Source: Nakamurella leprariae (GTDB lineage Bacteria > Actinomycetota > Actinomycetes > Mycobacteriales > Nakamurellaceae). Taken from it: a DNA stretch of 64,000 bases. The translations under genes and the position numbers were made by a program. The stretch is from contig NZ_JAERWK010000001.1 of assembly GCF_016918035.1 (NCBI RefSeq), positions 1-64,000 on the forward strand, in the 5' to 3' direction. Under the pieces are notes generated by a model. That model had not been told where the DNA came from, searched no databases, and worked only from the letters and a program-made list of their open reading frames with translations. Each line of letters begins with the position of its first letter. Within the stretch, counting starts at the first letter, position 1. Below, piece by piece: positions 1 to 64,000 of this stretch.

Positions 1-58
1 GCACGCCCTCGGCCCGATGCAACCGACGGATCTCCGCCCAGTCCTCCACGTTCAGCAC
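1..58 (-). CDS. istA: IS21-family transposase IstA, N-terminal fragment (runs off left edge)
   Basis: Read on the minus strand from a GTG at 58, the frame gives LNVEDWAEIRRLHRAEGV after the start residue. This is the characteristic opening of the IS21-family transposase IstA, the helix-turn-helix end of the DDE recombinase that acts with the IstB helper ATPase. A GGGGAG sequence abuts the start, which is closer than usual for a ribosome binding site, so a start further upstream is possible. Only 19 codons lie in the window and the rest is beyond the left edge. The identification rests on this short but distinctive motif. Confidence 0.6.
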   Translation of the reverse strand, partial: MLNVEDWAEIRRLHRAEGV

Positions 59-104
59 CTCCCCAGCGTCGGGAGGGGGTCAACGTTCCCGGAACCCCAG
101 AGGG
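1..104 (-). mobile_element. Probable end of an IS21-like insertion sequence
   Basis: The istA start lies within 60 bases of a block (about 60-104) with two related purine/pyrimidine motifs: GGGGGTCAACG at 75-85 and GAGGGTCAGGA near 98-110. Repeated short motifs near the tips are typical of IS21 elements, so the outer end is probably between 85 and 115. The stop codon of the neighbouring GGDEF gene at 105-107 lies in or beside this boundary, so the element may have been inserted at the 3' end of that gene. The exact tip and any target duplication cannot be set without the other end. Confidence 0.35.
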
Positions 105-1307
105 TCAGGATTCAAGATCCGGCGACAGCAGGCGGCGGCTCGCCTCGAGCGTGTCGGTGGGTGCATCGGCGGCGGGCACGATGACGTTGGTGTTGCTGCC
201 GCGGGTCTTGGCCGCGTACATGGCCAGGTCGGCCTGATGCAGGAGATCGGCTGTGTCCACACCGCCGCGGCTCAGTGCGGCGCCGACGCTGACGGTCACC
301 GCCACAGAGGCGGCGCCGTCACCGACCCCGTCGAAGCCGATGGGCGCTGACACGGCCGTGCGAAGCCGGTCGGCGAGACGGTCCACGGCCCGCAGCGGGC
401 TCACCGCGTCGGTGAGGTCTTCGCAGACCACCACGAATTCGTCGCCGCTGATCCGGGCGAGGGTGTCCGATGACCGCAGCGCCCGCTTCATCCGCTGGGC
501 CACCGTCCGCAGGACCAGGTCACCGATCCGGTGCCCGAAGGTGTCGTTGATGCCCTTGAAATGGTCGATGTCGACGAACAGGACCGCCACCGAGGGTGCC
601 GTGTCGCTCGGCGGAGGTCAGTGCGTGGGTGATGAATTCATGAACCAGGACCCGGTTCGGCAGACCGGTCAGCTCGTCATGCAGCAGTCGGTTGGCCAGG
701 ATGTGCTGCGCGGCCCGCGCCTTCTGCCGATCGTGCGCCATGACGAGGAACGACACCGCGACATCGGCCAGGAGCTGGGCTCGCTCGAGTTGGGTCGCGT
801 CCAACGGCTCGGGTTGCCGGCGGTACAGGTCCAGCACTCCCCAACACTGTCCGCGACTGAGCAGCGGGACAGCGGTGACGCGGTGGATGCCGACGTCGAC
901 TGCGACCGAGCCGTAGCCCGGCCACCGCTGCAGCAGCTCCGGGCCGACGGCCAAGACGATGGCGCTGGTCTGCAGCTGTCCTGGCAGGGACCGGCGGCCT
1001 GCCGCGATTGCGCCATCTCAAGCGCTTGCAGGCCGTCATCCGAGGCGGACATGAACCGGGTGCCGGCACCGTCGGCCGCCATGACCCCGACGCCGTCGCA
1101 GTCCAACGCCGCCATCGCCGCGCGGCACAACTCGACGAGCAGCACATCGGCGGGCGCGTCCTCGACGGCGGTCCGAGCGAGCCGCGCCACCACACCGGTC
1201 AGGACGTCGTTCGCCTCTGTTGTCGGGCTGGGCGGCTGCGATGCGGGGATCGACGATGTCCCGTTCCGGGATGAGGATGCAGGCGCGAAGGTCTTGAAGT
1301 GCGTCAC
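105..1307 (-). pseudogene. GAF-GGDEF diguanylate cyclase-like gene with two or three frameshifts
   Basis: Three overlapping minus-strand frames together make one signalling protein. Frame one (from 1307) holds the first half of a GAF domain, ending at AAGPCQDS. Frame two (about 975-605) continues it through ELLQRWPGYGSVAVD and the linker HDELTGLPNRVLVHEF. Frame three (590-105) holds the GGDEF half with FVDIDHFKGIND and the signature as SGDEF. The first break, near 978, looks like one missing C in GACAGCTGCAG. The second, near 592, looks like one extra G, so the two shifts compensate. A third break near 1215 is possible, because another frame upstream of 1215 reads more like protein. An intact protein would be predicted to make or sense cyclic di-GMP in the cytoplasm; the SGDEF core could be catalytic. 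Real decay and indel errors in the sequence cannot be told apart here. Confidence 0.6.
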
Positions 1308-1497
1308 GGATCGCCCCGTCGAGGGCCGCTGTCGACCATCCGGCCGGTCGACCTACGCCGTGGTAAGACGCGGTCAACCGAGTGACTCTAGGACGTATCG
1401 TCGCTGCTTCGTGCACGGTGAACGATGAAGGCACCCGTTCGGCTCATTGGTTCCCGGTCACGGACTCGGCGGACCTGCATCGACGTGGCCCCGTCAC

Positions 1498-2343
1498 TCA
1501 GGTCGGCGACTGCCCTGCTGACTCGGTCCGGCCGCGGATCACCCCGGCCGGGCCAGTGACGCGCGGCCGACAGAGGCCGGTCAGTGGGGGTGGCGCCGAG
1601 GCGCTGGGGTTCTCGCCGGTCTCGGTGAGGCGCCGGGCGATCTCGTGCAGCTTGCGGTTGGTGTCCTGGGAGACCTGCCTGAGCAGCTCGAAGGCGTGAG
1701 AGGCAGTGATCTTGTGCCGTTCCATGAGGATGCCCTTGGCCTGGCCGATCATGTCGCGGTTCACGAGCGCGGTCCGTAGATTGTCCTGCTGTTCGGCGCC
1801 TCCGACCATGGCGATGGCGGCGGGACTGGCCAGCAGCAGCCCGACCTGTTCGTCGTCGTCGCCGAAGGCACCGACCTGCCAGGAGTACAGGTTCAACGCT
1901 CCGAGGTCGTGCTCGTCCACGTACAGCTGCACGGACAGCATCGATCGCACCCCCAGGTCGGCGGCCTTGGCGCCGAATTCCGGCCAACGCTCGTCGTGCC
2001 GAAGGTTCTCCGATCGCAGCGTCGCGTTGGTCCTGATGGCATCCAGGCACGGGCCTTGACCCGTCTCGTACTGGACACGATCGACCTGTTCGACCAGTTC
2101 GTCAGTGAACGCGGGCGTCGCCATGTCACGCCCCTTGACCGTCGTGATCCCGGCGTACTGCGCATTGTCGACGTTCGCCACGGCCGAATCCACGATGCCC
2201 TGCAACGTTCGATGCAAGTCCGGTTCGGCCTGCAGCGACCTGGCCACCTCACTGAGCTGCTCAGCCAGACTCTGGCGGGGATCCTCGCCGTGACTATCCC
2301 GTCCTCGTTGCTCGCTCGAGCTGCGACGCTTGTGGTCCACCAT
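1498..2343 (-). CDS. GAF and ANTAR domain RNA-binding antiterminator
   Basis: The product is 281 residues. Residues about 28-180 form a GAF sensor domain (QYETGQGPCLDAI, RSMLSVQLY), and residues about 186-241 form an ANTAR domain (NRDMIGQAKGILMERHKI, then AFELLRQVSQ). ANTAR proteins bind paired hairpins in nascent mRNA and prevent termination; GAF-ANTAR pairs are common in actinobacteria. The ATG at 2343 is chosen because AAGGGGA lies 8 bases upstream and the GAF domain starts soon after. The frame stays open upstream to 2613, but that part is arginine-rich and unlike a domain. A disordered tail of about 40 residues follows the ANTAR domain. No paired-hairpin target was recognised nearby. Confidence 0.85.
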   Translation of the reverse strand: MVDHKRRSSSEQRGRDSHGEDPRQSLAEQLSEVARSLQAEPDLHRTLQGIVDSAVANVDNAQYAGITTVKGRDMATPAFTDELVEQVDRVQYETGQGPCLDAIRTNATLRSENLRHDERWPEFGAKAADLGVRSMLSVQLYVDEHDLGALNLYSWQVGAFGDDDEQVGLLLASPAAIAMVGGAEQQDNLRTALVNRDMIGQAKGILMERHKITASHAFELLRQVSQDTNRKLHEIARRLTETGENPSASAPPPLTGLCRPRVTGPAGVIRGRTESAGQSPT

Positions 2344-2561
2344 CGTGGGAGTCCCCTTCACCCACGACACCAGACGTTCGCTGATGCTCGCTCCGTGACC
2401 GCTTCCAGCGGCGCGTCGGCGCACCGTACCGAACATGACACGAGCGGCGTCCCTCGGCCGCCGCACGCGGGGTTGCACCGTTGCCGACGTTCTCCGTCGG
2501 TCTGCAGTCGTAGTCGTCTGCGCTGGCTCGGTCAATGCCGTGGTCGCGGGCGTTCTGCCTG

Positions 2562-3587
2562 TCATCGCTGATAGCGTGCCGCTACGGCCGCGAACGCGGC
2601 TTTGGGTTCCCACTCCATGTCCGGGTAGGTCTGTCCCCGGTGCCCTTCGAGGACTTTGACGATGCCCACGCTCGCCCGGTCCAAGTCGTCTTGTGGGTCG
2701 CCGTCCGGGCGGTGCGGGAAGCCCGCCAAAGCGAACAAGTACACGAACGCGCTGTCCACGCCCTCGGTCTCGAAGATTCCGAGTAGTTCGCTCAGATATT
2801 CAGCCTGGCCGGCCTCGTCGCGCTCGTAGACGCCGTTGAGCCGTACGGGAGTCTTGGTCGTCGAGTCGTACTCGACCACTTCGAGCACCCGCCCGCCGCG
2901 GTTCCCGGCGCCGCGGTAGGCGGCTGTTCCAAAGCCAGTGACAGCAACTGGTTTGGGGTTCTGGACAAGGGTGCGCACCGCCTCTCGGAACCGGTCGGCG
3001 ACCTCGGCCGAGCGGATCAGTTCGAACGTCACCACATCGAAGGGAGTCCAGTCGACCTGTTCGAACTGGATGGACGCGTAGGTGATCTGACCATGGAAAA
3101 GCTCCCGGACGTTGGCCGTGGCTTCGCCGAGGAAGGTGTTCATGCGAGCACCGAGTTCGCGCATTGCTTCGGCCCGCCGCTCGGGAGGACTCATCAGCTG
3201 CTCGACTCGTTCCTCGGGAGTTGCGCCGGGCAGGAATCCGTGGTTCATCACGCTGAGCTCGACCCCTGCCACGAAGACCACGGTGGCCCCCTGCTGCCGG
3301 AGCCGCTCCGCTCGCACGGCGCAGTCGCGGAACAGTCCAAGGATCTGCTCCGGTTCCAGTTCCAGCGGGTAGGGCGAGAACCACACCTCCAGACCGAGGT
3401 CGGCGGCCGCGTGGGCGGCCAGCTCCAGTCTGTCCGGATCGCCGCCGATGATCTGAACCGCGTTGCAGTACAGGTCGTCGCGGATGATCTCGAGCTCCCG
3501 GCGGACAACGTCCGGATGAAAGGGCTGGCGGGAGATCTGGCCTTCCGTGACGAAGCCGGTGTCGTAGGTCATTCCTCTGGCTCGCAT
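2562..3587 (-). CDS. TIM-barrel protein of the type labelled abortive phage infection protein
   Basis: The 341-residue protein opens with MRARGMTYDTGF and contains NAVQIIGGDPDRLELAA, GLEVWFSPYPLEL and VFVAGVELSVMNHGF. This pattern matches the actinobacterial family named, with little experimental support, abortive phage infection protein. The fold looks like a TIM-barrel glycoside-hydrolase relative, with acidic residues at strand ends (GVELS, TFELIR, VEYDS). I see no signal peptide, so it should be cytoplasmic. The start at 3587 is chosen because the family begins with this motif; a second ATG lies at 3572. It is divergent from a TetR regulator across 106 bases, which may control it. The substrate is unknown, and the phage-related name should not be taken as a function. 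Confidence 0.6.
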   Translation of the reverse strand: MRARGMTYDTGFVTEGQISRQPFHPDVVRRELEIIRDDLYCNAVQIIGGDPDRLELAAHAAADLGLEVWFSPYPLELEPEQILGLFRDCAVRAERLRQQGATVVFVAGVELSVMNHGFLPGATPEERVEQLMSPPERRAEAMRELGARMNTFLGEATANVRELFHGQITYASIQFEQVDWTPFDVVTFELIRSAEVADRFREAVRTLVQNPKPVAVTGFGTAAYRGAGNRGGRVLEVVEYDSTTKTPVRLNGVYERDEAGQAEYLSELLGIFETEGVDSAFVYLFALAGFPHRPDGDPQDDLDRASVGIVKVLEGHRGQTYPDMEWEPKAAFAAVAARYQR

Positions 3588-3651
3588 GACGACGTCTCTC
3601 TGTCGGTCTGTGGGGTTCGAGATGCCGAGACTGGTAGCATACCTGCGTGTG

Positions 3652-3663
3652 CGCAAGTTTGCG
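3652..3663. promoter_or_regulatory. Candidate operator between the TIM-barrel gene and its TetR neighbour
   Basis: CGCAAGTTTGCG has perfect 5-base arms (CGCAA/TTGCG) around a 2-base centre. It sits in the 106-base gap between two divergent genes, about 30 bases upstream of the TetR start. The position suits an autoregulatory TetR operator. The short arm length makes this tentative. Confidence 0.4.
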
Positions 3664-3693
3664 TGTTCGCAGCCTGGCTGAGAGGCTGTCATA

Positions 3694-4350
3694 GTGACGA
3701 CTCCCGGGCTCCGCGAACGCAAGAGACAGGCCACGCGCGAGGCGCTCCGGACGGCAGCCCTGCGCCTGGCCCTTGAGCACGGGGCAAGCAAGGTGCGGGT
3801 CGAGGACATCGCAGCGGCGGCCGGGGTCTCGCCGCGCACGTACAACAACTACTTCGCCAGCCGGGAGCAGGCGATCGTTTCAGCAGTGACCGCGGGCCGG
3901 GAGACGCGAGTCGCGGCAGCCGTCGCCCGCCGGCCGCCAACAGTCCGCCTAGCGGACGCCGTCACTGAGGCAGTGGTCGAGCAGTACACCACCACCGGTC
4001 AGCATGAACTCGAAACACTGCTCCTGATCACCACCTGGAGCCCACTACGGAAGGCATTCCTCGACGCCTCGGCGGGCATCGAGCTCCCTCTCACGGCGGC
4101 GATCGCCGCGCGCCTGCCTGACGCTGGAGCACACACTGCTCGCGTCCTTGCGGCAAGCGTCGCCGCTGCGGTCCGGATCGCGGTCGAGAACTGGCTCCAG
4201 CCGGCCGGTGACGACACGTCGCCGGAAGGTTTCGATACCGGAGGACTCGTCGTACCCTTTGGCTCACTGACTGACCAGCTCGGTACGGCACTGGCCCCAC
4301 TCGCGCCAGCATTCGACGCCGCCGAGGAACAGGCCCATCCCGAGGCATGA
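3694..4350 (+). CDS. TetR-family transcriptional regulator
   Basis: The 218-residue protein has an N-terminal helix-turn-helix (residues about 7-55: REALRTAALRLALEHG, VEDIAAAAGVSPRTYNNYF) and an all-helical ligand domain, the usual TetR layout and length. The NNYFASREQAI stretch ends the recognition region. The start is GTG at 3694; no strong ribosome binding site is visible, so translation may be leaderless. It is divergent from the TIM-barrel gene and probably represses it and itself through the CGCAA/TTGCG palindrome between them. The ligand cannot be predicted. Confidence 0.85.
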   Translation: MTTPGLRERKRQATREALRTAALRLALEHGASKVRVEDIAAAAGVSPRTYNNYFASREQAIVSAVTAGRETRVAAAVARRPPTVRLADAVTEAVVEQYTTTGQHELETLLLITTWSPLRKAFLDASAGIELPLTAAIAARLPDAGAHTARVLAASVAAAVRIAVENWLQPAGDDTSPEGFDTGGLVVPFGSLTDQLGTALAPLAPAFDAAEEQAHPEA

Positions 4351-4466
4351 CACCACTGATCCACAGCGTCCCGCGCTCCGTTCGCCGAGTCCGGTGACTC
4401 CATCAGTCCGGTCCTGCCTGTCACCCCGAGACTGTCGCTCTTCCGGTGTAGCTGGCGGTGGGCATG

Positions 4467-4655
4467 TCAGCGGTCCTGTGCCGTTGGGATGCGGTCTGCC
4501 AAGGTGATGGCGAGGGCGTTGAGCACTGGCTTCTAGCGCACGGCCCATGGTGTCTGATCGGTCCGGGTGGGCTCCAGTGATCGGGTGACCAGGTACAGGC
4601 ATTTCATGGCGGACTGCTCGGTGGGGAAGTACCCACGGGCTCGGACCGCCGGCGG
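4467..4655 (-). pseudogene. IS256-family transposase C-terminal relic
   Basis: Minus-strand translation from 4655 gives PPAVRARGYFPTEQSAMKC, then LYLVTRSLEPTRTDQ, PWAVR, a TAG stop, and KPVLNALAITLADR. This is the conserved C-terminal end of Mutator-type (IS256) transposases, where tryptophan normally occupies the TAG position (RWKPALNAF). Only the last 60 or so codons remain and they carry an internal stop, so it is inactive. Its upstream end touches the 3' end of the aldo/keto reductase gene, so the original insertion was just downstream of that gene. Confidence 0.7.
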
Positions 4656-5645
4656 CTACTCGCGCGCCGAGGACACGGAGCCCGGTTGAGCCGAACGGTG
4701 ACCACGGACCTGGACCGCCAGAGCGTCGAGTCGGGCGACGAGGTCGTCCGACAGCTCGACGTCCAGGCCACCGAGGTTCTCGGTGACCCGCTCGGGGTAG
4801 CGGGTGCCGGGGATGGACACCGCGGGCAGCCCCAGCCGGCGTCCCTTGTCGTAGAACCAGGCCAGGGCCAACTGGGCACCGGTCAGGTCGGCGTCCCGGG
4901 CGATGGCCAGGAACTCGTCCAGGACGGGCTGGTTGTAGGCCAGGTTGGTCCGGTTGTACCGGGTGATGTTGAACCGGACGTCGCCGGCGACGAACTCGTC
5001 GGCGTCGAGCAGGCCGGTCAGCCACTTCCGCCCGAGCGTGGAGTAGGAGACGAATCCCACGCCGTGCTCTGTGGCGGCCGGGACGACCCAACGCTCGACG
5101 TCCCGCGACACCACGCTCCACTCCGACTGGATGGCGGCGATCGGGTGAACCGTGACGGCGCGGCGGATCTCGTCGCCGGTGGCTTCGGACAGCCCGATGT
5201 GCAGGACCTTGCCCTCGTCGATCAGTTCCTTGATCGCGCCGACCGTCTCTTCGATGGGGACGGCGGGATCGACCCGATGCTGGTAGTACAGATCGATGCG
5301 GTCGGTGCCCAGCCGCGCCAAGCTCAGTTCGACCTGTTCGCGGACGTACTCGCGGTCGCCGCGAACCCCTCGCTGACTCGGCCCGAGGTTCTTGACGATC
5401 CCGAATTTCGTGGCGAGCTGGATCTCGTCGCGGCGGGTCTTCAACAGCTTCCCGATGGTGATCTCACTTCGGCCGTCCCCGTAGCCGTTCGCGGTGTCGA
5501 GGAGGGTGATGCCACTGTCCACAGCGTGGTGCAGGGTCCGCAGCGCATCGGAGTCGCTGACCGGGCCGTACATGTCGGTCAGCGACATGCCACCGAAGCC
5601 GAGCGCTGAGACCGTCAGGCCGTCGCCGAGTTCTGTCGTGATCAC
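4656..5645 (-). CDS. Aldo/keto reductase
   Basis: The 329-residue protein has the AKR barrel layout: LGFGGMSLTDMYGPVSD near the start, DTANGYGDGRSE with the catalytic Asp and Tyr, ATKFGIVKNLG with the Lys, and a VDLYYQHRVD-like strand (RIDLYYQHRVDPAVP) with the His. Enzymes of this family reduce carbonyls with NADPH in the cytoplasm. The GTG start at 5645 has GGGAGGGA 5-7 bases upstream; the frame stays open further upstream but lacks a better site. It lies 136 bases downstream of the last monooxygenase gene on the same strand, so it may be read with that operon. It could reduce an aldehyde released by the monooxygenases, which is an inference from position only. Confidence 0.85.
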   Translation of the reverse strand: MITTELGDGLTVSALGFGGMSLTDMYGPVSDSDALRTLHHAVDSGITLLDTANGYGDGRSEITIGKLLKTRRDEIQLATKFGIVKNLGPSQRGVRGDREYVREQVELSLARLGTDRIDLYYQHRVDPAVPIEETVGAIKELIDEGKVLHIGLSEATGDEIRRAVTVHPIAAIQSEWSVVSRDVERWVVPAATEHGVGFVSYSTLGRKWLTGLLDADEFVAGDVRFNITRYNRTNLAYNQPVLDEFLAIARDADLTGAQLALAWFYDKGRRLGLPAVSIPGTRYPERVTENLGGLDVELSDDLVARLDALAVQVRGHRSAQPGSVSSARE

Positions 5646-5781
5646 GTGGGGTCCCTCCCGGAGCAGTGCTGTCGGATGGGAGCGTAAGGAACCAACGCCG
5701 CGCTCCGGTGCTGCGGGGGTGGTCGTGATCCGCTGGGCCTGGGCACCGGGCGGGTCGCGTGGAGCGCCGGTCGCTGCGCGG

Positions 5782-7167
5782 TCACCGATCGGCAGCGGTG
5801 TCGGCTGACCTGCTGTCGGGAACGAGCGCCGATGAGCCCGACCAGGTGCCGGGCGGGGTCGGCAGGCCCAGGTTCTCCCTGAGGGTGGCTCCTCGGTACT
5901 CGGTGCGATGGGAGCCACGTTCCTGCAGGAGCGGGACGACCTCGTCGACGAAGCGGTCCAGCCCAGTGGGCGTCAGGTGCGGAACCAGGACGAATCCGTC
6001 GGCGGCGTCCTGCTGGACGAAGCGATCCAGTTCGTCGGCCACGGTGGCCGCGGAGCCGACGAAACACTGCCGCTCCGTGACCGCGATCACCAGTTCGCGG
6101 GTCGACAGCTGTCGCGTCTCGGCCAGTTCACGCCACTGTCTGGCCGTTGCCGCTCGGTCCTGGATGAGAGATCGGACGCTGGAACGTCCCTGGGTGATCA
6201 GCCCTTCAAGATCGGTGTCCACGGGGTCGATGGTCGGTAGCGGACCGTCCGGATCGTGGCCGGACAGGTCGGTGTTCCACAGCTGTTCCAGGAACGCCAC
6301 CGCGGTGGCCGGTGACACCTGGGCGAGCCGGACCTCGCGGTAGATCTCCCTGGCCTCATGGTCGTCGTCCCCCAGCACGACCGACGCCGACGGCAGAATG
6401 AGCAGATCGGACCATGCTCGTCCGTACTTGACCAGGCGGGACTTGACGTCATGGTAGAACGCCCGTCCGTCGTCGAACTTGGCGTGTCGGGAGAAAATGA
6501 TGTCGGCCGACGACGCGGCGAACTCACGCCCTTCGTCGGACTGGCCGGCCTGGATGATGACGGGTCTGCCCTGAGGGCTGGGTGGGACGTTGAACTGTCC
6601 GCTGATGTCGAAGTGTCGGTTCTGGATCTGGAACCGCCCGGGCTCGCAGCCGGCGTCGGTCCACGACTGCCACAGGGTGACCGCCGCCTCGAGGAAGTTC
6701 TTGGCCCTCAGGTAACGCTCGTCGTGCGGCAAGTAACCGCCGCGACGGAAGTTCTCGCCGGTGAAGGCGTCCCAGCTGGTGACGATGTTCCACGCCGCGC
6801 GACCGTCGGACAGGTGGTCCAGCGTGGCGAGCTGCCGCGCCAGCTCGTACGGCTCGTGGTAGGTGGAGTTCACGGTCGCGGCCAGTCCCAGGTGTTCGGT
6901 CACCCCGGCGACGGCGGCCAACATGGTGAGGTTGTCCGGACGGCCGACCACGTCCAGGTCGTAGATCCGTCCGGCGTGCTCCCGCAGTCGCAGACCTTCG
7001 GCCAGGAACAGGAAGTCGAATCGGCCACGCTCCGCGGTCTGGGCCAGGTGCCGGAAGGAGGCGAAGTCGATCTGGCTGCCCGAGGCGGGGTCGGTCCACA
7101 CGGTGGTGTTGTTCACTCCGGGGAAGTGGGCCGCCAGATGGATCTGCTTGCGGGGGGAATCGGTCAT
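5782..7167 (-). CDS. NtaA/SnaA/DmoA-family FMN-dependent monooxygenase (copy 1)
   Basis: The 461-residue luciferase-fold protein matches the NtaA/SnaA/DmoA group: LAEGLRLREHAGRIYDLD, LGLAATVNSTYHEPYELAR, WNIVTSWDAFTGENFRRGG and PPSPQGRPVIIQAGQSDEG. Members use FMNH2 from a separate reductase and O2 to cleave C-N or C-S bonds (nitrilotriacetate, dimethyl sulfide, N-acetyl-S-alkylcysteines). The start ATG at 7167 overlaps the stop of the upstream acetyltransferase gene by 4 bases (ATGA), which indicates translational coupling. It is the last gene of the tightly packed operon. A proline/serine-rich tail of about 20 residues follows the family's usual end (REHLALP-like motif LRENLGLPTPP). Its exact substrate is not readable from sequence. 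Confidence 0.85.
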   Translation of the reverse strand: MTDSPRKQIHLAAHFPGVNNTTVWTDPASGSQIDFASFRHLAQTAERGRFDFLFLAEGLRLREHAGRIYDLDVVGRPDNLTMLAAVAGVTEHLGLAATVNSTYHEPYELARQLATLDHLSDGRAAWNIVTSWDAFTGENFRRGGYLPHDERYLRAKNFLEAAVTLWQSWTDAGCEPGRFQIQNRHFDISGQFNVPPSPQGRPVIIQAGQSDEGREFAASSADIIFSRHAKFDDGRAFYHDVKSRLVKYGRAWSDLLILPSASVVLGDDDHEAREIYREVRLAQVSPATAVAFLEQLWNTDLSGHDPDGPLPTIDPVDTDLEGLITQGRSSVRSLIQDRAATARQWRELAETRQLSTRELVIAVTERQCFVGSAATVADELDRFVQQDAADGFVLVPHLTPTGLDRFVDEVVPLLQERGSHRTEYRGATLRENLGLPTPPGTWSGSSALVPDSRSADTAADR

Positions 7168-7877
7168 CGGGGTGCTCCCGGGGGACGCAGTCGCAGGTGT
7201 CGGGTGGTGATTCGGCGCCGGAACCCGAGGTTCTCGTACACTCGGATCGCGGTCACGTTGTCGGCGGAGGCGTGCAGGAACGGCTGTTCGCCCCGCTCGC
7301 GGATGCCGAGCACCAGCGCCAGGACGAGCCGCGTGGCCAGCCCACGTCCCCGGAAGTCGGGATCGGTGCAGACGGCGCTGATCTCCGTCCAGCCGGTCGG
7401 CCGGAGTCGTTCGCCCGCCATCGCGATGAGCCGACCCTCCGCCCGGATGCCGAGATAGGTGCCGAGTTCCGGTGTCCGGGGTCGCCAGGGGCCGGGTCGG
7501 GTGCGGTCGACCAGCTCGGCCATCGCTGCGGCATCATCCATCCCCAGCCGGGCGATGTCCGGGTCGTCGGCGCCGTGCACCTGGTCGCCCACCAGTTGCA
7601 CACCGTCGAGCGCCCGCACCACCGGCCAGCCGTCCGGAGCCACCACCGCCGGGCCGCTGATCGAGATCTCCTGCCCGACGGCCACCAGGTCGGCCAGGTC
7701 GGCCCACGCCGCCGGATCGGACGGGTCGTCCACCGCCCCGAAGCCGGCGCGGTCATCCGGATACCGCCGGGCTCGGCGGCGACCGATGGCCAGGGCCGCG
7801 TGGCCTCCGGTCAAGGAGTGCCAGCTGGCGTTGTCGAGCACATCGGTCTGCAGGTCACCGGGCGTGGTGGTGCTCAT
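7164..7877 (-). CDS. GNAT-family N-acetyltransferase
   Basis: The 237-residue protein has a C-terminal GNAT domain with the acetyl-CoA loop in DPDFRGRGLATRLVLALV, preceded by EGRLIAMAGERL and followed by ASADNVTAIRVYENLGFRR, the classical end of the fold. The N-terminal 100 residues form a second, more divergent half, as in tandem FR47/GCN5-like proteins. Both ends overlap neighbouring genes by 4 bases (ATGA), so it belongs to the operon. In Bacillus the comparable SnaA/SnaB enzymes N-acetylate S-alkyl or S-succinyl cysteine before a flavin monooxygenase attacks the thioether. The same role is plausible here but not proven. Confidence 0.8.
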   Translation of the reverse strand: MSTTTPGDLQTDVLDNASWHSLTGGHAALAIGRRRARRYPDDRAGFGAVDDPSDPAAWADLADLVAVGQEISISGPAVVAPDGWPVVRALDGVQLVGDQVHGADDPDIARLGMDDAAAMAELVDRTRPGPWRPRTPELGTYLGIRAEGRLIAMAGERLRPTGWTEISAVCTDPDFRGRGLATRLVLALVLGIRERGEQPFLHASADNVTAIRVYENLGFRRRITTRHLRLRPPGAPR

Positions 7878-9232
7878 GACGCCGCTCCGGCCGGCGCGGG
7901 CAGTGCGAGATGCTCGCGCAGGGTGGACCCGGTGTAGGCACTGCGGTACACCCCGCGCTCCTGCAACTCCGGCACCAGCAGGTTGACCACGTCCTCCAGG
8001 GAGGACGGGATGGTGTGCGGGCCCAGGTTGAAGCCGTCGGCGGCCCGGGTCCGGACGTAGTGGGCGAATTGGTCGGCGACCCGGCCCGGAGTCCCCACGA
8101 AGGGAGCACGCCGGGTCCCGACCTCCCGGGCCAGTTGCACGATCGACAAGCGGCGTTCGGCCGCCATCGCCCGCCAGGAGGCGATGAGCGCGGTCTTTCC
8201 CGTCCGCCGCTCAGGGGTGATGGTGCCGCGGGACGGGTCGAGCTCGTCCGGGGACGGCTCGATGTCCGGGAGCGGACCGTGGGGGTCGTAGCCGGACAGG
8301 TCGGTGCCCCAGAACTGTTCGAAGAAGGCGAGCGCCCGCGGCGGCGACATCTGCTGCTCGAGCACCCACCGCGCCTTGTCCGTGGCCTCGGCCTCGGTCG
8401 CGCCCAGGATCACGGTGGCGCCGGGCAGGATGCGCACCGAATCCACGCTCCGGCCGCAGGCCCGCAGGCGGGTCCGGAGATCCTTGGCGTAGCTGACCGC
8501 ACTGTCGAACTCCGTGTTCAACGAATAGACGACGTCGGCGTGGGCGGCCGCGAGGTCACGGCCGCCGCTGGAGTCGCCGGACTGGAACAGCACCGGACGA
8601 CCTTGCGGGCTGGGGGGGACGGTGGCTCGCGCCGTGGTCCGGACCAGCTCCGAGTGCGCCTCGACCGGAACGTCCGCGCCCCAGGACTGCCACAGCGCTG
8701 TGGCGGTCGCGGCGAATGCGGCGGCGCGCTCGTAGCGACGCTCGTGCGGGAGCCATGCGCCGGCCCGGAAATTCGCCCCGGTCCAGGCGTTGTCGGTGGT
8801 GACGATGTTCCAGCCGGCCCGACCGCCGGAGAGCAGATCCAACCCGGCCAGTCGCCGGCTCAGCTCGGCGGGGTGGTTGTAGGTGGCGTTCTGGGTGGCC
8901 ACCAACCCGATCCGGTGGGTGACCGAGGCCAGCGCGGACAGTTGGGTGATCGCATCGGGACGTCCGGAGGGGTCGAGGTCGTGGATGCGGCCCCGGTTCT
9001 CGCGAACGCGCTGACCGTCGCCCAGGAAGAAGGCGTCGAAGAGCCCGCGCTCGAGCAACTGCACGATCCGCAAGTAGGTGCTGACCGCGGTGTGGTCGAG
9101 TCCGTCCGGATCGGACCACACCAGTTGGGGTCCGACGCCGGTGTAGAAGACCCCGAGGTGGACCTGGGCAACGACGTCGTAGGCGGCGCCGGTGTCCGGT
9201 CGTCGGTCCAGGTCGACGGCAAGGGCGGTCAT
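7874..9232 (-). CDS. NtaA/SnaA/DmoA-family FMN-dependent monooxygenase (copy 2)
   Basis: The 452-residue protein has the family motifs LGDGQRVRENRGRIHDLDP, GLVATQNATYNHPAELSRR, GWNIVTTDNAWTGANFRAG and PPSPQGRPVLFQSGDSSGG. It should act as a two-component flavin monooxygenase taking FMNH2 from a diffusible reductase; no reductase gene is in this cluster. It is encoded 13 bases after the small luciferase-like gene and overlaps the acetyltransferase gene by 4 bases. It shares the overall plan of the 5782 and 12078 copies but differs across the whole length, so the three are old paralogues that probably take different substrates. Confidence 0.85.
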   Translation of the reverse strand: MTALAVDLDRRPDTGAAYDVVAQVHLGVFYTGVGPQLVWSDPDGLDHTAVSTYLRIVQLLERGLFDAFFLGDGQRVRENRGRIHDLDPSGRPDAITQLSALASVTHRIGLVATQNATYNHPAELSRRLAGLDLLSGGRAGWNIVTTDNAWTGANFRAGAWLPHERRYERAAAFAATATALWQSWGADVPVEAHSELVRTTARATVPPSPQGRPVLFQSGDSSGGRDLAAAHADVVYSLNTEFDSAVSYAKDLRTRLRACGRSVDSVRILPGATVILGATEAEATDKARWVLEQQMSPPRALAFFEQFWGTDLSGYDPHGPLPDIEPSPDELDPSRGTITPERRTGKTALIASWRAMAAERRLSIVQLAREVGTRRAPFVGTPGRVADQFAHYVRTRAADGFNLGPHTIPSSLEDVVNLLVPELQERGVYRSAYTGSTLREHLALPAPAGAAS

Positions 9233-9245
9233 CGGTCGGTCTCCG

Positions 9246-10181
9246 TCATCGGGTCGAGAAGTGGTTGACCGGGCGGCCCAGGCCCAGGGTGGAGCGCAGC
9301 GTGGCGCCGGCCGCGGGGGGCCGGAACAACGCCAGGTCGATCAGCGCGGGCAGCACCCGATCGGCCAGCACCGGGAGGTCGTGGGGCAGCGAGCGGGGGC
9401 GCAGCAGCACGCCCGAAGCACCCCCGGCGGTGATCTCACGGATCAGGCTGACCAGTTCGTCGGCCCCGGGGACCTCCGCGAGGTCGATGCGGGCCAGCGG
9501 CAACGCCGCGTGCTGACGCACCTGCCGGCTCCGGTCGGCGAAGGTGGTGCTGTCGAGATCGTCCAGCAGCACCAGGTCGGCCTGGGCATCGAGCCGGTGA
9601 CGCTCCTCGACGAGGACCACGATCTGACCCTGCGGAGATCGCTGCGTGATCAGGGGTCCCACCACGGAGAACGTCGATCCGACGAAGTTCACGTGGTGGA
9701 CCCGGTCGGCGTCCAGGTACCGCCCGCTGGCGGTGTCCCGGATGGCCGCGTCGTCCTCCCACGAGTCCCAGAGCAGCCGGGCGACCTGGACGACCTCCGA
9801 GAGCTCGGTGTGCAGCTCCGCCTGGGTCCGGGGGGTCGTCCCGATGGTGGCCAGCGCCGCGGGGTCGTTGACCGCTCCGACCCACCAGCCGGCCCGGCCC
9901 GCGCTGAGGTGGTCCAGGGTGCTGAGCTGGGTGCTGAGGTGGAACGGCTCGGTGGTGGTCACTTGCAGCTGGGGGACGAGCCCCAGCCGGTCGGTGTGCA
10001 GCGCCACGAACGCCGCCCGGGTGCCCGCCTCCACCAGCGGGGTCCCGTCGTCGGCGGGCAGTGGCGAGTCGGTGAAGGTGACGAAGCTGAACCCCGCCGC
10101 CTCGACCGCGGTGACGGTGTGGATGAGATCAGCGGAGTCCGAGCCGAAGCCGCGCAGGTCGAGCCCGACGGCGAGACTCAT
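9246..10181 (-). CDS. Small luciferase-like (LLM class) flavin oxidoreductase
   Basis: At 311 residues this protein is clearly shorter than the 450-residue monooxygenases beside it. It keeps the luciferase barrel pattern: FSFVTFTDSPLPADDG, LGLVPQLQVTTTEPFHLS, DHLSAGRAGWWVGAV and QRSPQGQIVVLV. It resembles the alkanesulfonate-monooxygenase-type half seen beside NtaA proteins in sulfur-scavenging loci, where it may be a partner or a divergent enzyme. The ATG at 10181 overlaps the aminotransferase stop by 4 bases. The C-terminal LGLGRPVNHFSTR keeps the family ending. Flavin use (FMN or F420) cannot be decided from the sequence. Confidence 0.7.
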   Translation of the reverse strand: MSLAVGLDLRGFGSDSADLIHTVTAVEAAGFSFVTFTDSPLPADDGTPLVEAGTRAAFVALHTDRLGLVPQLQVTTTEPFHLSTQLSTLDHLSAGRAGWWVGAVNDPAALATIGTTPRTQAELHTELSEVVQVARLLWDSWEDDAAIRDTASGRYLDADRVHHVNFVGSTFSVVGPLITQRSPQGQIVVLVEERHRLDAQADLVLLDDLDSTTFADRSRQVRQHAALPLARIDLAEVPGADELVSLIREITAGGASGVLLRPRSLPHDLPVLADRVLPALIDLALFRPPAAGATLRSTLGLGRPVNHFSTR

Positions 10182-11374
10182 CCGTGCACCGCCAGGGCCA
10201 GTCGACGCACCGCCTCCTGCAGTTGGGCGGGAGTGTGATTGCTGTAGGCGATCCGAAGGTGTCGCTCCGACTCCCGCTGCGGCCCGACGGCGAAGAACCC
10301 GCCCTGCTGATAGGCCAACCCGTGGGCGGCCGCGCGCTGGTGCAAGGCGGCGGCGTCGACCGTCGGATCGGTCAGTCGGGGCCACAGGAACAGCCCGCCC
10401 TCCGGCGCGGTGGTACTGAAGGTTCCGGGCAGCTGGGTGTGCAGTGCCTCGATCAGGGTGTGTGACCGCTCGGCGTACAGCAGATTGGCTCGCGCCACCA
10501 CGTCGTCGTACCACCCGGGATGGTCGGTCACCAGGTTCTCGATCAGCGTCTGGGTGACGGTGGGAGTGTGCGAGTCGCCACGATTGCGGAGTTTGACCAC
10601 CGGCGCCACCAGGTGCTCGGGCAGCACCAGCCAGCCCAGCCGCCAACCCGCTCCGAGGGTCTTGGTGAAGGTGTTGACGTGGATCGCCCGGTCGGACTGG
10701 TTGAACGCGGCGACCCCTTGGTCCTGCCCCGCGAAGCGCAGTTCCCGGTAGGGGTTGTCGACGATCAGGTAGAAGCCGAACCGCTCCGCGAGTGCCACCA
10801 GCGCCACCCGCTTCTCGGCGGAGAGGGTCACCTGCGTCGGGTTGTGGAAGTCGGGCACGGTGTAGACCGCCGCGACCTGCTCCCCGGCCCGGAGCCGGGC
10901 CGCCAGGTGATCGACGTCCAGCCCGTCGGCGACCACCGGCACCGGGAGCAGCCGGTCGGTGGAGACCTCCAGAGCGCGGACGAACAGCGGGAACACCGGG
11001 TCGTCCACCGCCACGGTGGCGCCTCGCTCGACGACGGTCAGGACGGCCAGGGACAGGCCGTGCATCCCACCGTTGGTGATGACGATGCGGCGGGCGTCCA
11101 CTCCCTCCCGGCGGGCCAGCCACTCCCGCAGGCCCGGGAAGCCCGGGGTCTGGGTGTAGCGCAGCGCCGCCACACCGGTCTGCCGATCGGTCCACACCGC
11201 GGCGGAGGCCCGGGCGATGTCCTCGATCGGCAGCGCTTCGGCCGCTGCGGTGCCGGCCAGCAGGCGAAGGGTGTCGGGCGGGGCGTCGGCCAGCAGACTG
11301 GCATCGCCGAAGCCCCGGGGGTCGGTCAGGCCTCGGGCCAGGACGGAGAGTCCGTGGGGCTGAGTGAGCGTCAT
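10178..11374 (-). CDS. PLP-dependent aminotransferase class I/II (MocR/2-aminoadipate type)
   Basis: The 398-residue fold type I enzyme has the PLP lysine in TFTKTLGAGWRLGW (Lys238), the DFHNPTQVT motif with Asn178, Asp206 in LIVDNPYRE and the phosphate-binding Arg245. It resembles stand-alone 2-aminoadipate or valine-pyruvate-type transaminases and has no DNA-binding domain, which separates it from MocR regulators. The start at 11374 is 4-base coupled to the aldolase gene. In this operon it could deaminate the amino acid part of an imported compound; a beta-lyase-like reaction is also possible, since the two cannot be told apart by motif. Cytoplasmic. Confidence 0.8.
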   Translation of the reverse strand: MTLTQPHGLSVLARGLTDPRGFGDASLLADAPPDTLRLLAGTAAAEALPIEDIARASAAVWTDRQTGVAALRYTQTPGFPGLREWLARREGVDARRIVITNGGMHGLSLAVLTVVERGATVAVDDPVFPLFVRALEVSTDRLLPVPVVADGLDVDHLAARLRAGEQVAAVYTVPDFHNPTQVTLSAEKRVALVALAERFGFYLIVDNPYRELRFAGQDQGVAAFNQSDRAIHVNTFTKTLGAGWRLGWLVLPEHLVAPVVKLRNRGDSHTPTVTQTLIENLVTDHPGWYDDVVARANLLYAERSHTLIEALHTQLPGTFSTTAPEGGLFLWPRLTDPTVDAAALHQRAAAHGLAYQQGGFFAVGPQRESERHLRIAYSNHTPAQLQEAVRRLALAVHG

Positions 11375-12081
11375 CGGGCGTGCGCCTCCGCATCGGTGAG
11401 AACGTTCTCGAAGTGGCCCGCGGCCACCTCGGGGGTGAGCGTCCAGTGACGCTCCCAGTGCTCGTCCAGCAGGTGGATGCCGTCGACCCCCAGCAGGGCG
11501 AGGTTGGCTTCGGCGGCGCGTTCGGCGGCGCACAGGTAGAAGGCGGCCTCGGCCACCGACCCACCGACCGTCCAGAAGCCGTGGTTGCGTCGCAGCAACA
11601 CCCGCGCTCCGCGCTGGACCAGTTCCACCGGGGTGGGGTCGGTGCTCACCCCGACGTTGCGGGCCGTCAGGCCCTGCAGCCGCGTGATCAGCGCACTGTC
11701 GGTGGTCACCGGCAGCAGCGGCCGTCCCAGCGCCGACCAGGCGAAGCCGCGGGGGGTGTGCAGGTGGATGGCCACCGCGGCCTCGGGAACCTGCTGGTGC
11801 AAGGTGAGATTGCCGGTGAAGCCGTTGATGCGGTGCGAGTTCCGCGGCTCGACGACCGCGCCGTCACCGTCGACCAGGACCAGGTCCTGCGGCGTGATCG
11901 AGCGGATGGAGACGCCGAACGGATTGACCCAGTACAGGTCTGGATCCTCGGGCACCCGGGCCGAGACGTGACCGTTGAACCCGAATTCCCAACCCTGGGC
12001 GCCGAAGAACCGCAGCGCGGTGGCCAGTTCCCAACGCACGTCCCGCACGGCGGTCACCGCCGGGACCGCACCGGGGCTCAC
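11371..12081 (-). CDS. Class II aldolase/adducin-family protein
   Basis: The 236-residue protein has the class II aldolase layout: FGFNGHVSARVPEDPDLYWV, the zinc pair in VAIHLHTPRGFAWSALG and a third histidine in LLRRNHGFWTVG. Relatives include fuculose-phosphate aldolase, methylthioribulose-1-phosphate dehydratase (MtnB) and hydroxyacid decarboxylase-like proteins. Methylthioribulose dehydratase belongs to sulfur salvage, so a related role is attractive here, but no other methionine-salvage gene is present. It is coupled by 4-base overlaps to the monooxygenase gene before it and the aminotransferase gene after it. The substrate remains open. Confidence 0.75.
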   Translation of the reverse strand: MSPGAVPAVTAVRDVRWELATALRFFGAQGWEFGFNGHVSARVPEDPDLYWVNPFGVSIRSITPQDLVLVDGDGAVVEPRNSHRINGFTGNLTLHQQVPEAAVAIHLHTPRGFAWSALGRPLLPVTTDSALITRLQGLTARNVGVSTDPTPVELVQRGARVLLRRNHGFWTVGGSVAEAAFYLCAAERAAEANLALLGVDGIHLLDEHWERHWTLTPEVAAGHFENVLTDAEAHAR

Positions 12082-13451
12082 GCGCGACTCCCCGCGGTCC
12101 GGGCGGCGACGGAGCGATCCTGCGCGGGGCGCGGCAGGCCCAGGTTGTCGCGGAACGTGCCGTCGACGTACTCGGTCCGGAACAGTCCGCGCCGCTGCAG
12201 CTCCGGCACCAGCTCGGTGGTCAGCTGCCGGAACCCGCCCGGCTGGTAGACCGGGAGCAGGTTGAAGCCGTCGGCGGCGCCGTGGTGGAAGCGGAACGCG
12301 ATCTGGTCGGCGACCTGCTCGACGGACCCGACCGGGGACCAGTGGCCACCGCCGGCGACGACGAATTCGATGAGCTGACGCAGCGTGTACCGCTCCACCA
12401 GCGCCAGCTGGCGAAAGATCTTGAACCGCGACTGCACCATGTTGACCGCGCCCACGTCCGGCAGGAGTTCGGCCGGGATGTGCTCGTCGAGATCGAGGTG
12501 GGCGATGGAGGTGCCGCCCAGCATGAACTCGACCTGGGCTCGGGACCGTTCGTGGTCCAGGTACTCCAGCAGCTCACGGGCCCGGCGCCGGGCCTCCTGC
12601 TCGGTGCCCCCCAGCGTCGGCGAACAGCCGGGCAGGATCTTGACGTGGTCCGGGTTGCGCCCCATAGACGCCGCGCGGGCCTTGACGTCGGCGTAGAACT
12701 CCTGCCCTTCCGCCACGGTCGGCGTGGCCGTGTAGATGATGTCGGCGAAACGGGCACCGACCGTCCGACCGGGACCGGACGCGCCGGCCTGGGCGAGGAC
12801 GGGATGCCCCTGGGGTGAGCGTGGCAGGTTGAGCGGACCTCGGACGGAGAAGTACTCACCGTCGTAGGTGTCGGCGTGCACCTTGCTGGGATCTCCGAAC
12901 ACGCCGGTGCTGCGGTCGATGACCAGGGCGTCCTCGTCCCAGCTGTCCCAGAACATGCGGACGATCTCGAGGAACTCGGTGGCCCGCTCGTAGCGCAGAT
13001 CATGTTCGAGCAGCGGCGCCGGGCCGAAGTGCTCGGCGCCGCCGAACGAGGTGACGATGTTCCAGCCGACCCGGCCGCTGGTGAGGTGGTCGAGCGAGGC
13101 CAGCTGTCGCGCCAGCGTGTGCGGGTGGTTGAAGGTGGTGGACATCGACGGGATGAGACCGATGTTCGTCGTGCGGCCGCCGAGGACCGCCAGCACGGTC
13201 AGGGCCTCCAGGTAGCGCAACGGACGGGTGGGGAAGCGTCCTTCGTCGTGGGTCGGGCCGTCGGCGATGAACAGGTGGTGCAGGTTCGCCTCCTCGGCCC
13301 AGCGGGCCTGGTCGGCGAACAACGAGAGCGAATACGCCTCCTCGACCCGACTGTCGGGCAACCGCCAGGCGGCCGGGTGACTGCCGCCACCGTTGATCAA
13401 TGCGCCGAGGATCAGCTGACGGGGGTGACTCGGTTCGGACGGCACGGACAT
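12078..13451 (-). CDS. NtaA/SnaA/DmoA-family FMN-dependent monooxygenase (copy 3)
   Basis: The 457-residue protein contains FIADGPTHDEGRFPTRPL, IGLIPSMSTTFNHPHTLAR, GRVGWNIVTSFGGAEHFGP and LPRSPQGHPVLAQAGASGP, and fits the NtaA/SnaA/DmoA monooxygenases. The ATG at 13451 has GAAGGAGACCC just upstream, the clearest ribosome binding site in the operon. It is the first enzyme gene after the transporter and is separated from the receptor gene by a 12-bp stem-loop (13471-13500). That position lets it be expressed at a level different from the receptor. Its active-site substrate residues differ from the other two copies. Confidence 0.85.
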   Translation of the reverse strand: MSVPSEPSHPRQLILGALINGGGSHPAAWRLPDSRVEEAYSLSLFADQARWAEEANLHHLFIADGPTHDEGRFPTRPLRYLEALTVLAVLGGRTTNIGLIPSMSTTFNHPHTLARQLASLDHLTSGRVGWNIVTSFGGAEHFGPAPLLEHDLRYERATEFLEIVRMFWDSWDEDALVIDRSTGVFGDPSKVHADTYDGEYFSVRGPLNLPRSPQGHPVLAQAGASGPGRTVGARFADIIYTATPTVAEGQEFYADVKARAASMGRNPDHVKILPGCSPTLGGTEQEARRRARELLEYLDHERSRAQVEFMLGGTSIAHLDLDEHIPAELLPDVGAVNMVQSRFKIFRQLALVERYTLRQLIEFVVAGGGHWSPVGSVEQVADQIAFRFHHGAADGFNLLPVYQPGGFRQLTTELVPELQRRGLFRTEYVDGTFRDNLGLPRPAQDRSVAARTAGSRA

Positions 13452-13470
13452 GGGTCTCCTTCGGACCGGG

Positions 13471-13500
13471 GGGTGGACCGGGCCGGGGCCCGGTCCACCC
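13471..13500 (-). promoter_or_regulatory. Strong intercistronic stem-loop after the receptor gene
   Basis: The arms GGGTGGACCGGG and CCCGGTCCACCC are perfectly complementary over 12 bases with a 6-base loop. The element lies in the 66-base gap between the substrate-binding lipoprotein gene and the first monooxygenase gene. No U-run follows on the minus strand. Such hairpins behind receptor genes commonly protect the upstream message from 3' decay or cause partial termination, so the receptor is made in excess over downstream enzymes. Confidence 0.65.
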
Positions 13501-13517
13501 GGTGATCAACAGACAGA

Positions 13518-15107
13518 TCAGGCCCGGCCGACCTCGTAGGCGTACAGGTAGCGGAAGGCGCGCGGCTCCCAGGTCACCGACTTCGAGACGACCCCGGTGA
13601 ACGGGGATGCGTACAGGAAGACCGTGTGCGCCTCGTCGTGGTACACCCGCAGCGCCTCGTTGATCGCCGTCTGACGTTCCTCCCAGGTGGTCGCCTTCAG
13701 CGCCTGGTCGTAGAACGCGTCGTAGTTGGGTGCGTCCACGTGGCCCTGGATGTGGGTCGAGGTGAACGGTCCGAGCTTGCCGTTCAGGTCGGTCGGTGAC
13801 GACCCGCCCCAGTTGATGTAGACCAGGTCGGAGGCCTGGTCGTCGTCGCCCTGCTGTCGCTCGACCCAGGCGGGGAAGGGCGTGACGGTGAGCGTGAGCG
13901 TGATGCCGACCTCGGCCCACTGGGCAGCGATGGCCTGGGCGGCGGCCTCGGCGGCCACGTAGGTGCCGGACGGAACGTCCAGCTCGAGCTGCAGTCCGTC
14001 GGAGTATCCCGCTTCCGACAGCAGCTCTCGCGCCTTCGTGGGGTCGTACGGGTACGCTGACAGGTCCGGGTTCTGTTCCCCGTACGGCTCGAACAGCACC
14101 TGCCCGGGCAGCGGAACCACCGCCGACTTCAGCAGCGCATCGATGATCGACTGCTTGTCGGTGGCGTAGTTCAACGCCTGGCGCACCGTGGCCTCGGCCA
14201 GCGGGCTCCCCGACTTGCGCTCGTTGATGGCCAGCACGAACGGCTGCGCGCCCTGCTCCAGGATGACCGTGGAGTCGTCACCGCCCAGACCGTCGGTGGA
14301 CAGCGGCGCGAGGTTCAGGACGATGTCGACCTCGTGCGCCTGCACGGCCGCGACCCGCTGCGCCTCGGACGCCAGGACGAGGTAGTCGACGGTGTCGAAG
14401 TCCGGTCGGGTACCCGTCCAGTACGGGTTGGCCGACAGGCGGGCGCCGTTCTCCAGGTCGAGGTCATCGAGCACATAGGGGCCGCTGCCCAGCGCGGTCA
14501 GGTCCAGGTTCGCGCCGGACTCGGCGTAGGCGGGGGACACGATGTACAGGTTCCACAGCCGGGACGGGAGGTCGATGGCCGGCGCGGCGAGCGAGAAGGT
14601 CACCGTGTCGTCCGAGGTCGCCGTGACACTCGAGGTGAACTTGCGCAGTGAGGCGCCGGCGGTACCGACATACTCCTTGTCCAGGAGCTTCTCGAAGTTC
14701 CAGGCCACGTCCTGGGCGGTGACCGGGGTGCCGTCGGAGAATGTCGCGTCCGGTCGGATGGTGAAGGTCCAGGTCAGATCGTCGAGCTGTTCCCACGCGG
14801 CGGCCAGGCTCGGGGCCGCTTCGCCGTCGACCGTGACCTTGGTCAGCGCCTCGTAGATCGAGCCGATGATGGACCCCTGGGAATCGGCTGAGCCACCTTT
14901 GTGCGGATGCACGTTGGTGATGGCACGGGTGAGCCCCAGCCGCAGGGTGGGGGCTTCGGACGCCGCCCCGCTGACGCTGGTGGTGCCGTCGGAGGTCGTC
15001 TGGTCGGCGCTGCCACCGCAGGCCGACAAGCTCAGCGTGGCAACGGCGAGGGTGGCGACCAGAGCGCGGAATCGTCCGCGTCGGGGCAGGCGCAGGTGTG
15101 TGTTCAC
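13518..15107 (-). CDS. ABC transporter substrate-binding lipoprotein, family 5 (peptide/opine/nickel type)
   Basis: The 529-residue exported receptor has a signal peptide with arginines RLPRRGRFR, a hydrophobic core and the lipobox LSLSAC, so it is predicted to be anchored outside the membrane by an N-terminal lipid. The mature part follows the DppA/OppA pattern: a GLTRAITNVHPHKG opening, IGSIYEALTKV, then WTFTIRPDATFSDGTPVTA and ARELLSEAGYSDG. The GTG start at 15107 overlaps the ATPase stop by 4 bases (GTGA). Family 5 receptors bind peptides, opines, glutathione or metal chelates. The operon context suggests a sulfur- or nitrogen-containing organic compound. Confidence 0.85.
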   Translation of the reverse strand: MNTHLRLPRRGRFRALVATLAVATLSLSACGGSADQTTSDGTTSVSGAASEAPTLRLGLTRAITNVHPHKGGSADSQGSIIGSIYEALTKVTVDGEAAPSLAAAWEQLDDLTWTFTIRPDATFSDGTPVTAQDVAWNFEKLLDKEYVGTAGASLRKFTSSVTATSDDTVTFSLAAPAIDLPSRLWNLYIVSPAYAESGANLDLTALGSGPYVLDDLDLENGARLSANPYWTGTRPDFDTVDYLVLASEAQRVAAVQAHEVDIVLNLAPLSTDGLGGDDSTVILEQGAQPFVLAINERKSGSPLAEATVRQALNYATDKQSIIDALLKSAVVPLPGQVLFEPYGEQNPDLSAYPYDPTKARELLSEAGYSDGLQLELDVPSGTYVAAEAAAQAIAAQWAEVGITLTLTVTPFPAWVERQQGDDDQASDLVYINWGGSSPTDLNGKLGPFTSTHIQGHVDAPNYDAFYDQALKATTWEERQTAINEALRVYHDEAHTVFLYASPFTGVVSKSVTWEPRAFRYLYAYEVGRA

Positions 15108-16840
15108 GGTCCTTCTTCTCGGGTGGCTGGGTCGACGCCGTCGAGCGCGTCGGTCGGGGCGGGCAGGGTCGACAAGGCCCGTCCGGGCACGGCGTCGACG
15201 AGACTGCGGGTGTAGGGATGCGCGGGCTGTCGCAACACCGTCTCGGTCGGTCCCTGTTCGACGACGGTGCCGCGACGCAGCACGACCAGGTCCTCGCACA
15301 GGTACCGCACCACGGTCAGGTCGTGCGAGATGAACAGGAAGCTGAGAGCCCGCTCCTGCCGCAGCCGTCCGAACAGGGCCAGAACCCTGGCCTGGACGGA
15401 GAGGTCGAGCGCGGAGACCGGTTCGTCCGCCACGATCAACGCCGGATCGCTGGCCAGGGCGCGCGCGATGCCGACCCGCTGGCGCTGACCGCCGGAGAGC
15501 TCCGACGGGAAACGGGTGCGGAACGCCCCGGGCAACTCGACCTCGTCGAGCAACTCCTCGACCCGCCGGTTGACGGTTGCCCTGGCCAGGCCGCTGTGGT
15601 TCAGCTCCAACGGCTCCCGGAGCGTCTGCTGCACCGTCAGCCGAGGATCGAGCGAGCTGTAGGGGTCCTGGAATACGTACTGCACGTCACGTCGCCAGCG
15701 GCGGTGGGCGGCTCGGTCCAGCTCGTCCGGATCCTGGCCCTGGTAGCGGATGGTTCCGGAGTCGAGCCGCTCCAGGCCCACCACGGCACGTGCGAGCGTG
15801 GTCTTGCCCGAACCGGACTCGCCCACCAGACCGATGGCCTGGCCTTGCCGGAGGGTGAGATCGACTCCGTCCAGGGCGGTGAAATGCCGACTGCCGGCCG
15901 GCCCGCGGACCACGAAACTGCGGCGGGCTTGAGTGATCTCCAGGTGCACGGGTGACTCGTCCCGCTCGGCGGACCTCAAACGCAGGGGAGCGAGCCGCTG
16001 CGGCACCGCGGCCAGCAGCCTTCTGGTGTAGTCGTGCCGGGGGGACCGAAGGACCTCGGCCGTGTCCCCCGTCTCCACGATCCGACCCTGGGACATGACC
16101 GAGACGATGCTGGTGCGGTCCGCGATGACCCCGATGTCGTGGCTCACCAACAGGACGCCGATACCGAGATCCGCTCGCAGTTGGTCGATCAGATCGAGCA
16201 CCTGGGCCTGGACGGACACATCCAGGGCGGTGGTCGGCTCGTCGGCGATGAGCAGACCGGGCCGGCGCGCCAGGGCGATGGCGATCATGACCCGCTGATT
16301 GAGCCCACCGGAGAGCTCGTGCGGGTAGGCGCCCAGCGTCTTGACCACGTTGGGGACGCCCACCTGACCGAGCAGGTCGCCGGTCAGTTCTCGGCGCTGT
16401 TGTCGGGAGGTTCCACGGGGAAGCGCTTCCCGGAGCTGGGCGTCGATGCGCAGCCGGGGATTCAACGACGACGTCGGGTTCTGGAAGATGATGCCGACCG
16501 AGCTCGACAGGTGGCGGCGGGCAGCTCGCCGGCCCAGGGGAGCGACGTCGACCCCGTCGACCAAGACCTGTCCACCCCGGATCTGCAGGGCCGCCGGCAA
16601 CAGGTCGGCCGCGGCGAGTGCGGTGAGCGTCTTGCCCGAGCCCGATTCGCCGACCAGGCCGACCATCTCGCCGCGGTGGACGACCAGGGACGCACCGTCG
16701 ACCAGGTTCCGAGTCGCCGCCCCGCCGCCCTGCGGTCTCGGACCGACGACGAGCTCACGGATCTGCAGGACGGTCGGGGCGGGCTCGAGGTCCGGACGAT
16801 GGCCGCGGGCCGCGGTGGCAGCATGCAGGGTTTCGGTCAT
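15104..16840 (-). CDS. ABC transporter double ATPase (DppD-DppF fusion type)
   Basis: The 578-residue protein carries two complete ABC ATPase domains in tandem. Each has Walker A (GESGSGKTLTAL; GESGSGKTTLAR), an ABC signature (LSGGLNQRVMIA; LSGGQRQRVGIA), Walker B (LLIADEPTTALD; LIVADEPVSALD) and a switch His (SHDIGV; SHDLTV). It thus replaces the usual separate DppD and DppF subunits and powers the two permeases encoded upstream. Each domain ends with the oligopeptide-type C-terminal motif (RHDYTRRLLAAVP; AHPYTRSLVDAVP). The start at 16840 is coupled by ATGA to the permease gene. Cytoplasmic face of the membrane. Confidence 0.9.
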   Translation of the reverse strand: MTETLHAATAARGHRPDLEPAPTVLQIRELVVGPRPQGGGAATRNLVDGASLVVHRGEMVGLVGESGSGKTLTALAAADLLPAALQIRGGQVLVDGVDVAPLGRRAARRHLSSSVGIIFQNPTSSLNPRLRIDAQLREALPRGTSRQQRRELTGDLLGQVGVPNVVKTLGAYPHELSGGLNQRVMIAIALARRPGLLIADEPTTALDVSVQAQVLDLIDQLRADLGIGVLLVSHDIGVIADRTSIVSVMSQGRIVETGDTAEVLRSPRHDYTRRLLAAVPQRLAPLRLRSAERDESPVHLEITQARRSFVVRGPAGSRHFTALDGVDLTLRQGQAIGLVGESGSGKTTLARAVVGLERLDSGTIRYQGQDPDELDRAAHRRWRRDVQYVFQDPYSSLDPRLTVQQTLREPLELNHSGLARATVNRRVEELLDEVELPGAFRTRFPSELSGGQRQRVGIARALASDPALIVADEPVSALDLSVQARVLALFGRLRQERALSFLFISHDLTVVRYLCEDLVVLRRGTVVEQGPTETVLRQPAHPYTRSLVDAVPGRALSTLPAPTDALDGVDPATREEGP

Positions 16841-17721
16841 CGTGCACCCTCGGAGTTGCGGGCGCCGCCGAGGTAGCGCTCGGCCAGCCCGTCGCCGAAC
16901 AGCTGCAGGGCCAGCACCGTCAGCACGATGGCCACCCCCGGGGCGGTGGCGACCCACCAGGCTGCGGACAGCGCATCCCGGCCGGAGGCGACCATGGCCC
17001 CCCAGTCGGGGCGCGGCGGCTGCACACCCAACCCCAGGAACCCGAGGCTGGCCTGCAGCATCAAGGCGCTGGATGCACTGAGCGTGAAGGCAACGAAGAA
17101 CAGGGGAGCGACGCTGGGCAGCAGGTGGCGCCGGGCCAGCGCCGACCGACCCGCACCGGCGACGATGGCGGCCTCGATGTATTGCTGCTCCACCACCGTG
17201 CGGGCGTGCCCGCGCAGCACCCGGAAGGTCAGCACCCAGGAGCCGAGCACCAGCACGACGACGATCGGAACGAAGGAGTTGCCGACGAACGCCAGCACGA
17301 CGATGGCCAGCACGATGGTCGGGACCGCCAGCTGCACGTCGGCGATGCGGCTGCACAGGGTGTCGACCCAGCCGCCGAACAGCGCCGACCCCAGGGCCAG
17401 CGCCAGACCGAGCACGGTGGCGATCAAGGCGGCGGTCAGCGAGATGGACAGTGCGGTCCGCCCGCCCCAGATGACGCGGTCCAGCACGTCCCGGCCGACC
17501 TCGTCCAGGCCGAGGGGATGGGCCCTGGACGGCGCGGCCAGGATGCTGGCCAGGTCCTGCTGCAGCGGGTCGCCGGCCAGCAGCGGCGCCAACAGGCTCA
17601 CCCCGACGATGACGACCAGCAGCGCAGCGCCGATCCGACCAGCCCAGCCGATGCTGGGTCGGCGGACGCGAGTGGCGGGACGCTCGTCCAGTTCGGGCAG
17701 GACGGCGGTGGCGGTACTCAT
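16837..17721 (-). CDS. ABC transporter permease, DppC-like
   Basis: The 294-residue membrane protein has about six hydrophobic segments, starting with AALLVVIVGVSLLAPLLAG, and the binding-protein-dependent-transport motif region EAAIVAGAGRSALARRHLL that contacts the ATPase. The periplasmic-type motif HPLGLDEVGRDVLDRVIWG near residue 70 is diagnostic of DppC/OppC subunits. The start at 17721 is ATGA-coupled to the DppB-like gene. It forms the translocation pore together with that protein. Confidence 0.9.
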   Translation of the reverse strand: MSTATAVLPELDERPATRVRRPSIGWAGRIGAALLVVIVGVSLLAPLLAGDPLQQDLASILAAPSRAHPLGLDEVGRDVLDRVIWGGRTALSISLTAALIATVLGLALALGSALFGGWVDTLCSRIADVQLAVPTIVLAIVVLAFVGNSFVPIVVVLVLGSWVLTFRVLRGHARTVVEQQYIEAAIVAGAGRSALARRHLLPSVAPLFFVAFTLSASSALMLQASLGFLGLGVQPPRPDWGAMVASGRDALSAAWWVATAPGVAIVLTVLALQLFGDGLAERYLGGARNSEGAR

Positions 17722-18704
17722 GCGCGCAGCCTCGGTTCGATGAGCACGGACAGGACGTCGACCACCAGGTTGATCAGCACGAAGCCGATGGCGATGATCA
17801 GCACGCACACGATGACCAGTGGGTAGTCACGGTTCTGCACGGCGTTGATGGACAGCTGGCCGATCCCCGGCCAGCCGAACACCGACTCGGTGACCACGGC
17901 GCCGCCCAACAGGACTCCCGCCTGGATGCCGACCACATTGAGCGTCGGACCGACGGCGTTGGCCACCACATGGCGCAGCGCGACCATCGGCCGACTGACT
18001 CCCTTGGCGATCGCGGTTCGGACGTGGTCGGCCCGGAGCGCCTCGAGCAGCGCGGTGCGGAACACTCGGGAGATGGCCGGGACGAAGGCGATGGCCAGGG
18101 TGATGGTCGGCAGGATCATGCCGGTGACACCGCCGGCGCCGCGCCCCATGGTGGGTACCCAGCGCAGGGTGACCGCGAAGACCAGGATGAGCACCATGCC
18201 GACGAAGAAGGTGGGCACGGCGTCCGCGACGGTGGCGATGCTCAACGGAACCCGGCGGAGCCAGGCGTACCGTGCCGTGGCCGCGACGTAGCCGATCAAC
18301 CCGCCGACCAGAACGCCCAGGACGAGACTGGCCGCGCCCAGGAGCAGGCTGGCCGGCACCTTCTGCAGCGCGATGGTGAGCGGATCCTGCCCGTAACGCA
18401 GGGAATCGGGGAAGCTTCCGGTGACGACGTTGCCCAGGAACTTCACGTATTGCACGGGGACGGGCTGGTCGAAGCCGTACAACCGGGTGAGGCGGGCGGT
18501 CTCCTCGGGCGGCGCGTCCGGCGGGACCAGCAGCAGCACCGGGTTGTTCGAGGAGTACAGGGCGAAGAACACGATGGTGATCGCGCCCCAGACGGCGATG
18601 AGTCCCGTCAGCAGACGGCGGACCAGATGTCGGACACCGATGGGTGAACGGAGCTGGCCCGACGGTCGACCGGCGGGTGCCGTGGAGGCCGTGGCGTTCG
18701 ACAC
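17718..18704 (-). CDS. ABC transporter permease, DppB-like
   Basis: The 328-residue membrane protein has the DppB/OppB pattern: VRHLVRRLLTGLIAVWGAI at the first membrane segment, LTRLYGFDQPVPVQYVKFL in the loop, and the ATPase-contact region RTAIAKGVSRPMVALRHVV near residue 225. The GTG at 18704 is preferred because CAAGGATC lies a few bases upstream; another GTG at 18728 and an ATG at 18788 are in frame. It is the first structural gene after the leader peptide and opens the twelve-gene operon. The 200-base leader between them can fold into alternative hairpins. Confidence 0.85.
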   Translation of the reverse strand: MSNATASTAPAGRPSGQLRSPIGVRHLVRRLLTGLIAVWGAITIVFFALYSSNNPVLLLVPPDAPPEETARLTRLYGFDQPVPVQYVKFLGNVVTGSFPDSLRYGQDPLTIALQKVPASLLLGAASLVLGVLVGGLIGYVAATARYAWLRRVPLSIATVADAVPTFFVGMVLILVFAVTLRWVPTMGRGAGGVTGMILPTITLAIAFVPAISRVFRTALLEALRADHVRTAIAKGVSRPMVALRHVVANAVGPTLNVVGIQAGVLLGGAVVTESVFGWPGIGQLSINAVQNRDYPLVIVCVLIIAIGFVLINLVVDVLSVLIEPRLRA

Positions 18705-18840
18705 GGGGATCCTTGCGAGAGGTGTGCTGACGGGGGACCGGCACCGAGGGTGCGCAGGGCGGGCCGAGCCGACGACGAGTCGCCGCAACGACCTGGCCGG
18801 ACACGACGGATACGGGGCACAACAGTGGTGTCAACCGGAA

Positions 18841-18880
18841 GTCCGGACGCCGTCGGGATCGCCGCCCGGACCGGCGCGGC
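18841..18880 (-). promoter_or_regulatory. Alternative stem-loops between leader peptide and permease gene
   Basis: Two mutually exclusive pairings are visible. GCCGC at 18861-18865 can pair with GCGGC at 18876-18880. Alternatively GTCCGG at 18841-18846 can pair with CCGGAC at 18866-18871, which uses bases inside the first hairpin. They lie 25-64 bases downstream of the leader peptide stop on the minus strand. A switch of this kind fits attenuation by ribosome stalling at the leader's Cys codons. There is no clear U-run, so termination might be Rho-dependent, or the control might be translational. Confidence 0.4.
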
Positions 18881-18904
18881 GTGGATCGGCTCAGCTGCGG
18901 CGGA

Positions 18905-19000
18905 TCACCAACGGTGCTGGCAACAGAGACTGCTGGCCGTCTGCAGGAGGTCGACCACACGTCGTCGAGAGGTCAGCAGGCCTCTGGGCTCGTGAGTCAT
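18905..19000 (-). CDS. Cysteine-type regulatory leader peptide (31 codons)
   Basis: A small frame starts at ATG 19000, with GAAAGG 9 bases upstream, and ends at TGA 18905-18907. Its key features are MTHEPRG at the start, TSRRRVVDLL in the middle and SSLCC (Cys26-Cys27) near the end, followed by QHRW. This is the pattern of the short actinobacterial leader peptides found before sulfur-assimilation operons: SRRxVDLL, then one or more cysteines near the C terminus. In mycobacteria, short ORFs with runs of Cys codons act as cysteine-responsive attenuators. It lies 200 bases upstream of the ABC permease gene on the same strand, so the operon is predicted to be induced when cysteine is scarce. The sequence match is direct; the regulatory behaviour is inferred from the family. 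Confidence 0.8.
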   Translation of the reverse strand: MTHEPRGLLTSRRRVVDLLQTASSLCCQHRW

Positions 19001-19422
19001 CGCGTCGTGCCTTTCGTCAGCGCTTGCGTCGCGGGCGCGACGCCGGGTCTCGTTCCGGGGCACCCCATCGCAGTGAAGGGTTGCCGTCCAGCAAGCCGGT
19101 GCTTGTCGCTGGAACTCTTGACCGATCTCGATGCTAGGGCCGTGGTCGCCACCCGGTCAATCCGGGCGACTGCGAGTCCTATCACTGGTCCTCGACACAG
19201 GCGGCGGGGCAAGCTCCGTCGAGTATCGACACATGAAACGTATTGCGAACAGCAGAATGTCATGCAGGCGCGGCCAGCGATCCTCGCTCGCCTCACGCTT
19301 CGCGCCAGTGGATACGTTAGCATCCGAACCAACACATCCAAACTCTGGTGCATACGATAGCAGGGTCGTGGCGGGACACCTAGAGTGGTCGGGACGGCAC
19401 ACAAGAGGAAGAACGTGATGCG
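19001..19422. other. Divergent promoter region between the operon and gntR
   Basis: This 422-base gap holds no gene. It must contain the minus-strand promoter of the leader-permease operon and the plus-strand promoter of the GntR gene. The part nearer the regulator (about 19240-19370) is less GC-rich than its surroundings. It holds TACGAT at 19353-19358, a possible plus-strand -10, inside TGCATACGATAGCA, a weak inverted repeat that could be a GntR site. None of these is strong enough for a firm call. Confidence 0.35.
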
Positions 19423-20106
19423 GTGACCGAGTCCCCGGTGGTGGACCGAACCAGCTCGCCCGGGCTCGAGGGGGCCGCCCCCAGCATCGGTGACCGCACC
19501 TACGCGGAGCTGCGGGCAGCGTTGCTGGCCGGGCGCCATCGGCCGGGAAGCGTGCTGTTGGAGACCGCGATCGCCGCCGAACTGGAGATCTCTCGCACGC
19601 CGGCTCGGGAGGCGCTCGTCCGGCTGACCCAGGACGGCCTGCTGCAGCGTCGCGGCCGCGGGTTCGAGGTCCGCATCCGCACGGTGGACGAGATCGTCGA
19701 CATCTACGACGCCCGCATCGTGCTCGAAGGCTGGGGTGCGGCCACTGCCGCCGAGCGGCGCACCTCCGTCGACCTCGCGCGACTGCACGCGGCCCACGCC
19801 GCGGCCGAGGTCGCCGACACGGCCGCAAACCTCAAGGACACCCACCGTCAGTTCCACCAGGTGCTCAAGCGCTGCTGGCACAACCCGACCCTGGTGGACG
19901 AGACCGATCGACTGCACGCGATGGCCTCGATGGTGCCGCACCACGAGGAGCTGACCGCGAAGGACGCCCGACTGAACTCGGTCGACCACCAACTCATCGT
20001 CGACGCCATCGATGCCAGAGACGCAGAGGCCGCCCGGACAGCCGCCATGAATCATCTCCGCCGTGCACGTGACCGGCGGATCGCCAGGATGGCCGCGACC
20101 GACTGA
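19423..20106 (+). CDS. GntR-family regulator with FCD domain
   Basis: The 227-residue protein has an N-terminal winged helix (residues about 25-85: RTYAELRAALLAGRHRPGS, LAISRTPAREAL-like ISRTPAREALVRL) and a C-terminal FCD domain. The FCD histidines lie in DTHRQFHQVL, VPHHEELTA and SVDHQLIVDAI, which normally hold a metal or a carboxylate ligand. The GTG start at 19423 follows AGAGGAAG with a long spacer. It is divergent from the twelve-gene operon and is the natural candidate for substrate-specific control of it, acting alongside the cysteine leader. The effector is probably an organic acid, as for most FCD proteins. Confidence 0.85.
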   Translation: MTESPVVDRTSSPGLEGAAPSIGDRTYAELRAALLAGRHRPGSVLLETAIAAELEISRTPAREALVRLTQDGLLQRRGRGFEVRIRTVDEIVDIYDARIVLEGWGAATAAERRTSVDLARLHAAHAAAEVADTAANLKDTHRQFHQVLKRCWHNPTLVDETDRLHAMASMVPHHEELTAKDARLNSVDHQLIVDAIDARDAEAARTAAMNHLRRARDRRIARMAATD

Positions 20107-20285
20107 CTCGCACACCGCGTGACCCGAGCTCGGCCGTTCGCCGTGGCAGCCACCAGAAAAGGGGAGCCTGACCCGCTTCTTGGGCACCTCGGACTGCCCA
20201 GACTTTCGGTTGACTCCTTGAGTGTGAGGCTTCAGGCCTTGCTGGAAGGATCCGCCTCTGACGCTCGGGATGTCCTCCCGAGAGG

Positions 20286-20560
20286 ATGTACCCGCTGGTT
20301 CAAGACCTGGCCGCTGATCGGGATCCCGGTCGCGGTGACCTGCCGGGTGCTCGGCTGCTCCGAGCAGGAGTTCTCCCGGTGGCAGGCCGACCCGGTCAGC
20401 CAACGCGAACTGGGGCGACGCGCACCTGATCAACGCCGCGATCGACATCCATCACGACGACCGCGAGTTCGGCTACCGGTTCATCACCGGCGAGTTCGCC
20501 GCCGCTGGTTCCGTGGCCAGCCGGAAGTGTGTGCACTGGTGGTGTTCTCAGGAGCTGTTG
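20286..20560 (+). pseudogene. IS3-family transposase (orfB) N-terminal relic
   Basis: Frames joined by single-base shifts give MYPLVQDLAADR, then IPVAVTCRVLGCSEQEFSRW, QADPVSQREL, then DAHLINAAIDIHHDDREFGY and RFITGEFAAAG. This is the start of an IS3-group integrase-type OrfB (MYPLVRDLAADGIPVAVTCRVL pattern). At least two frameshifts are present, near 20316 and 20412, and the DDE core is missing. The relic probably fades by about 20650. It separates the GntR gene from the metal-efflux pair. Confidence 0.65.
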
Positions 20561-20830
20561 TTCGCTGGTCGACCAGCCCCGCTCACCGGCACCACCATCA
20601 CCACCGCCACCATCACCGCCGGCGGCGCCGACCGGGGAGTGAGCCACTGAACGGGATGCGCTGCATCGGCTGTCGCTGGCGAGCGCCCGGAACCGGACGC
20701 TGACCACCGAGAGCGCCGACCGGCGAGCGCAGCTCGCCGTCCTGTACGGCGAGCTGCGCACCCTGCGACTCGGGACGCCCACCAGCTGATCGCCAGCACC
20801 ACCCTGGGTGTGCTGCTGGCCGGTACTGGA

Positions 20831-21670
20831 CTACCGAGCCGACCGACCGCGGCCGTCCGCAGGGCCATCGGGGTCTTCGACCGCCGATCGCCCGCGGCGC
20901 AGTGGGACCGGATCAAGGGACACCGCCTGCGTCGTCCGGGCGCAGCAGCTGCAGGTTCCGTCGCAACCACCACTGGAACCCGGCGGAGAGACGTCGCCGT
21001 CATGGTGGTGCAGGTCGGCTCCGGGGGCGCAGCACGCATCGCCCCGCCATGCATCCCGGCCTTCCTTGACCGCGACGGCCGCGATGACCAGCGCCGCGAT
21101 CGGATCCGCCCAGGACCAGCCGAACAGGCTGTTCACGGCCAGGCCGACGAGCAGCACTGCGGAGAGGTAGGTGCACAACAGCGTCTGCTTGGAGTCGGCG
21201 ACCGCCGAGCGGGAGCCCAGCTCGTGACCGGTGCGCCGCTGCGCCCAGGACAACACCGGCATGATCATCAGACTGGCACCGGCCAGGACCAGCCCGACCG
21301 TGGAGTGCTGCGCCTCGGCCGCCCCGAACAGCGTCCGGACGGCATCGATGGACACGTACGCCGCGAGCGCGAAGAACGACCAGGCGATGATCCGCAGCGC
21401 CATCCGTTCCCGCTGCTCCGGATCCCGGCCCGCGAACTGCCACGCCACCGCGGCCGCCGACGTCACCTCGATGATCGAGTCCAGACCGAACCCGACCAGC
21501 GCAGCCGACGACGCGATCGTCCCGGCGGTGATCGCGACCACCGCCTCGATGAGGTTGTAGGCGATCGTGGCGGCCACGAACCAACGGACCCGCCGCTGCA
21601 GCACCTGCTGCCGTTGCGCGCCGGCTCCGTCCGCCGACGGCCCCTTCGTGAGGGTGAGGTCGGTGGGCAT
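20831..21670 (-). CDS. Cation diffusion facilitator (CDF) family metal transporter
   Basis: The 279-residue protein has five or six membrane segments. AYNLIEAVVAITAGTIASSA and GFGLDSIIEVTSA carry the family's Asp in the second metal-site helix, and WADPIAALVIAAVAVKEG carries the later conserved Asp. It should export divalent metal by proton exchange. The start ATG (21668-21670) overlaps the ArsR stop as TGATG. Homologues usually end soon after EGRDAWRGDACC. The following 45-50 residues here (HHHDGD, CDGTCSCC, then arginine-rich sequence) may be read-through into relic DNA, although the His/Cys content could bind metal. The metal is unknown. Confidence 0.8.
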   Translation of the reverse strand: MPTDLTLTKGPSADGAGAQRQQVLQRRVRWFVAATIAYNLIEAVVAITAGTIASSAALVGFGLDSIIEVTSAAAVAWQFAGRDPEQRERMALRIIAWSFFALAAYVSIDAVRTLFGAAEAQHSTVGLVLAGASLMIMPVLSWAQRRTGHELGSRSAVADSKQTLLCTYLSAVLLVGLAVNSLFGWSWADPIAALVIAAVAVKEGRDAWRGDACCAPGADLHHHDGDVSPPGSSGGCDGTCSCCARTTQAVSLDPVPLRRGRSAVEDPDGPADGRGRSAR

Positions 21671-21990
21671 CAGCAGCAGCCTGACTGGCCGGCGGCGGCG
21701 CAGTGCTCGGGGTCGACCGCCAGCACCACGGCCATCAGGTCAGCCAGGGCATGCCTCAACCGGGCGTCGGCCAGCTCGTACCGGACCCGCCGGCCTTCCG
21801 GGACGGCCACGACCAGGCCGCACCCACGCAGACAGGCCAGGTGGTTGGACAGGGACTGCCGAGAGACGGCAAGCCGGTCCGCCAGCTCGGCCGGGTAGCC
21901 GGGAGCCTGCATCAGCGACAGCAGGATCTCGGTGCGGGTCGGGTCGGACAGTGCGTGCCCGAAACGGGCGAGCACCGAACCATGGGTCAT
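21670..21990 (-). CDS. ArsR-family metal-sensing repressor (CmtR/KmtR-like)
   Basis: The 106-residue winged-helix repressor has LARFGHALSDPTRTEILLSL, then SRQSLSNHLACLRGCGLV as recognition helix, then PEGRRVRYELAD as wing. The Cys in LACLRGCG and those in HCAAAGQSGCC at the C terminus are likely metal ligands, as in CmtR- and KmtR-type sensors. The ATG at 21990 fits the family's usual start. No strong ribosome binding site is visible, so translation may begin from a short or absent leader. It is translationally coupled to the CDF exporter and should repress both until metal binds. Confidence 0.85.
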   Translation of the reverse strand: MTHGSVLARFGHALSDPTRTEILLSLMQAPGYPAELADRLAVSRQSLSNHLACLRGCGLVVAVPEGRRVRYELADARLRHALADLMAVVLAVDPEHCAAAGQSGCC

Positions 21991-22024
21991 CGTCTGCACG
22001 ACGAAACGGTACAGCGACGGCTGA

Positions 22025-22042
22025 ATACATGCCACCCTGTAT
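22025..22042. promoter_or_regulatory. Candidate ArsR operator
   Basis: ATACATGCCACCCTGTAT has perfect ATACA/TGTAT arms around an 8-base spacer. It lies 35-52 bases upstream of the ArsR start codon on the minus strand, where the promoter should be. The AT-rich arms stand out from GC-rich surroundings, as ArsR-family sites usually do. Confidence 0.55.
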
Positions 22043-22209
22043 CGGGATGGCAGGATGCCGCTGGCTGTACGTCCTCGGGGCGTTGTCGGCAGCGACGACA
22101 GGTTCACGGCCGTGCGCCGGTAGGCCTCCTCGATGAACTCCTCGAGCTTGACCAGCTCCACCCGCCACTGGTTCCGGCCACGATCTAGATCCCGTTGAGT
22201 TGTCACTCC

Positions 22210-22360
22210 CGACGGTGAGTGGCGCATCGTGCGCTGGTGCTGGGCCCGCACGTGTTCGATGGGGTGCCGTTGACGGTGGCGGCCAAGCGGGCGGGCGTTC
22301 CGCTGCGGACGCGCAGCGATGGTCGGTCGTGTCGGTCCTCGGGCGGTGCCGCAGCTTGCT
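22210..22360 (+). pseudogene. Transposase relic (HTH region, Mu/IS481-like)
   Basis: Joined frames read EWRIVR, then ALVLGPHVFDGVPLTVAAKR, AGVPLRT, then AQRW. This is the N-terminal helix-turn-helix motif of DDE transposases of the type PLTVAARxAGVPLRTAQRWL. Two single-base shifts (near 22228 and 22312) break the frame, and no catalytic core follows that I can align. It is a degraded fragment beside the metal-resistance genes. Confidence 0.5.
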
Positions 22361-22822
22361 GGAGCCAACTGGCGGCCTGATTGGCCTGCCGACTCGGCTT
22401 CGCCAGCCCACGCCCGAGCCGGCGAGCGCGGATGACGGTGCACCACGACCAGCTCTGCGCTTCGCAGGCCCGAGTGAGGTTCCCGACAGCGCCAGAGTTG
22501 CGGGAGCAAGATACGCCAGGTGGGTCGAGGATCCACAGCCCTGATCCACTGGCACCCGTCGCAGTACGAGACGATGCTCGCGATGGCCGGGAAGCCGCTG
22601 CACGTCCACGGATGGCGGTCGGACGTACAGCGCTCGTCGAGCCGTCCTCGGTATCAATGGCAGTCGGCGACCTGTTCGGCGGCGGTACCAAGAGCCCGGC
22701 GAGGCAGTCCGTGCTGTACCCAAAGTGCTGATCGCCCTGCCGTTGAGGGAGTCTGACCCCCGTTGCCGTACCGGGCCGGTGTGGACCGTGACTGCCATGC
22801 CTCGAACGACGAACACGTCAGT
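22361..22822. other. Spacer without a supported gene
   Basis: Several short frames are open here on both strands, but none has domain motifs, a good start site or coding-like third positions. One plus-strand stretch near 22540-22620 (ALIHWHPSQYETMLAMAGKP) reads like protein and may be a remnant of a lost gene. The thiE stop follows at 22823. Confidence 0.4.
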
Positions 22823-23551
22823 TCAGTCGAGCAGGGCGGCGCGCAGCCCGCGGGCCGCTGCCGTCGGGTCGTCGGCCTCGGTGATCGCCCGGACGACGAC
22901 GATGCGGGTCGCGCCGGCGTCCCGGACCGTCGCGACCCGGTCGGCGTCGATGCCGCCGATGGCGAACCACGGCCGGTCCGGCCGCCGGGCCGCGGTGCTG
23001 CGCACCAGGTCCAGGCCCGGTGCCGGCCGGCCCGGTTTGGTCGGCGTGGGCCAACAGGGACCGGTGCAGAAGTAGTCCACGCCGGGCTCGGCGGCGGCCG
23101 CGTCGGCCTGGTCGGCGTCGTGGGTGGAGCGGCCGATGAGCACGTCGGGTCCGACGACGCGGCGGGCCAGAGGCACCGGTAGATCGTCCTGCCCGAGGTG
23201 CAGGACGTCCGCCCCCGCCGCGAGCGCCAGATCGGCGCGGTCGTTGACCGCCAGCAGGGATCCGTGCCGCCGGGCGGCGTTCCCGAGCACGGCCAACGTC
23301 GCCAGTTCTTGTCTTGCCTCGAGCGGACCGAACCGGGCCTCACCCCGAGAGCCCTTGTCACGCAACTGGATGACGTCCACGCCACCGGCGAGGGCGGCGT
23401 CCACGAAATCGGCCAGGTCGCCGCGCTCACGGCGCGCATCGGTGCACAGGTACAGCCGGGCTGCAGCCAGCCGCGCCCGGCGGCCCGTCGTGTCCGCACC
23501 GGCCGCGCGCGGCTCCAGGAGATCGTCGGACGATCGGCTCGTGATGGACAT
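22823..23551 (-). CDS. thiE: Thiamine-phosphate synthase
   Basis: The 242-residue TIM-barrel enzyme joins hydroxymethylpyrimidine diphosphate and thiazole phosphate to form thiamine phosphate. Diagnostic motifs are [18 protein letters not shown] (QLRxK), [38 protein letters not shown] and [14 protein letters not shown], ending in [11 protein letters not shown]. The start at 23551 gives an N-terminal extension of about 30 residues compared with the shortest homologues. It is divergent from the riboswitch-controlled thiO-thiS-thiG genes; no TPP aptamer is visible on its own strand. Confidence 0.92.
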
Positions 23552-23636
23552 GCGGCAGCACGCTACCCCAGACCGGCTCGCCGGCACCCGATGTCGACAG
23601 GCCTGTCGGACCCGCGCAGCGATGGGTAAAGTGACG

Positions 23637-23732
23637 CCGAACCACGGGAGTCCCGGAGCGGCGGGACTGAGAGGGGGCATTCGGCCCCGACCGTCGAACC
23701 TGATCCGGGTCATGCCGGCGAAGGAAGGGGCT
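23637..23732 (+). ncRNA. TPP riboswitch (THI element)
   Basis: The conserved parts appear in order on the plus strand: ACCACGGGAGTCCCGG at 23641, GGGACTGAGAGGG at 23663, then GACCGTCGAACCTGATCCGG at 23689 and GGGTCATGCCGGCGAAGGAA. These are the CUGAGA and ACCUGAUCUGGGUAAUGCCAGCG-type cores of the thiamine pyrophosphate aptamer. The distal GAAGGAAGGGG serves as the ribosome binding site of thiO 8-20 bases further on. TPP binding can thus hide the site and shut translation of thiO-thiS-thiG, with no separate terminator needed. Confidence 0.93.
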
Positions 23733-23740
23733 CCAGCGTC

Positions 23741-25943
<2,203 letters not shown>

Positions 25944-26032
25944 CATCGCTGCTCGGTCGACCCGGTGATACGACGATCACTCGTCCTGCTCGGTCGCGTC
26001 CCCAGTGTGTCGAGAACGAGTTCGAGATGACC

Positions 26033-26057
26033 ACTGCACTGCACTGCACTGCACTGG
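26033..26057. repeat. Pentanucleotide tandem repeat (ACTGC)
   Basis: ACTGC is repeated four times without a gap, followed by ACTGG. It lies 90 bases downstream of thiG in non-coding DNA. It is probably a slippage product with no function. Confidence 0.8.
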
Positions 26058-26424
26058 ATCGGCAACTCAGCTGGAGACGTTGACCGACCGGTGGTCCTGG
26101 ACGGCGGCGCTCGAGCACAGTGCATGTGCGAGGAGATCTCGACCGAGGCGCCCACAGTCATGCGGCTCCTGGGCTTCCAGCCCCGTCAGTCGCGGCCGGA
26201 TCGTCGGGGCGGACGAGCCGCCGCATCGCAAGAGATTCCTGAGCCACAGCGCGCATCACGAGCGTGTCGGCCCGGATCCCATGGAAGCTGTCCGACCTCA
26301 TCCGCCGCGAGTGCAGAGCCCCTGACGGAGTGGTCCCTCGCGCCAAGAGGTCACCTGGACCGTCGACGCCGATCGCCAGGGCGCGCCGAAGGAGTTGCCC
26401 GACGACATGCCCGCCGAGCGGAGC

Positions 26425-26462
26425 GCTGAGTGCCAGCTGAGTGCCAGCTGAGTGTCGCTGAG
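26425..26462. repeat. 11-bp tandem repeat (GCTGAGTGCCA)
   Basis: GCTGAGTGCCA occurs twice in tandem (26425-26446) and is followed by two shortened copies starting GCTGAG. The unit is non-coding and unrelated to the ACTGC run upstream. Confidence 0.75.
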
Positions 26463-26630
26463 CACTGACTCCACAGTGGGGACCGCATGGGCTGGCCGTC
26501 CTGGAGGAGTTCATGCACGACACCGGGGGAGCGAATGGCACGGACGCCAACGTGGCCGCCTTCCGTGTCACAGTGCGTCACGCGCCACCCGGGCAGGCCC
26601 GAGGGGACGCCCACGAACCTCGATGGACAG

Positions 26631-27221
26631 TCAGGTGCGCAGGATGTGACGTTCCAGGTCGGAGAAGTGTCGCTCCAGCGTTGCTGTGAGGGTGTTCGCG
26701 GAGTCGTCACCGCGCCACTCCTCAAGAGAGAGTCGTAGGACGCCAACGGCGATCATCGAGGCCATGCGTAGCTCGGCACGCCGTGCCGGGTCCGGCCACA
26801 TCATGACCATGGCGTCCGCCATGTCACTTTCGAGCTGTACCTCGGTGGCGTCCTTGCGTGCGCGAAGGGAGGCAGAGGACCGCATCAGCGCGTCCATGGC
26901 CTTCGATTCCTCGGTCTCGTACCGAGCGGCCAAGTCGATGATGCAGGCCTTGCCGGCATCGAACGGTGCCTGCTCGGTCGATTGTCGGAGCATCGCTGAT
27001 ACCAGCCCCGAGGAGACCGCTCCTGCCCCGTGCCACGCCAACAGCACCTCGTCCTTGGTCTTGAAGTAGTAGAAGAACGTGCGGCGCGCGATACCGGCGG
27101 CTTCGGCGATCTCGTCGACGGTCGTTGCGTCGTAGCCGCGCTCAACGAAGAGTTCGAGTCCCGCCTTGGCGATGCGGGCGCGCGTTGCCGTCTTCTTGTC
27201 CTCGCGAGTGGCGCTCACCAC
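26631..27221 (-). CDS. TetR-family transcriptional regulator
   Basis: The 196-residue protein has a TetR helix-turn-helix (VDEIAEAAGIARRTFFYYF, then KTKDEVLLAWH) after the opening REDKKTATRARIAKAGLELF. The C-terminal domain is helical and of usual length. The GTG at 27221 is chosen because GGGAGG stands 7 bases upstream; the frame continues to 27578 but runs over the divergent SDR gene. It faces the SDR gene across a 106-base gap holding two similar palindromes, and probably represses both genes. Confidence 0.85.
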   Translation of the reverse strand: MVSATREDKKTATRARIAKAGLELFVERGYDATTVDEIAEAAGIARRTFFYYFKTKDEVLLAWHGAGAVSSGLVSAMLRQSTEQAPFDAGKACIIDLAARYETEESKAMDALMRSSASLRARKDATEVQLESDMADAMVMMWPDPARRAELRMASMIAVGVLRLSLEEWRGDDSANTLTATLERHFSDLERHILRT

Positions 27222-27270
27222 GTCGCCGCCTCCCCGCACGTTCCAGTCGATCGGCACTGCCACCTGATCC

Positions 27271-27312
27271 TTGCACCCAGTGTATCGTTGGCAGAATTCG
27301 CACTGAGTGCAA
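27271..27312. promoter_or_regulatory. Twin operator-like sites between tetR and SDR genes
   Basis: Site A, TTGCACCCAGTGTATC (27271-27286), and site B, whose reverse complement is TTGCACTCAGTGCGAA (27297-27312), share TTGCACnCAGTG. Site B contains the perfect palindrome GCACT-G-AGTGC (27300-27310). They are centred 26 bases apart and lie just before the SDR ribosome binding site. This suits cooperative binding of a TetR dimer pair. Confidence 0.6.
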
Positions 27313-27327
27313 CTTGGGGAGTAGGGC

Positions 27328-28143
27328 ATGGGCAGCAAGGTGTGGTTCATCACCGGTGCGTCGAGTGGGTTCGGTCGGCTGTGGGCCGAGGCGGCCCTCG
27401 AGCGCGGCGACAAGGTGGCGGCAACCGCACGCAGCGTCGACTCGCTGAGCGATCTGCAGGAGCGCTTCGGTGCCGCCGCGCTCGTCCGGACACTGGATGT
27501 GACGGACCGTGACGCCGTGTTCAGGGTTGTCGGTGAGGCGCACGCCCACTTCGGTCGACTCGATGTGGTGGTGAGCAACGCTGGTTACAGCTACACCGGA
27601 GCGGTCGAGGAACTGGACTTCAAGGAAGCGAAGGCGAACTTCGACACGAACGTGTTCGGCACCCTTTCCGTCATCCAGGCCGTTCTTCCCCTCCTCAGGG
27701 CACAAGGCGCGGGACGCATCCTGACCGTGTCGAGCATCGGTGGGATCGCCAGCTTCCCGACCGGCGGCGCCTACGTGGCAACGAAATCTGCCGTCGAGGC
27801 CATGAGCGAAGCGCTCGCCGGCGAGGTCGCCCACCACGGCATCAAGGTGACCATCCTCGAGCCAGGCAGCTACACCACCGGCTTCCGCTCCGCGACCAAG
27901 GTTGCGACAGCGATGCCGGAGTACGACGCCGTCCGAAGCGCGGTCCGTTCATCCTTCGACCCCTCCACGACAGGGGATGCCGTTGCCACCGCGCAAGCGA
28001 TCATGACCGTGGTCGACGCCGAGGAACCTCCGCTGCGGCTCGTTCTCGGCAACTGGGTTCTTCCCCGGATCAAGGACGTCTATGCGAGCCGGATCCACAC
28101 GTGGGACGAGTGGGCGGACCTGTCGAACGCCGCACAACGATAG
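27328..28143 (+). CDS. Short-chain dehydrogenase/reductase (classical SDR)
   Basis: The 271-residue protein has the cofactor motif TGASSGFG at residues 9-16, then VVSNAGYSYTG, the catalytic Ser in TVSSIGGIAS, and YVATK (Tyr-x-x-x-Lys). Arg after the first strand (TARSVDS) suggests NADP(H). It is cytoplasmic. The start has GGGGAG 9 bases upstream. It faces its presumed TetR repressor across the twin operator and is convergent with the epimerase gene. The substrate is unknown; a xenobiotic carbonyl is typical for a TetR-SDR pair. Confidence 0.85.
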   Translation: MGSKVWFITGASSGFGRLWAEAALERGDKVAATARSVDSLSDLQERFGAAALVRTLDVTDRDAVFRVVGEAHAHFGRLDVVVSNAGYSYTGAVEELDFKEAKANFDTNVFGTLSVIQAVLPLLRAQGAGRILTVSSIGGIASFPTGGAYVATKSAVEAMSEALAGEVAHHGIKVTILEPGSYTTGFRSATKVATAMPEYDAVRSAVRSSFDPSTTGDAVATAQAIMTVVDAEEPPLRLVLGNWVLPRIKDVYASRIHTWDEWADLSNAAQR

Positions 28144-28255
28144 CTGCGATCGAAACTTCCGGCGTTGACGGCACTCTCCAAGTCGTGCGTCGGATGTGGC
28201 ACGGTGGAAGGCCTTCGTGAGGACTTGGTCGACGGGCCTCGCTGCCTCGTTCCGG

Positions 28256-29320
28256 TCACGTTCGCCTGTGACACTGTCCCCGCGCGCTGACTCGGCCGGC
28301 GAGTCCGCGGTCGATCATGCTGCGGCCGGCGGCGGTGATCGCTTCGCGGGCCGGCCTGGGGGTCAGGTCGAGGATGGTGCGGGCCTTGTCGTTGGAGACA
28401 CGTTTGGTGTAGCCGAGGTCGGCGGCGACCGACTTGTACTCGTCGCGGAACAGGGCGGTCGCCTTGACGATGAAGTCGGGGATCGAGCGGGTCGGGACCT
28501 TCGATGCCTTCGTGCCGAGGTCGCTTCGGAGGATCGCGCCGATCTCCTTCATCGCGATCGCCGGTTCACCGGTGCCGATCAGGAATCGCTGGCCAGCCGC
28601 GCCGGGAGCGGTCATCGCCGCGACGTGGGCGGCTGCGACGTCGCGTACGTCGACGATCGGCACGAACATGTTGGGGTAGCCTGGCATGTCACCGTTGAGG
28701 CTGCTCTGGATGATGTGGTTGGCACCCGAGATGTCGCTGCCCATGACCGGACCCATCACCGCGACGGGCAGGATCGTCGTCAGTTCCATCTCGGAGCCGG
28801 GCTGTGCGATGAAGTCCCATGCGGCCTGCTCAGCGAGGATCTTGCTGCGCCCGTACACATCCACCCCAGGACCGTCGAGCGGGGACCAGTCGTCCTCGGT
28901 GAAGACATGATCGATGTGTCCGTGGCCGAACCCAACGGCGTGGAACGCGGAGGTGAGCACGAGGCGTCGCACCCCGGCGTTCCGGGCTGCGCGAAGAACT
29001 CGCAGGGCCCCATCGCGGGCGGGGGCGATGACCTCGTCCTCGTCCTTGACCTTGCCGGTGTGGATGGGTGAGGCGACATGGATGACGAAGTCCGTCGCGC
29101 GAACGGCTTCGGCCCAGCCGGCGTCGCTCACCAGGTCGGCCTCGACGAAGCTCAACGCCTCATCGTGAGTCAGACCGGCTTCGCGCAGCACGGCGCGAAC
29201 GGCGTCTTCCTTGGCCAGCGAGCGCACGGTGGTGCGCACCGTGTGTCCCTGTCCCAGGAGTTGGACGATGACATGCCCGGCGATGAAGCCGGAGCCGCCG
29301 GTGACGAGAACGTGCGACAT
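28256..29320 (-). CDS. NAD-dependent epimerase/dehydratase (dihydroflavonol reductase-like)
   Basis: The 354-residue extended SDR has VLVTGGSGFIAGHVIVQLLG at the N terminus, followed by TVRSLAKEDAVRAVL (Arg for the NADP phosphate) and VDVYGRSKILAEQAAWDF with the YxxxK pair. The DFR-like features HVASPIHTG and LPVAVMGPVMG place it among the dihydroflavonol/aldehyde reductase-like proteins. The ATG at 29320 has GAGAGG six bases upstream. It is divergent from an XRE-type regulator that may control it. Actual substrate unknown. Confidence 0.85.
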   Translation of the reverse strand: MSHVLVTGGSGFIAGHVIVQLLGQGHTVRTTVRSLAKEDAVRAVLREAGLTHDEALSFVEADLVSDAGWAEAVRATDFVIHVASPIHTGKVKDEDEVIAPARDGALRVLRAARNAGVRRLVLTSAFHAVGFGHGHIDHVFTEDDWSPLDGPGVDVYGRSKILAEQAAWDFIAQPGSEMELTTILPVAVMGPVMGSDISGANHIIQSSLNGDMPGYPNMFVPIVDVRDVAAAHVAAMTAPGAAGQRFLIGTGEPAIAMKEIGAILRSDLGTKASKVPTRSIPDFIVKATALFRDEYKSVAADLGYTKRVSNDKARTILDLTPRPAREAITAAGRSMIDRGLAGRVSARGQCHRRT

Positions 29321-29481
29321 GAAGACCCTCTCAGAGGTGAGCAACTTCGTCAGGAAGTCTGCGAGCAGCGTGCGCTGTGGTGACGAGCGTCGCCCGTCGG
29401 TCAGCACCCATCCAGAGCCCTGCTGACACTGGTACCGGCAGGGGCACCAGGAAGCCCCCAACGGCTCTTAGAGTCATCGGC

Positions 29482-30372
29482 ATGACCGACGAGCCGAACA
29501 CGCTCGGTGCGTACCTCCGAGCCAGGCGCGAGCTCGTCACCCCCGATCGGGTGGGAATTCCCGTCCTGGGCACCAGACGCGTGCCCGGCCTTCGCCGTGA
29601 AGAGGTCGCGATGCTCGCCGGCATCAGCGCTGAGTACTACCTGCGCCTCGAACAAGGACGCGATCGCCGGCCGTCGGTCCAGGTCCTCGAGGCCATCGGT
29701 CGCGTCCTGCAACTCGACGACGACACCTACCTCCTCAGCCTCGCAGCCGAGCAGCCCCGCCCGAGGCGCTCACAGGGCCGCCGCGAGATGCTTCCGCACA
29801 CCACGGTCAGGCTCATCGAGCAGCTGCCGTTCCCCGCGTTCGCGGAGGGCAAGTACCTCGACGTCCTCGCCGCGAACCCTCTCGCTGCCGCCATCTCGCC
29901 ACGGCTCGTGCCAGGGGCGAATCGGCTGCGAGACGTGTTCCTCGACGAGGCCGAACAGGACCTCTTCGAAGATTGGGAGCGCGCCGCTGCGGCCCTGCTC
30001 GCCGGGTTCCGTCGGGCGGTCGGACGGCGCACTGAAGAAGCCCGCGTGATCCAGCTTGTGGGCGAGTTGTCTCTGGCCAGCCCCCAGTTCCGCAAGCTCT
30101 GGGCCCGACACGACGTCGCCGAACGGACTGGCGCCGCGGTCGCTCTGAACCATCCGGTCGTGGGCCTGCTTCGCCTCGACCGCGAGAAGCTCGCCGTCAG
30201 CGGTACCGACGGCATCATGGTGGTCATCTATCACGCCCAACCCGGCACCGAGACGGCCGAGCGGCTCGCACTTCTCGGGTCCATCACCGCCTCCGGCGCA
30301 ATCGAGCAGCCTGCCGAGGATCGGCAGCACGACCGTCAACAGGAAGGACGCGGACCATCTGGCAGCGCCTGA
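29482..30372 (+). CDS. XRE-family regulator with MmyB-like ligand domain
   Basis: The 296-residue protein begins with a lambda-type helix-turn-helix (residues about 8-75: LGAYLRARRELVTPDRVG, RREEVAMLAGISAEYYLRLEQGRD). A C-terminal MmyB-like domain follows (LPFPAFAEGKYLDVLAANPLA, FRKLWARHDV, HPVVGLLRLDREKL). Such regulators commonly sit divergent from an SDR or epimerase gene and control it, as here. The ATG at 29482 is close to TTAGAGT and lacks a ribosome binding site, so leaderless translation is likely. The upstream in-frame ATG at 29377 would add 35 residues that look non-native. Confidence 0.85.
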   Translation: MTDEPNTLGAYLRARRELVTPDRVGIPVLGTRRVPGLRREEVAMLAGISAEYYLRLEQGRDRRPSVQVLEAIGRVLQLDDDTYLLSLAAEQPRPRRSQGRREMLPHTTVRLIEQLPFPAFAEGKYLDVLAANPLAAAISPRLVPGANRLRDVFLDEAEQDLFEDWERAAAALLAGFRRAVGRRTEEARVIQLVGELSLASPQFRKLWARHDVAERTGAAVALNHPVVGLLRLDREKLAVSGTDGIMVVIYHAQPGTETAERLALLGSITASGAIEQPAEDRQHDRQQEGRGPSGSA

Positions 30373-30400
30373 TTGAGACAGGGCAGCGCCTGATTGAGAC
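30361..30400. repeat. 19-bp direct repeat at the XRE gene stop
   Basis: GGCAGCGCCTGATTGAGAC occurs at 30361-30379 and again at 30382-30400, a perfect pair with a 21-base period. The stop codon of the XRE gene lies in the first copy. It may be a slippage or excision scar; no terminator structure is formed. Confidence 0.8.
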
Positions 30401-30416
30401 GCGAACCTCGACAGGC

Positions 30417-32075
30417 TCAGGTCGGGTCGATGTCCGACGGGTAGACCGGCTGCCACATGGCGTCCTGGACGGCTTGGACGAGGTCATCGTGGGCATGGGT
30501 GGCGACGCCGTCGGCGGCGGCGGCCCGGGCGACAGCGAGCGCGACCGTGGCCGACGAGGCGCGCAGGTTCTCCACGTCGGGCAGCAGCGAAGCTCCGAGA
30601 GGGGTCGGGTCGACCTGACCAGCCACCGCTTCGGCGGCCGCGAGCAGCATCCCGTCGGTGACGTGGGTGGCGCCGGAGACGATGGTGCCCAAGCCCAGAC
30701 CCGGGTACAGCAGTGCGTTGTTCGCCTGTCCAATGACGTGATCGACGCCGTCGTAGGGGACCGGAGGAACCGGGATGCCGGTGGCCACCAGAGCCCGGCC
30801 CTTCGACTGCGGGACGATGTCGACCGGCATGGCCTCGATCCGCTCGGTCGGGTTCGACAGTGGCAGGATGATCGGTCGATCCACCCCGGCACACATGGCG
30901 TCGATCACCGCCGGGGTGAAGGCGTTGTGGTCGGTCGAGGTGCCGATGAGGATCGTCGGCTTCACCTGCCGGATCGTGGTGACCAGGTCGAGTCTGCCGT
31001 CGGTGGTGCGTGTCCAGTCGGCGACCTCGGCGGCCGGCCTGGCGTAGGCCTGCTGGTAGTCGGGCAGGCCTGACATGTCGTCGGTGACCAACCCGTGGCG
31101 GTCGATGAGCCACACCCGGGAGCGGGCCTGCTCGGTGGTCAGACCGGAACGCACCATCGCCGCTGAGATCTGGTCAGCCATGCCGGTGCCGGCCGTGCCC
31201 GCTCCGTAGACCAGCAGGCGCTGCTCGGCGAAGGTCTGCTTCGTGACCTTCAGGCCGGAGATCACGCAGGACATGACGATCGCGCCGGTGCCCTGCATGT
31301 CGTCGTTGAAGATGCGGAACTTCTCCCGGTACTGCTCCAGGATCCGGCGAGCGTTGCCCGGACCGAAGTCCTCGAAGTGAAGCAGGGCGTTCGGGAAGAG
31401 TTCGGCGGCGGTGGTCAGGTAGGCGTCGATGAGCTGGTCGTACCGCTCGCCGGTGATCCGGGCATGCCGGTTGCCCAGGTAGGTCGGATCGTTGAGCAGC
31501 AGTTCGTTGTCCGTTCCGACATCCAGGTTCACCGCGATGACGCGCTTGGGGTCGATCCCCGCTGCGGCGGTGTACACGGCGAGCTTGCCGATCGAGATGT
31601 CCGTGCCGTTCACCCCCCAGTCGCCGATGCCCAGGATCTCCTGTGCGTCGGACACCACCAGCAGGTCGACGTCGTCAGGACTCAGGTCGAGCGACTCGAA
31701 CGACGCGCGGATGTCCTGCGGCCGATCGATGGACAGGTACACCGCACGGGAGCGGCGGTAGTCCGTGCTCCACTTCTTGATCGCCTCGCCCACGGTGGGG
31801 TCGTAGACGACCGGCAACAGCTCGGAGAGGTGATCGCCGATCACCTTGTAGTAAAGAGTCTCGTTGCGGTCGTGCAGCGAGTCCAGGAAGACGTACTTCT
31901 CCAGATCGGTGTCGTAGCGCCGCAGCTGCGCGTAGCTGCGGGCGGCTTGCTCCTCGAGGGTCTCCACGGCAGCGGGGAGACGACCGGTCAGGCCGAGTCG
32001 AGCCCGCTGCTCCAGGGTGAAGGCAGTGCCGCGGTTGCGCAGCGGGTCGGTCAACGCCGTAGGACGCGCACTCAT
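30417..32075 (-). CDS. NAD-dependent malic enzyme
   Basis: The 552-residue protein matches the large (SfcA/MaeA-type) malic enzymes, which decarboxylate malate to pyruvate. Motifs seen are LPVVYDPTVGEAIKKW, RPQDIRASFESL, LVVSDAQEILGIGDWGVNG, FEDFGPGNARRIL with the metal ligands, FNDDMQGTGAIV and the nucleotide site VYGAGTAGTGMAD. The start at 32075 has GGAGAC 5 bases upstream. It is divergent from oleate hydratase across 285 bases. It may supply reducing power and pyruvate when fatty acids or organic acids are used. Confidence 0.93.
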   Translation of the reverse strand: MSARPTALTDPLRNRGTAFTLEQRARLGLTGRLPAAVETLEEQAARSYAQLRRYDTDLEKYVFLDSLHDRNETLYYKVIGDHLSELLPVVYDPTVGEAIKKWSTDYRRSRAVYLSIDRPQDIRASFESLDLSPDDVDLLVVSDAQEILGIGDWGVNGTDISIGKLAVYTAAAGIDPKRVIAVNLDVGTDNELLLNDPTYLGNRHARITGERYDQLIDAYLTTAAELFPNALLHFEDFGPGNARRILEQYREKFRIFNDDMQGTGAIVMSCVISGLKVTKQTFAEQRLLVYGAGTAGTGMADQISAAMVRSGLTTEQARSRVWLIDRHGLVTDDMSGLPDYQQAYARPAAEVADWTRTTDGRLDLVTTIRQVKPTILIGTSTDHNAFTPAVIDAMCAGVDRPIILPLSNPTERIEAMPVDIVPQSKGRALVATGIPVPPVPYDGVDHVIGQANNALLYPGLGLGTIVSGATHVTDGMLLAAAEAVAGQVDPTPLGASLLPDVENLRASSATVALAVARAAAADGVATHAHDDLVQAVQDAMWQPVYPSDIDPT

Positions 32076-32360
32076 CAGATGTCTCCTCCGTCTCACCGGA
32101 TGCCGCTGTCAGCCTGTATTACTCAGAGTGCTGGCGTCAATACTCACTGTTATGGTGACTGGCGGATGGTCGAAGTTCTCCCGCTTGCGCAGACCGAACG
32201 GCACTGTGCCGGGGGAGGGGGGGCGACGCACGGCTCGATGCGCTGAGACGCCTGGCAGTGACAGCAACACCCTCGGTGGGATACGCGGGCGGCTCCGGTG
32301 TGGCCCGCCCGTCCGAGCGTCGGTCCGACACCGAGCCAGCACAAGCCGAAGGAGTTCCGC
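32076..32360. other. Divergent promoter region of malic enzyme and oleate hydratase
   Basis: The region has no gene. Its malic-enzyme side is relatively AT-rich (32111-32160). It holds two related motifs, TACTCAGAGTG (32120-32130) and TACTCACTGTT (32141-32151), as direct repeats 21 bases apart, about two helical turns, which may bind a regulator. On the minus strand TTGACG (32140-32135) could be a -35. The half next to oleate hydratase is very GC-rich with runs of G. Confidence 0.35.
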
Positions 32361-34133
32361 GTGTATCACAGCAACGGCAACTACGAAGCGTTCGCACGGC
32401 CGCAGAAGCCGGCCGGGGTGGACGGCAAGTCGGCGTACATCGTGGGCTCGGGCCTCGCGGGCCTCGCAGCGGCTGCCTTCCTCGTCCGGGACGCGCAGAT
32501 GCCGGGAGAGCGGATCCACTTCTTCGAGGAGCTGGACGTGGCCGGCGGAAGCATGGACGGCATCTTCGACCGTCACAAGGGTTTCGTCATCCGGGGCGGC
32601 CGCGAGATGGAAGCGCACTTCGAGACGCTGTGGGACCTGTTCCGTTCGATCCCTTCCTTGCAGACCGAGGGGATCTCGGTGCTCGACGAGTTCTACTGGC
32701 TCAACAAGCAGGACCCGAGCCTGTCCAAGACCCGCCTGATCCACCGGCGCGGGCAGCGGATCCCGACGGACGGACAGTTGCTGCTGAGCCGCAAGGCCAT
32801 CCAGGAGGTGCTGCACCTCTGCTTGACCCGGGAACAGGACCTGCAGGACACCCGGATCGACGAGGTCTTCACCCAGGAGTTCTTCGACTCGAACTTCTGG
32901 ACCTACTGGGCGACGATGTTCGCCTTCGAACCGTGGGCCAGCGCGATGGAGATGCGTCGGTACCTGATGCGGTTCGTCCACCACATCAGCACCCTGTCCG
33001 ACATGAGCGCGCTGAAGTTCACGCAGTACAACCAGTACGAGTCGTTGATCCTGCCGCTGACCCGGTACCTGCAGAGCCACGGGGTCACCATCCAGTACCG
33101 GACCCAGGTGACTGACGTGGTCGTGCAACAGATCGACGGCACAGCAGTCGCCACTGGGCTGGTCCTGCAGGTCGACGGCCAGGAACAGACGCTCGAGCTC
33201 ACGCAGGACGATCTGGTGTTCGTCACGAACGGGTCGATCACCGAGAGCACGTCGTTCGGCGACAACGACACGCCCGCCCCGATCTGCCGGGACCTGGGAA
33301 GCAGCTGGAAGTTGTGGAAGCGGCTGGCCGCGCAGCACCCCGCCTTCGGTCGTCCAGAAAAGTTCTGCGACAACATTCCCGAGGCCAACTGGGTCATCTC
33401 GGCCACCGTGACACTCACCGACGATCGCGTCCTGCCCTACCTCGAGCGAATCACGAAGGTGGATCCGCACAGCGGCTCGCTGGTCACCAGCGGGCCGGTG
33501 AACGTCACCGATTCGAACTGGCTGTACGGCTTCAGCATCAGCCGGCAACCGCACTTCGCCGCGCAGCCGGACCAGGACGTCATCGTGTGGTTGTACGGCC
33601 TGTTCTCCGACCGCCCGGGCAACCACATCACCAAGCCGATCACCGAGTGCACCGGTTCGGAGCTGTGCCAGGAGTGGCTCTACCACCTCGGGGTGCCCGA
33701 GGAGGAGATCCTGGACATCGCGACGAACTCGGCGCGCACCATCCCATGCTCGATGCCCTACATCACCTCGTACTTCATGCCACGAGCGCTGGGTGACCGG
33801 CCGAAGGTCGTCCCAGACGGCTCGAAGAACCTCGCCTTCTTGGGCAACTTCGCCGAAACAGAGCGGGACACCGTCTTCACCACCGAGTACTCAGTGCGCA
33901 CCGCGATGGAGGCCGTCTACACACTGCTGGAGGTCGACCGTGGCGTCCCCGAGGTCTTCGCCTCCTCCTTCGACGTGCGGATGCTCTTGCGCACCGTGTA
34001 CTACCTCAACGACCGCAAGGACCTCAACGAGATCGAGCTGCCATGGCTCTCCTCGTTGGCCGAGAAGTGGGGCCTCAAGCACCTCAAGGGCACCTACATC
34101 GAGGAACTCCTGCACGAGGCGAACCTGACCTGA
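32361..34133 (+). CDS. ohyA: Oleate hydratase
   Basis: The 590-residue FAD protein adds water to the cis-9 double bond of oleate to give 10-hydroxystearate. Family features are [17 protein letters not shown] at the start, the FAD motif [57 protein letters not shown] and [20 protein letters not shown]. The GTG at 32361 follows AAGGAG with a 6-base spacer, so the ATG at 32298 is not needed. The protein acts at membranes or in the cytoplasm in detoxifying unsaturated fatty acids. Full length compared with bacterial homologues. Confidence 0.95.
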
Positions 34134-34218
34134 ACCGGCGGGTCGGAAATCTCCGCGACTCCGTCCGTCGGCCACCAGTGGACCGTGGGCGCCGCTCCTC
34201 AGACCGCTCCGCACTTCG

Positions 34219-34234
34219 TCACTCGATCGAGTGA
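34219..34234. repeat. 16-bp perfect palindrome TCACTCGATCGAGTGA
   Basis: The 16 bases read the same on both strands. The site lies between the oleate hydratase stop and the fumarase relic. It could be an operator half-lost with its gene, or a short hairpin (6-bp stem with a GATC loop) acting at the end of the oleate hydratase message. No T-run follows. Confidence 0.55.
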
Positions 34235-34255
34235 TCGTTGCGGAGGGTGGCGACT

Positions 34256-34865
34256 CGCATTCGGCCAGGAGTGGTCCGGCTACGCCCGCCCAGATCCGCT
34301 CCTGCATCCAGGAGATCGAGCACAGTCGCGGCGGGCTGCTCGAGCTGACCGCCGGTGGCACCGCCGTCGGCACGGCTTCGCGGAACTGCTGCTGCCGCAG
34401 AACGAGCCGGGCAGCTCGATCATGCCGGGCAAGGTGAACCCGACCCAGTGCGAGGCCATGGTCATGATCAGCATCCAGGTGCTGGGTGACGACGCCGCCA
34501 TCGCGTTCTCCGGCTCCCAGGGCAACTTCGAGCTCAACGCCATGCGCCCGGTGATCATCAACAACTTCCTGCACTCGGCGCGGATCCTGGGCGACGGTAT
34601 CGAGAAGTTCGTGAAGTACTCCGTCTCCGGGACCGAGCTGAACCGACCCAAGATCGAGAGCTACGTGGGCGAGAGCCTGATGCTGGTCACCGCGCTCAGC
34701 CCGGTCATCGGCTACCAGAACGCCGCCCACATCGCCGAGAACGCCCTGGCCAACGACCAGACGCTCAAGCAGGCAGCACTGGCCTCCGGCCACCTCACCG
34801 AGCAACAGTTCGACTCCATCGTGGTCCCGGCCGCCCTCGTCGGGCACGGCGTGCAGGGCGCGTGA
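34256..34865 (+). pseudogene. fumC: Class II fumarate hydratase (FumC) relic
   Basis: The fragment reads FGQEWSGYA, then after a frameshift near 34288 AQIRSCIQEIEHSRGGLLEL and TAGGTAVGT. After a deletion and a second shift near 34376 it continues FAELLLPQNEPGSSIMPGKV, NPTQCEAMVMISIQVLG, LNAMRPVIINNFLHSARILG and ENALANDQTLKQAAL. These are the C-terminal half motifs of class II fumarases, including the GSSIMPGKVNP signature loop. The first half of the enzyme and an internal stretch between GTAVGT and the signature loop are missing, so it cannot be active. The remaining 160-codon stretch is well preserved, so the loss looks recent. A working fumarase must lie elsewhere. Confidence 0.85.
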
Positions 34866-35063
34866 CCGACCTCGAGCGCCCCGCGCTCTTCGAAACCCCG
34901 TCACACACTGCGGCCGTCACCAGGTTGCGATCAGCACACACGTCGTTTCCGGACAACGGGGCCAGACTGGATGTGTGGCGGTGTGCGAGCCGACCGCCAT
35001 CGCAGACAGACCAGCCTCACCTCGCCAGATCGGCCCGGCCTGGTCGAGGTGCAGAGGCTTGTG

Positions 35064-35230
35064 ATGACCGAGGACTCTGGTGTTCGTGGAGCCATCATCG
35101 GATGAGCCGGAGGGTCGGCCGCCGGCGGCGGCGGAGTTGGACGTCGAACGGGAGCTGGTACAGCCCGCCCGTGGTCGCGGGGTCGCTGTGACCGGGCCGG
35201 ACGGGTGTGACAGCCAGCGGGGGGCGCCGA
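35064..35230 (+). pseudogene. IS256-family transposase N-terminal relic
   Basis: Plus-strand frames give MTEDSGVR, then PAAAELDVERELVQPARGRG and VAVTGPDGCD. This matches the N-terminal part of Mutator-type transposases (RELVxxARAxGVxLTGPDGLL). A frameshift near 35090 and stops beyond 35230 disable it. It may be the opposite end of the same element class as the C-terminal relic at 4467-4655, though the two are 30 kb apart. The identification is from a short motif. Confidence 0.45.
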
Positions 35231-35441
35231 GCATCTGGCCACCGTCCTGACCGTCACGCAATTGATCATCGTCCGGTGGCGTCGGACCGGTCGTGCGGAT
35301 CGGGGTGGCGACGAGGCCGCCGGCGGACCGGAGGTCACCACGTGGCGACCCCACCACTTCTGACGCCGAGCCCACCACTTCTGATCTCGAGCCCGCATCG
35401 CAGTCGACCGACGGGGGAGCGGCCGCCGACCCAGTGGTGAC

Positions 35442-35900
35442 GTGTCGGCTCCCGGCTTCCGCGGGCTGCCCTTCCTCGCGCCGCTGTACGGCTCAGGCCC
35501 GTACGACTACACCAACGGCATGGTCGCGATGGTCAACGACACCGTGACCCGCGAGTCCCTGCTCGAGGTGTTGCCGCGCGAGCTCGAGCCGCTCGGCGAA
35601 CCGACGGTGTCGATGACCTTTCCTCACTCCGTCCAAGTGCATCGGCATGGGCCCGCACAGCTTCTCCAGGCCGGTCCTGGCCGACGTGTGGATGACCTTC
35701 GCCCGGCGCGGGAACACCAACACCATCCGCGCCAAGGTGAGCGCGGCGGCCGGACCGTCATCGCCGCCGAGGCCCGGGTCAGCGTGGAGCCGTTCGACAA
35801 CACCGGCGGGATCGCGTCACTGGACACCACCGGCACCGACGTGGCGACCTCCATCACGTCGATGTCCGAATTCACCCGGGTCAACTGGCAGGCAGGGTGA
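35442..35900 (+). pseudogene. Acetoacetate-decarboxylase-like relic
   Basis: The frame begins GFRGLPFLAPLYGSGPYDY, TNGMVAMVNDTVTRESLLEV, LPRELEPLGEPTVSMTF. This resembles the N-terminal part of acetoacetate decarboxylase-family proteins, where the line PLEPxGxPTVSxTF follows an aromatic-rich strand. After about residue 60 the frame turns arginine/histidine-rich, and a coding-like sequence resumes in another frame (GPHSFSRPVLADVWMTFARR). At the end the first frame is again plausible (VSVEPFDNTGGIASLDTTG). I read this as a truncated, frame-damaged gene. No promoter or ribosome site is evident. The family call is weak. Confidence 0.35.
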
Positions 35901-36076
35901 GGACGCCGTCTCGTTCCCGACCCCGGTTGAGGACGCTCCGGTCTCCCGTTCGGAGCCGGTGCGCTCCCTCGGCACCATCGCCGGCCCATCGGCCGGTCCC
36001 GCCCAGTCGAGACCGCCGTCCGACCCACTGCCTGATCGCCGACCGATCCCAGCCGGGCCGGTCGGCTCCGACCGGA

Positions 36077-36520
36077 CTAATCGTCCTTGGTCCATACCCA
36101 CACTCGCGTGAGGTTGGGTCGGTTGCTGTTGTAATAGACGGTGTGGTTCCCCGAGGTGTAGGTGCTCAGATCGTAGGAATCTTCGCTCTCGTCGCAGAAT
36201 TCGAGATTGTTGACCCGGGAACCGGTGTCGACGCTGATCCTCCAGTCGTACTTCCAGGACATCGGATTGAACACAGATCTTTGAACTCGTTCCATTCCAA
36301 CACGCAGTTCGACCTGGGTTCCGCGGGGCATCTTTCCGGACACCTGCAGGCTCTGCCCGGGCGCCAACGGCGGCGTGAATTCGTGAATGTATGGATCGAC
36401 GTTGTACGGGAGAATCCTGTCAGGGCAACTCGGCCGTTCCTGAGCATGTACCGCGACCGTTGTGCCGCTCAGGTGCATGACCGCGACCAACACCGCCAAC
36501 ATTGATCTTGCCAGGTTCAT
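36077..36520 (-). CDS. Secreted protein of unknown function
   Basis: The 147-residue product has an N-terminal signal peptide (MNLARSMLAVLVAVMHLSGT, cleavage expected after VAVHA) and a mature part rich in beta-strand-like, polar residues. Two cysteines (PSCPDRIL and LEFCDESE) could form a disulfide. I do not recognise a family. The composition is less GC-rich and uses more A/T-ending codons than neighbouring genes, which suggests transfer. The ATG at 36520 is chosen because the signal peptide starts there, with GGGAAG close upstream. It lies upstream of no operon partner on the same strand; the lipoprotein gene at 36632 precedes it by 111 bases. Confidence 0.6.
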   Translation of the reverse strand: MNLARSMLAVLVAVMHLSGTTVAVHAQERPSCPDRILPYNVDPYIHEFTPPLAPGQSLQVSGKMPRGTQVELRVGMERVQRSVFNPMSWKYDWRISVDTGSRVNNLEFCDESEDSYDLSTYTSGNHTVYYNSNRPNLTRVWVWTKDD

Positions 36521-36631
36521 CGACTTCCCGCCCGACTCTGACAACTCCCGGACCGACCGACCATCCTGTGCCACGGCCTTCCCTCCCGGCGGTCTCATCT
36601 CCGGAGCATCACTTCGACGGAGAGCGTGTAG

Positions 36632-37033
36632 TCAGGTCGTAGATTCATCGCACAGTTCCAAGAGCGCTCCTGCGGCGACATCCGCCGCCGCGGCCTGATC
36701 GGCAAGCGCCTGTGATGATCCCGCTTCCGTCAGGGTGTTCGCCACACGATCGAGTGCTTCCTTCACGGGCGAATATGCATCGCCCACCGAATCGTTGGTC
36801 AGTTGGTCGCCGGTGGCCTCAGCTTGTATCCCCAGCTCACGCCCATAATCGGCGGCGTCGGCGTCCCCGCTGGCCAACAAGACATGACCTGCCTCCATCA
36901 GCCCGGCGATCTGTACCATCCCCGTGCCCGCCAGATCACATGCTTCGTCAACCGACTGCTCTGCAGTGCGGCCCGAACAGGAAACGCACAGGACGACCAC
37001 ACAGACCGACGCGATCCGCAATCGAAGCTTCAT
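36632..37033 (-). CDS. Small putative lipoprotein of unknown function
   Basis: The 133-residue product starts MKLRLRIASVCVVVLCVSCS. This is a positively charged start, hydrophobic core and a lipobox-like CVSC (Cys at -3 is unusual). The mature part is acidic and helical with many Ala and Asp (SQALADQAAAADVAAGALLE), suggesting a small coiled domain. I recognise no family. It is encoded just upstream of, and in the same direction as, the secreted protein gene, so both may be co-transcribed and act at the cell surface. Confidence 0.55.
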   Translation of the reverse strand: MKLRLRIASVCVVVLCVSCSGRTAEQSVDEACDLAGTGMVQIAGLMEAGHVLLASGDADAADYGRELGIQAEATGDQLTNDSVGDAYSPVKEALDRVANTLTEAGSSQALADQAAAADVAAGALLELCDESTT

Positions 37034-37780
37034 CGTCCCCGTCCAACAGTCATAGCCGCGAATCGTCACCCACCCCAGACGAACACGACCGGAGTGCCGT
37101 TGCCGCGTCATTCCCGGAAAGAAGGAAGGCCAGCGCAGGCCTCGTGCACCTGCTGGCAGTTCCATTCAGCCCGTTCCTCCCCTGGGGGCATCGTAACCTG
37201 ATGATTGCTGTGCGCGGAACAGCAAGAGCATTGCGCCTCTGGCGATGATGACACGTGGATCAGTCGGCACGAGGGACCAGTTGTGACAATTGCACGAACG
37301 GGCGTACTCGCGGCCGGGAGCGAGCACGCTGAGCGACCGATCAACCGCGAAGGATCCAGACATCCTCACATCGAGGGGTCGAACCGCTCCGGCCCGCCCT
37401 CGGGCCTCCGAGTCGCGTCCATCAAGGTGGTGTGCGACGGCCCTGGTGACCAGCGGGGCCGGCGACGAAAAGGTCGGCCGTCGCGTGATCATGTCGAGAG
37501 CCCTCACGGTCCTCCCGGAGTGGTTCCACCGGCCAGGTCTGCCTCGAGTTCGGACAGACGCCGCAGGTTGTCCTGCCAGGAGGTCCGTCGGCCCGGCCGG
37601 TGAGCCGTTGCACGCGACCGAGCCGGTGTTCGTGACCTCACAGGAGCCTGTGCGAGAGGCCTCATCGCTGTTCGGCATCACTGTTTCGTCCGACTCGCCG
37701 GAGCGGGTGCGTGCCGAACTGTCCGGTGCGAGCGCAAGGAACGGCATGACCAGCATGGCTCCGGGAACCGACTTGTCACC
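37034..37780. other. 747-base stretch without a supported gene
   Basis: Both strands have open frames by composition, one of them over 500 codons on the minus strand (37166-38722). None shows family motifs, and the long one runs antisense through the transposase relics downstream. The part 37040-37300 is less GC-rich. I see no promoter, RNA gene or strong hairpin. Confidence 0.45.
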
Positions 37781-38175
37781 GGTGGCGTCGACACCCATCT
37801 CGTGACCCACCAAGCCGCCGTCATCGACGAGGTCGGACGCGAGCTGGGTGACGCTGGGTTTCCTCTCCGCCTGCGGGCCAGCGGCCGTTGCTGGCGTGGC
37901 TGGGCGGGTTCGGTTGGCTGCGTCAGGTGGGCGCGGAGGGCACCGGCGCCTCCGGTGCCGGCCTGGCCAGGTGGGTGCGCAGCCGGGAGGTGTGCGTGAT
38001 CGAGGTCGACCTGCCGGACCGCAGGGCGCGGCGTGCCCGGGGGTGAGTCCGACCCCATTGACGCCTTCGGGGCCGCGCGGTCGGTGGTGAGCGGGGTCGC
38101 TGCCGGCGCCGATGTCCCGGACGGCCGGGTGGAAGCCATCCGGCCGCTGCGGGTGGCCAGCTCGCAGTCGGCTGA
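37781..38175 (+). pseudogene. IS110-family transposase relic
   Basis: Joined frames give GGVDTHLVTHQAAVIDEVG, RELGDAGFPL, then [50 protein letters not shown], then [20 protein letters not shown] and [10 protein letters not shown]. This is the DEDD-type N-terminal domain of IS110 transposases (VDTH, EGTGSYGAGL, SDPIDAxxAARxxL). Frameshifts occur near 37880 and 38040. The Ser-containing C-terminal domain is absent, so it is dead. Confidence 0.75.
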
Positions 38176-38177
38176 CC

Positions 38178-38640
38178 AGCGTGGTCGCCACCTGCTCCCT
38201 GCTGGGGGTGTCCACCCGCTGGATGGAGGAGCTGGTCGAGAGATTCGGGATCACCCGGCTGCCCAAGTTGCAGGTCTCCGAGATGGCCACGGACCTCGAC
38301 GGGTAGGTGAGGCCTTCCGGCACCGCCTGCTGGATGCCGGCCCGTGCACGTTCGTCGCTACCAACGCCCTGGTGCTCACGGTCCGCGAGGGCGGCCGCGT
38401 CGTGAACGTGCACGCCCGTGGGCGACCAGAGGGAATGGCGACAGATCTGGTCCACAACCCCAGGGAGCGGCTCGATCGCGAGACCCGCCGCCGCACCGAC
38501 GTCGTCAGCATCTTCCCCGACCGGAACGCTGTGATCCGCCTGATCGGCGCAGTCCTGGCCGAACGACACGACGAGTGGACCTCCAGGCCCGCTCCGTCGG
38601 CGTGGAGGTCCCGGCCCGCTGCCGCCTGTCGGCGACACCA
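38178..38640 (+). pseudogene. IS256-family transposase relic with internal deletion
   Basis: Joined frames read [40 protein letters not shown], then [36 protein letters not shown], and after a deletion [40 protein letters not shown] and [12 protein letters not shown]. These are successive blocks of a Mutator-type transposase (GVSTR, SQVSEM, NPQERLNREIRRRTDVVGIF). The central 150 or so residues around the second and third acidic residues are deleted, and frameshifts are present near 38305 and 38580. It abuts the IS110 relic, showing repeated insertion in the same place. Confidence 0.85.
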
Positions 38641-39169
38641 CCGACATCGGCCAGGAGGTGGTCACCCACACCACCATCCCGGCGCCACACCCGGACCGAA
38701 GATCGCGCGGCGACCGCCACACACCACGTCAGCGGGCTTGACCGGGTCACGATGCCGGCAGGGCCCGGCTGGAAGCCGCGCGTCGGCCGACGTGGCCACT
38801 CGAACTCGACGTGCGGAGCGGTCGGACGCGCGGCAAGCTGTCCGCGAACACCGGCAGCGTGAGTCAGTCGTCCGACCATCATCCGCGATGAGGGAGGGGC
38901 GTTGTCTGGCCCGCGACCGTCACTGCCGGTTCTCCGAGCGTCGGGATGTCCGCCGGGCCGGGAACCCTCCGTCCGGCTCGAGTCGTTCCCGATCGGCAGG
39001 TCCGTCGGCGTGAATGGTTGCCTACCAGAACGAACGATCGTCCACATTCGACATGCTGTCGAAACTTCGACCCGCCGACCGTGTCGGCCCATCGAGCCCA
39101 AACAGGGCCAGTTCGCGGGTCAAGTCTTCGAGCCGCGGGGATTGACGAGCTCGCGACCACTCCCTAAAG
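38641..39169. other. Spacer between transposase relics and the P450 cluster
   Basis: No gene is supported in these 529 bases. The first part may hold further transposase debris. From about 38990 the sequence becomes less GC-rich, as expected of a promoter region for the first P450 gene; the operator-like palindrome follows at 39170. Confidence 0.4.
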
Positions 39170-39187
39170 TGAACGATCGATCGCTCA
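39170..39187. promoter_or_regulatory. TetR-type operator upstream of the P450 operon
   Basis: TGAACGATCGATCGCTCA is an 18-base palindrome with one mismatched pair (A/C). It lies 54 bases upstream of the first P450 start codon. A very similar site, TGAACGAACGTTCGTGCA, occurs at 56590 before the flavoprotein gene of the same cluster. Both fit the TGAACGnnCG...TTCA type of site bound by TetR regulators of lipid and terpenoid catabolism. One of the two TetR proteins at 57941 and 61666 is the likely binder. Confidence 0.65.
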
Positions 39188-39240
39188 TCTAAGCCGCCAC
39201 ACCGGCGCTCGGAAGCGCCCGCCGACTCAACGGAGAGCTC

Positions 39241-40485
39241 ATGGCAACTCGGTTCGAAGCTCCGCCCTACGCCGGACTCCAGCGGTTCGACGACTACGCC
39301 GACGTCGACGAGATCCTGCGTTCCCCCGGCTTCCGCCAGGGTTCCCACGGCGAGAGTCTGGTGTTCTTCGGTGACTCGCTGCTGCTCACGGATGGCGAGG
39401 CTCACCTGCGTCGCCGAGGTCTCATCTCGGCGCTCTTCTCGCGCGCTGCCTTGCAGGTCTATGAGAGCGACGCGTTGCTGCCCGTGATCTCGCAGCTGAT
39501 GCAGGACCTCGTCCCGTCCCGGGACGCCGACGGGATCGTCCGCCTGGACTTCGTGCCGTTGGCGCGGGCGATGCTGACCCGGATCACCGCGCTGGTGGTC
39601 GGTGTGGACGGTGTCGACACCCCGGAGCGGACGGCCGTCTTCCAGGACTACGTGGCCAGGCTCGGGGTGGCCGCGTCGGTGGAGTGGTCATTGCGGGACC
39701 ACGACGAGGTCGTGGCCGAGGGTGTGGACGCCAAGGGCAGGATCATCGACGAGTTCCTGCGGCCGTCGATGCAGCGACGCCAGGTGCTCGTCGACGCGGT
39801 CCAGCGCGGGGAGGGCGAGCGGTCCGATCTGCCGACCGACCTGCTCACCCTGCTGGCCCTGCACGCCGACCAGTGGTCGGACCTGGACGGCGACTACCTC
39901 TGGCGAGAGGCCATTCTCGCTCTGGTGGCGGCGTCTCAGACGACCACTCACGCGCTGCCCCACGTCCTGATGCACCTTGAGGAATGGTTCCAGGACCATC
40001 CGGAGGACCGGGCCCGTGTCACCGAGTCTGCTTTCGTCCGGCGAGCGGTCGCCGAGAGTCTGCGGCTGCACCAGCCCGCGCCGGCGCTGACCCGGATCGC
40101 CACCCAGGACGTCGTACTCAGGTCGGGACGCACCATCGCCGCCGGCGAGCAGGTGGCGTTGTTCTTCACGTCGGCCAACCGGGACGAGCAGAAGTTCGGG
40201 GTCGACGCCGAGCGATTCGACCTGAGCCGGGAGATCCCCAAGGGGACCCAGCCGTGGGGACTGAACTTCGGCAGTGGCATCCACATGTGCCTGGGTCGCC
40301 CGCTGGTCACCGGTCAGGTCAACAACGCTGACGAGTCGATGAGCACCGAGGGCACCATGGTGAAGATCGTCAAGGCGATCTACGCCGCCGGTTTCAGCTT
40401 CGACCCGGACCGTCCGCCCCGCCGACAGACGCACTCCGTCCACGACACGTACGAGTCCATGCCGATCATCCTGCGGAGTCTGTGA
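39241..40485 (+). CDS. Cytochrome P450 (first of a tandem pair)
   Basis: The 414-residue soluble P450 has the heme-binding loop FGSGIHMCLG with Cys350, the ExxR pair Glu272/Arg275 in AESLRLH, and a helix-I segment reading AASQTTTH at residues 230-237. The acidic residue that usually precedes the conserved Thr is Gln233. It should hydroxylate a hydrophobic substrate using electrons from a small ferredoxin. The ATG at 39241 has GGAGAG 3-8 bases upstream. It is the first gene of the cluster and is closely related to the next gene, so the pair arose by duplication. Substrate inferred only from context (terpenoid-like). Confidence 0.9.
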   Translation: MATRFEAPPYAGLQRFDDYADVDEILRSPGFRQGSHGESLVFFGDSLLLTDGEAHLRRRGLISALFSRAALQVYESDALLPVISQLMQDLVPSRDADGIVRLDFVPLARAMLTRITALVVGVDGVDTPERTAVFQDYVARLGVAASVEWSLRDHDEVVAEGVDAKGRIIDEFLRPSMQRRQVLVDAVQRGEGERSDLPTDLLTLLALHADQWSDLDGDYLWREAILALVAASQTTTHALPHVLMHLEEWFQDHPEDRARVTESAFVRRAVAESLRLHQPAPALTRIATQDVVLRSGRTIAAGEQVALFFTSANRDEQKFGVDAERFDLSREIPKGTQPWGLNFGSGIHMCLGRPLVTGQVNNADESMSTEGTMVKIVKAIYAAGFSFDPDRPPRRQTHSVHDTYESMPIILRSL

Positions 40486-40524
40486 CCGCCGCCAGCCGAC
40501 GACCGCCGTCCTGAGGAGACGACC

Positions 40525-41763
40525 TTGCTCCGGTTCGAAGCTCCGCCCTATGCCGACCAGACCCGTATCGAGGACTACGACGAGGTCATGGAGGTGCTGC
40601 GTTCCCCGCACTTCATCCAGAACTCCCACAAGGAGAGCGCTCCCGTCTACGGTGACGTTCTGCTGCTGACTGACGGTGCTGAGCACATGGAACGCCGCGC
40701 GATGATCTCGACGCTGTTCTCGCGAGGCGCCCTGCAGTTCCTGGAGTCCGAGGCGCTGATGCCGCCGATCGAACGACTCATGAACGATCTCAAGGCGTTC
40801 CAGGACGACGACGGCATCGTCCGGACGGACCTCGTGCCGCTGGTCCGGGCGATGCTGACCCGGATCACCGCCCTGGTCACCGGGGTTGACGGCGTCGACA
40901 CCGAGGAGAAGACCGAGCGGTTCCGCGCGCAGGTGGCGATCCTGGCCGAGGCCTCGGCGGTGGAGTGGTCCAACCGCCCCCACGAGGTGGTCCTGGCCGA
41001 TGGGATCCGCACGCTCGACGAGTGCGTCGCCGAGTTCCTGCGTCCGGCTCTGGAGCGGCGGCGGGCACTGGCCGCCGCGATCCGGTCCGGTGAGCGTCAG
41101 GTCGCCGACGGCCCGACGGACCTGTTGATGCTGCTCGCGCTGCACGAGGACGAGAAGGGCTTCGGGGAGGACTACATCTGGCGGGAGTGCGTGCTCGCCC
41201 TGGTAGCGGCGAGCGCCACCACCACCCAGGCGTTGCCGCACGCCTTCGTGCACCTGGAGGAGTGGCTGGTCGCGCACCCGGAGGACCGGGCGCGGCTGGG
41301 GGACGCGGAGTTCCTCCGGCGCATCGCCACCGAGTCGCTGCGCTTGCACCTGCCCGCGCCTGCGCTGTCCCGCAAGGCCGTGCAGGAGGTGACCCTCAAG
41401 AGCGGCCGGGTGATCGCCTCCGGTGAGGAGGTCTGCTTGTTCTTCACCCACTCGAACCTGGACACCAAGAAGTTCGGTGACGACGCGGACGTGTTCGACA
41501 TCAACCGGGAACTGCCGCGAGGCACCCAGCCCTGGGGGCTGAACTTCGGCAACGGTGTGCACATGTGCATCGGTCGGCCGCTGGTCACGGGCTTGGCCAA
41601 CAAGGTGGATCCCGAGCAGGCGACTGACGGCACCATGGTCAAGATCTTGCGCGCCCTGTACGAGCGGGGGATCGAGCTCGACCCCGACCGTGCGCCGCAG
41701 CGCAACCGCAACTCGGTCGAGGACGCCTACTCCTCGGTCCCCGTCCTGTTCCGGAAGGTCTGA
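40525..41763 (+). CDS. Cytochrome P450 (second of a tandem pair)
   Basis: The 412-residue P450 has FGNGVHMCIG with heme Cys348, ExxR in TESLRLH, and a helix-I segment AASATTTQ (residues 228-235) in which Ala231 takes the place of the usual acidic residue. The TTG at 40525 is chosen because GAGGAG lies 6 bases upstream and the resulting start LRFEAPPYA aligns with TRFEAPPYA of the first P450. It is 39 bases from that gene and followed after 2 bases by the ferredoxin gene, so it probably shares the ferredoxin. Length and motifs are intact. Confidence 0.9.
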   Translation: MLRFEAPPYADQTRIEDYDEVMEVLRSPHFIQNSHKESAPVYGDVLLLTDGAEHMERRAMISTLFSRGALQFLESEALMPPIERLMNDLKAFQDDDGIVRTDLVPLVRAMLTRITALVTGVDGVDTEEKTERFRAQVAILAEASAVEWSNRPHEVVLADGIRTLDECVAEFLRPALERRRALAAAIRSGERQVADGPTDLLMLLALHEDEKGFGEDYIWRECVLALVAASATTTQALPHAFVHLEEWLVAHPEDRARLGDAEFLRRIATESLRLHLPAPALSRKAVQEVTLKSGRVIASGEEVCLFFTHSNLDTKKFGDDADVFDINRELPRGTQPWGLNFGNGVHMCIGRPLVTGLANKVDPEQATDGTMVKILRALYERGIELDPDRAPQRNRNSVEDAYSSVPVLFRKV

Positions 41764-41765
41764 TC

Positions 41766-41996
41766 ATGGCCACCTATCGCGCCGCCGACATCGACGTCGA
41801 CACGACCATGTGCCAGGGTCTGGGCTACTGCGAACGCGTCGCTGGCGGCATCTTCCACGTCGACGAGGACTCAGGTCTCGCCGTCGCGCCGGCCTCGGTC
41901 GACGGTCAGGAAGCCACCGACGCGGCGATCGCCGCCGAGGAACTCTGCCCCACCAGGGCGATCTCGCTGAGGCTCCACCAGACCACCACCGACTGA
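41766..41996 (+). CDS. Small 3Fe-4S-type ferredoxin
   Basis: The 76-residue protein has three cysteines, Cys16 (TTMCQGLGYC) and Cys22, and Cys61 in ELCPTRAI. This is the spacing of single-cluster [3Fe-4S] ferredoxins that feed bacterial P450s. It lies 2 bases after the second P450 gene. A fourth ligand Cys at the position after Cys16 is absent (Gly-Leu-Gly), which favours a 3Fe-4S over a 4Fe-4S cluster. It passes electrons from an NAD(P)H-dependent reductase, possibly the one encoded at 59033. Confidence 0.88.
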   Translation: MATYRAADIDVDTTMCQGLGYCERVAGGIFHVDEDSGLAVAPASVDGQEATDAAIAAEELCPTRAISLRLHQTTTD

Positions 41997-42204
41997 CGAC
42001 CGTCCGCAGGCGTGCGCTCCCTCCCCCGGGGAGACGCGACCGACGAGAGTCACTGCTCTTGCGATGATGTCGCGTGCCCAAGAACATCCACCGGCCCTGA
42101 TGCCCGACCCGGGCACAGTGCTCTGTCCCAACCGTGAATTTCCCGACCGCCCCACCGTTGACGACGGGTTGCAGGCCGGATCGATGATCCAGACGAGGAG
42201 TCAA

Positions 42205-44040
42205 GTGACTGGCACTCCGTTACGCATCGGCGCGTTCGGCGGCTACTACGGCGATCGGCGCGGTGCGCTCAGTACGTTCGAGCGGGAGTCCACCGACTTC
42301 CTGATCGCCGACTACCTGGCCGAACTCACCATGCTGGTGCTCGGCAAGAACATGGCCCGCGGGAAACCCGGCTACGCAACCGGTTTCGTCGAGGAGCTGC
42401 AGAAGAACCTGCAGTGGATCCACGCCAACGGCGTTCGCGTCGTCACCAATGCCGGTGGTCTGGACCCTGTCGGCTGTGCCGACGCGATCCGGGTCCTGTG
42501 CGCGAATGCCGGTGTCGAGATGAAGGTGGCTGCAGTCTACGGCGACAACATCAAGAACGAGCTCTCCCGGTTGGCGGACTCCGGTGAACGACTGGTGAAC
42601 CTCGACACGGGCGAAGGATTGCCGGTTGCCATCGACCAGGTGATCACGGCCAATGCCTATCTCGGCGCCGGCGGTATCGTCGCCGCCTTGCGCGGCGGCG
42701 CTCAGATCGTGGTGACCGGTCGCGTCACCGATGCGGCGCTGGTGCTCGGCCCGGCCATGGCCCACTTCGAGTGGTCGACGGACGACTACGACGCCTTGGC
42801 CGGCGCAGTTGCAGTGGGCCATGCGATCGAGTGTGGCGCCCAGGTGACCGGAGGCAACTACTGCTTCTTCGACCGGGAAGGCAAGCTCGGCGTACCGGGC
42901 ATGCCGATCGCCGAGATCTCCGCAGACGGTTCTTCGGTCATCACCAAGGTGGCGGAGACCGGCGGCGTGGTCAACCGCGACACCGTGACCGCTCAGATGG
43001 TCTACGAGGTGACCTCCAGCGAGTACCACAATCCGGATGTTGTCGTCGACCTGACCTCGGTCCAGCTCGACGATCTCGGCAATGATCGCGTCAGGATGTT
43101 CGGTGTCCGCGGTCTGCCGCCGACTCCGTGGACGAAGTTGTCGTTGTCCTACCATGGCGGCTATCGCAACCAGATGACGCTCGGGCTGACGGGTCCGAAC
43201 GAAGGCGAGAAGATCGCGTGGATCACCGATCAGCTCAGGGTCCAGCTCGGTGAGGTCTCGGAGTTCGACGAGTTCGACATCTCGGTGATCGGTGGTGAGC
43301 GGTTCGATCCGGACAGCTACGGCCGTGCCACGTCCTGGCTGGTGGTCGCGGCCCGTGACTCGAACAGTGAGCGCGTGGGCCGTGAGCAGTTCTCCGACAG
43401 GATCGTCGAGCTGGGAATCTCGAGCGTCCCCGGGCTGTACTTCACCTCACCACCGACCGGGCCTCGTCAGGTGGGGATCCAATGGCCGTGCCTCATCAGC
43501 AAGGAGTCGGTGGACATCACCGTCGATCTCGGTGACGGGGAGCAGGTTTCGGTCCCGTGGGCGGCATGGACCCTCGACGCCGCTGCACAGCCCGCCCGCG
43601 ACACGAGCTCTCGCGTCCCTTCCCCCGCGCGCACGAAGCCCGAGGAACCCTCTCGACCGATCCAGCTCGGGAACCTGCTGGGTGCTCGCAGCGGCGACAA
43701 GGCGGGCATCGCCAACCTCGGCGTCTGGGCGCAGGACGATGAGACCTACCGATGGCTCGCGGACTGGCTGACCACGGAGCGTTTGGCGGCACTGCTGCCC
43801 GAGGTGGGTCAGCACAGGGTCGCGCGTCACGAATTCCCGAATCTGCGTGCGCTGAACTTCGTCGTCTACGACTTCCTGGGACGCGGAGTGTCAGCCACTC
43901 TCCGGTTCGACGCGCAGGCCAAGGGTCTCGGCGAGTACTTCCGGGCCCGGGTGGCGCACGTACCGTCAGTGATCGCCGATCGTAGCCATGGACGGATCGA
44001 GGCGGGCGACTCTTCGCGTGAGCAGGTGGAAGTGTCGTGA
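42205..44040 (+). CDS. Acyclic terpene utilization AtuA-like protein (DUF1446)
   Basis: The 611-residue protein opens with TPLRIGAFGGYYGDRRGAL and contains IVTNAGGLDP-like VVTNAGGLDPVGCADAIRVL, IVVTGRVTDAALVLGPAMAH and GNYCFFDREGKLG. It ends with an AtuA-type small C-terminal domain (LGNLLGARSGDKAGIANLGV). AtuA is needed for growth of Pseudomonas on citronellol and related acyclic terpenes, where its exact reaction is unsettled. The GTG at 42205 is favoured by GAGGAG four bases upstream; an in-frame ATG at 42184 is the alternative. It overlaps the next gene by 4 bases (GTGA). A geranyl-CoA carboxylase (AtuC/AtuF) is absent from the window. Confidence 0.85.
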   Translation: MTGTPLRIGAFGGYYGDRRGALSTFERESTDFLIADYLAELTMLVLGKNMARGKPGYATGFVEELQKNLQWIHANGVRVVTNAGGLDPVGCADAIRVLCANAGVEMKVAAVYGDNIKNELSRLADSGERLVNLDTGEGLPVAIDQVITANAYLGAGGIVAALRGGAQIVVTGRVTDAALVLGPAMAHFEWSTDDYDALAGAVAVGHAIECGAQVTGGNYCFFDREGKLGVPGMPIAEISADGSSVITKVAETGGVVNRDTVTAQMVYEVTSSEYHNPDVVVDLTSVQLDDLGNDRVRMFGVRGLPPTPWTKLSLSYHGGYRNQMTLGLTGPNEGEKIAWITDQLRVQLGEVSEFDEFDISVIGGERFDPDSYGRATSWLVVAARDSNSERVGREQFSDRIVELGISSVPGLYFTSPPTGPRQVGIQWPCLISKESVDITVDLGDGEQVSVPWAAWTLDAAAQPARDTSSRVPSPARTKPEEPSRPIQLGNLLGARSGDKAGIANLGVWAQDDETYRWLADWLTTERLAALLPEVGQHRVARHEFPNLRALNFVVYDFLGRGVSATLRFDAQAKGLGEYFRARVAHVPSVIADRSHGRIEAGDSSREQVEVS

Positions 44041-44798
44041 CTGCCCTGCTGGTCGAGCGTCGCGGAGCTGTCCTCGAACTGACGATCAACCGGCCGGAGA
44101 GCCGGAACGCGCTCAATGGCGAGGTCAGGACCGGCTTGTTCGACGCCTTCAGAGAAGCGGAGTCGGACGACGACTGTCGGGTCGTCATCGTGACTGGTGC
44201 GGGTGACCGGGCGTTCTCAGCGGGTGCAGATCTCAAGGAGATGGCTGAGCTGAACCTCACGGTCCCGCCGCGGGACTTCACGCCACGGCTCGGACGGAAT
44301 GTGCACCTGAGCAAGCCGGTGATCGCAGCAGTGAACGGTGCGGCCTACGCCGGCGGCTTCCTGCTCGCCCAGATGGCTGACCTGTGCGTCGCGTCGACCA
44401 ATGCCAGCTTCTGCATCGCGGAGGCGAAAGTGGGTCGCGGTGCGCCGTGGTCGGTCCGGCTGGCGTCGATGCTGCCCAGGCGGGTGTACGTCGAGCTGCT
44501 CACTCTGGCCGAGCCGATCTCGGCGCAACGGGCGTACGACCTTGGCTTGGTCAACCGCCTGGCCGAGCCGGGCTGCGCCCTCGAGGTCGCGCGAGAGATG
44601 GCGTCGGTGATCTGTGCCAACGCGCCGCTCACCGTCAAGGGACACCTCCAGGTCGTCAAGCTCGCGTACGAGATGGGGGAGGCCGCGGCCGAAGACGCTG
44701 CGGACGCCATCTTCGAGCCGATCTATCACAGTCATGACGCGCAAGAAGGGCCCAGGGCCTTCCGTGAGCGCCGTGCACCGAACTGGCTGGGTCGCTGA
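44037..44798 (+). CDS. Enoyl-CoA hydratase/isomerase-family protein (AtuE-like position)
   Basis: The 253-residue crotonase-fold protein has LELTINRPESRNALNGEVR, the oxyanion-hole motif AFSAGADLKEMAEL, NGAAYAGGFLLAQMADLCVA, and SFCIAEAKVGRGAPW where the catalytic Glu normally falls. It is coupled to the atuA-like gene by a 4-base overlap, as atuA-atuE are linked in Pseudomonas. A hydratase for a branched unsaturated acyl-CoA is the natural reading. The Glu residues of the usual hydratase pair are not both evident, so an isomerase or lyase reaction is possible. Confidence 0.85.
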   Translation: MTALLVERRGAVLELTINRPESRNALNGEVRTGLFDAFREAESDDDCRVVIVTGAGDRAFSAGADLKEMAELNLTVPPRDFTPRLGRNVHLSKPVIAAVNGAAYAGGFLLAQMADLCVASTNASFCIAEAKVGRGAPWSVRLASMLPRRVYVELLTLAEPISAQRAYDLGLVNRLAEPGCALEVAREMASVICANAPLTVKGHLQVVKLAYEMGEAAAEDAADAIFEPIYHSHDAQEGPRAFRERRAPNWLGR

Positions 44799-44845
44799 TC
44801 CACGAGGTGCCGATGACTCCGTCAGTACGGCCGCTCCTCACCCCC

Positions 44846-44865
44846 GAGGGCGCGTCAGCGCTCTC
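44846..44865 (+). terminator. Weak hairpin between the hydratase and ABC receptor genes
   Basis: GAGGGCGC and GCGCTCTC form an 8-base stem with one G-T pair and a 4-base GTCA loop. The hairpin sits 48-67 bases after the hydratase stop and 90 bases before the receptor gene start. It lacks a T-run, so it may only limit read-through or protect the upstream message. Confidence 0.3.
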
Positions 44866-44954
44866 GTTCCGCTGCTCACCATGAACCACTGCAGTTGCCC
44901 GCTCGCGAGGAATTCGTGAGCTGTCGTCGCCGACACCCCACTCAAAGGAGAGTT

Positions 44955-46145
44955 ATGTCGACACGGTCACTTCGCATCACGCTGTGCGCCGCACTGGTGG
45001 CCACCACCCTCGCCGCCTGTGGCGGCGGGACCGCCGACGGTGGCGGTGACCAGGGCTCCGGAGGCGGCACCATCAAGTTGGGTGCCTTCTCGCCGCTCTC
45101 CGGTCCGGCCGTCTCCTCCTCGTCGGGCGTCAAGGCCACTGAGGCGGCGATCAGGAAACTGAACGACGCCGGCGGGATCAACGGTCACAAACTCGAGTTC
45201 ATCGTCAAGGATGACCAGTACGATCCGGCCAAGACTCCGGGCGTCACCCGCGAGCTGGTCGAGTCGGACAACGTCGCGATGATGTGTGGCCCACAGGGTT
45301 CCGTGCCGTTCGGCGCGGTCAAGGACTACCTGGCGGCGCGGAAGGTTCCGTCGATCGTCAACGCCGGCGCGCCGACACTCGCCGGTGAGTACTCCTACCT
45401 GGTGAGTTCGCCGTTCGACGGACTCGGTGGGCTGCTGGCCGACTACGCGATGGACGAGCTGGGCACCAAGAACATCGCGATCGCCTACAGCGAGGACATC
45501 CTGGGCACCTCAGCCCTGGAGGGAGCGAAGAAGGCGCTCTCCGAGGTCGGTGCGCAGCCGGCCGGTGAAGTCAAGTTCGATGTCTCGGCGACCGACTTCA
45601 GCGCTCAGGCCATCCAGCTCAAGGGCACGAATGCGGACTTCGTGATCATGCCGGGTGCCCAGGCCAACGTCGCGGGCCAGCTGATCAACGCGGCCGAGAA
45701 GATCGGTTACCAGCCGAAGTGGGGTCTGTCCTACGCCTCGCAGAACCAGACGCTGCTGGACCTCACCGGCGGCGCCCTGGACGGGCGGGCGTTCTTCGCC
45801 ACCCCGTACATCAGTCCCGAGTCTGCGGTGGGCCAGGACTACGTCGCAACGCTGAACAAGTACTTCCCCGAGGTCGAGACCTCCTCGGGCGCAACGATCG
45901 CCGGATACACGATCGGCGAGGTGTGCTTGACCGTGCTGCAGGCCGCGGTGGACGAGGCGGGCGGCGATGTCCCCAGCTCCGAGGACATCCAGAAGGTCAT
46001 GAACAACATGTCGATCGACAACGACTACATCAAGGGCATCAACTGGACCACGGATGGGCACGAAGGCGCCCGCTCCGCCCAGATCCTCGCCCTGGTGGAC
46101 GGCAAGTTCGAGACCGACCAGGACTACAGCCCGCTGCCCGAGTGA
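44955..46145 (+). CDS. ABC transporter substrate-binding lipoprotein, branched-chain amino acid (LivJ/K) type
   Basis: The 396-residue receptor has a signal peptide, TLAAC lipobox at about residue 22, and the family 4 pattern IKLGAFSPLSGPAVSSSSG, FIVKDDQYDPAKTPGVTREL, CGPQGSVPFGAVKDYLA. ATG 44955 has AAAGGAG five bases upstream. The type I fold binds hydrophobic amino acids, amides, or in catabolic clusters aromatic and terpenoid acids. It is the first gene of the uptake section, which is followed by two permease and two ATPase genes. Confidence 0.9.
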   Translation: MSTRSLRITLCAALVATTLAACGGGTADGGGDQGSGGGTIKLGAFSPLSGPAVSSSSGVKATEAAIRKLNDAGGINGHKLEFIVKDDQYDPAKTPGVTRELVESDNVAMMCGPQGSVPFGAVKDYLAARKVPSIVNAGAPTLAGEYSYLVSSPFDGLGGLLADYAMDELGTKNIAIAYSEDILGTSALEGAKKALSEVGAQPAGEVKFDVSATDFSAQAIQLKGTNADFVIMPGAQANVAGQLINAAEKIGYQPKWGLSYASQNQTLLDLTGGALDGRAFFATPYISPESAVGQDYVATLNKYFPEVETSSGATIAGYTIGEVCLTVLQAAVDEAGGDVPSSEDIQKVMNNMSIDNDYIKGINWTTDGHEGARSAQILALVDGKFETDQDYSPLPE

Positions 46146-46190
46146 CCGATCACCGGCACAGGATCTGAAACGAGGAAGGAGGGGACGATC

Positions 46191-47063
46191 GTGGACCTGC
46201 TCCAGGCGAGCATCGTCTTGGGTGTCGTCGTCGGAATCGTCTACGCGCTCTCGGGCGCGGGACTCGTGGTCATCTTCCGGACGTCCGGATACATCAGTTT
46301 CGCCCAGGGGGACATCGCTGCGGTCGGCCTCTTCGTCGGCCTGGCCGCGTACAAGGCGGGCGGGGGATACGGTCTCACTGCCGTCACCGTCATCCTGGTG
46401 AGCACTGTGCTCGGCGGGCTCGTCGGTGGGTTGATCACCATCCCCCTGGAACGTCACGGGCACTTGCCGGCGGCACTGTCGACCATCGGTGTCGGGCTCA
46501 TCATCGGTGGGATCCTCAACGTCACCGTTGGCGGCGATCCGCGGGCGTTCCCGGAGGTGAGCTCGGCGGCCGCGTTCGACTTCGCGGGCGTCCGCCTCGG
46601 CTGGTCCGACATCGTCGGGATGCTGGCCAGTGCCGCCATCTTCATCGGACTGGGATTCTTCTTCCGGCGGTCCCGGATCGGGATCGCGATGCGGGCGGTC
46701 AACGACAACCGGTTCGCCGGACAGATCCTCGGCGTGCCGGACAAGCGGCTCAAGCTGGTGGGCTGGATCGTGGCCGGGTCGCTGTCCGGGGTGCTCGGCC
46801 TGTTCGTGGCGCCGATCCTGTCGCTGTCCCCGGTCAGCGTGAACACGCTGCTGGTGTTCGGCTTCTGCGCCATCGTCATCGGCGGGTTCGACAGCATCTT
46901 CGGGGCTCTGGTGGCGGGCGTCAGCATCGGTGTGCTGTCCAACCTGACCAGCGCCTACGTCGATCCGAACCTGGTGCCCACCGTGCTGTGGGCGGCGATG
47001 CTGCTCGTTCTGCTGATCCGACCGAACGGCCTGTTCGGTCGCCGTCGCCTGGTGAGGGTGTGA
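46191..47063 (+). CDS. Branched-chain-type ABC permease, LivH-like
   Basis: The 290-residue membrane protein has about eight hydrophobic segments, starting LLQASIVLGVVVGIVYALSG. The LivH-type motif TSGYISFAQGDIAAVGLF appears near residue 36, and the ATPase-contact region MRAVNDNRFAGQILGVPDK is present. The GTG start at 46191 follows AGGAAGGAGGGG. The stop overlaps the LivM start by one base (TGATG). Confidence 0.9.
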   Translation: MDLLQASIVLGVVVGIVYALSGAGLVVIFRTSGYISFAQGDIAAVGLFVGLAAYKAGGGYGLTAVTVILVSTVLGGLVGGLITIPLERHGHLPAALSTIGVGLIIGGILNVTVGGDPRAFPEVSSAAAFDFAGVRLGWSDIVGMLASAAIFIGLGFFFRRSRIGIAMRAVNDNRFAGQILGVPDKRLKLVGWIVAGSLSGVLGLFVAPILSLSPVSVNTLLVFGFCAIVIGGFDSIFGALVAGVSIGVLSNLTSAYVDPNLVPTVLWAAMLLVLLIRPNGLFGRRRLVRV

Positions 47064-48124
47064 TGACGCTCCAGAAGGATGTGGAGACGCAGGAGTCGGC
47101 CCGGCGCCCGCGTCGCCGGCTCAGTGCGCGAGCCGCAGCGTCGACCGGCCGCGGCCGGGTGCCGGCCCGCCTGCTCACGTTGGCGGTGGTGGCCGTCGCC
47201 GTCCTGGCGTTCGGGTTCGCGTCGGCGCCGTCAGTGCGGTACGCGGTGATCCTCAGTGTCATCTACGCGATCGCCATCCTGGGCAACAATGCCGTCCTGG
47301 GTCTGCTGGGCGAGATGAACCTCAGCGGCGGCGTCACGATGGCCCTGGGTGCCTACGGGTTCTGCTGGTTCTCGGCCCAGGGGATGAACCCGGCGCTGGC
47401 GGCGGTGACGGCGGTGCTGCTGACCGCGCTGGTCTCGGCGGTCATCGCCATCCCGACCACCCGGCTGCGGGGCATCTTCACCGCGCTGGCCACCTTCGCG
47501 CTGGCCTACGCGATCCCGACCCTGGCGATCTACCTCAAGGACATCACCGGGGGCGACGAGGGTACGTCCGCTCCGTACGACTTCGCGCCGTTCGGGCTCG
47601 AGCTGTCCGGGTCGACCTGGGACATGTTGACTACGGTGGTCGTGATCTTCGTCTTGCTCGGCGCGCTCTCGCTCTACCTGTTCAACGCTCGTCCGGGCAC
47701 GACCGCACTGGTGGTGGGCGAGGCGGAGCTCGCCGGAACCACGACCGGCATCAGCCACCGGACCGTGAAGGTGGTCGTGTGGACCTGGGCCGGAACGCTG
47801 GGGGGCATCGCCGGAGTGCTGTACGCCTTGGCCGTGGGATTCATCGGACCCACAGGGTTCAGCTTCATGCTGGGGGTGTGGATCCTGGTGGGGGGTGTCA
47901 TCGCCGGGCCGCGCAGTGTCTGGGGTGCCCTGTTGGGCGGTCTGTTCGTCGGACTGCTCCCGGTCGAGCTGCAGTCCGTCGTGCCACCGGCGGCCACGGG
48001 CATCATCTTCGGCGCCATCCTGCTGATCGCGCTGCTGGCCGGGGGCCGGGGTCTGGCCGAATGGATCGAGCGGGCCGCGCCCAAGATGACCGAGTTGATC
48101 AGACGTCGGAGGGCTGCATCGTGA
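47063..48124 (+). CDS. Branched-chain-type ABC permease, LivM-like
   Basis: The 353-residue membrane protein has an arginine-rich cytoplasmic start, then nine or so hydrophobic segments and the LivM motifs LLGEMNLSGGVTMALGAYGF, IPTTRLRGIFTALATFALA and GLAVGFIGP-like ALAVGFIGPTGFSFMLGVWI. It pairs with LivH to form the channel. The start is set by the one-base overlap with LivH, and the stop overlaps the LivG GTG by 4 bases. Confidence 0.9.
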   Translation: MTLQKDVETQESARRPRRRLSARAAASTGRGRVPARLLTLAVVAVAVLAFGFASAPSVRYAVILSVIYAIAILGNNAVLGLLGEMNLSGGVTMALGAYGFCWFSAQGMNPALAAVTAVLLTALVSAVIAIPTTRLRGIFTALATFALAYAIPTLAIYLKDITGGDEGTSAPYDFAPFGLELSGSTWDMLTTVVVIFVLLGALSLYLFNARPGTTALVVGEAELAGTTTGISHRTVKVVVWTWAGTLGGIAGVLYALAVGFIGPTGFSFMLGVWILVGGVIAGPRSVWGALLGGLFVGLLPVELQSVVPPAATGIIFGAILLIALLAGGRGLAEWIERAAPKMTELIRRRRAAS

Positions 48125-48873
48125 CCACCGGACTCGAGGTCCGTGACCTCACCATGACCTTCTCGGGCGTCGACGCCTTGGCGCAGGTCAGCTTCTCGAT
48201 CGGTGAAGGGGTCTGGCTCGGCCTCATCGGCCCGAACGGCTCCGGCAAGAGCACGATGCTCAACGTCTTGTCCGGCCTGTACCGACCCCGCGCGGGATCG
48301 GTCGTGATGAACGGCCACGATCTGCAGGCAGTCCGGGCCCGGCACCGCATCCGGCAGGGACTCAGCCGCACGTTCCAGCACCCGCAGCTGGCCGCCAGCC
48401 TGACGATCCTGGAGAACGTCATGGTCGGCGCAGCGCACCGCCCCACAGCGGAGGCGCCGTCGCCGCCGGCAAGCGATTCCGGCGCAGAGTGGTTGCGGCG
48501 CCTCGGATGTGACGAGTACGCCGAGCACCTGCCCTCGGAGGCGCCCTACGGGGTGCAGAAGTTGGCTGAGGTGGCCAGGGCCCTGATGTCGGCGCCGTCG
48601 CTGCTCCTGCTCGACGAGCCTGCGGCCGGGCTGAGCGCCCGGGAACGGGTCGACCTGGTGGCCGCGCTCAAGGAGATCCGACGGCACCGGCCCACCCTCA
48701 CCCTGTGCCTGGTGGAGCACGACGTCGGACTGGTGGCCTCGCTGTGCAGCGAGCTCGCCGTCCTCAGTGCTGGACGTCTCATCGCCAACGGGCCGACCCA
48801 GACCGTCCTCGCCGACGAGGCGGTCAAGGTGGCCTACCTCGGGACAAGGAGCACCCATGACGCCACCCCGTGA
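48121..48873 (+). CDS. Branched-chain-type ABC ATPase, LivG-like
   Basis: The 250-residue ATPase has Walker A GPNGSGKSTMLNVL, the LivG motif RTFQHPQLAASLTILENV, Walker B LLLLDEPAAGLS and switch His in LVEHDVGL. The signature between (EAPYGVQKLAEVARALM) is divergent: the usual LSGG is replaced by PYGVQ, seen in LivG subunits (LPYGxQRxLEIARAL). The start GTG at 48121 is coupled to LivM. It energises the permease pair together with LivF. Confidence 0.9.
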   Translation: MTTGLEVRDLTMTFSGVDALAQVSFSIGEGVWLGLIGPNGSGKSTMLNVLSGLYRPRAGSVVMNGHDLQAVRARHRIRQGLSRTFQHPQLAASLTILENVMVGAAHRPTAEAPSPPASDSGAEWLRRLGCDEYAEHLPSEAPYGVQKLAEVARALMSAPSLLLLDEPAAGLSARERVDLVAALKEIRRHRPTLTLCLVEHDVGLVASLCSELAVLSAGRLIANGPTQTVLADEAVKVAYLGTRSTHDATP

Positions 48874-49600
48874 CGCGGCGCTGGACCTGACGTCCGTCGC
48901 CACCGGGTACCTCTCCGACGTCGCCGTCCTCGAGGACATCGACCTGCACGTCGAACCCGGCCAGGCCGTCGGGGTCATCGGTCGCAACGGCGCCGGCAAG
49001 AGTTGCCTGGCGCTGACCATCGCCGGGCAGCTCCGGCCCCAAGCCGGCCGGGTGACCTTCGGCGGTGCGGACATCGCCCCGCTGTCGTCCCGCGCGCGGG
49101 CCGGCCTGGGCATCGCGCTGGTGCCCGAAGGTCGTCAGGTCTTCGGGCAGCTCACCGTGCGGGAGAACCTGGTCGTCGCCGCGTACGGCGTCGGCCAGCG
49201 GCTCACCCCGGCCGCTTTCGACGCGGTCACCGAGCACTTCCCGGTGCTGCGGACCAAGGAGGCCGACCTCGCCGCCAGCCTCAGCGGCGGCGAACAGCAG
49301 ATGCTGGCGATCGCCCGCGCCCTGGTGCAGTCACCGCGGATCATCGTGTGCGATGAACCGTCGCTGGGCCTGGCTCCCGTGGCGATCGACGTGCTGGCCC
49401 GGGTGTTGGGCTCCATCCGGGACAGTGGCGTCGGTCTGCTGCTCATGGAGCAGAACCGCGGACTGCTGGAGGACGTGTGCTCATCGGTCAAGCTGCTGGA
49501 CGGCGGCGGTATCAAGCTCACCGTCGAGCCCCGGGACCTGTCCCGCCCCGAAGTGATGGCCGCCTACCTCGGACATGCCGGGAGTGCTCATGCCCTCTGA
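48857..49600 (+). CDS. Branched-chain-type ABC ATPase, LivF-like
   Basis: The 247-residue ATPase has Walker A GRNGAGKSCLALTI, GLGIALVPEGRQVFGQLTVR (LivF hallmark), the signature LSGGEQQMLAIARAL, and Walker B IIVCDEPSLGLAP. The residue after the Walker A serine is Cys rather than Thr or Ser. The start at 48857 overlaps the LivG gene by 17 bases, and its stop overlaps the SDR gene by 11 bases, so the whole uptake section is one transcript. Confidence 0.9.
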   Translation: MTPPRDAALDLTSVATGYLSDVAVLEDIDLHVEPGQAVGVIGRNGAGKSCLALTIAGQLRPQAGRVTFGGADIAPLSSRARAGLGIALVPEGRQVFGQLTVRENLVVAAYGVGQRLTPAAFDAVTEHFPVLRTKEADLAASLSGGEQQMLAIARALVQSPRIIVCDEPSLGLAPVAIDVLARVLGSIRDSGVGLLLMEQNRGLLEDVCSSVKLLDGGGIKLTVEPRDLSRPEVMAAYLGHAGSAHAL

Positions 49601-50345
49601 ACCCGTGTCCCCACAGGGGCAGGCCGTCGTGGTCACCGGTGGTGGTCGCGGCATCGGGGCTGCGACCGCGGCGGCGCTGGTCACCGCCGGCTACCACGTC
49701 GTCTCGCTCGACCTGACCCGGGCCGACCGGCCGGTCCCGGGCGTGACGACCGTCATCGGCGACGTCACGTCCACCGACGACCTGCGTCGCGCGGTCCGCA
49801 CGGCCCAGCAGTCCGGTGCCCGTCTGGCTGGGATGGTGGCCAACGCCGGGATGAACCGGCCTGGCCCGATCGCCACGCTCTCGGACGACGACTGGGATGC
49901 GGTGCTCGCCGTCGACCTCACCGCGGTGATGCGCAGCGCCCGGGTCGCGTACGAGCACCGCGACGGCCCCCTCAGCGTGGTCGCCGTGTCGTCGTACTCG
50001 GGCAGCATGGCACTGGCCAACCGCACCGCGTACGGGGCAGCCAAAGGCGGAGTCAACTCCCTGGTGCGGCACCTGGCCGTCGAGTGGGCCGCGGACGGCG
50101 TGCGCGTCAACGCCGTGGCGCCCGGGTTCATCGACACGGAACTGGCCCAGCGGGCCCGTGCGCTGGGTCTGCAGTCCGAGGCCACCGTGCGGGCCCGGGT
50201 CCCGATGGACCGCTACGGCCGGCCTGACGAGGTCGCCGACGCCGTCTGCTATCTCGTCGGCGATCGCGCCAGCTACATCACCGGGACCGTGCTGGCCGTT
50301 GACGGCGGGGCCAGCATCCTCGGCCTACCGCTCGAGGGGAGGTGA
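49590..50345 (+). CDS. Short-chain dehydrogenase/reductase
   Basis: The 251-residue classical SDR has TGGGRGIGAATAAALV at the N terminus, ANAGMNRPGP, Ser in VVAVSSYSGSM, and YGAAKGG (Tyr-x-x-x-Lys). Asp in VVSLDLTRAD after the second strand suggests NAD(H). The ATG at 49590 is preferred over 49575 because GGGAG stands five bases upstream. It should oxidise a hydroxyl made by a P450 or a hydratase in the pathway; the substrate is an inference from context. Confidence 0.88.
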   Translation: MPSEPVSPQGQAVVVTGGGRGIGAATAAALVTAGYHVVSLDLTRADRPVPGVTTVIGDVTSTDDLRRAVRTAQQSGARLAGMVANAGMNRPGPIATLSDDDWDAVLAVDLTAVMRSARVAYEHRDGPLSVVAVSSYSGSMALANRTAYGAAKGGVNSLVRHLAVEWAADGVRVNAVAPGFIDTELAQRARALGLQSEATVRARVPMDRYGRPDEVADAVCYLVGDRASYITGTVLAVDGGASILGLPLEGR

Positions 50346-50351
50346 GCAGAC

Positions 50352-52256
50352 ATGCCCACCGACACCGCGGATGACCCGTACTTGCGGGCGCGCCTCCGGG
50401 TCACCGAGGACCCGGAGGGCTACTGGCTCGACGCCGCGCGCGCCGTGGACTGGATCCAGCCACCGACCGTCGCCCTGGACGCCTCACAGGCGCCGTTGCA
50501 CCGGTGGTTCCCCGACGGCACGCTGAACACCTGCTTCAACGCGGTCGACCGTCACGTCCGCGACGGCCACGGCGACCGGCCGGCGATCATCCACGAGAGC
50601 CCGGTCACCGAGACCTCGACCACCATGACCTACTCGGACCTGCTGCGGGCCGTGTCGGTCTGTGCCGGTGCGATGCGTCGGCTCGGCGTGGCCCGGGGTG
50701 ACACCGTCCTCATCTACATGCCGATGGTGCCCGAGGCGGTCGTGGCCATGTTGGCCTGCGCCCGCATCGGCGCGGTCCACTCGGTGGTCTTCGGTGGCTT
50801 CGCGGCGAACGAGCTCGCGGCCCGGATCGACGATGCCGCGCCGACGCTGGTGCTGTCGGCGTCCTGTGGTGTCGAACCGACCCGGATCGTGCCGTACAAG
50901 CCGCTGCTCGACGCCGCCGTCGCGATGAGTACCGCCGTCCCACCTCGGTGTGTGGTGCTGCAGCGGCCGATGCAGACCGCGGCGCTGGACCCGGCCCGGG
51001 ACCTGGACTGGCACGACTTCCTGGCCCTGGGTGCGGACCAGCCGGCCGAGTGCGTCGAGCTGGCCGCGACCGACCCGCTGTACGTCCTGTACACCTCCGG
51101 GACCACCGCGAAGCCCAAGGGCATCGTGCGGGACAACGGCGGTCACGCGGTGGCCATGACCTGGGCGCTGCCGAACATCTTCGACGTCGGGCCGGGCGAG
51201 GTGATGTGGGCGGCCTCGGACATCGGCTGGGTGGTGGGCCACTCGTTCATCGTCTACGCGCCGTTGCTGACCGGCGCCACCACGGTGCTCTACGAGGGCA
51301 AGCCCGTCGGTACTCCGGACGCCGCGCAGTTCTGGCGCGTCGTCGAGCGGCACGCCGTGAAGGCACTGTTCACCGCCCCCACCGCGATCAGGGCGATCCG
51401 CAAGGAGGACCCCGACGGCAGCGGGGCGGCCGTCGCCCGACTGGACAGTCTGCAGACGTTGTTCCTGGCGGGCGAGCGACTCGACCCCGCGACCTACGAG
51501 TGGGCGGGGCAGGTGCTGGGCGTCCCGGTCGTGGACAACTGGTGGCAGACCGAGACCGGGTGGCCGATCGCCGCGAACCTGCGTGGACTGGCGCCGATGC
51601 CGATCAAGCCGGGATCACCGACGGTGCCCGTCCCGGGGTTCGACGTCCGGATCCTGGACACCGACGGGCGGGAGGTCGGTCCCGGGCAGGAGGGTGCCAT
51701 CTGCCTCAAGCTCCCGCTCCCACCGGGTTGCCTGCTCACCGTGTGGGGCGACGAGCACCGGTTCCGCTCGTCCTACCTGAGCGCCTTCGAGGGGTACTAC
51801 GCCACGGGCGACGGAGGGTTCGTGGACGAAGACGGCTACCTGCAGGTCATGGGTCGGACCGACGACGTGATCAACGTTGCCGGCCACCGACTCTCGACCG
51901 GAGCGATCGAAGCGGTGTTGACCGGGCATCCTGCTGTCGTCGAAGCCGCGGTGGTCGGCGTGCACGACGAGCTCAAGGGGCAGCTGCCGCACGGATTCAT
52001 CACGATCCGTTCGGAGCCGGCCGTCGACCGTGAACAACTGCGGACGGAGCTGGTCGCGCTGGTGCGCGACCGCATCGGGCCGGTCGCGTCCTTCCGGACC
52101 ACCACCGTGCATCAGGCGTTGCCCAAGACCCGATCGGGGAAGATCCTGCGGAAGGTGCTGCGGGACCTGCATGACGGGGCGGCGGTCGACGTCCCGCCCA
52201 CCATCGAGGACCCGGCGGTGCTCGAGCGGATCCGTCAGGAGCTGCACACGCGATGA
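50352..52256 (+). CDS. Acyl-CoA synthetase, propionyl-CoA synthetase (PrpE)/acetyl-CoA synthetase type
   Basis: The 634-residue AMP-forming ligase has the P-loop LYTSGTTAKPKGIVRDNGG, NWWQTETGWPIA (adenylation motif), YYATGDGGFVDEDGYL with the AMP ribose Asp, and the acetylation-site lysine in KTRSGKILRK. The RDNGG extension of the P-loop is typical of PrpE-type enzymes. It activates a short- or branched-chain carboxylic acid to its CoA ester in the cytoplasm. The start is set by GGAGG 8-12 bases upstream; the stop overlaps the next gene by 4 bases. The acid may be a pathway intermediate or the imported substrate. Confidence 0.92.
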   Translation: MPTDTADDPYLRARLRVTEDPEGYWLDAARAVDWIQPPTVALDASQAPLHRWFPDGTLNTCFNAVDRHVRDGHGDRPAIIHESPVTETSTTMTYSDLLRAVSVCAGAMRRLGVARGDTVLIYMPMVPEAVVAMLACARIGAVHSVVFGGFAANELAARIDDAAPTLVLSASCGVEPTRIVPYKPLLDAAVAMSTAVPPRCVVLQRPMQTAALDPARDLDWHDFLALGADQPAECVELAATDPLYVLYTSGTTAKPKGIVRDNGGHAVAMTWALPNIFDVGPGEVMWAASDIGWVVGHSFIVYAPLLTGATTVLYEGKPVGTPDAAQFWRVVERHAVKALFTAPTAIRAIRKEDPDGSGAAVARLDSLQTLFLAGERLDPATYEWAGQVLGVPVVDNWWQTETGWPIAANLRGLAPMPIKPGSPTVPVPGFDVRILDTDGREVGPGQEGAICLKLPLPPGCLLTVWGDEHRFRSSYLSAFEGYYATGDGGFVDEDGYLQVMGRTDDVINVAGHRLSTGAIEAVLTGHPAVVEAAVVGVHDELKGQLPHGFITIRSEPAVDREQLRTELVALVRDRIGPVASFRTTTVHQALPKTRSGKILRKVLRDLHDGAAVDVPPTIEDPAVLERIRQELHTR

Positions 52257-53077
52257 CTGTCGCCATCGATCACCAGCCGGTGCAGGCGACGCGGTTCCGC
52301 GGGCGACGGGCCCTGGTCACCGGGGCCGGGAGTGGGTTGGGCGCGGCGATCTCCGAGCGGCTGGCCGCGGAGGGCGCGCAGGTCCTGGTCGTCGATCGCG
52401 ACTGCGCGGCCGGCGCGCACACCCGCGAGCGCATCGTCGGGACCGGCGGCAACGCCGTCGCGCTGACCTGCGACGTGTCCGACCCGACCGCGGTCGCCGA
52501 CCTCCGCGACCGGGTGCTCCGCGATGGCGGCCCCATCGACGTCCTGGTCAACAACGCCGGAATCCTGCGCGACGCACCGTTGCTCGAGCTGACCGACCAA
52601 GCCTGGGATGCGGTGGTGCAGGTCAACCTGACCGCGATGTTCTACCTGTCCCGCGCGTTCGTGCCCGGCATGATCGAGCTCGGCGGTGGCTCCATCGTCA
52701 ACATCGCCAGTCGGTCCGCTCTGGGCAGCGCTGGTCAGGCCAACTACGCTGCGGCCAAGGCAGGCGTCATGGGCCTCACCGCCACGTTGGCGATCGAACT
52801 CGGCCCGCAACGCATCCGGGTCAATGCGGTCGGTCCCGGATTCTTCGCCACGCCCATGACCGACACCATCGCGTCCGGCAACGGGCGCGATCCTGACGAG
52901 CAACACCGCGCGGTCGCTGCCAGGACGCCGCTCCGCCGGGTCGGCCGACCGTCCGAACTGGCGGCCGTGGTGGCGTTCCTGGCCAGCTCGGACGCCTCCT
53001 ACGTCTCCGGTCAGACGATCTTCGTCAACGGCGGCGCATTGACCTCGAGCCCCATCCGCAGTTCCGACGAGGACTGA
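52253..53077 (+). CDS. Short-chain dehydrogenase/reductase
   Basis: The 274-residue SDR has TGAGSGLGAAISERLAAEG, VLVNNAGILRDAPLLELT, Ser in NIASRSALGSAG and YAAAKAGVMG. Asp in VVDRDCAAGA after strand two points to NAD(H). The 4-base overlap with the ligase gene (ATGA) couples the two. It resembles 3-hydroxyacyl-CoA or hydroxysteroid-type dehydrogenases and is a candidate for oxidising a beta-hydroxyacyl-CoA of the pathway. Confidence 0.88.
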   Translation: MTVAIDHQPVQATRFRGRRALVTGAGSGLGAAISERLAAEGAQVLVVDRDCAAGAHTRERIVGTGGNAVALTCDVSDPTAVADLRDRVLRDGGPIDVLVNNAGILRDAPLLELTDQAWDAVVQVNLTAMFYLSRAFVPGMIELGGGSIVNIASRSALGSAGQANYAAAKAGVMGLTATLAIELGPQRIRVNAVGPGFFATPMTDTIASGNGRDPDEQHRAVAARTPLRRVGRPSELAAVVAFLASSDASYVSGQTIFVNGGALTSSPIRSSDED

Positions 53078-53102
53078 TCATGTCCACCCACGGGAGTCAT
53101 TC

Positions 53103-54308
53103 ATGGCACGACCACTGACCGGGATCCGGGTGCTCGAAGTCGGGCAGTACATCGCCGCGCCCTACTGTGCGATGGTGCTGGCCGACCAGGGCGCCGAGGT
53201 GATCAAGGTCGAACGGGTCGGGGTCGGCGATCCTCGCCGCCACTACGACCCGCTCTACGTCAAGGACGGCCGCACCACCAGCGGCGGCTTCATCGGGTAC
53301 AACCGCAACAAGAAGAGCGTCACCCTCAATCTGGCCGAATCCGAGGGCGTGCAGCTGTTCCGGGACCTGGCCGACACCGCCGACGTCATCATCGAGAATC
53401 TGCATCCCGGTGCCATGAAGAAGTACGGCATCGCATACGACGACCTTCGCACCTCCAACCCCGGCCTGATCTACTGCGCGATCAGCGGGTACGGGCGGAT
53501 GGACACCCACGCCGGTCCGTACACCGACCTGCGGGCCTTCGATGCCACCGTGCAGGCGATGTCGGGCTTCGCCTCGGTGGTGGGCCAGCCCGGCGGGGAG
53601 CCGACGCTCGGGTCCGCGGCGATGGCCGACATCTACACAGGGGTGTTCGGCGCACTGGCCATCGGCTTCGCGCTGGTCGGCCGGGCGACGAGCGGGCACG
53701 GGACGTTCATCGACCAGGCGATGTACGACACCATGGTCTCGCTCGTCGAGCGCCCGCTGCTGCTGCACGCCCTCACCGGGTACGTGCCCAAGCCCGGTGT
53801 CGACCTGTACTCGCCGCTGGGCATCATCGGGGCCAAGGACGGGGCCGTCTCGGTCGTGATTCCGACCGACGCGATGTGGCAACGGTTCTGCGCAGCGATC
53901 GGCCGGGACGATCTGGTGACCGATCCACGGCTGGCCACGACCCTGCAACGGGCGCAGCGCTTCCACGACCTGATCAAGGTGGAGGCCGAGCAGTGGACGA
54001 TGCAGCGGACCCGTGACGAGGTCGTGGCCCATTTCGCCGCGCAGGGCCTGCCGGCCGGCTCCATCCAGACCATCGACGAGGTCGACGACGCCGAACACGC
54101 GGCCGCTCGTGAGATCTTCTTCGAACTGCAGGATCCCGCTGCGGGACCGGTCCGGTCGGTGCGTACGCCGCTGTTGTGGTCCGACTATGACGCCGCGCGG
54201 CAGGATCCGCCGCCTTCCCTCGGGGAACACAGCGACGAGGTCTTCCTGCAGCTCCCTGGACGGACCCCGGCCGAGCTCGCCGAGCTCCGTGCCCGCGGCA
54301 TCATCTGA
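53103..54308 (+). CDS. CaiB/BaiF-family (class III) CoA-transferase
   Basis: The 401-residue protein has the class III CoA-transferase pattern: LTGIRVLEVGQYIAAPYCAM, GAEVIKVERVG, GFIGYNRNKKSVTLNL and the catalytic Asp176 in AAMADIYTGVFGAL. Such enzymes move CoA between acids or racemise 2-methylacyl-CoA (AMACR is in the same family). The start is preceded by GGGAG. In the cluster it may carry CoA between succinyl- or acetyl-CoA and a terpenoid acid, or epimerise a methyl branch. Both readings are open. Confidence 0.9.
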   Translation: MARPLTGIRVLEVGQYIAAPYCAMVLADQGAEVIKVERVGVGDPRRHYDPLYVKDGRTTSGGFIGYNRNKKSVTLNLAESEGVQLFRDLADTADVIIENLHPGAMKKYGIAYDDLRTSNPGLIYCAISGYGRMDTHAGPYTDLRAFDATVQAMSGFASVVGQPGGEPTLGSAAMADIYTGVFGALAIGFALVGRATSGHGTFIDQAMYDTMVSLVERPLLLHALTGYVPKPGVDLYSPLGIIGAKDGAVSVVIPTDAMWQRFCAAIGRDDLVTDPRLATTLQRAQRFHDLIKVEAEQWTMQRTRDEVVAHFAAQGLPAGSIQTIDEVDDAEHAAAREIFFELQDPAAGPVRSVRTPLLWSDYDAARQDPPPSLGEHSDEVFLQLPGRTPAELAELRARGII

Positions 54309-54338
54309 CCGACACCGGTTCTGCTGAGGAGACGAGCG

Positions 54339-55595
54339 ATGACGAGCAACGATGCTGCGTCGATCCGGACCGATCCATCCGCGGCGCGACCGCCGGTCCA
54401 CGAGGTGGACACGTGGGCCGAGGCCAGCGAGCTGCTGCAGACACCGTCGCTGCGCCAGGCCCTCTACGACGGGTCCTACCTGATGGACCGGAGCCTGGTC
54501 ACGTTGCACGGCGACGAACACCGGGCTCGGCGGCAGCTCGAGACCCCCGTGTTCTCGCTCGCGGCCATCAGCGCCTTCGAGAACGACATCTTCCCGGGGA
54601 CCATCCCCATCATCCTCGCGCCGCGGATCGATGACGGTGAGGCCGACCTGGCCGTCACCGGTGTGGAATGGATGATCACCACGGCGGCCGCCGCGGCTGG
54701 CGTCGACGTCGCGGACACGGCTGACATCAAGCGACTCTCGAGCTTCATCGGGGCCTTCTCCGAGGCGCTGGTGATCGCTCACACCACCCGTGACCCGGAG
54801 GAGGTCCGGCGGGACGCGGCCGAGGCGCTGCGATGTTTCGACATCGAGTTCCTGCAGCCGGCGATCGAGCGCCGCCGCCGGCTGCTGGCCGGGTACGACG
54901 GTCCCGATGACCCGAGGACCAACGCTGACGTGCTCACCGCGGTGCTGGCCCGTGGTGACGGGATCGGTCTCGACGACGAGACGGTGCTGCACGAGATCGC
55001 CGTCTACGTCATGGCCGGGAGCAACAGCTCGACCTCGACGTTGCTGCGGACCATGCACCTGACGTTCGACTGGCTGGAGCGCCATCCCGAGGACCGTGAC
55101 CGGCTCGTCGCCGACAAAGGCCTGGTGCAGCGGTTCGTGCTCGAGGCGCTGCGGCTGTACCCACCGTCGCCGGACATCCTGCGGCAGGTCACCGAGCCGG
55201 TGGTCACCCGCGGTGGCTCGACGCTGGACGTGGGCACCATCGTGCACATCGACGCGACCAAGGTGAACCACGACCCGGCCATCTTCGGTGCCGACGCCGA
55301 CCGGTTCGATCCCTACCGTCCGACGCCGAACGGCGCCCGGCCGGTCGGACTGAGCTTCGGCCTCGGGATGCACCAGTGCATGGGTCAGCGGGTCGCGGCG
55401 GGGATCCTGGCCAGTGCCGAGAACCGGCGGGGCCGGCCGTACGGGTTGGTGCCCGCAATGGTGCACGCACTGTTCCAGGCCGGCGTCCGCCCGCATCCCG
55501 ACCTGGTCCCGGTGCCCGCCACGACCCACACGCGACCGATGCACTGGAGCGCCTACCCGGTGGCGCTCGATCCGGTCGGGCTCGAACGCCGTTGA
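54339..55595 (+). CDS. Cytochrome P450 (third, distinct family)
   Basis: The 418-residue P450 has FGLGMHQCMG with heme Cys347, ExxR in LEALRLY and a helix-I segment AGSNSSTS (residues 226-233). Both the acidic residue (now Asn229) and the Thr (now Ser230) of the usual AGxDTT motif are changed. It is only distantly related to the tandem pair at 39241-41763. GAGGAG lies 7 bases before the ATG. It is placed between a CoA-transferase and a citryl-CoA-lyase homologue, and may use the 2Fe-2S ferredoxin/reductase pair downstream. Confidence 0.9.
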   Translation: MTSNDAASIRTDPSAARPPVHEVDTWAEASELLQTPSLRQALYDGSYLMDRSLVTLHGDEHRARRQLETPVFSLAAISAFENDIFPGTIPIILAPRIDDGEADLAVTGVEWMITTAAAAAGVDVADTADIKRLSSFIGAFSEALVIAHTTRDPEEVRRDAAEALRCFDIEFLQPAIERRRRLLAGYDGPDDPRTNADVLTAVLARGDGIGLDDETVLHEIAVYVMAGSNSSTSTLLRTMHLTFDWLERHPEDRDRLVADKGLVQRFVLEALRLYPPSPDILRQVTEPVVTRGGSTLDVGTIVHIDATKVNHDPAIFGADADRFDPYRPTPNGARPVGLSFGLGMHQCMGQRVAAGILASAENRRGRPYGLVPAMVHALFQAGVRPHPDLVPVPATTHTRPMHWSAYPVALDPVGLERR

Positions 55596-55669
55596 CCGGC
55601 GCGAATTCTCGTCCTGGGTGCACCGCCGCGTGCGCCCCGACCCATCCACGCGAAGGGAGTCCACGGTCG

Positions 55670-56476
55670 ATGACCACGCAACCGCGCTGGCAGACCAAGA
55701 TCACCGAGGCATCCGCCGAGGGGGTGCGGATCCGCGGATACGAGTTGTCCGACCTGTCCAGGAACGTCGACTTCGCCGAGGTCTTCTACCTGCTGACGGT
55801 GGGGGAGCTGCCGTCACCCGCGGCCGGCCGGGCGCTGAACGCCCTGATGATCTCGGCGTGTGATCGCGGGATCACGCCGTCCTCGGCCATCACCCGGACC
55901 GTCGCCTCCTGTGGGAGTCCGCTGCAGGCGGCGGTCGCGGCCGGGATCCTGACCTTCGGCGACGTCCAGGGCGGCGTCGGCATCGAGATGGGCAACGGGT
56001 TGCTCCGGGCGATGGCCGGACTCGAGGGCCCGGTGACCGTGGATGCACCGCAGGCCCGGGAAGCCGCCGAGTCGTTCGTCGAGCACTACGTCCAGCGCGG
56101 CGAGCGGATCCCCGGCTACGGCCAGCCGCTGCACCCCGAGGGCGACCCACGGGCGCGCCGGCTGATCGAGTACGCCTTCGAGCTGGGTGTCGACGGCAAT
56201 GCCCTGGCTGTCGGCCTTGCCGCCGAGGCCGTCATCGCCGAGCGCAAGGGCCGGCCCATCCCGATGAACGTCGACGGCGCCATCGCCTGTGTGGCGATCG
56301 ACATCGGGATGCCGCCGGACATCATCCGGGCGATCAATTTCGTCGCCCGGGCCGCCGGGCTCTCGGCGCATGCCCTCGAGGAGCTCGAGACGGCCAAGGG
56401 CTTCCGGTTGCTGGCCACCGACGACGAGGTCAGCTACCAGGGGGCGCCAGCCCGTGCGGTGACCCGGTCCGCCTGA
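55670..56476 (+). CDS. Citryl-CoA lyase/citrate synthase-fold protein with substituted active-site histidines
   Basis: The 268-residue protein has the compact citrate-synthase fold of citryl-CoA lyases: VRIRGYELSDL, FYLLTVGELPSPAAGRAL, PLQAAVAAGILTFGD and MNVDGAIACVAIDIGMPP. The family's catalytic Asp is present (Asp202 in NVDG). The two active-site His residues are both Gln here: FGDVQGG (Gln100) where the family has xHGG, and PGYGQPLH (Gln152) where the family has PGFGHxxx. The ATG at 55670 is chosen for AAGGGAG upstream. It may cleave a tertiary 3-hydroxyacyl-CoA to acetyl-CoA and a ketone, or catalyse another aldol-type step; the Gln pair makes the classical reaction uncertain. Confidence 0.8.
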   Translation: MTTQPRWQTKITEASAEGVRIRGYELSDLSRNVDFAEVFYLLTVGELPSPAAGRALNALMISACDRGITPSSAITRTVASCGSPLQAAVAAGILTFGDVQGGVGIEMGNGLLRAMAGLEGPVTVDAPQAREAAESFVEHYVQRGERIPGYGQPLHPEGDPRARRLIEYAFELGVDGNALAVGLAAEAVIAERKGRPIPMNVDGAIACVAIDIGMPPDIIRAINFVARAAGLSAHALEELETAKGFRLLATDDEVSYQGAPARAVTRSA

Positions 56477-56589
56477 TCCGGGTCTGGTGCCCGGCGCACG
56501 ATCTCGATCCACGACACCGGATGGGTATCACGCAGCCCGGCCGGTCCCGTCGGAGGGCACTTTGACGGGAGTAGCACAGTCGCGTAAGA

Positions 56590-56607
56590 TGAACGAACGT
56601 TCGTGCA
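56590..56607. promoter_or_regulatory. TetR-type operator upstream of the flavoprotein gene
   Basis: TGAACGAACGTTCGTGCA is an 18-base palindrome with one mismatch. It lies 55 bases upstream of the start of the luciferase-like gene, the same distance as the palindrome before the first P450 gene (39170). The shared core is TGAACGAnCGnTCG. The site marks a second transcription unit under the same regulator. Confidence 0.7.
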
Positions 56608-56661
56608 TGTTCGGGCCGCCAGCGTGGGTGGTCACCGGGCGTGCCGTGAGGAGACTGGAAC

Positions 56662-57840
56662 ATGGGGTTCGCGAAGGCGGAAGGTATGCGCTTCGGCGTC
56701 TTCCTCGGTCCGTACCACCTGGTCGGCATCAATCCGACGTTGGCGATGCGTCGTGACCTCGAGCTGGTCGACCACCTCGATGCCCTCGGCTTCCACGAGG
56801 TCTGGTTCGGGGAGCACCACTCCAGTGGCGTGGAGACCATCGCCTCTCCTGAGCTGATGATCGCGGCCGCGGCCGAGCGGACCAAGCAGATCATGCTCGG
56901 CACCGGCGTGTCGTCCCTGCCCTACCACCATCCGTTCGTGCTGGCCGACCGGATCGTCCAGTTGGACCACATGACCCGTGGCCGAGTCATGCTCGGTGTC
57001 GGACCCGGTCAGCTCCTCCAGGACGCCGCCATGCTCGGCATCGATCCGGCGACGCAGCGCGATCGGATGGAGGAGGCGCTCGGCGTGATGCTGCGGCTGT
57101 TCGCCGGCGAGACCGTCACCCACGAGTCCGACTGGTTCACCCTCCGGGAGGGTGCGCTGCAGCTGCGTCCCTACTCCAAGTTCGACATCGCCGTCACCGC
57201 GGTGATCTCACCCACCGGCCCCAAGCTCGCGGGGCGCCTCGGGCTGAGCCTGCTGTCGCTGGCCGCGACCGATCCCGCCGCCGTCGACCGGCTGGCCACG
57301 CACTGGGACGTGCTGGAGACCGAGGCGCGTGAGTACGGTCAGCCCGCCGACCGGTCGACCTGGCGGTTGATGGGCCCGATGCACATCGCCGAGAGCCTCG
57401 AGCAGGCCAAGAAGAACATGGAGCACGGCTTCCTGTGGCTGATGAACTACATGAAGCACGTCTCACCGACCACGACGGGTGACTTCACCGACATCAGCGA
57501 GTTGGTCGACACCATGAACGCGACCGGCAAGGGAGTGATCGGCACTCCAGACATGGCCGTCGCCCAGCTCAAGCGGCTGCAGGAGAAGTCCGGTGGCTAC
57601 GGCACCTACTTGCTGCAGGGGGCTGACTACGCTTCGCACAGCGCGACCGTGCGCAGTTACGAGCTGTTCGCGGAGCGGGTGATGCCTCACTTCACCGGGG
57701 CCATCGAGCCGATCGACGCCAGTTACCGGCGGTTGCTCGACCTCAAGGGTGCCGGCGTCGAGGCGACGGCCAAGTCCCAGGCCGCCGCGACCGAGCGCTA
57801 TCGCGTCGAGCGCGGTGTCCCCCGGTCGGCCGGCGTGTGA
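56662..57840 (+). CDS. Luciferase-like monooxygenase, limonene 1,2-monooxygenase (LimB)-like
   Basis: The 392-residue protein has RDLELVDHLDALGFHEVWFG, EHHSSGVETIASPELMIAAA, LGTGVSSLPYHHPFVLADR, DHMTRGRVMLGVGPG and SPTGPKLAGRLGLSLLSLAA. This arrangement matches the LLM subgroup that includes the FAD-dependent limonene 1,2-monooxygenase of Rhodococcus. It would need reduced flavin from a separate reductase. GAGGAG stands 8 bases before the ATG, and an 18-bp operator lies further upstream. In the cluster it could epoxidise or lactonise a cyclic terpenoid; related proteins with other substrates exist, so limonene itself is not implied. Confidence 0.8.
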   Translation: MGFAKAEGMRFGVFLGPYHLVGINPTLAMRRDLELVDHLDALGFHEVWFGEHHSSGVETIASPELMIAAAAERTKQIMLGTGVSSLPYHHPFVLADRIVQLDHMTRGRVMLGVGPGQLLQDAAMLGIDPATQRDRMEEALGVMLRLFAGETVTHESDWFTLREGALQLRPYSKFDIAVTAVISPTGPKLAGRLGLSLLSLAATDPAAVDRLATHWDVLETEAREYGQPADRSTWRLMGPMHIAESLEQAKKNMEHGFLWLMNYMKHVSPTTTGDFTDISELVDTMNATGKGVIGTPDMAVAQLKRLQEKSGGYGTYLLQGADYASHSATVRSYELFAERVMPHFTGAIEPIDASYRRLLDLKGAGVEATAKSQAAATERYRVERGVPRSAGV

Positions 57841-57940
57841 GCGACGCGATGTCGGCGGAACGAATGCGCAACGCTCTTCCTGGTCGCACCGAGCGACACT
57901 GATCCAGCACCGCCCCTTCCCCTTCCTTGGTTGGTGAGAG

Positions 57941-58591
57941 ATGGCCAGACGCAGTTCGGCTGACGCGATCGAGCGTGCGACCGTACGGCTGTTCGCGAAA
58001 TACGGATTCGTCGGCGTCTCGATCCGCGACCTGGCCGCCGAGGTCGGGGTCAGCCCGGCCGCGATCTACAACCACACATCTTCCAAGGAGGAGATGCTGT
58101 GGAAGATCATCTCGCGCACGATGGGCGACATCCTCGGCAACGCCGCCCGCGCCGAGGCGGTCAGTGCGTGTCCGGTCGCTCAGCTCGAGGTGTTCATGAC
58201 CAACCACGTCAAGTATCTCGCGCACCACCGGGGCGAGGCACGGATCGGCAACACCCAGTGGCGGCACCTGACCGACGAACGCATGCAGGTCGTGCACGAC
58301 CAGCGAGACCAGTACGCCCGGTCCTTGGAGGCGATCCTGTCGCGCGGCCACTCCAAGGGCTACTTCCTGCAGGGCTCCGTGAAGTTCGCGTCGTTCAGCC
58401 TCGTGGCCATGGGCCTCGGAGTCAGTCAATGGTTCCGCAGTACGGGCGACCACTCCGCCGAGGAGATCGCCCAGATCTACGTCGAGTTCGCGATGGACCT
58501 CGTCCGTCTCGATCGGGACGCCCACGCGGACAGCTGTCCCGACCTCGGCCATCCCGGGGCGGAGGCGGCCACCGCTCCGCGGCCCGCCTGA
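57941..58591 (+). CDS. TetR-family regulator
   Basis: The 216-residue protein has a TetR helix-turn-helix (ATVRLFAKYGFVGVSIRDLA, EVGVSPAAIYNHTSSKEEML) and a helical ligand-binding part with FMTNHVKYLAHHRGEARIG, similar to the KstR2/FadR-type regulators of lipid and steroid catabolism. It lies 100 bases after the flavoprotein gene and just before the ferredoxin gene. It is a strong candidate to bind the 18-bp palindromes at 39170 and 56590, with an acyl-CoA intermediate as ligand. Confidence 0.87.
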   Translation: MARRSSADAIERATVRLFAKYGFVGVSIRDLAAEVGVSPAAIYNHTSSKEEMLWKIISRTMGDILGNAARAEAVSACPVAQLEVFMTNHVKYLAHHRGEARIGNTQWRHLTDERMQVVHDQRDQYARSLEAILSRGHSKGYFLQGSVKFASFSLVAMGLGVSQWFRSTGDHSAEEIAQIYVEFAMDLVRLDRDAHADSCPDLGHPGAEAATAPRPA

Positions 58592-58712
58592 ACCCGCACG
58601 TACTCGCCCGCAGGATGCTGCGGCACCGCCTCGTCGGCCGTGCAGCGCAGCCGTGATGACCCATGCCCGTCGAGGTCGCCAGACGACCGGTCAACCCAGG
58701 AAGCAGCGTCGA

Positions 58713-59036
58713 ATGCCCAGCATCTTCTTCGTGGAGCCCGACGGCACCGAACAGCAGGTGGACGTCGAGCCCGGCACCAGCGTCATGATGGCGGCGCAAC
58801 AGCACGGGATCGAGGGCATCGTCGCTGACTGCGGCGGTGCCTGTTCCTGCGCGACCTGCCATGTGTACGTCGAGGAGCGGCTGCAGGGCCGGTTCGCTCC
58901 GGTCGGGTCGTTCGAGGACGAACTGCTCGACACAACGGCATGCGAGCGACTGCCCAACAGTCGCCTGTCGTGCCAGCTGACCATGTCGGACGAGACCGAC
59001 GGCGTCCGCATCGAGGTCCCTGAGAGCCAGATGTGA
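58713..59036 (+). CDS. 2Fe-2S adrenodoxin-type ferredoxin
   Basis: The 107-residue protein has the ligand spacing Cys40-x5-Cys46-x2-Cys49 (ADCGGACSCATCHVYV) and Cys87 in RLSCQL. It matches the adrenodoxin/putidaredoxin group that serves P450s; the acidic helix region FEDELLDTTACER binds the partner. Start ATG 58713 has AGGAAG upstream. Its stop overlaps the reductase start by 4 bases (GTGA), so the pair is made together. It carries electrons to one or more of the three P450s. Confidence 0.92.
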   Translation: MPSIFFVEPDGTEQQVDVEPGTSVMMAAQQHGIEGIVADCGGACSCATCHVYVEERLQGRFAPVGSFEDELLDTTACERLPNSRLSCQLTMSDETDGVRIEVPESQM

Positions 59037-60283
59037 GCGGCGTCGTCATCGTCGGCGCCTGCCAGGCCGGCATGCAGACGGCCGCCTCGCTGCGTGAGCA
59101 CGGGTACTCCGAAGCGATCACCCTCATCGGCGAGGAACAACACCTGCCGTACCAACGGCCGCCGCTGTCCAAGGGATTCGTCACCGGCAGGACGACGGTC
59201 GACCAGCTGGCGCTTCGGGTCGAGTCCTTCTACACCGAGCGGGACATCGAGGTGATCACCGGGGATCGGATCGTCGAGATCGACAGGTCGGCCCGGTCGG
59301 CCGTCGGACACCTGGGGCGGCGGTATCCGTTCGAGCACCTGGTGCTCACGACCGGGTCTCATCCTCGGCCGTTCCCCGGCCCGGGAGCGCGACTGCGGAA
59401 CGTGCTGACCCTGCGCAGCGTCGAGGACGCGGTCGCGATCGCCACCTCGTTCAACGGCGTCGAGGACGTCGTGGTCCTCGGTGGTGGGTTCATCGGGCTG
59501 GAGCTCGCGGCCACCGCCGCTGCCCTGGGCAAGACCGTCACCCTCGTCGAGGCGACGGCCGGGCTGATGGGACGCGCGGTGTCCCCGCGGGTCGCGGACT
59601 TCTTCCTCCGGCAGCACCGCGCCCGCGGGGTCGACGTACGACTGAACTCCTCGGTCTCCGAGATCATCGAGGGGACGCCGGGTGAGGCCGGCGGTGTCCT
59701 GCTCACCACCGGTGAATCCATCCCGGCGTCGCTGATCGTCGTGGGGATCGGTGCGGTGCCGACGACCGACCTCGGAGTCGACCTGGGCCTTGGCATGGGG
59801 CTCGGCATCCTGGTCGACGAGTTCGCTCAGACGACACAGCCGAATGTCCTGGCGGCCGGGGATTGCGCCCAGCACCGTGACCTCGCCGGTCACTCCAGGG
59901 TGCTGACCTCCGTGCAGAACGCGATCGACCAGGCCACGGTGGCCGCCAGGACGATCACGGGCGATCTCAGTCGTCCGTACGACGCGGTCCCGTGGTTCTG
60001 GTCAGACCAGTACGACCTCAAGCTGCAGATGGCCGGCTTGGCGCAGGACCACGACGAGGTCGTCCTCCGTGGCGACCCGGAAGCGGGCGGATTCTCCCTC
60101 TTGTACCTGCGCGACGGCCGGCTGGTGTGGGCCGAGAGTGTCAGCAAGCCGGGGGAGCACGTGGTCGCGCGACGGTTGATCAGCGCCGGATCGGCGGTGG
60201 ACCCGAACCTGCTCGCGGACACGACCGTGCGGATGCAGGACGCGGTGATCGAGAATTCCGAGATGGCGAGCACGGTCGAGTGA
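59033..60283 (+). CDS. FAD-dependent ferredoxin reductase (putidaredoxin reductase-like)
   Basis: The 416-residue protein has two Rossmann motifs (VIVGACQAGMQTAASLREHG for FAD, where the usual GAGxxG reads GACQAG; VVLGGGFIGLELAATAAALG for NADH), LPYQRPPLSKGFVTG and AAGDCAQHRDLAGHSRVLTS. It ends with a reductase-type C-terminal domain (VPWFWSDQYDLKLQMAG). It oxidises NADH and reduces the adjacent 2Fe-2S ferredoxin. Coupled to the ferredoxin gene by a 4-base overlap. Intact and of usual length. Confidence 0.92.
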   Translation: MSGVVIVGACQAGMQTAASLREHGYSEAITLIGEEQHLPYQRPPLSKGFVTGRTTVDQLALRVESFYTERDIEVITGDRIVEIDRSARSAVGHLGRRYPFEHLVLTTGSHPRPFPGPGARLRNVLTLRSVEDAVAIATSFNGVEDVVVLGGGFIGLELAATAAALGKTVTLVEATAGLMGRAVSPRVADFFLRQHRARGVDVRLNSSVSEIIEGTPGEAGGVLLTTGESIPASLIVVGIGAVPTTDLGVDLGLGMGLGILVDEFAQTTQPNVLAAGDCAQHRDLAGHSRVLTSVQNAIDQATVAARTITGDLSRPYDAVPWFWSDQYDLKLQMAGLAQDHDEVVLRGDPEAGGFSLLYLRDGRLVWAESVSKPGEHVVARRLISAGSAVDPNLLADTTVRMQDAVIENSEMASTVE

Positions 60284-60389
60284 TCACCGGTGTCGACCCG
60301 TCGACCATCACGGCAGGTGCCGGACGAGCATGCCGACTCGACCCCGCCGCCACATCGAATCGTGAAGTCCCGACCGACCAGGAGTGGTG

Positions 60390-61616
60390 ATGGCCGAAGC
60401 CGTGATCGTTGCCGCGGCGCGCTCGCCGATCGGACGAGCCAACAAGGGCTCGCTGCGGTCCGTGCGAGCCGACGACCTGACCGTCCAGGTGATCCGGGCC
60501 GTACTCGACCAGGTACCGCAGCTCGACCCGCGGGACATCGATGACCTCCTGCTCGGCTGTGGGCTGCCGGGGGGCGAGCAGGGATCCAACCTGGGACGCA
60601 CCGTTGCGGTCATGCTGGGGTACGACCACCTGCCGGGCACGACGATCACGCGGTACTGCGCGTCCTCGCTGCAGACCACCCGGATGGCCCTGCACGCGAT
60701 CAAGGCCGGCGAGGGCGACGCCTACCTCTCAGCCGGAGTCGAAGTGGTCAGCAGCTTCGTCAAGGGCAGCAGTGATGCGATCCCCGGCGTGGAGCTCACC
60801 AACCCGGTGTTCGCCCCCGCCCAGGCGCGATCGGCTCAGCGAACAACAGCAGGCGCCTCCACATGGGTGGATCCGAGGACCGAGCAGTCGCTGCCGGACG
60901 TGTACCTTTCGATGGGGCAGACCGCCGAGAACATCCAACAGCTGACGGGAATCTCGCGTCGGGAACAGGACGAGTACGCCGTCAGGAGCCAGAACCGGGC
61001 GGAACGTGCCATCGCAGCGGGATTCTGGGCCACGGACATCAGCCCGATCACGCTGCCGGACGGCACGGTGGTCACCGGCGACGACAGCCCCCGTGCCGGC
61101 GTCACGCTCGACGCCGTCGCTGGGCTCACGCCGGTGTTCCGACCGGACGGCACCGTCACCGCCGGCAATGCCTGCCCACTCAACGACGGCGCCGCAGCGC
61201 TGATCGTCATGAGCGACACCAAGGCGCGGGACCTCGGGCTCACCCCGCTGGCGCGGATCATCGCGACATCCGTGACCGCCCTGTCTCCAGAGATCATGGG
61301 CTACGGTCCCGTCGCGGCCATCCAGCGTGTCTTGCAGCGCAGCGGCATGACCGTGGACGACGTCGACCTGTTCGAGATCAACGAAGCGTTCGCCGTCCAG
61401 GTGGTGGCGTGTGCCCAGGAACTCGAGCTTCCGATGGATCGCCTGAACGTGAATGGCGGCGCCATCGCCATCGGACACCCGTTCGGGATGACCGGAGCCC
61501 GGATCACCTCGACGCTGATCAACGGACTGCGCTGGACCGACAGCGAGATCGGCGTCGCATCAGCGTGTGTGGCCGGTGGCATGGGCATGGCCATGGCCAT
61601 TGAGCGGCTCAGCTGA
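60390..61616 (+). CDS. Thiolase (acetyl-CoA C-acyltransferase)
   Basis: The 408-residue enzyme has the nucleophile Cys90 in ITRYCASSLQTTRMALHAIK, NINEAF-like EINEAFAVQVVACAQEL, the His of NVNGGAIAIGHPFGMTGAR and the second Cys in SACVAGGMGMA. It cleaves 3-ketoacyl-CoA to acetyl-CoA and a shorter acyl-CoA, the final step in side-chain shortening. The ATG at 60390 is preferred because AGGAG is five bases upstream; GTG codons at 60384 and 60387 are in frame. It lies 106 bases after the ferredoxin reductase gene. Confidence 0.93.
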   Translation: MAEAVIVAAARSPIGRANKGSLRSVRADDLTVQVIRAVLDQVPQLDPRDIDDLLLGCGLPGGEQGSNLGRTVAVMLGYDHLPGTTITRYCASSLQTTRMALHAIKAGEGDAYLSAGVEVVSSFVKGSSDAIPGVELTNPVFAPAQARSAQRTTAGASTWVDPRTEQSLPDVYLSMGQTAENIQQLTGISRREQDEYAVRSQNRAERAIAAGFWATDISPITLPDGTVVTGDDSPRAGVTLDAVAGLTPVFRPDGTVTAGNACPLNDGAAALIVMSDTKARDLGLTPLARIIATSVTALSPEIMGYGPVAAIQRVLQRSGMTVDDVDLFEINEAFAVQVVACAQELELPMDRLNVNGGAIAIGHPFGMTGARITSTLINGLRWTDSEIGVASACVAGGMGMAMAIERLS

Positions 61617-61665
61617 CTCCGCCGCTCAAGCGGTCGCACCGGACGTTGCAGGGAGGCGAAAGGAC

Positions 61666-62343
61666 ATGGCAGAGAAAGCATCTGGGGCGCCCTACCACCC
61701 CCTCGGTCACGTGACCGGCTCGACGAAGTACCAGCAGGTCGTGGAAGCAGCGGCCCAACTGTTCGCCGACCGCGGATACCGGGGCACCAGCATGAGAGAC
61801 ATCGCCGACGCCGTAGGACTGCATGCTCCCAGCCTGTACAACCGGGTGCACTCCAAAGCCGACGTCTTGCGCGCCATCATCGACAGCGCCCTCGACGGGT
61901 TGGTGGACGCCCAGTTCCAGGCCATCAGCTCCACCCCCGACGTCGAGCTGCAACTCCGGCGAGCCGTGGAAGCGAAGGTGCTGTTCCAAGCCCAGCACCC
62001 GCATTTCATTCGCGTGCTCGCCCTGGAAGTGCACCACCTCGACGAACAACCTCGTGGGGTTGTCACCGATCGCATCGCCCAGTACGAAGATTCTTGGCTT
62101 GCCTTGATCAACCGCGGCTGTGCCAGCGGTCACTTCCGGGTGGCGTCGGTCGAGCTGCTCGTACCGACCTTGCTCAGCATGGGAACGCAGTCAGCCGCGC
62201 AATCTGCGCTCAACCTGTCCATGGCCCAGGTCGCTTACCACTTCGGCGACATGGCCATGAGACTGGTCGAGCCGGCCGGCATTCCCGGCCGTGGTTCGAC
62301 CGACGTGGATCCGGGGGCGTCGGACATCAGTCGAAGCGCCTGA
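61666..62343 (+). CDS. TetR-family regulator
   Basis: The 225-residue protein has a canonical TetR DNA-binding part (VVEAAAQLFADRGYRGTSMR, IADAVGLHAPSLYNRVHSKA) and a helical C-terminal domain. The ATG at 61666 follows GGGAGGCGAAAGGAC. It is the second TetR protein of the cluster and may act on the thiolase-thioesterase end or share the palindromic sites at 39170 and 56590. It resembles acyl-CoA-responsive regulators such as KstR2 in general layout only. Confidence 0.87.
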   Translation: MAEKASGAPYHPLGHVTGSTKYQQVVEAAAQLFADRGYRGTSMRDIADAVGLHAPSLYNRVHSKADVLRAIIDSALDGLVDAQFQAISSTPDVELQLRRAVEAKVLFQAQHPHFIRVLALEVHHLDEQPRGVVTDRIAQYEDSWLALINRGCASGHFRVASVELLVPTLLSMGTQSAAQSALNLSMAQVAYHFGDMAMRLVEPAGIPGRGSTDVDPGASDISRSA

Positions 62344-62771
62344 CGACAGAAGCCCACCGGAGCGAGACGTCGGGCGACGACGAAGTGCTGCGGACATGAA
62401 GGACTGCCGATGGGGCGTGCTGGTGGTCGCTTCTGGGGCGCGCGCCATGGGTTGCAGTGCCATGTCCATACATATCGGAGCCCATTCGGTAGCGGCTGGA
62501 ACAGTGGCAGTCTTGTTCCGGTATCCTCACCCGTTCCGGTTCCGTTCGACTCTGTCGCCGTCACGGGACGGCTGCCTGGTGCTCACGGAGGCGCGATCAG
62601 CGCAGCCCCGATGTGGAAGATTGTCATGCTGCCCGTCCCAGCCGAAGCGCAGTGGGTATCCATGAGCGAAGGGCAACCGACTGACGCGCGTGATCTGGCT
62701 TCTCCGGATCCTCGCGCGAAGCTACTGCTGAGCAAATGCACGGGGTCGATCAACGGAATCGGAGAGTGACG
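62344..62771. other. 428-base gap before the thioesterase gene
   Basis: No coding frame here has family motifs. The region is less GC-rich from about 62460 onward, and GGAGAG at 62761 serves the thioesterase. It probably holds that gene's promoter. I see no palindrome of the TGAACG type. Confidence 0.4.
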
Positions 62772-63215
62772 ATGTCTGAAGCAGTGCTGGAATTCTCGCT
62801 GAGCATCCCGGTCGAGGTTCGGTTCGCCGATCACGATGTGTTCGGTCATGTCAACCATGTTCACTTCGTGCGCTACTGCGAGCAGCATCGCATCCATTTC
62901 ATGAGCCTGTGGCGTGACGAGTGCGGCGTAGATGTGCTCGACCGAGGGTTTGTCGTGGCACGCGTCGAGTGTGACTATCTCCGACCTATTGGGTACGGGA
63001 CCGCATCGGTTGATGTGGAGATGTGCGTCGAGCGCATCGGTAGGACCTCATTCACATTGCGGTACAACGTACTGAGCAACGGCGCTGTCTCGGCGTCACT
63101 TCGAGCAGTGATCGTGTTGACCGACAGTGAAGGTCGGCCTCGACCGGTTGGTGATTCCGAACGACGGTTCCTGAGACGACATGGCGCTTCTGAGGACAGC
63201 TCGAAGTCCAGTTGA
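62772..63215 (+). CDS. Hotdog-fold acyl-CoA thioesterase (4HBT-like)
   Basis: The 147-residue protein has the 4-hydroxybenzoyl-CoA thioesterase-type pattern VRFADHDVFGHVNHVHFVRY, with the catalytic Asp in FADHDVFGH, and ARVECDYLRPIGYGTASVDV. It would release free acid and CoA from an acyl-CoA, or act as a proofreading step in the catabolic pathway. The ATG at 62772 has GGAGAG 5 bases upstream; the in-frame ATG at 62736 lacks one. Its third-position base use is less GC-rich than the genes upstream. Confidence 0.85.
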   Translation: MSEAVLEFSLSIPVEVRFADHDVFGHVNHVHFVRYCEQHRIHFMSLWRDECGVDVLDRGFVVARVECDYLRPIGYGTASVDVEMCVERIGRTSFTLRYNVLSNGAVSASLRAVIVLTDSEGRPRPVGDSERRFLRRHGASEDSSKSS

Positions 63216-64000
63216 CTCAGGGCCGTCCTGCCTTCGGACCTCCTGTCTCGGATCATCGTCGGGGAGCGAGCCGTCGATCGTGCGTTCTGGAGGCGAGCCA
63301 TCTCGGTCGCCCGGCCCGCCTGGATGCCGCCGACCGGGTGGATCGCCTCGTCCAGGCGATTCAACCTGTCCAGACCTGGCGTGTTCGATGTCGGCGAGGG
63401 TCTTGCAGGGCCGTCGTGGAAGGCTGCCGCGCCCGGACGGCAGCGCCGCTCCCGGGCCGCGACGACCTGGAACGACTGAACAGGCCCCACCGACATCCGG
63501 GCCGTGGGGCCGTACGGCGGATCCATCCCGGCCACCAGGGCGTACGCCATGCGCTCGGCCACCGACACCAACACGACGGTCAGGCCCGCGCTCAGGTCCA
63601 CCCCCACCACGAGCGCGACCCGGCCTCCGTGGGGGGTTCCTCGGTGGATCGACCGACCAGTGGGACCCGGACCGGTGGTACGACAACCACCAGATCGACC
63701 CGCCCGCCGCGCCCGGCCATGCCGCCACGGCTTCCTGACAGGGGCCTGGGGTGCGGGCGGTGACTCAAGCGGGGATGCACCCGACGAAGCGCAGAAGGCA
63801 TGTCAGCTCGCTACCTCAGACCGTTGCAGGTCAACACCGTCAGCGCGCCGTGATCGGCACGTCGGTGTTGTCCGGAGAACCAGGTCGGGCTCCGCTCGAC
63901 GGCGCGTCATGATGTCCCGTGCACCGATTCACGGAAAGTTGGGTGCCGTAGCGGCGGCTCGGGTGTGTGCTTCGTCGTGATGGAGGTGCCGGTGATGGCG
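63216..64000. other. Last 785 bases, no supported gene
   Basis: Open frames on both strands are GC-rich by-products without motifs. A minus-strand stretch near 63520-63610 (VVLVSVAERMAYALVAGMDP) reads somewhat like protein and may be the relic of a lost gene, but I cannot name it. Close to the edge, ATGGAGGTGCCGGTGATGGCG at 63980-64000 could be the start of a plus-strand gene that continues past the window. Confidence 0.4.

Follow-up and report, generated by a model that had tools for sequence, protein, structure and literature searches.

In the 64,000-nucleotide stretch of Nakamurella leprariae DNA analysed here (the window; contig NZ_JAERWK010000001.1, positions 1 to 64,000), a 31-codon ORF with tandem cysteine codons precedes a twelve-gene operon and lies 14 nt downstream of a SAM-IV riboswitch aptamer. 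The same leader motif follows SAM-IV aptamers of the genus far above chance. We lean towards the view that the operon 5' leader is a two-sensor RNA, which would allow expression only when SAM and Cys-tRNA are both low. A more specific proposal, made tentatively and with slightly less than even confidence, is that SAM-IV gates the cysteine-sensing leader. The cysteine sensor would then work only at low SAM, so that aptamer, translated sensor and operon, acting in this order, would make up a serial NOR gate. The arrangement would belong to a genus-wide dual SAM/cysteine regulon that serves the salvage of organosulfur compounds, and in several actinobacterial families metY-type genes would be preceded by a parallel form with poly-Cys ORFs.

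Aptamer, leader ORF and operon of the window

A sequence-only reading of this DNA had reported a 31-codon frame carrying SRRRVVDLL and SSLCC, with no mention of its strand. The frame exists on the minus strand, with its ATG at 19000 and its stop ending at 18905 (the plus strand reads differently there), and both motifs are found in its translation (Table 1). The TGT and TGC codons are codons 26 and 27 of 31, placing the cysteines in a row near the stop as in Canestrari-type attenuators. A ribosome binding site is present, although it is modest and not good as had been claimed. Compared with the NCBIfam models, the window peptide scored 13.8 bits with NF042934 (putative leader peptide, cis_reg_atten), under the curated cut-off of 27, and 15.4 bits with NF042933 (Ms5788A leader), under the curated cut-off of 45. 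The NF042934 cut-off was exceeded at three other places of the same genome.

The SAM-IV aptamer, absent from the sequence-only reading, was aligned by Rfam over the full model, 57 bits above the gathering cut-off and with no non-standard pair marked. From the promoter-like site, the RNA start is predicted at about the first aptamer base. Given this predicted start and the 14 nt that separate the aptamer from the leader ATG, aptamer, leader and operon are probably carried on one transcript. The first ORF met after the aptamer is a small one, as in the riboswitch-controlled uORFs of Mycobacterium tuberculosis. Elsewhere in the window, a TPP riboswitch was detected at 23634-23743 of the plus strand (58.2 bits).

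Table 1. Features of the operon and of its 5' leader in the window, in order of transcription
Feature	Position	Strand	Basis
Promoter-like site TTGACC-18-TAGCAT	19131..19160	-	Consensus scan, 1 found against a mean of 0.0 in shuffles
SAM-IV riboswitch aptamer (RF00634), model positions 1-116	19015..19123	-	95.3 bits against a cut-off of 38
AAGG, modest Shine-Dalgarno (SD) of the leader ORF	19010..19013	-	Sequence; 10 nt before the ATG
Cys leader peptide ORF MTHEPRGLLTSRRRVVDLLQTASSLCCQHRW	18905..19000	-	31 codons; translation, family alignment, NF042934/NF042933 matches below cut-off
Tandem Cys codons TGT TGC, predicted stall site	18920..18925	-	Sequence; TGT bias of leaders
200-nt C-rich spacer from leader to first gene, candidate Rho-loading or attenuator region	18705..18904	-	Composition
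ABC permease 1 (BPD_transp_1)	17718..18704	-	Pfam 3.8e-31; GTG 18704 with AAGGA
ABC permease 2	16837..17721	-	Pfam 1.8e-22; candidate start
Double ABC ATPase	15104..16840	-	Pfam ABC_tran, 2 stretches; candidate start
Solute-binding protein, family 5	13518..15107	-	Pfam SBP_bac_5 1.1e-70; candidate start
NtaA/DmoA-family FMN monooxygenase	12078..13451	-	TIGR03860 454 bits; PDB 6ask, 1yw1, E ~4e-86
Class II aldolase-like protein	11371..12081	-	Pfam 1e-30
PLP aminotransferase-like protein	10178..11374	-	Pfam 4.1e-32
Luciferase-like monooxygenase	9246..10181	-	Pfam 3.5e-13; TIGR03860 139.7 bits, below its cut-off
NtaA/DmoA-family monooxygenase	7874..9232	-	TIGR03860 343 bits
GNAT acetyltransferase	7164..7877	-	Pfam FR47 1.3e-23
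NtaA/DmoA-family monooxygenase	5782..7167	-	TIGR03860 380 bits
Aldo/keto reductase-like protein, twelfth gene	4656..5645	-	Gap of 136 nt behind gene 11; NF049922 7.2e-40, under cut-off; candidate start

The leader had been placed 200 bases ahead of the first permease gene of a twelve-gene operon, and both statements are borne out: the permease GTG lies 200 nt past the leader stop on the same strand, and twelve co-directional frames run down to 4656. With gene starts predicted as candidates chosen by SD support, 8 of the 11 junctions are 4-nt overlaps and the remaining three are gaps of 66, 13 and 136 nt. The operon encodes four luciferase-type monooxygenases, three of them above the NtaA/DmoA cut-off, and the solved structures closest to the first are MoxC and YtnJ. 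In Bacillus subtilis, YtnJ belongs to a sulfur-responsive operon tied to the use of S-alkylcysteine, a context that supports an organosulfur scavenging reading. The cluster is probably a sulfur-scavenging system for organosulfur uptake and oxidation. A divergent ORF adjoining the operon (19423-20106, plus strand) resembles by eye a GntR-type regulator.

Recurrence of the aptamer-leader pair

Nine SAM-IV aptamers were identified in the N. leprariae genome and, once oriented, 8 of them are followed by a leader of the form RR..[IV]D...C. The ninth (L009) leads straight into a gene whose product shows, over the part compared, 53% identity to that of a first gene matching aminotransferase class V. 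In the genus (17 genomes with 79 SAM-IV matches, 77 of them analysed, the two left out both being from G015), an RRxVDL leader was found after 35 of the 77 aptamers. As the regular expression was shaped on the leaders of the genome under study, the count without that genome, 27/68, is the fairer one. Reading the same stretches on the reverse strand gave 0/77, and ten shuffles averaged 0.5. In a third control, for which the DNA ahead of the aptamer was read on the opposite strand, the motif did turn up, in 5/36 genus and 0/30 class flanks; the genus cases are in line with the divergent leader arrangements known in the N. leprariae genome. Divergent SAM-IV aptamer pairs, each aptamer with its own Cys leader, were observed at G000:C5:123742-124118 and G000:C26:104279-104649, and at G000:C26:104539-104994 (L010, L218) one SAM-IV aptamer is followed by two serial RR..IDL...C leader ORFs on the same strand. 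A check independent of the regular expression was provided by NF042934, which matched 39 of the 40 leaders scanned at E<=0.05 (one leader under 20 aa was left out).

In the class, SAM-IV was present in at least 114 of 197 genomes, N. leprariae included. Outside the genus, 6 of the 130 aptamers analysed, among the matches listed (at least 11 further listed matches were left out), carry a leader; these belong to five families. The controls gave 0 on the reverse strand and a mean of 1.0, with a maximum of 2, in shuffles. The pairing is optional, since 42 of the 77 genus aptamers have no RRxVDL leader. When, for aptamers lacking such a leader, the criterion was relaxed to any short ORF that has an SD and encodes one Cys or more, the count was 15/42 in the genus (6 on the reverse strand) and 19/124 in the class (12 on the reverse strand), so that single-Cys ORFs alone say little.

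A second leader form was found before metY-type genes, which were recognised by scanning the downstream frames for a protein motif. Among the 166 analysed aptamers without RRxVDL leader, mini-ORFs with poly-Cys (5-17 codons, at least 2 Cys, an SD, 25-60 nt after the aptamer, a rule set after examples had been seen) were detected in 16 of the 42 located before metY-type genes and in 0 of the 124 others, with shuffle means of 0 to 0.15. These 16 comprise 9 of 14 in the genus (L022, L023, L027, L029, L031, L032, L033, L038 and L077) and 7 of 28 in the class (L046, L127, L129, L139, L154, L190 and L195), with peptides such as MCCRMCCRS, MCARMCCRR and MCCCCRMTRR. Taking both forms together, a Cys ORF comes first after 44 of the 77 analysed genus aptamers.

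The leaders bear signs of translation. Over 41 leaders, the codon-position entropy is 0.42, 0.28 and 1.09 at the three positions in the RRxVDL core (0.81, 0.70 and 1.09 over all 14 columns); the variation of the core lies mainly at the third position, as a coding sequence would show. Within the last 18 codons of the genus leaders, the TGT:TGC ratio is 39:22, against 10:90 in the called first genes (p 8e-13), and it remains 30:16 (p 1.4e-11) without the leaders of the N. leprariae genome. UGU, rare in the neighbouring genes, would fit a stall site. With starts picked by SD among in-frame candidates, 33 of the 41 leaders begin 29-49 nt after the aptamer, a region which also holds 57 of the 153 called long-ORF starts after SAM-IV; the window leader, at 14 nt, is an exception. 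Neither leader motif nor long ORF with an SD was found in 13 of 207 flanks.

The two classes of loci differ in their first genes, identified with Pfam on called genes cut to at most 230 aa. After RRxVDL composites, i.e. aptamer-leader pairs, the 38 first genes scanned (none was called in 3 of 41) include 8 luciferase-like monooxygenases, 6 ABC permeases, 2 FMN reductases and 2 cysteine dioxygenases, the remaining families occurring mostly once or twice each. In genus loci with neither leader form, the 32 scanned (none was called in 1 of 33) include 11 aminotransferases class V, 7 Cys/Met-metabolism enzymes, 5 monooxygenases and 3 NlpA lipoproteins. The Cys leader is thus commoner with uptake and oxidation genes, monooxygenases being also found directly after SAM-IV.

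We also analyzed orthologous operons. Within the genus, a search with the permease at E<=1e-60 recovered a paralog (45%) in the same genome and, among the 16 others, a relative (38%) in one. Relatives with 67-69% identity were found in three Pseudonocardia and three Cellulomonas genomes (among the matches listed; nearer relatives may be missing). The three Pseudonocardia loci have a leader with no aptamer before it, uncertain start codons and TGT as last Cys codon; the L238 leader, ...SRRRVIDHGTVNSTSCRSF, shares SRRRV[IV]D with that of the window, and the L239 and L240 leaders read TQRRFID. The three Cellulomonas loci have short Cys-ending ORFs but no RRxVDL, and for lack of this motif their homology to the leader is not established. 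They lie behind a different hairpin/pseudoknot-like element, for which Rfam gave nothing at the gathering threshold (L237, L241, L242) and chance-level matches at E<=10 (L237, L242). By eye, the CTCGG loop of this hairpin (plus strand; L237:9600-9690, L241:9520-9590, L242:9585-9650) could pair with a downstream CCGAG/CCGGG. The element is possibly another ligand-sensing RNA that replaces SAM-IV. A SAM-IV aptamer lies nearby on the opposite strand in L241, and two SAM (RF00162) aptamers are located on the opposite strand near a Pseudonocardia operon (L239:9065-9154 and 5396-5489, minus strand). Across these loci, a Cys leader ORF accompanies the operon and the upstream element changes.

Proposed two-input control and alternative readings

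The steps by which the aptamer would influence the leader, and the leader in turn the operon, are inferred as follows. At high SAM, the bound aptamer would cause the leader ORF to be translated less, and RNA left untranslated would stay closed, most likely through Rho-dependent termination. At low SAM, the leader ORF would be translated. If Cys-tRNA is then plentiful, the ribosome would run off the leader and the spacer would close the RNA again; if it is scarce, a ribosome stalled at UGU-UGC would cover the stop codon along with the first part of the spacer, allowing expression of the operon. Taken together, the two inputs would act as a NOR gate, with either sulfur product turning off the organosulfur uptake and oxidation system, and this logic is predicted whether the output is Rho-dependent termination or translation attenuation.

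Rho-dependent termination is perhaps the likeliest output, favoured by the C-rich spacer together with the finding of no intrinsic terminator in 18650-19450. Relative to 200-nt stretches of the window, the window spacer is at the 98th percentile for C minus G (0.12) and at the 99.9th for YC density. Among 29 composite spacers (12 of the 41 composites were excluded, either for want of a called gene or because the spacer was shorter than 60 nt), 28 exceed the 90th percentile of window stretches for C-richness; the one below is the window's own measured as 116 nt, which reaches the 98th at its true 200 nt. Composite spacers are also richer than the co-directional intergenic DNA of the window (median C minus G 0.154 against 0.06, p 1e-5, n=15). 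The signature is however unspecific, the first 150 nt of called genes being nearly as C-rich (median 0.133, n=53, against 0.154, n=29). Published work points both ways. Mycobacterial cys leaders were predicted in 2005 in a paper whose passages on them report no conserved terminator hairpin and suggest Rho (Seliverstov, PMC1262725). A precedent for control of a uORF by a riboswitch in concert with Rho is the Mbox (PMC12810186). For the Cys leaders of M. smegmatis, the corresponding passages report translation attenuation by SD occlusion, not Rho (PMC13236596). SD occlusion is the sole published Cys-leader mechanism met in the parts of the literature surveyed, which speaks against Rho. In the window, unmasking of the permease SD was not seen by simple folding without pseudoknots or kinetics, its GG being unpaired at <=0.07 whichever 5' end between 19125 and 18895 was tried.

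It is rather unlikely, in our judgement, that the two modules work independently, with SAM-IV acting on the whole transcript (on its stability, or by termination before the leader), the leader acting separately and the aptamer exerting no control on leader translation; the result would still be a two-input gate. Such independence would agree with the occurrence of each element without the other, and with the linkers, in which simple folding of 27 composites of relatives gave no sign that the leader SD is masked (unpaired 0.52, shuffled linkers 0.46, p 0.25; the 14-nt window linker, too short for this test, was not among them). Folded linkers were more stable than shuffles where the aptamer is followed by a direct gene (n=68, p 1e-7) or by a mini-leader (n=16, p 2e-4), not in composites (p 0.41). 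Independence is less easily reconciled with leader starts that cluster where direct targets of SAM-IV do, the window's excepted, or with the finding of no intrinsic terminator between the window aptamer and its leader.

We consider improbable the cysteine-only control which the sequence-only reading had proposed, where the leader would sense Cys-tRNA and SAM-IV would be irrelevant or decayed here. Comparison does support a cysteine-responsive leader of a sulfur operon, through the conserved peptide, the UGU bias, the leader ORFs of orthologous operons and the FMN monooxygenases. Leaders also occur with no aptamer ahead in Pseudonocardia and, on their strand, at two loci of the N. leprariae genome (L216, L217). 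Control by cysteine alone is nevertheless incomplete: a SAM-IV aptamer precedes the leader, well above its cut-off, with no non-standard pair marked and behind the one promoter-like site found, and the pair recurs with strong enrichment.

A termination-reinitiation relay, where the riboswitch would control the uORF and the first gene would be translated by coupling, has a precedent in uPPE2 of M. tuberculosis. It is very improbable here because the leader stop and the permease start are 200 nt apart and the permease has an SD of its own; in the passages describing uPPE2, stop and start overlap (PMC11260477), and the relay would leave the conserved Cys codons unexplained. That the ORF is a chance frame in GC-rich DNA, as the low NCBIfam scores of the window peptide might suggest, is equally improbable and was rejected on the motif enrichment over shuffles and reverse strand, the third-position variation, the UGU bias and the leader ORFs before orthologous operons.

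If the serial NOR gate is correct, cysteine and Met/SAM status would meet on one RNA, with a riboswitch controlling a translated sensor, and many small ORFs would acquire a testable function. The pairing would also flag sulfur-salvage operons with otherwise vague enzymes.

Comparison with known systems

Canestrari's 2020 work reportedly describes cysteine-responsive leader attenuators of mycobacteria, the Ms5788A and Ms4527A families, and terms them leaderless. The window shares with these attenuators a short ORF that lies ahead of sulfur genes and carries Cys codons at the 3' end, and to this extent the analogy drawn by the sequence-only reading stands. It fails at the 5' end: with the RNA start predicted, the window ORF is not leaderless but lies behind a riboswitch aptamer, about 120 nt of predicted structured RNA preceding it. 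The window moreover has one UGU-UGC pair, and its operon is predicted to serve organosulfur uptake and oxidation.

The metE gene of Bacillus clausii is preceded by tandem riboswitches, for SAM and B12, that form a NOR gate. There as here, two metabolites could each shut one operon, the difference being that the second sensor of the window would be a translated leader peptide and not an aptamer.

As a SAM-IV riboswitch (RF00634), the window aptamer is typical in being full-length at the predicted mRNA 5' end, and differs in being followed first by a Cys leader ORF. In passages on SAM-IV, the riboswitch is reported directly before a cysteine desulfurase gene (PMC8079986) and directly before an O-acetylhomoserine sulfhydrylase gene (PMC3774663). 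In the parts of the literature surveyed, the next annotated gene is taken as the SAM-IV target, whereas the genus aptamers often meet a Cys ORF first.

Small ORFs as first targets of riboswitches are reported, in the passages concerned, in M. tuberculosis, where a B12 riboswitch controls the uORF uPPE2 (PMC11260477) and the Mbox riboswitch controls the uORF Rv1805A together with Rho, as a translational platform (reported in 2026, PMC12810186). The main Mbox termination site is placed before the uORF by PMC12810186 itself. The likeness to the window is that a small ORF comes first after the riboswitch; a translational platform acting with Rho, as in Mbox, would be a further likeness under the mechanism proposed here. 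In those passages the uORFs are not described as amino-acid sensors, whereas the window uORF should, as we propose, itself sense a second metabolite.

Cys leaders, SAM-IV and riboswitch-controlled uORFs are thus each already known. No description of SAM-IV followed by a Cys leader was found in the literature searched, including the SAM-IV passages of PMC8079986, PMC3890552, PMC3774663, PMC8269248 and PMC2864571; mention in Canestrari 2020, Weinberg 2008 or D'Halluin 2023 is possible. What appears to be new in comparison with these systems is the placement of a riboswitch ahead of a leader predicted to sense an amino acid.
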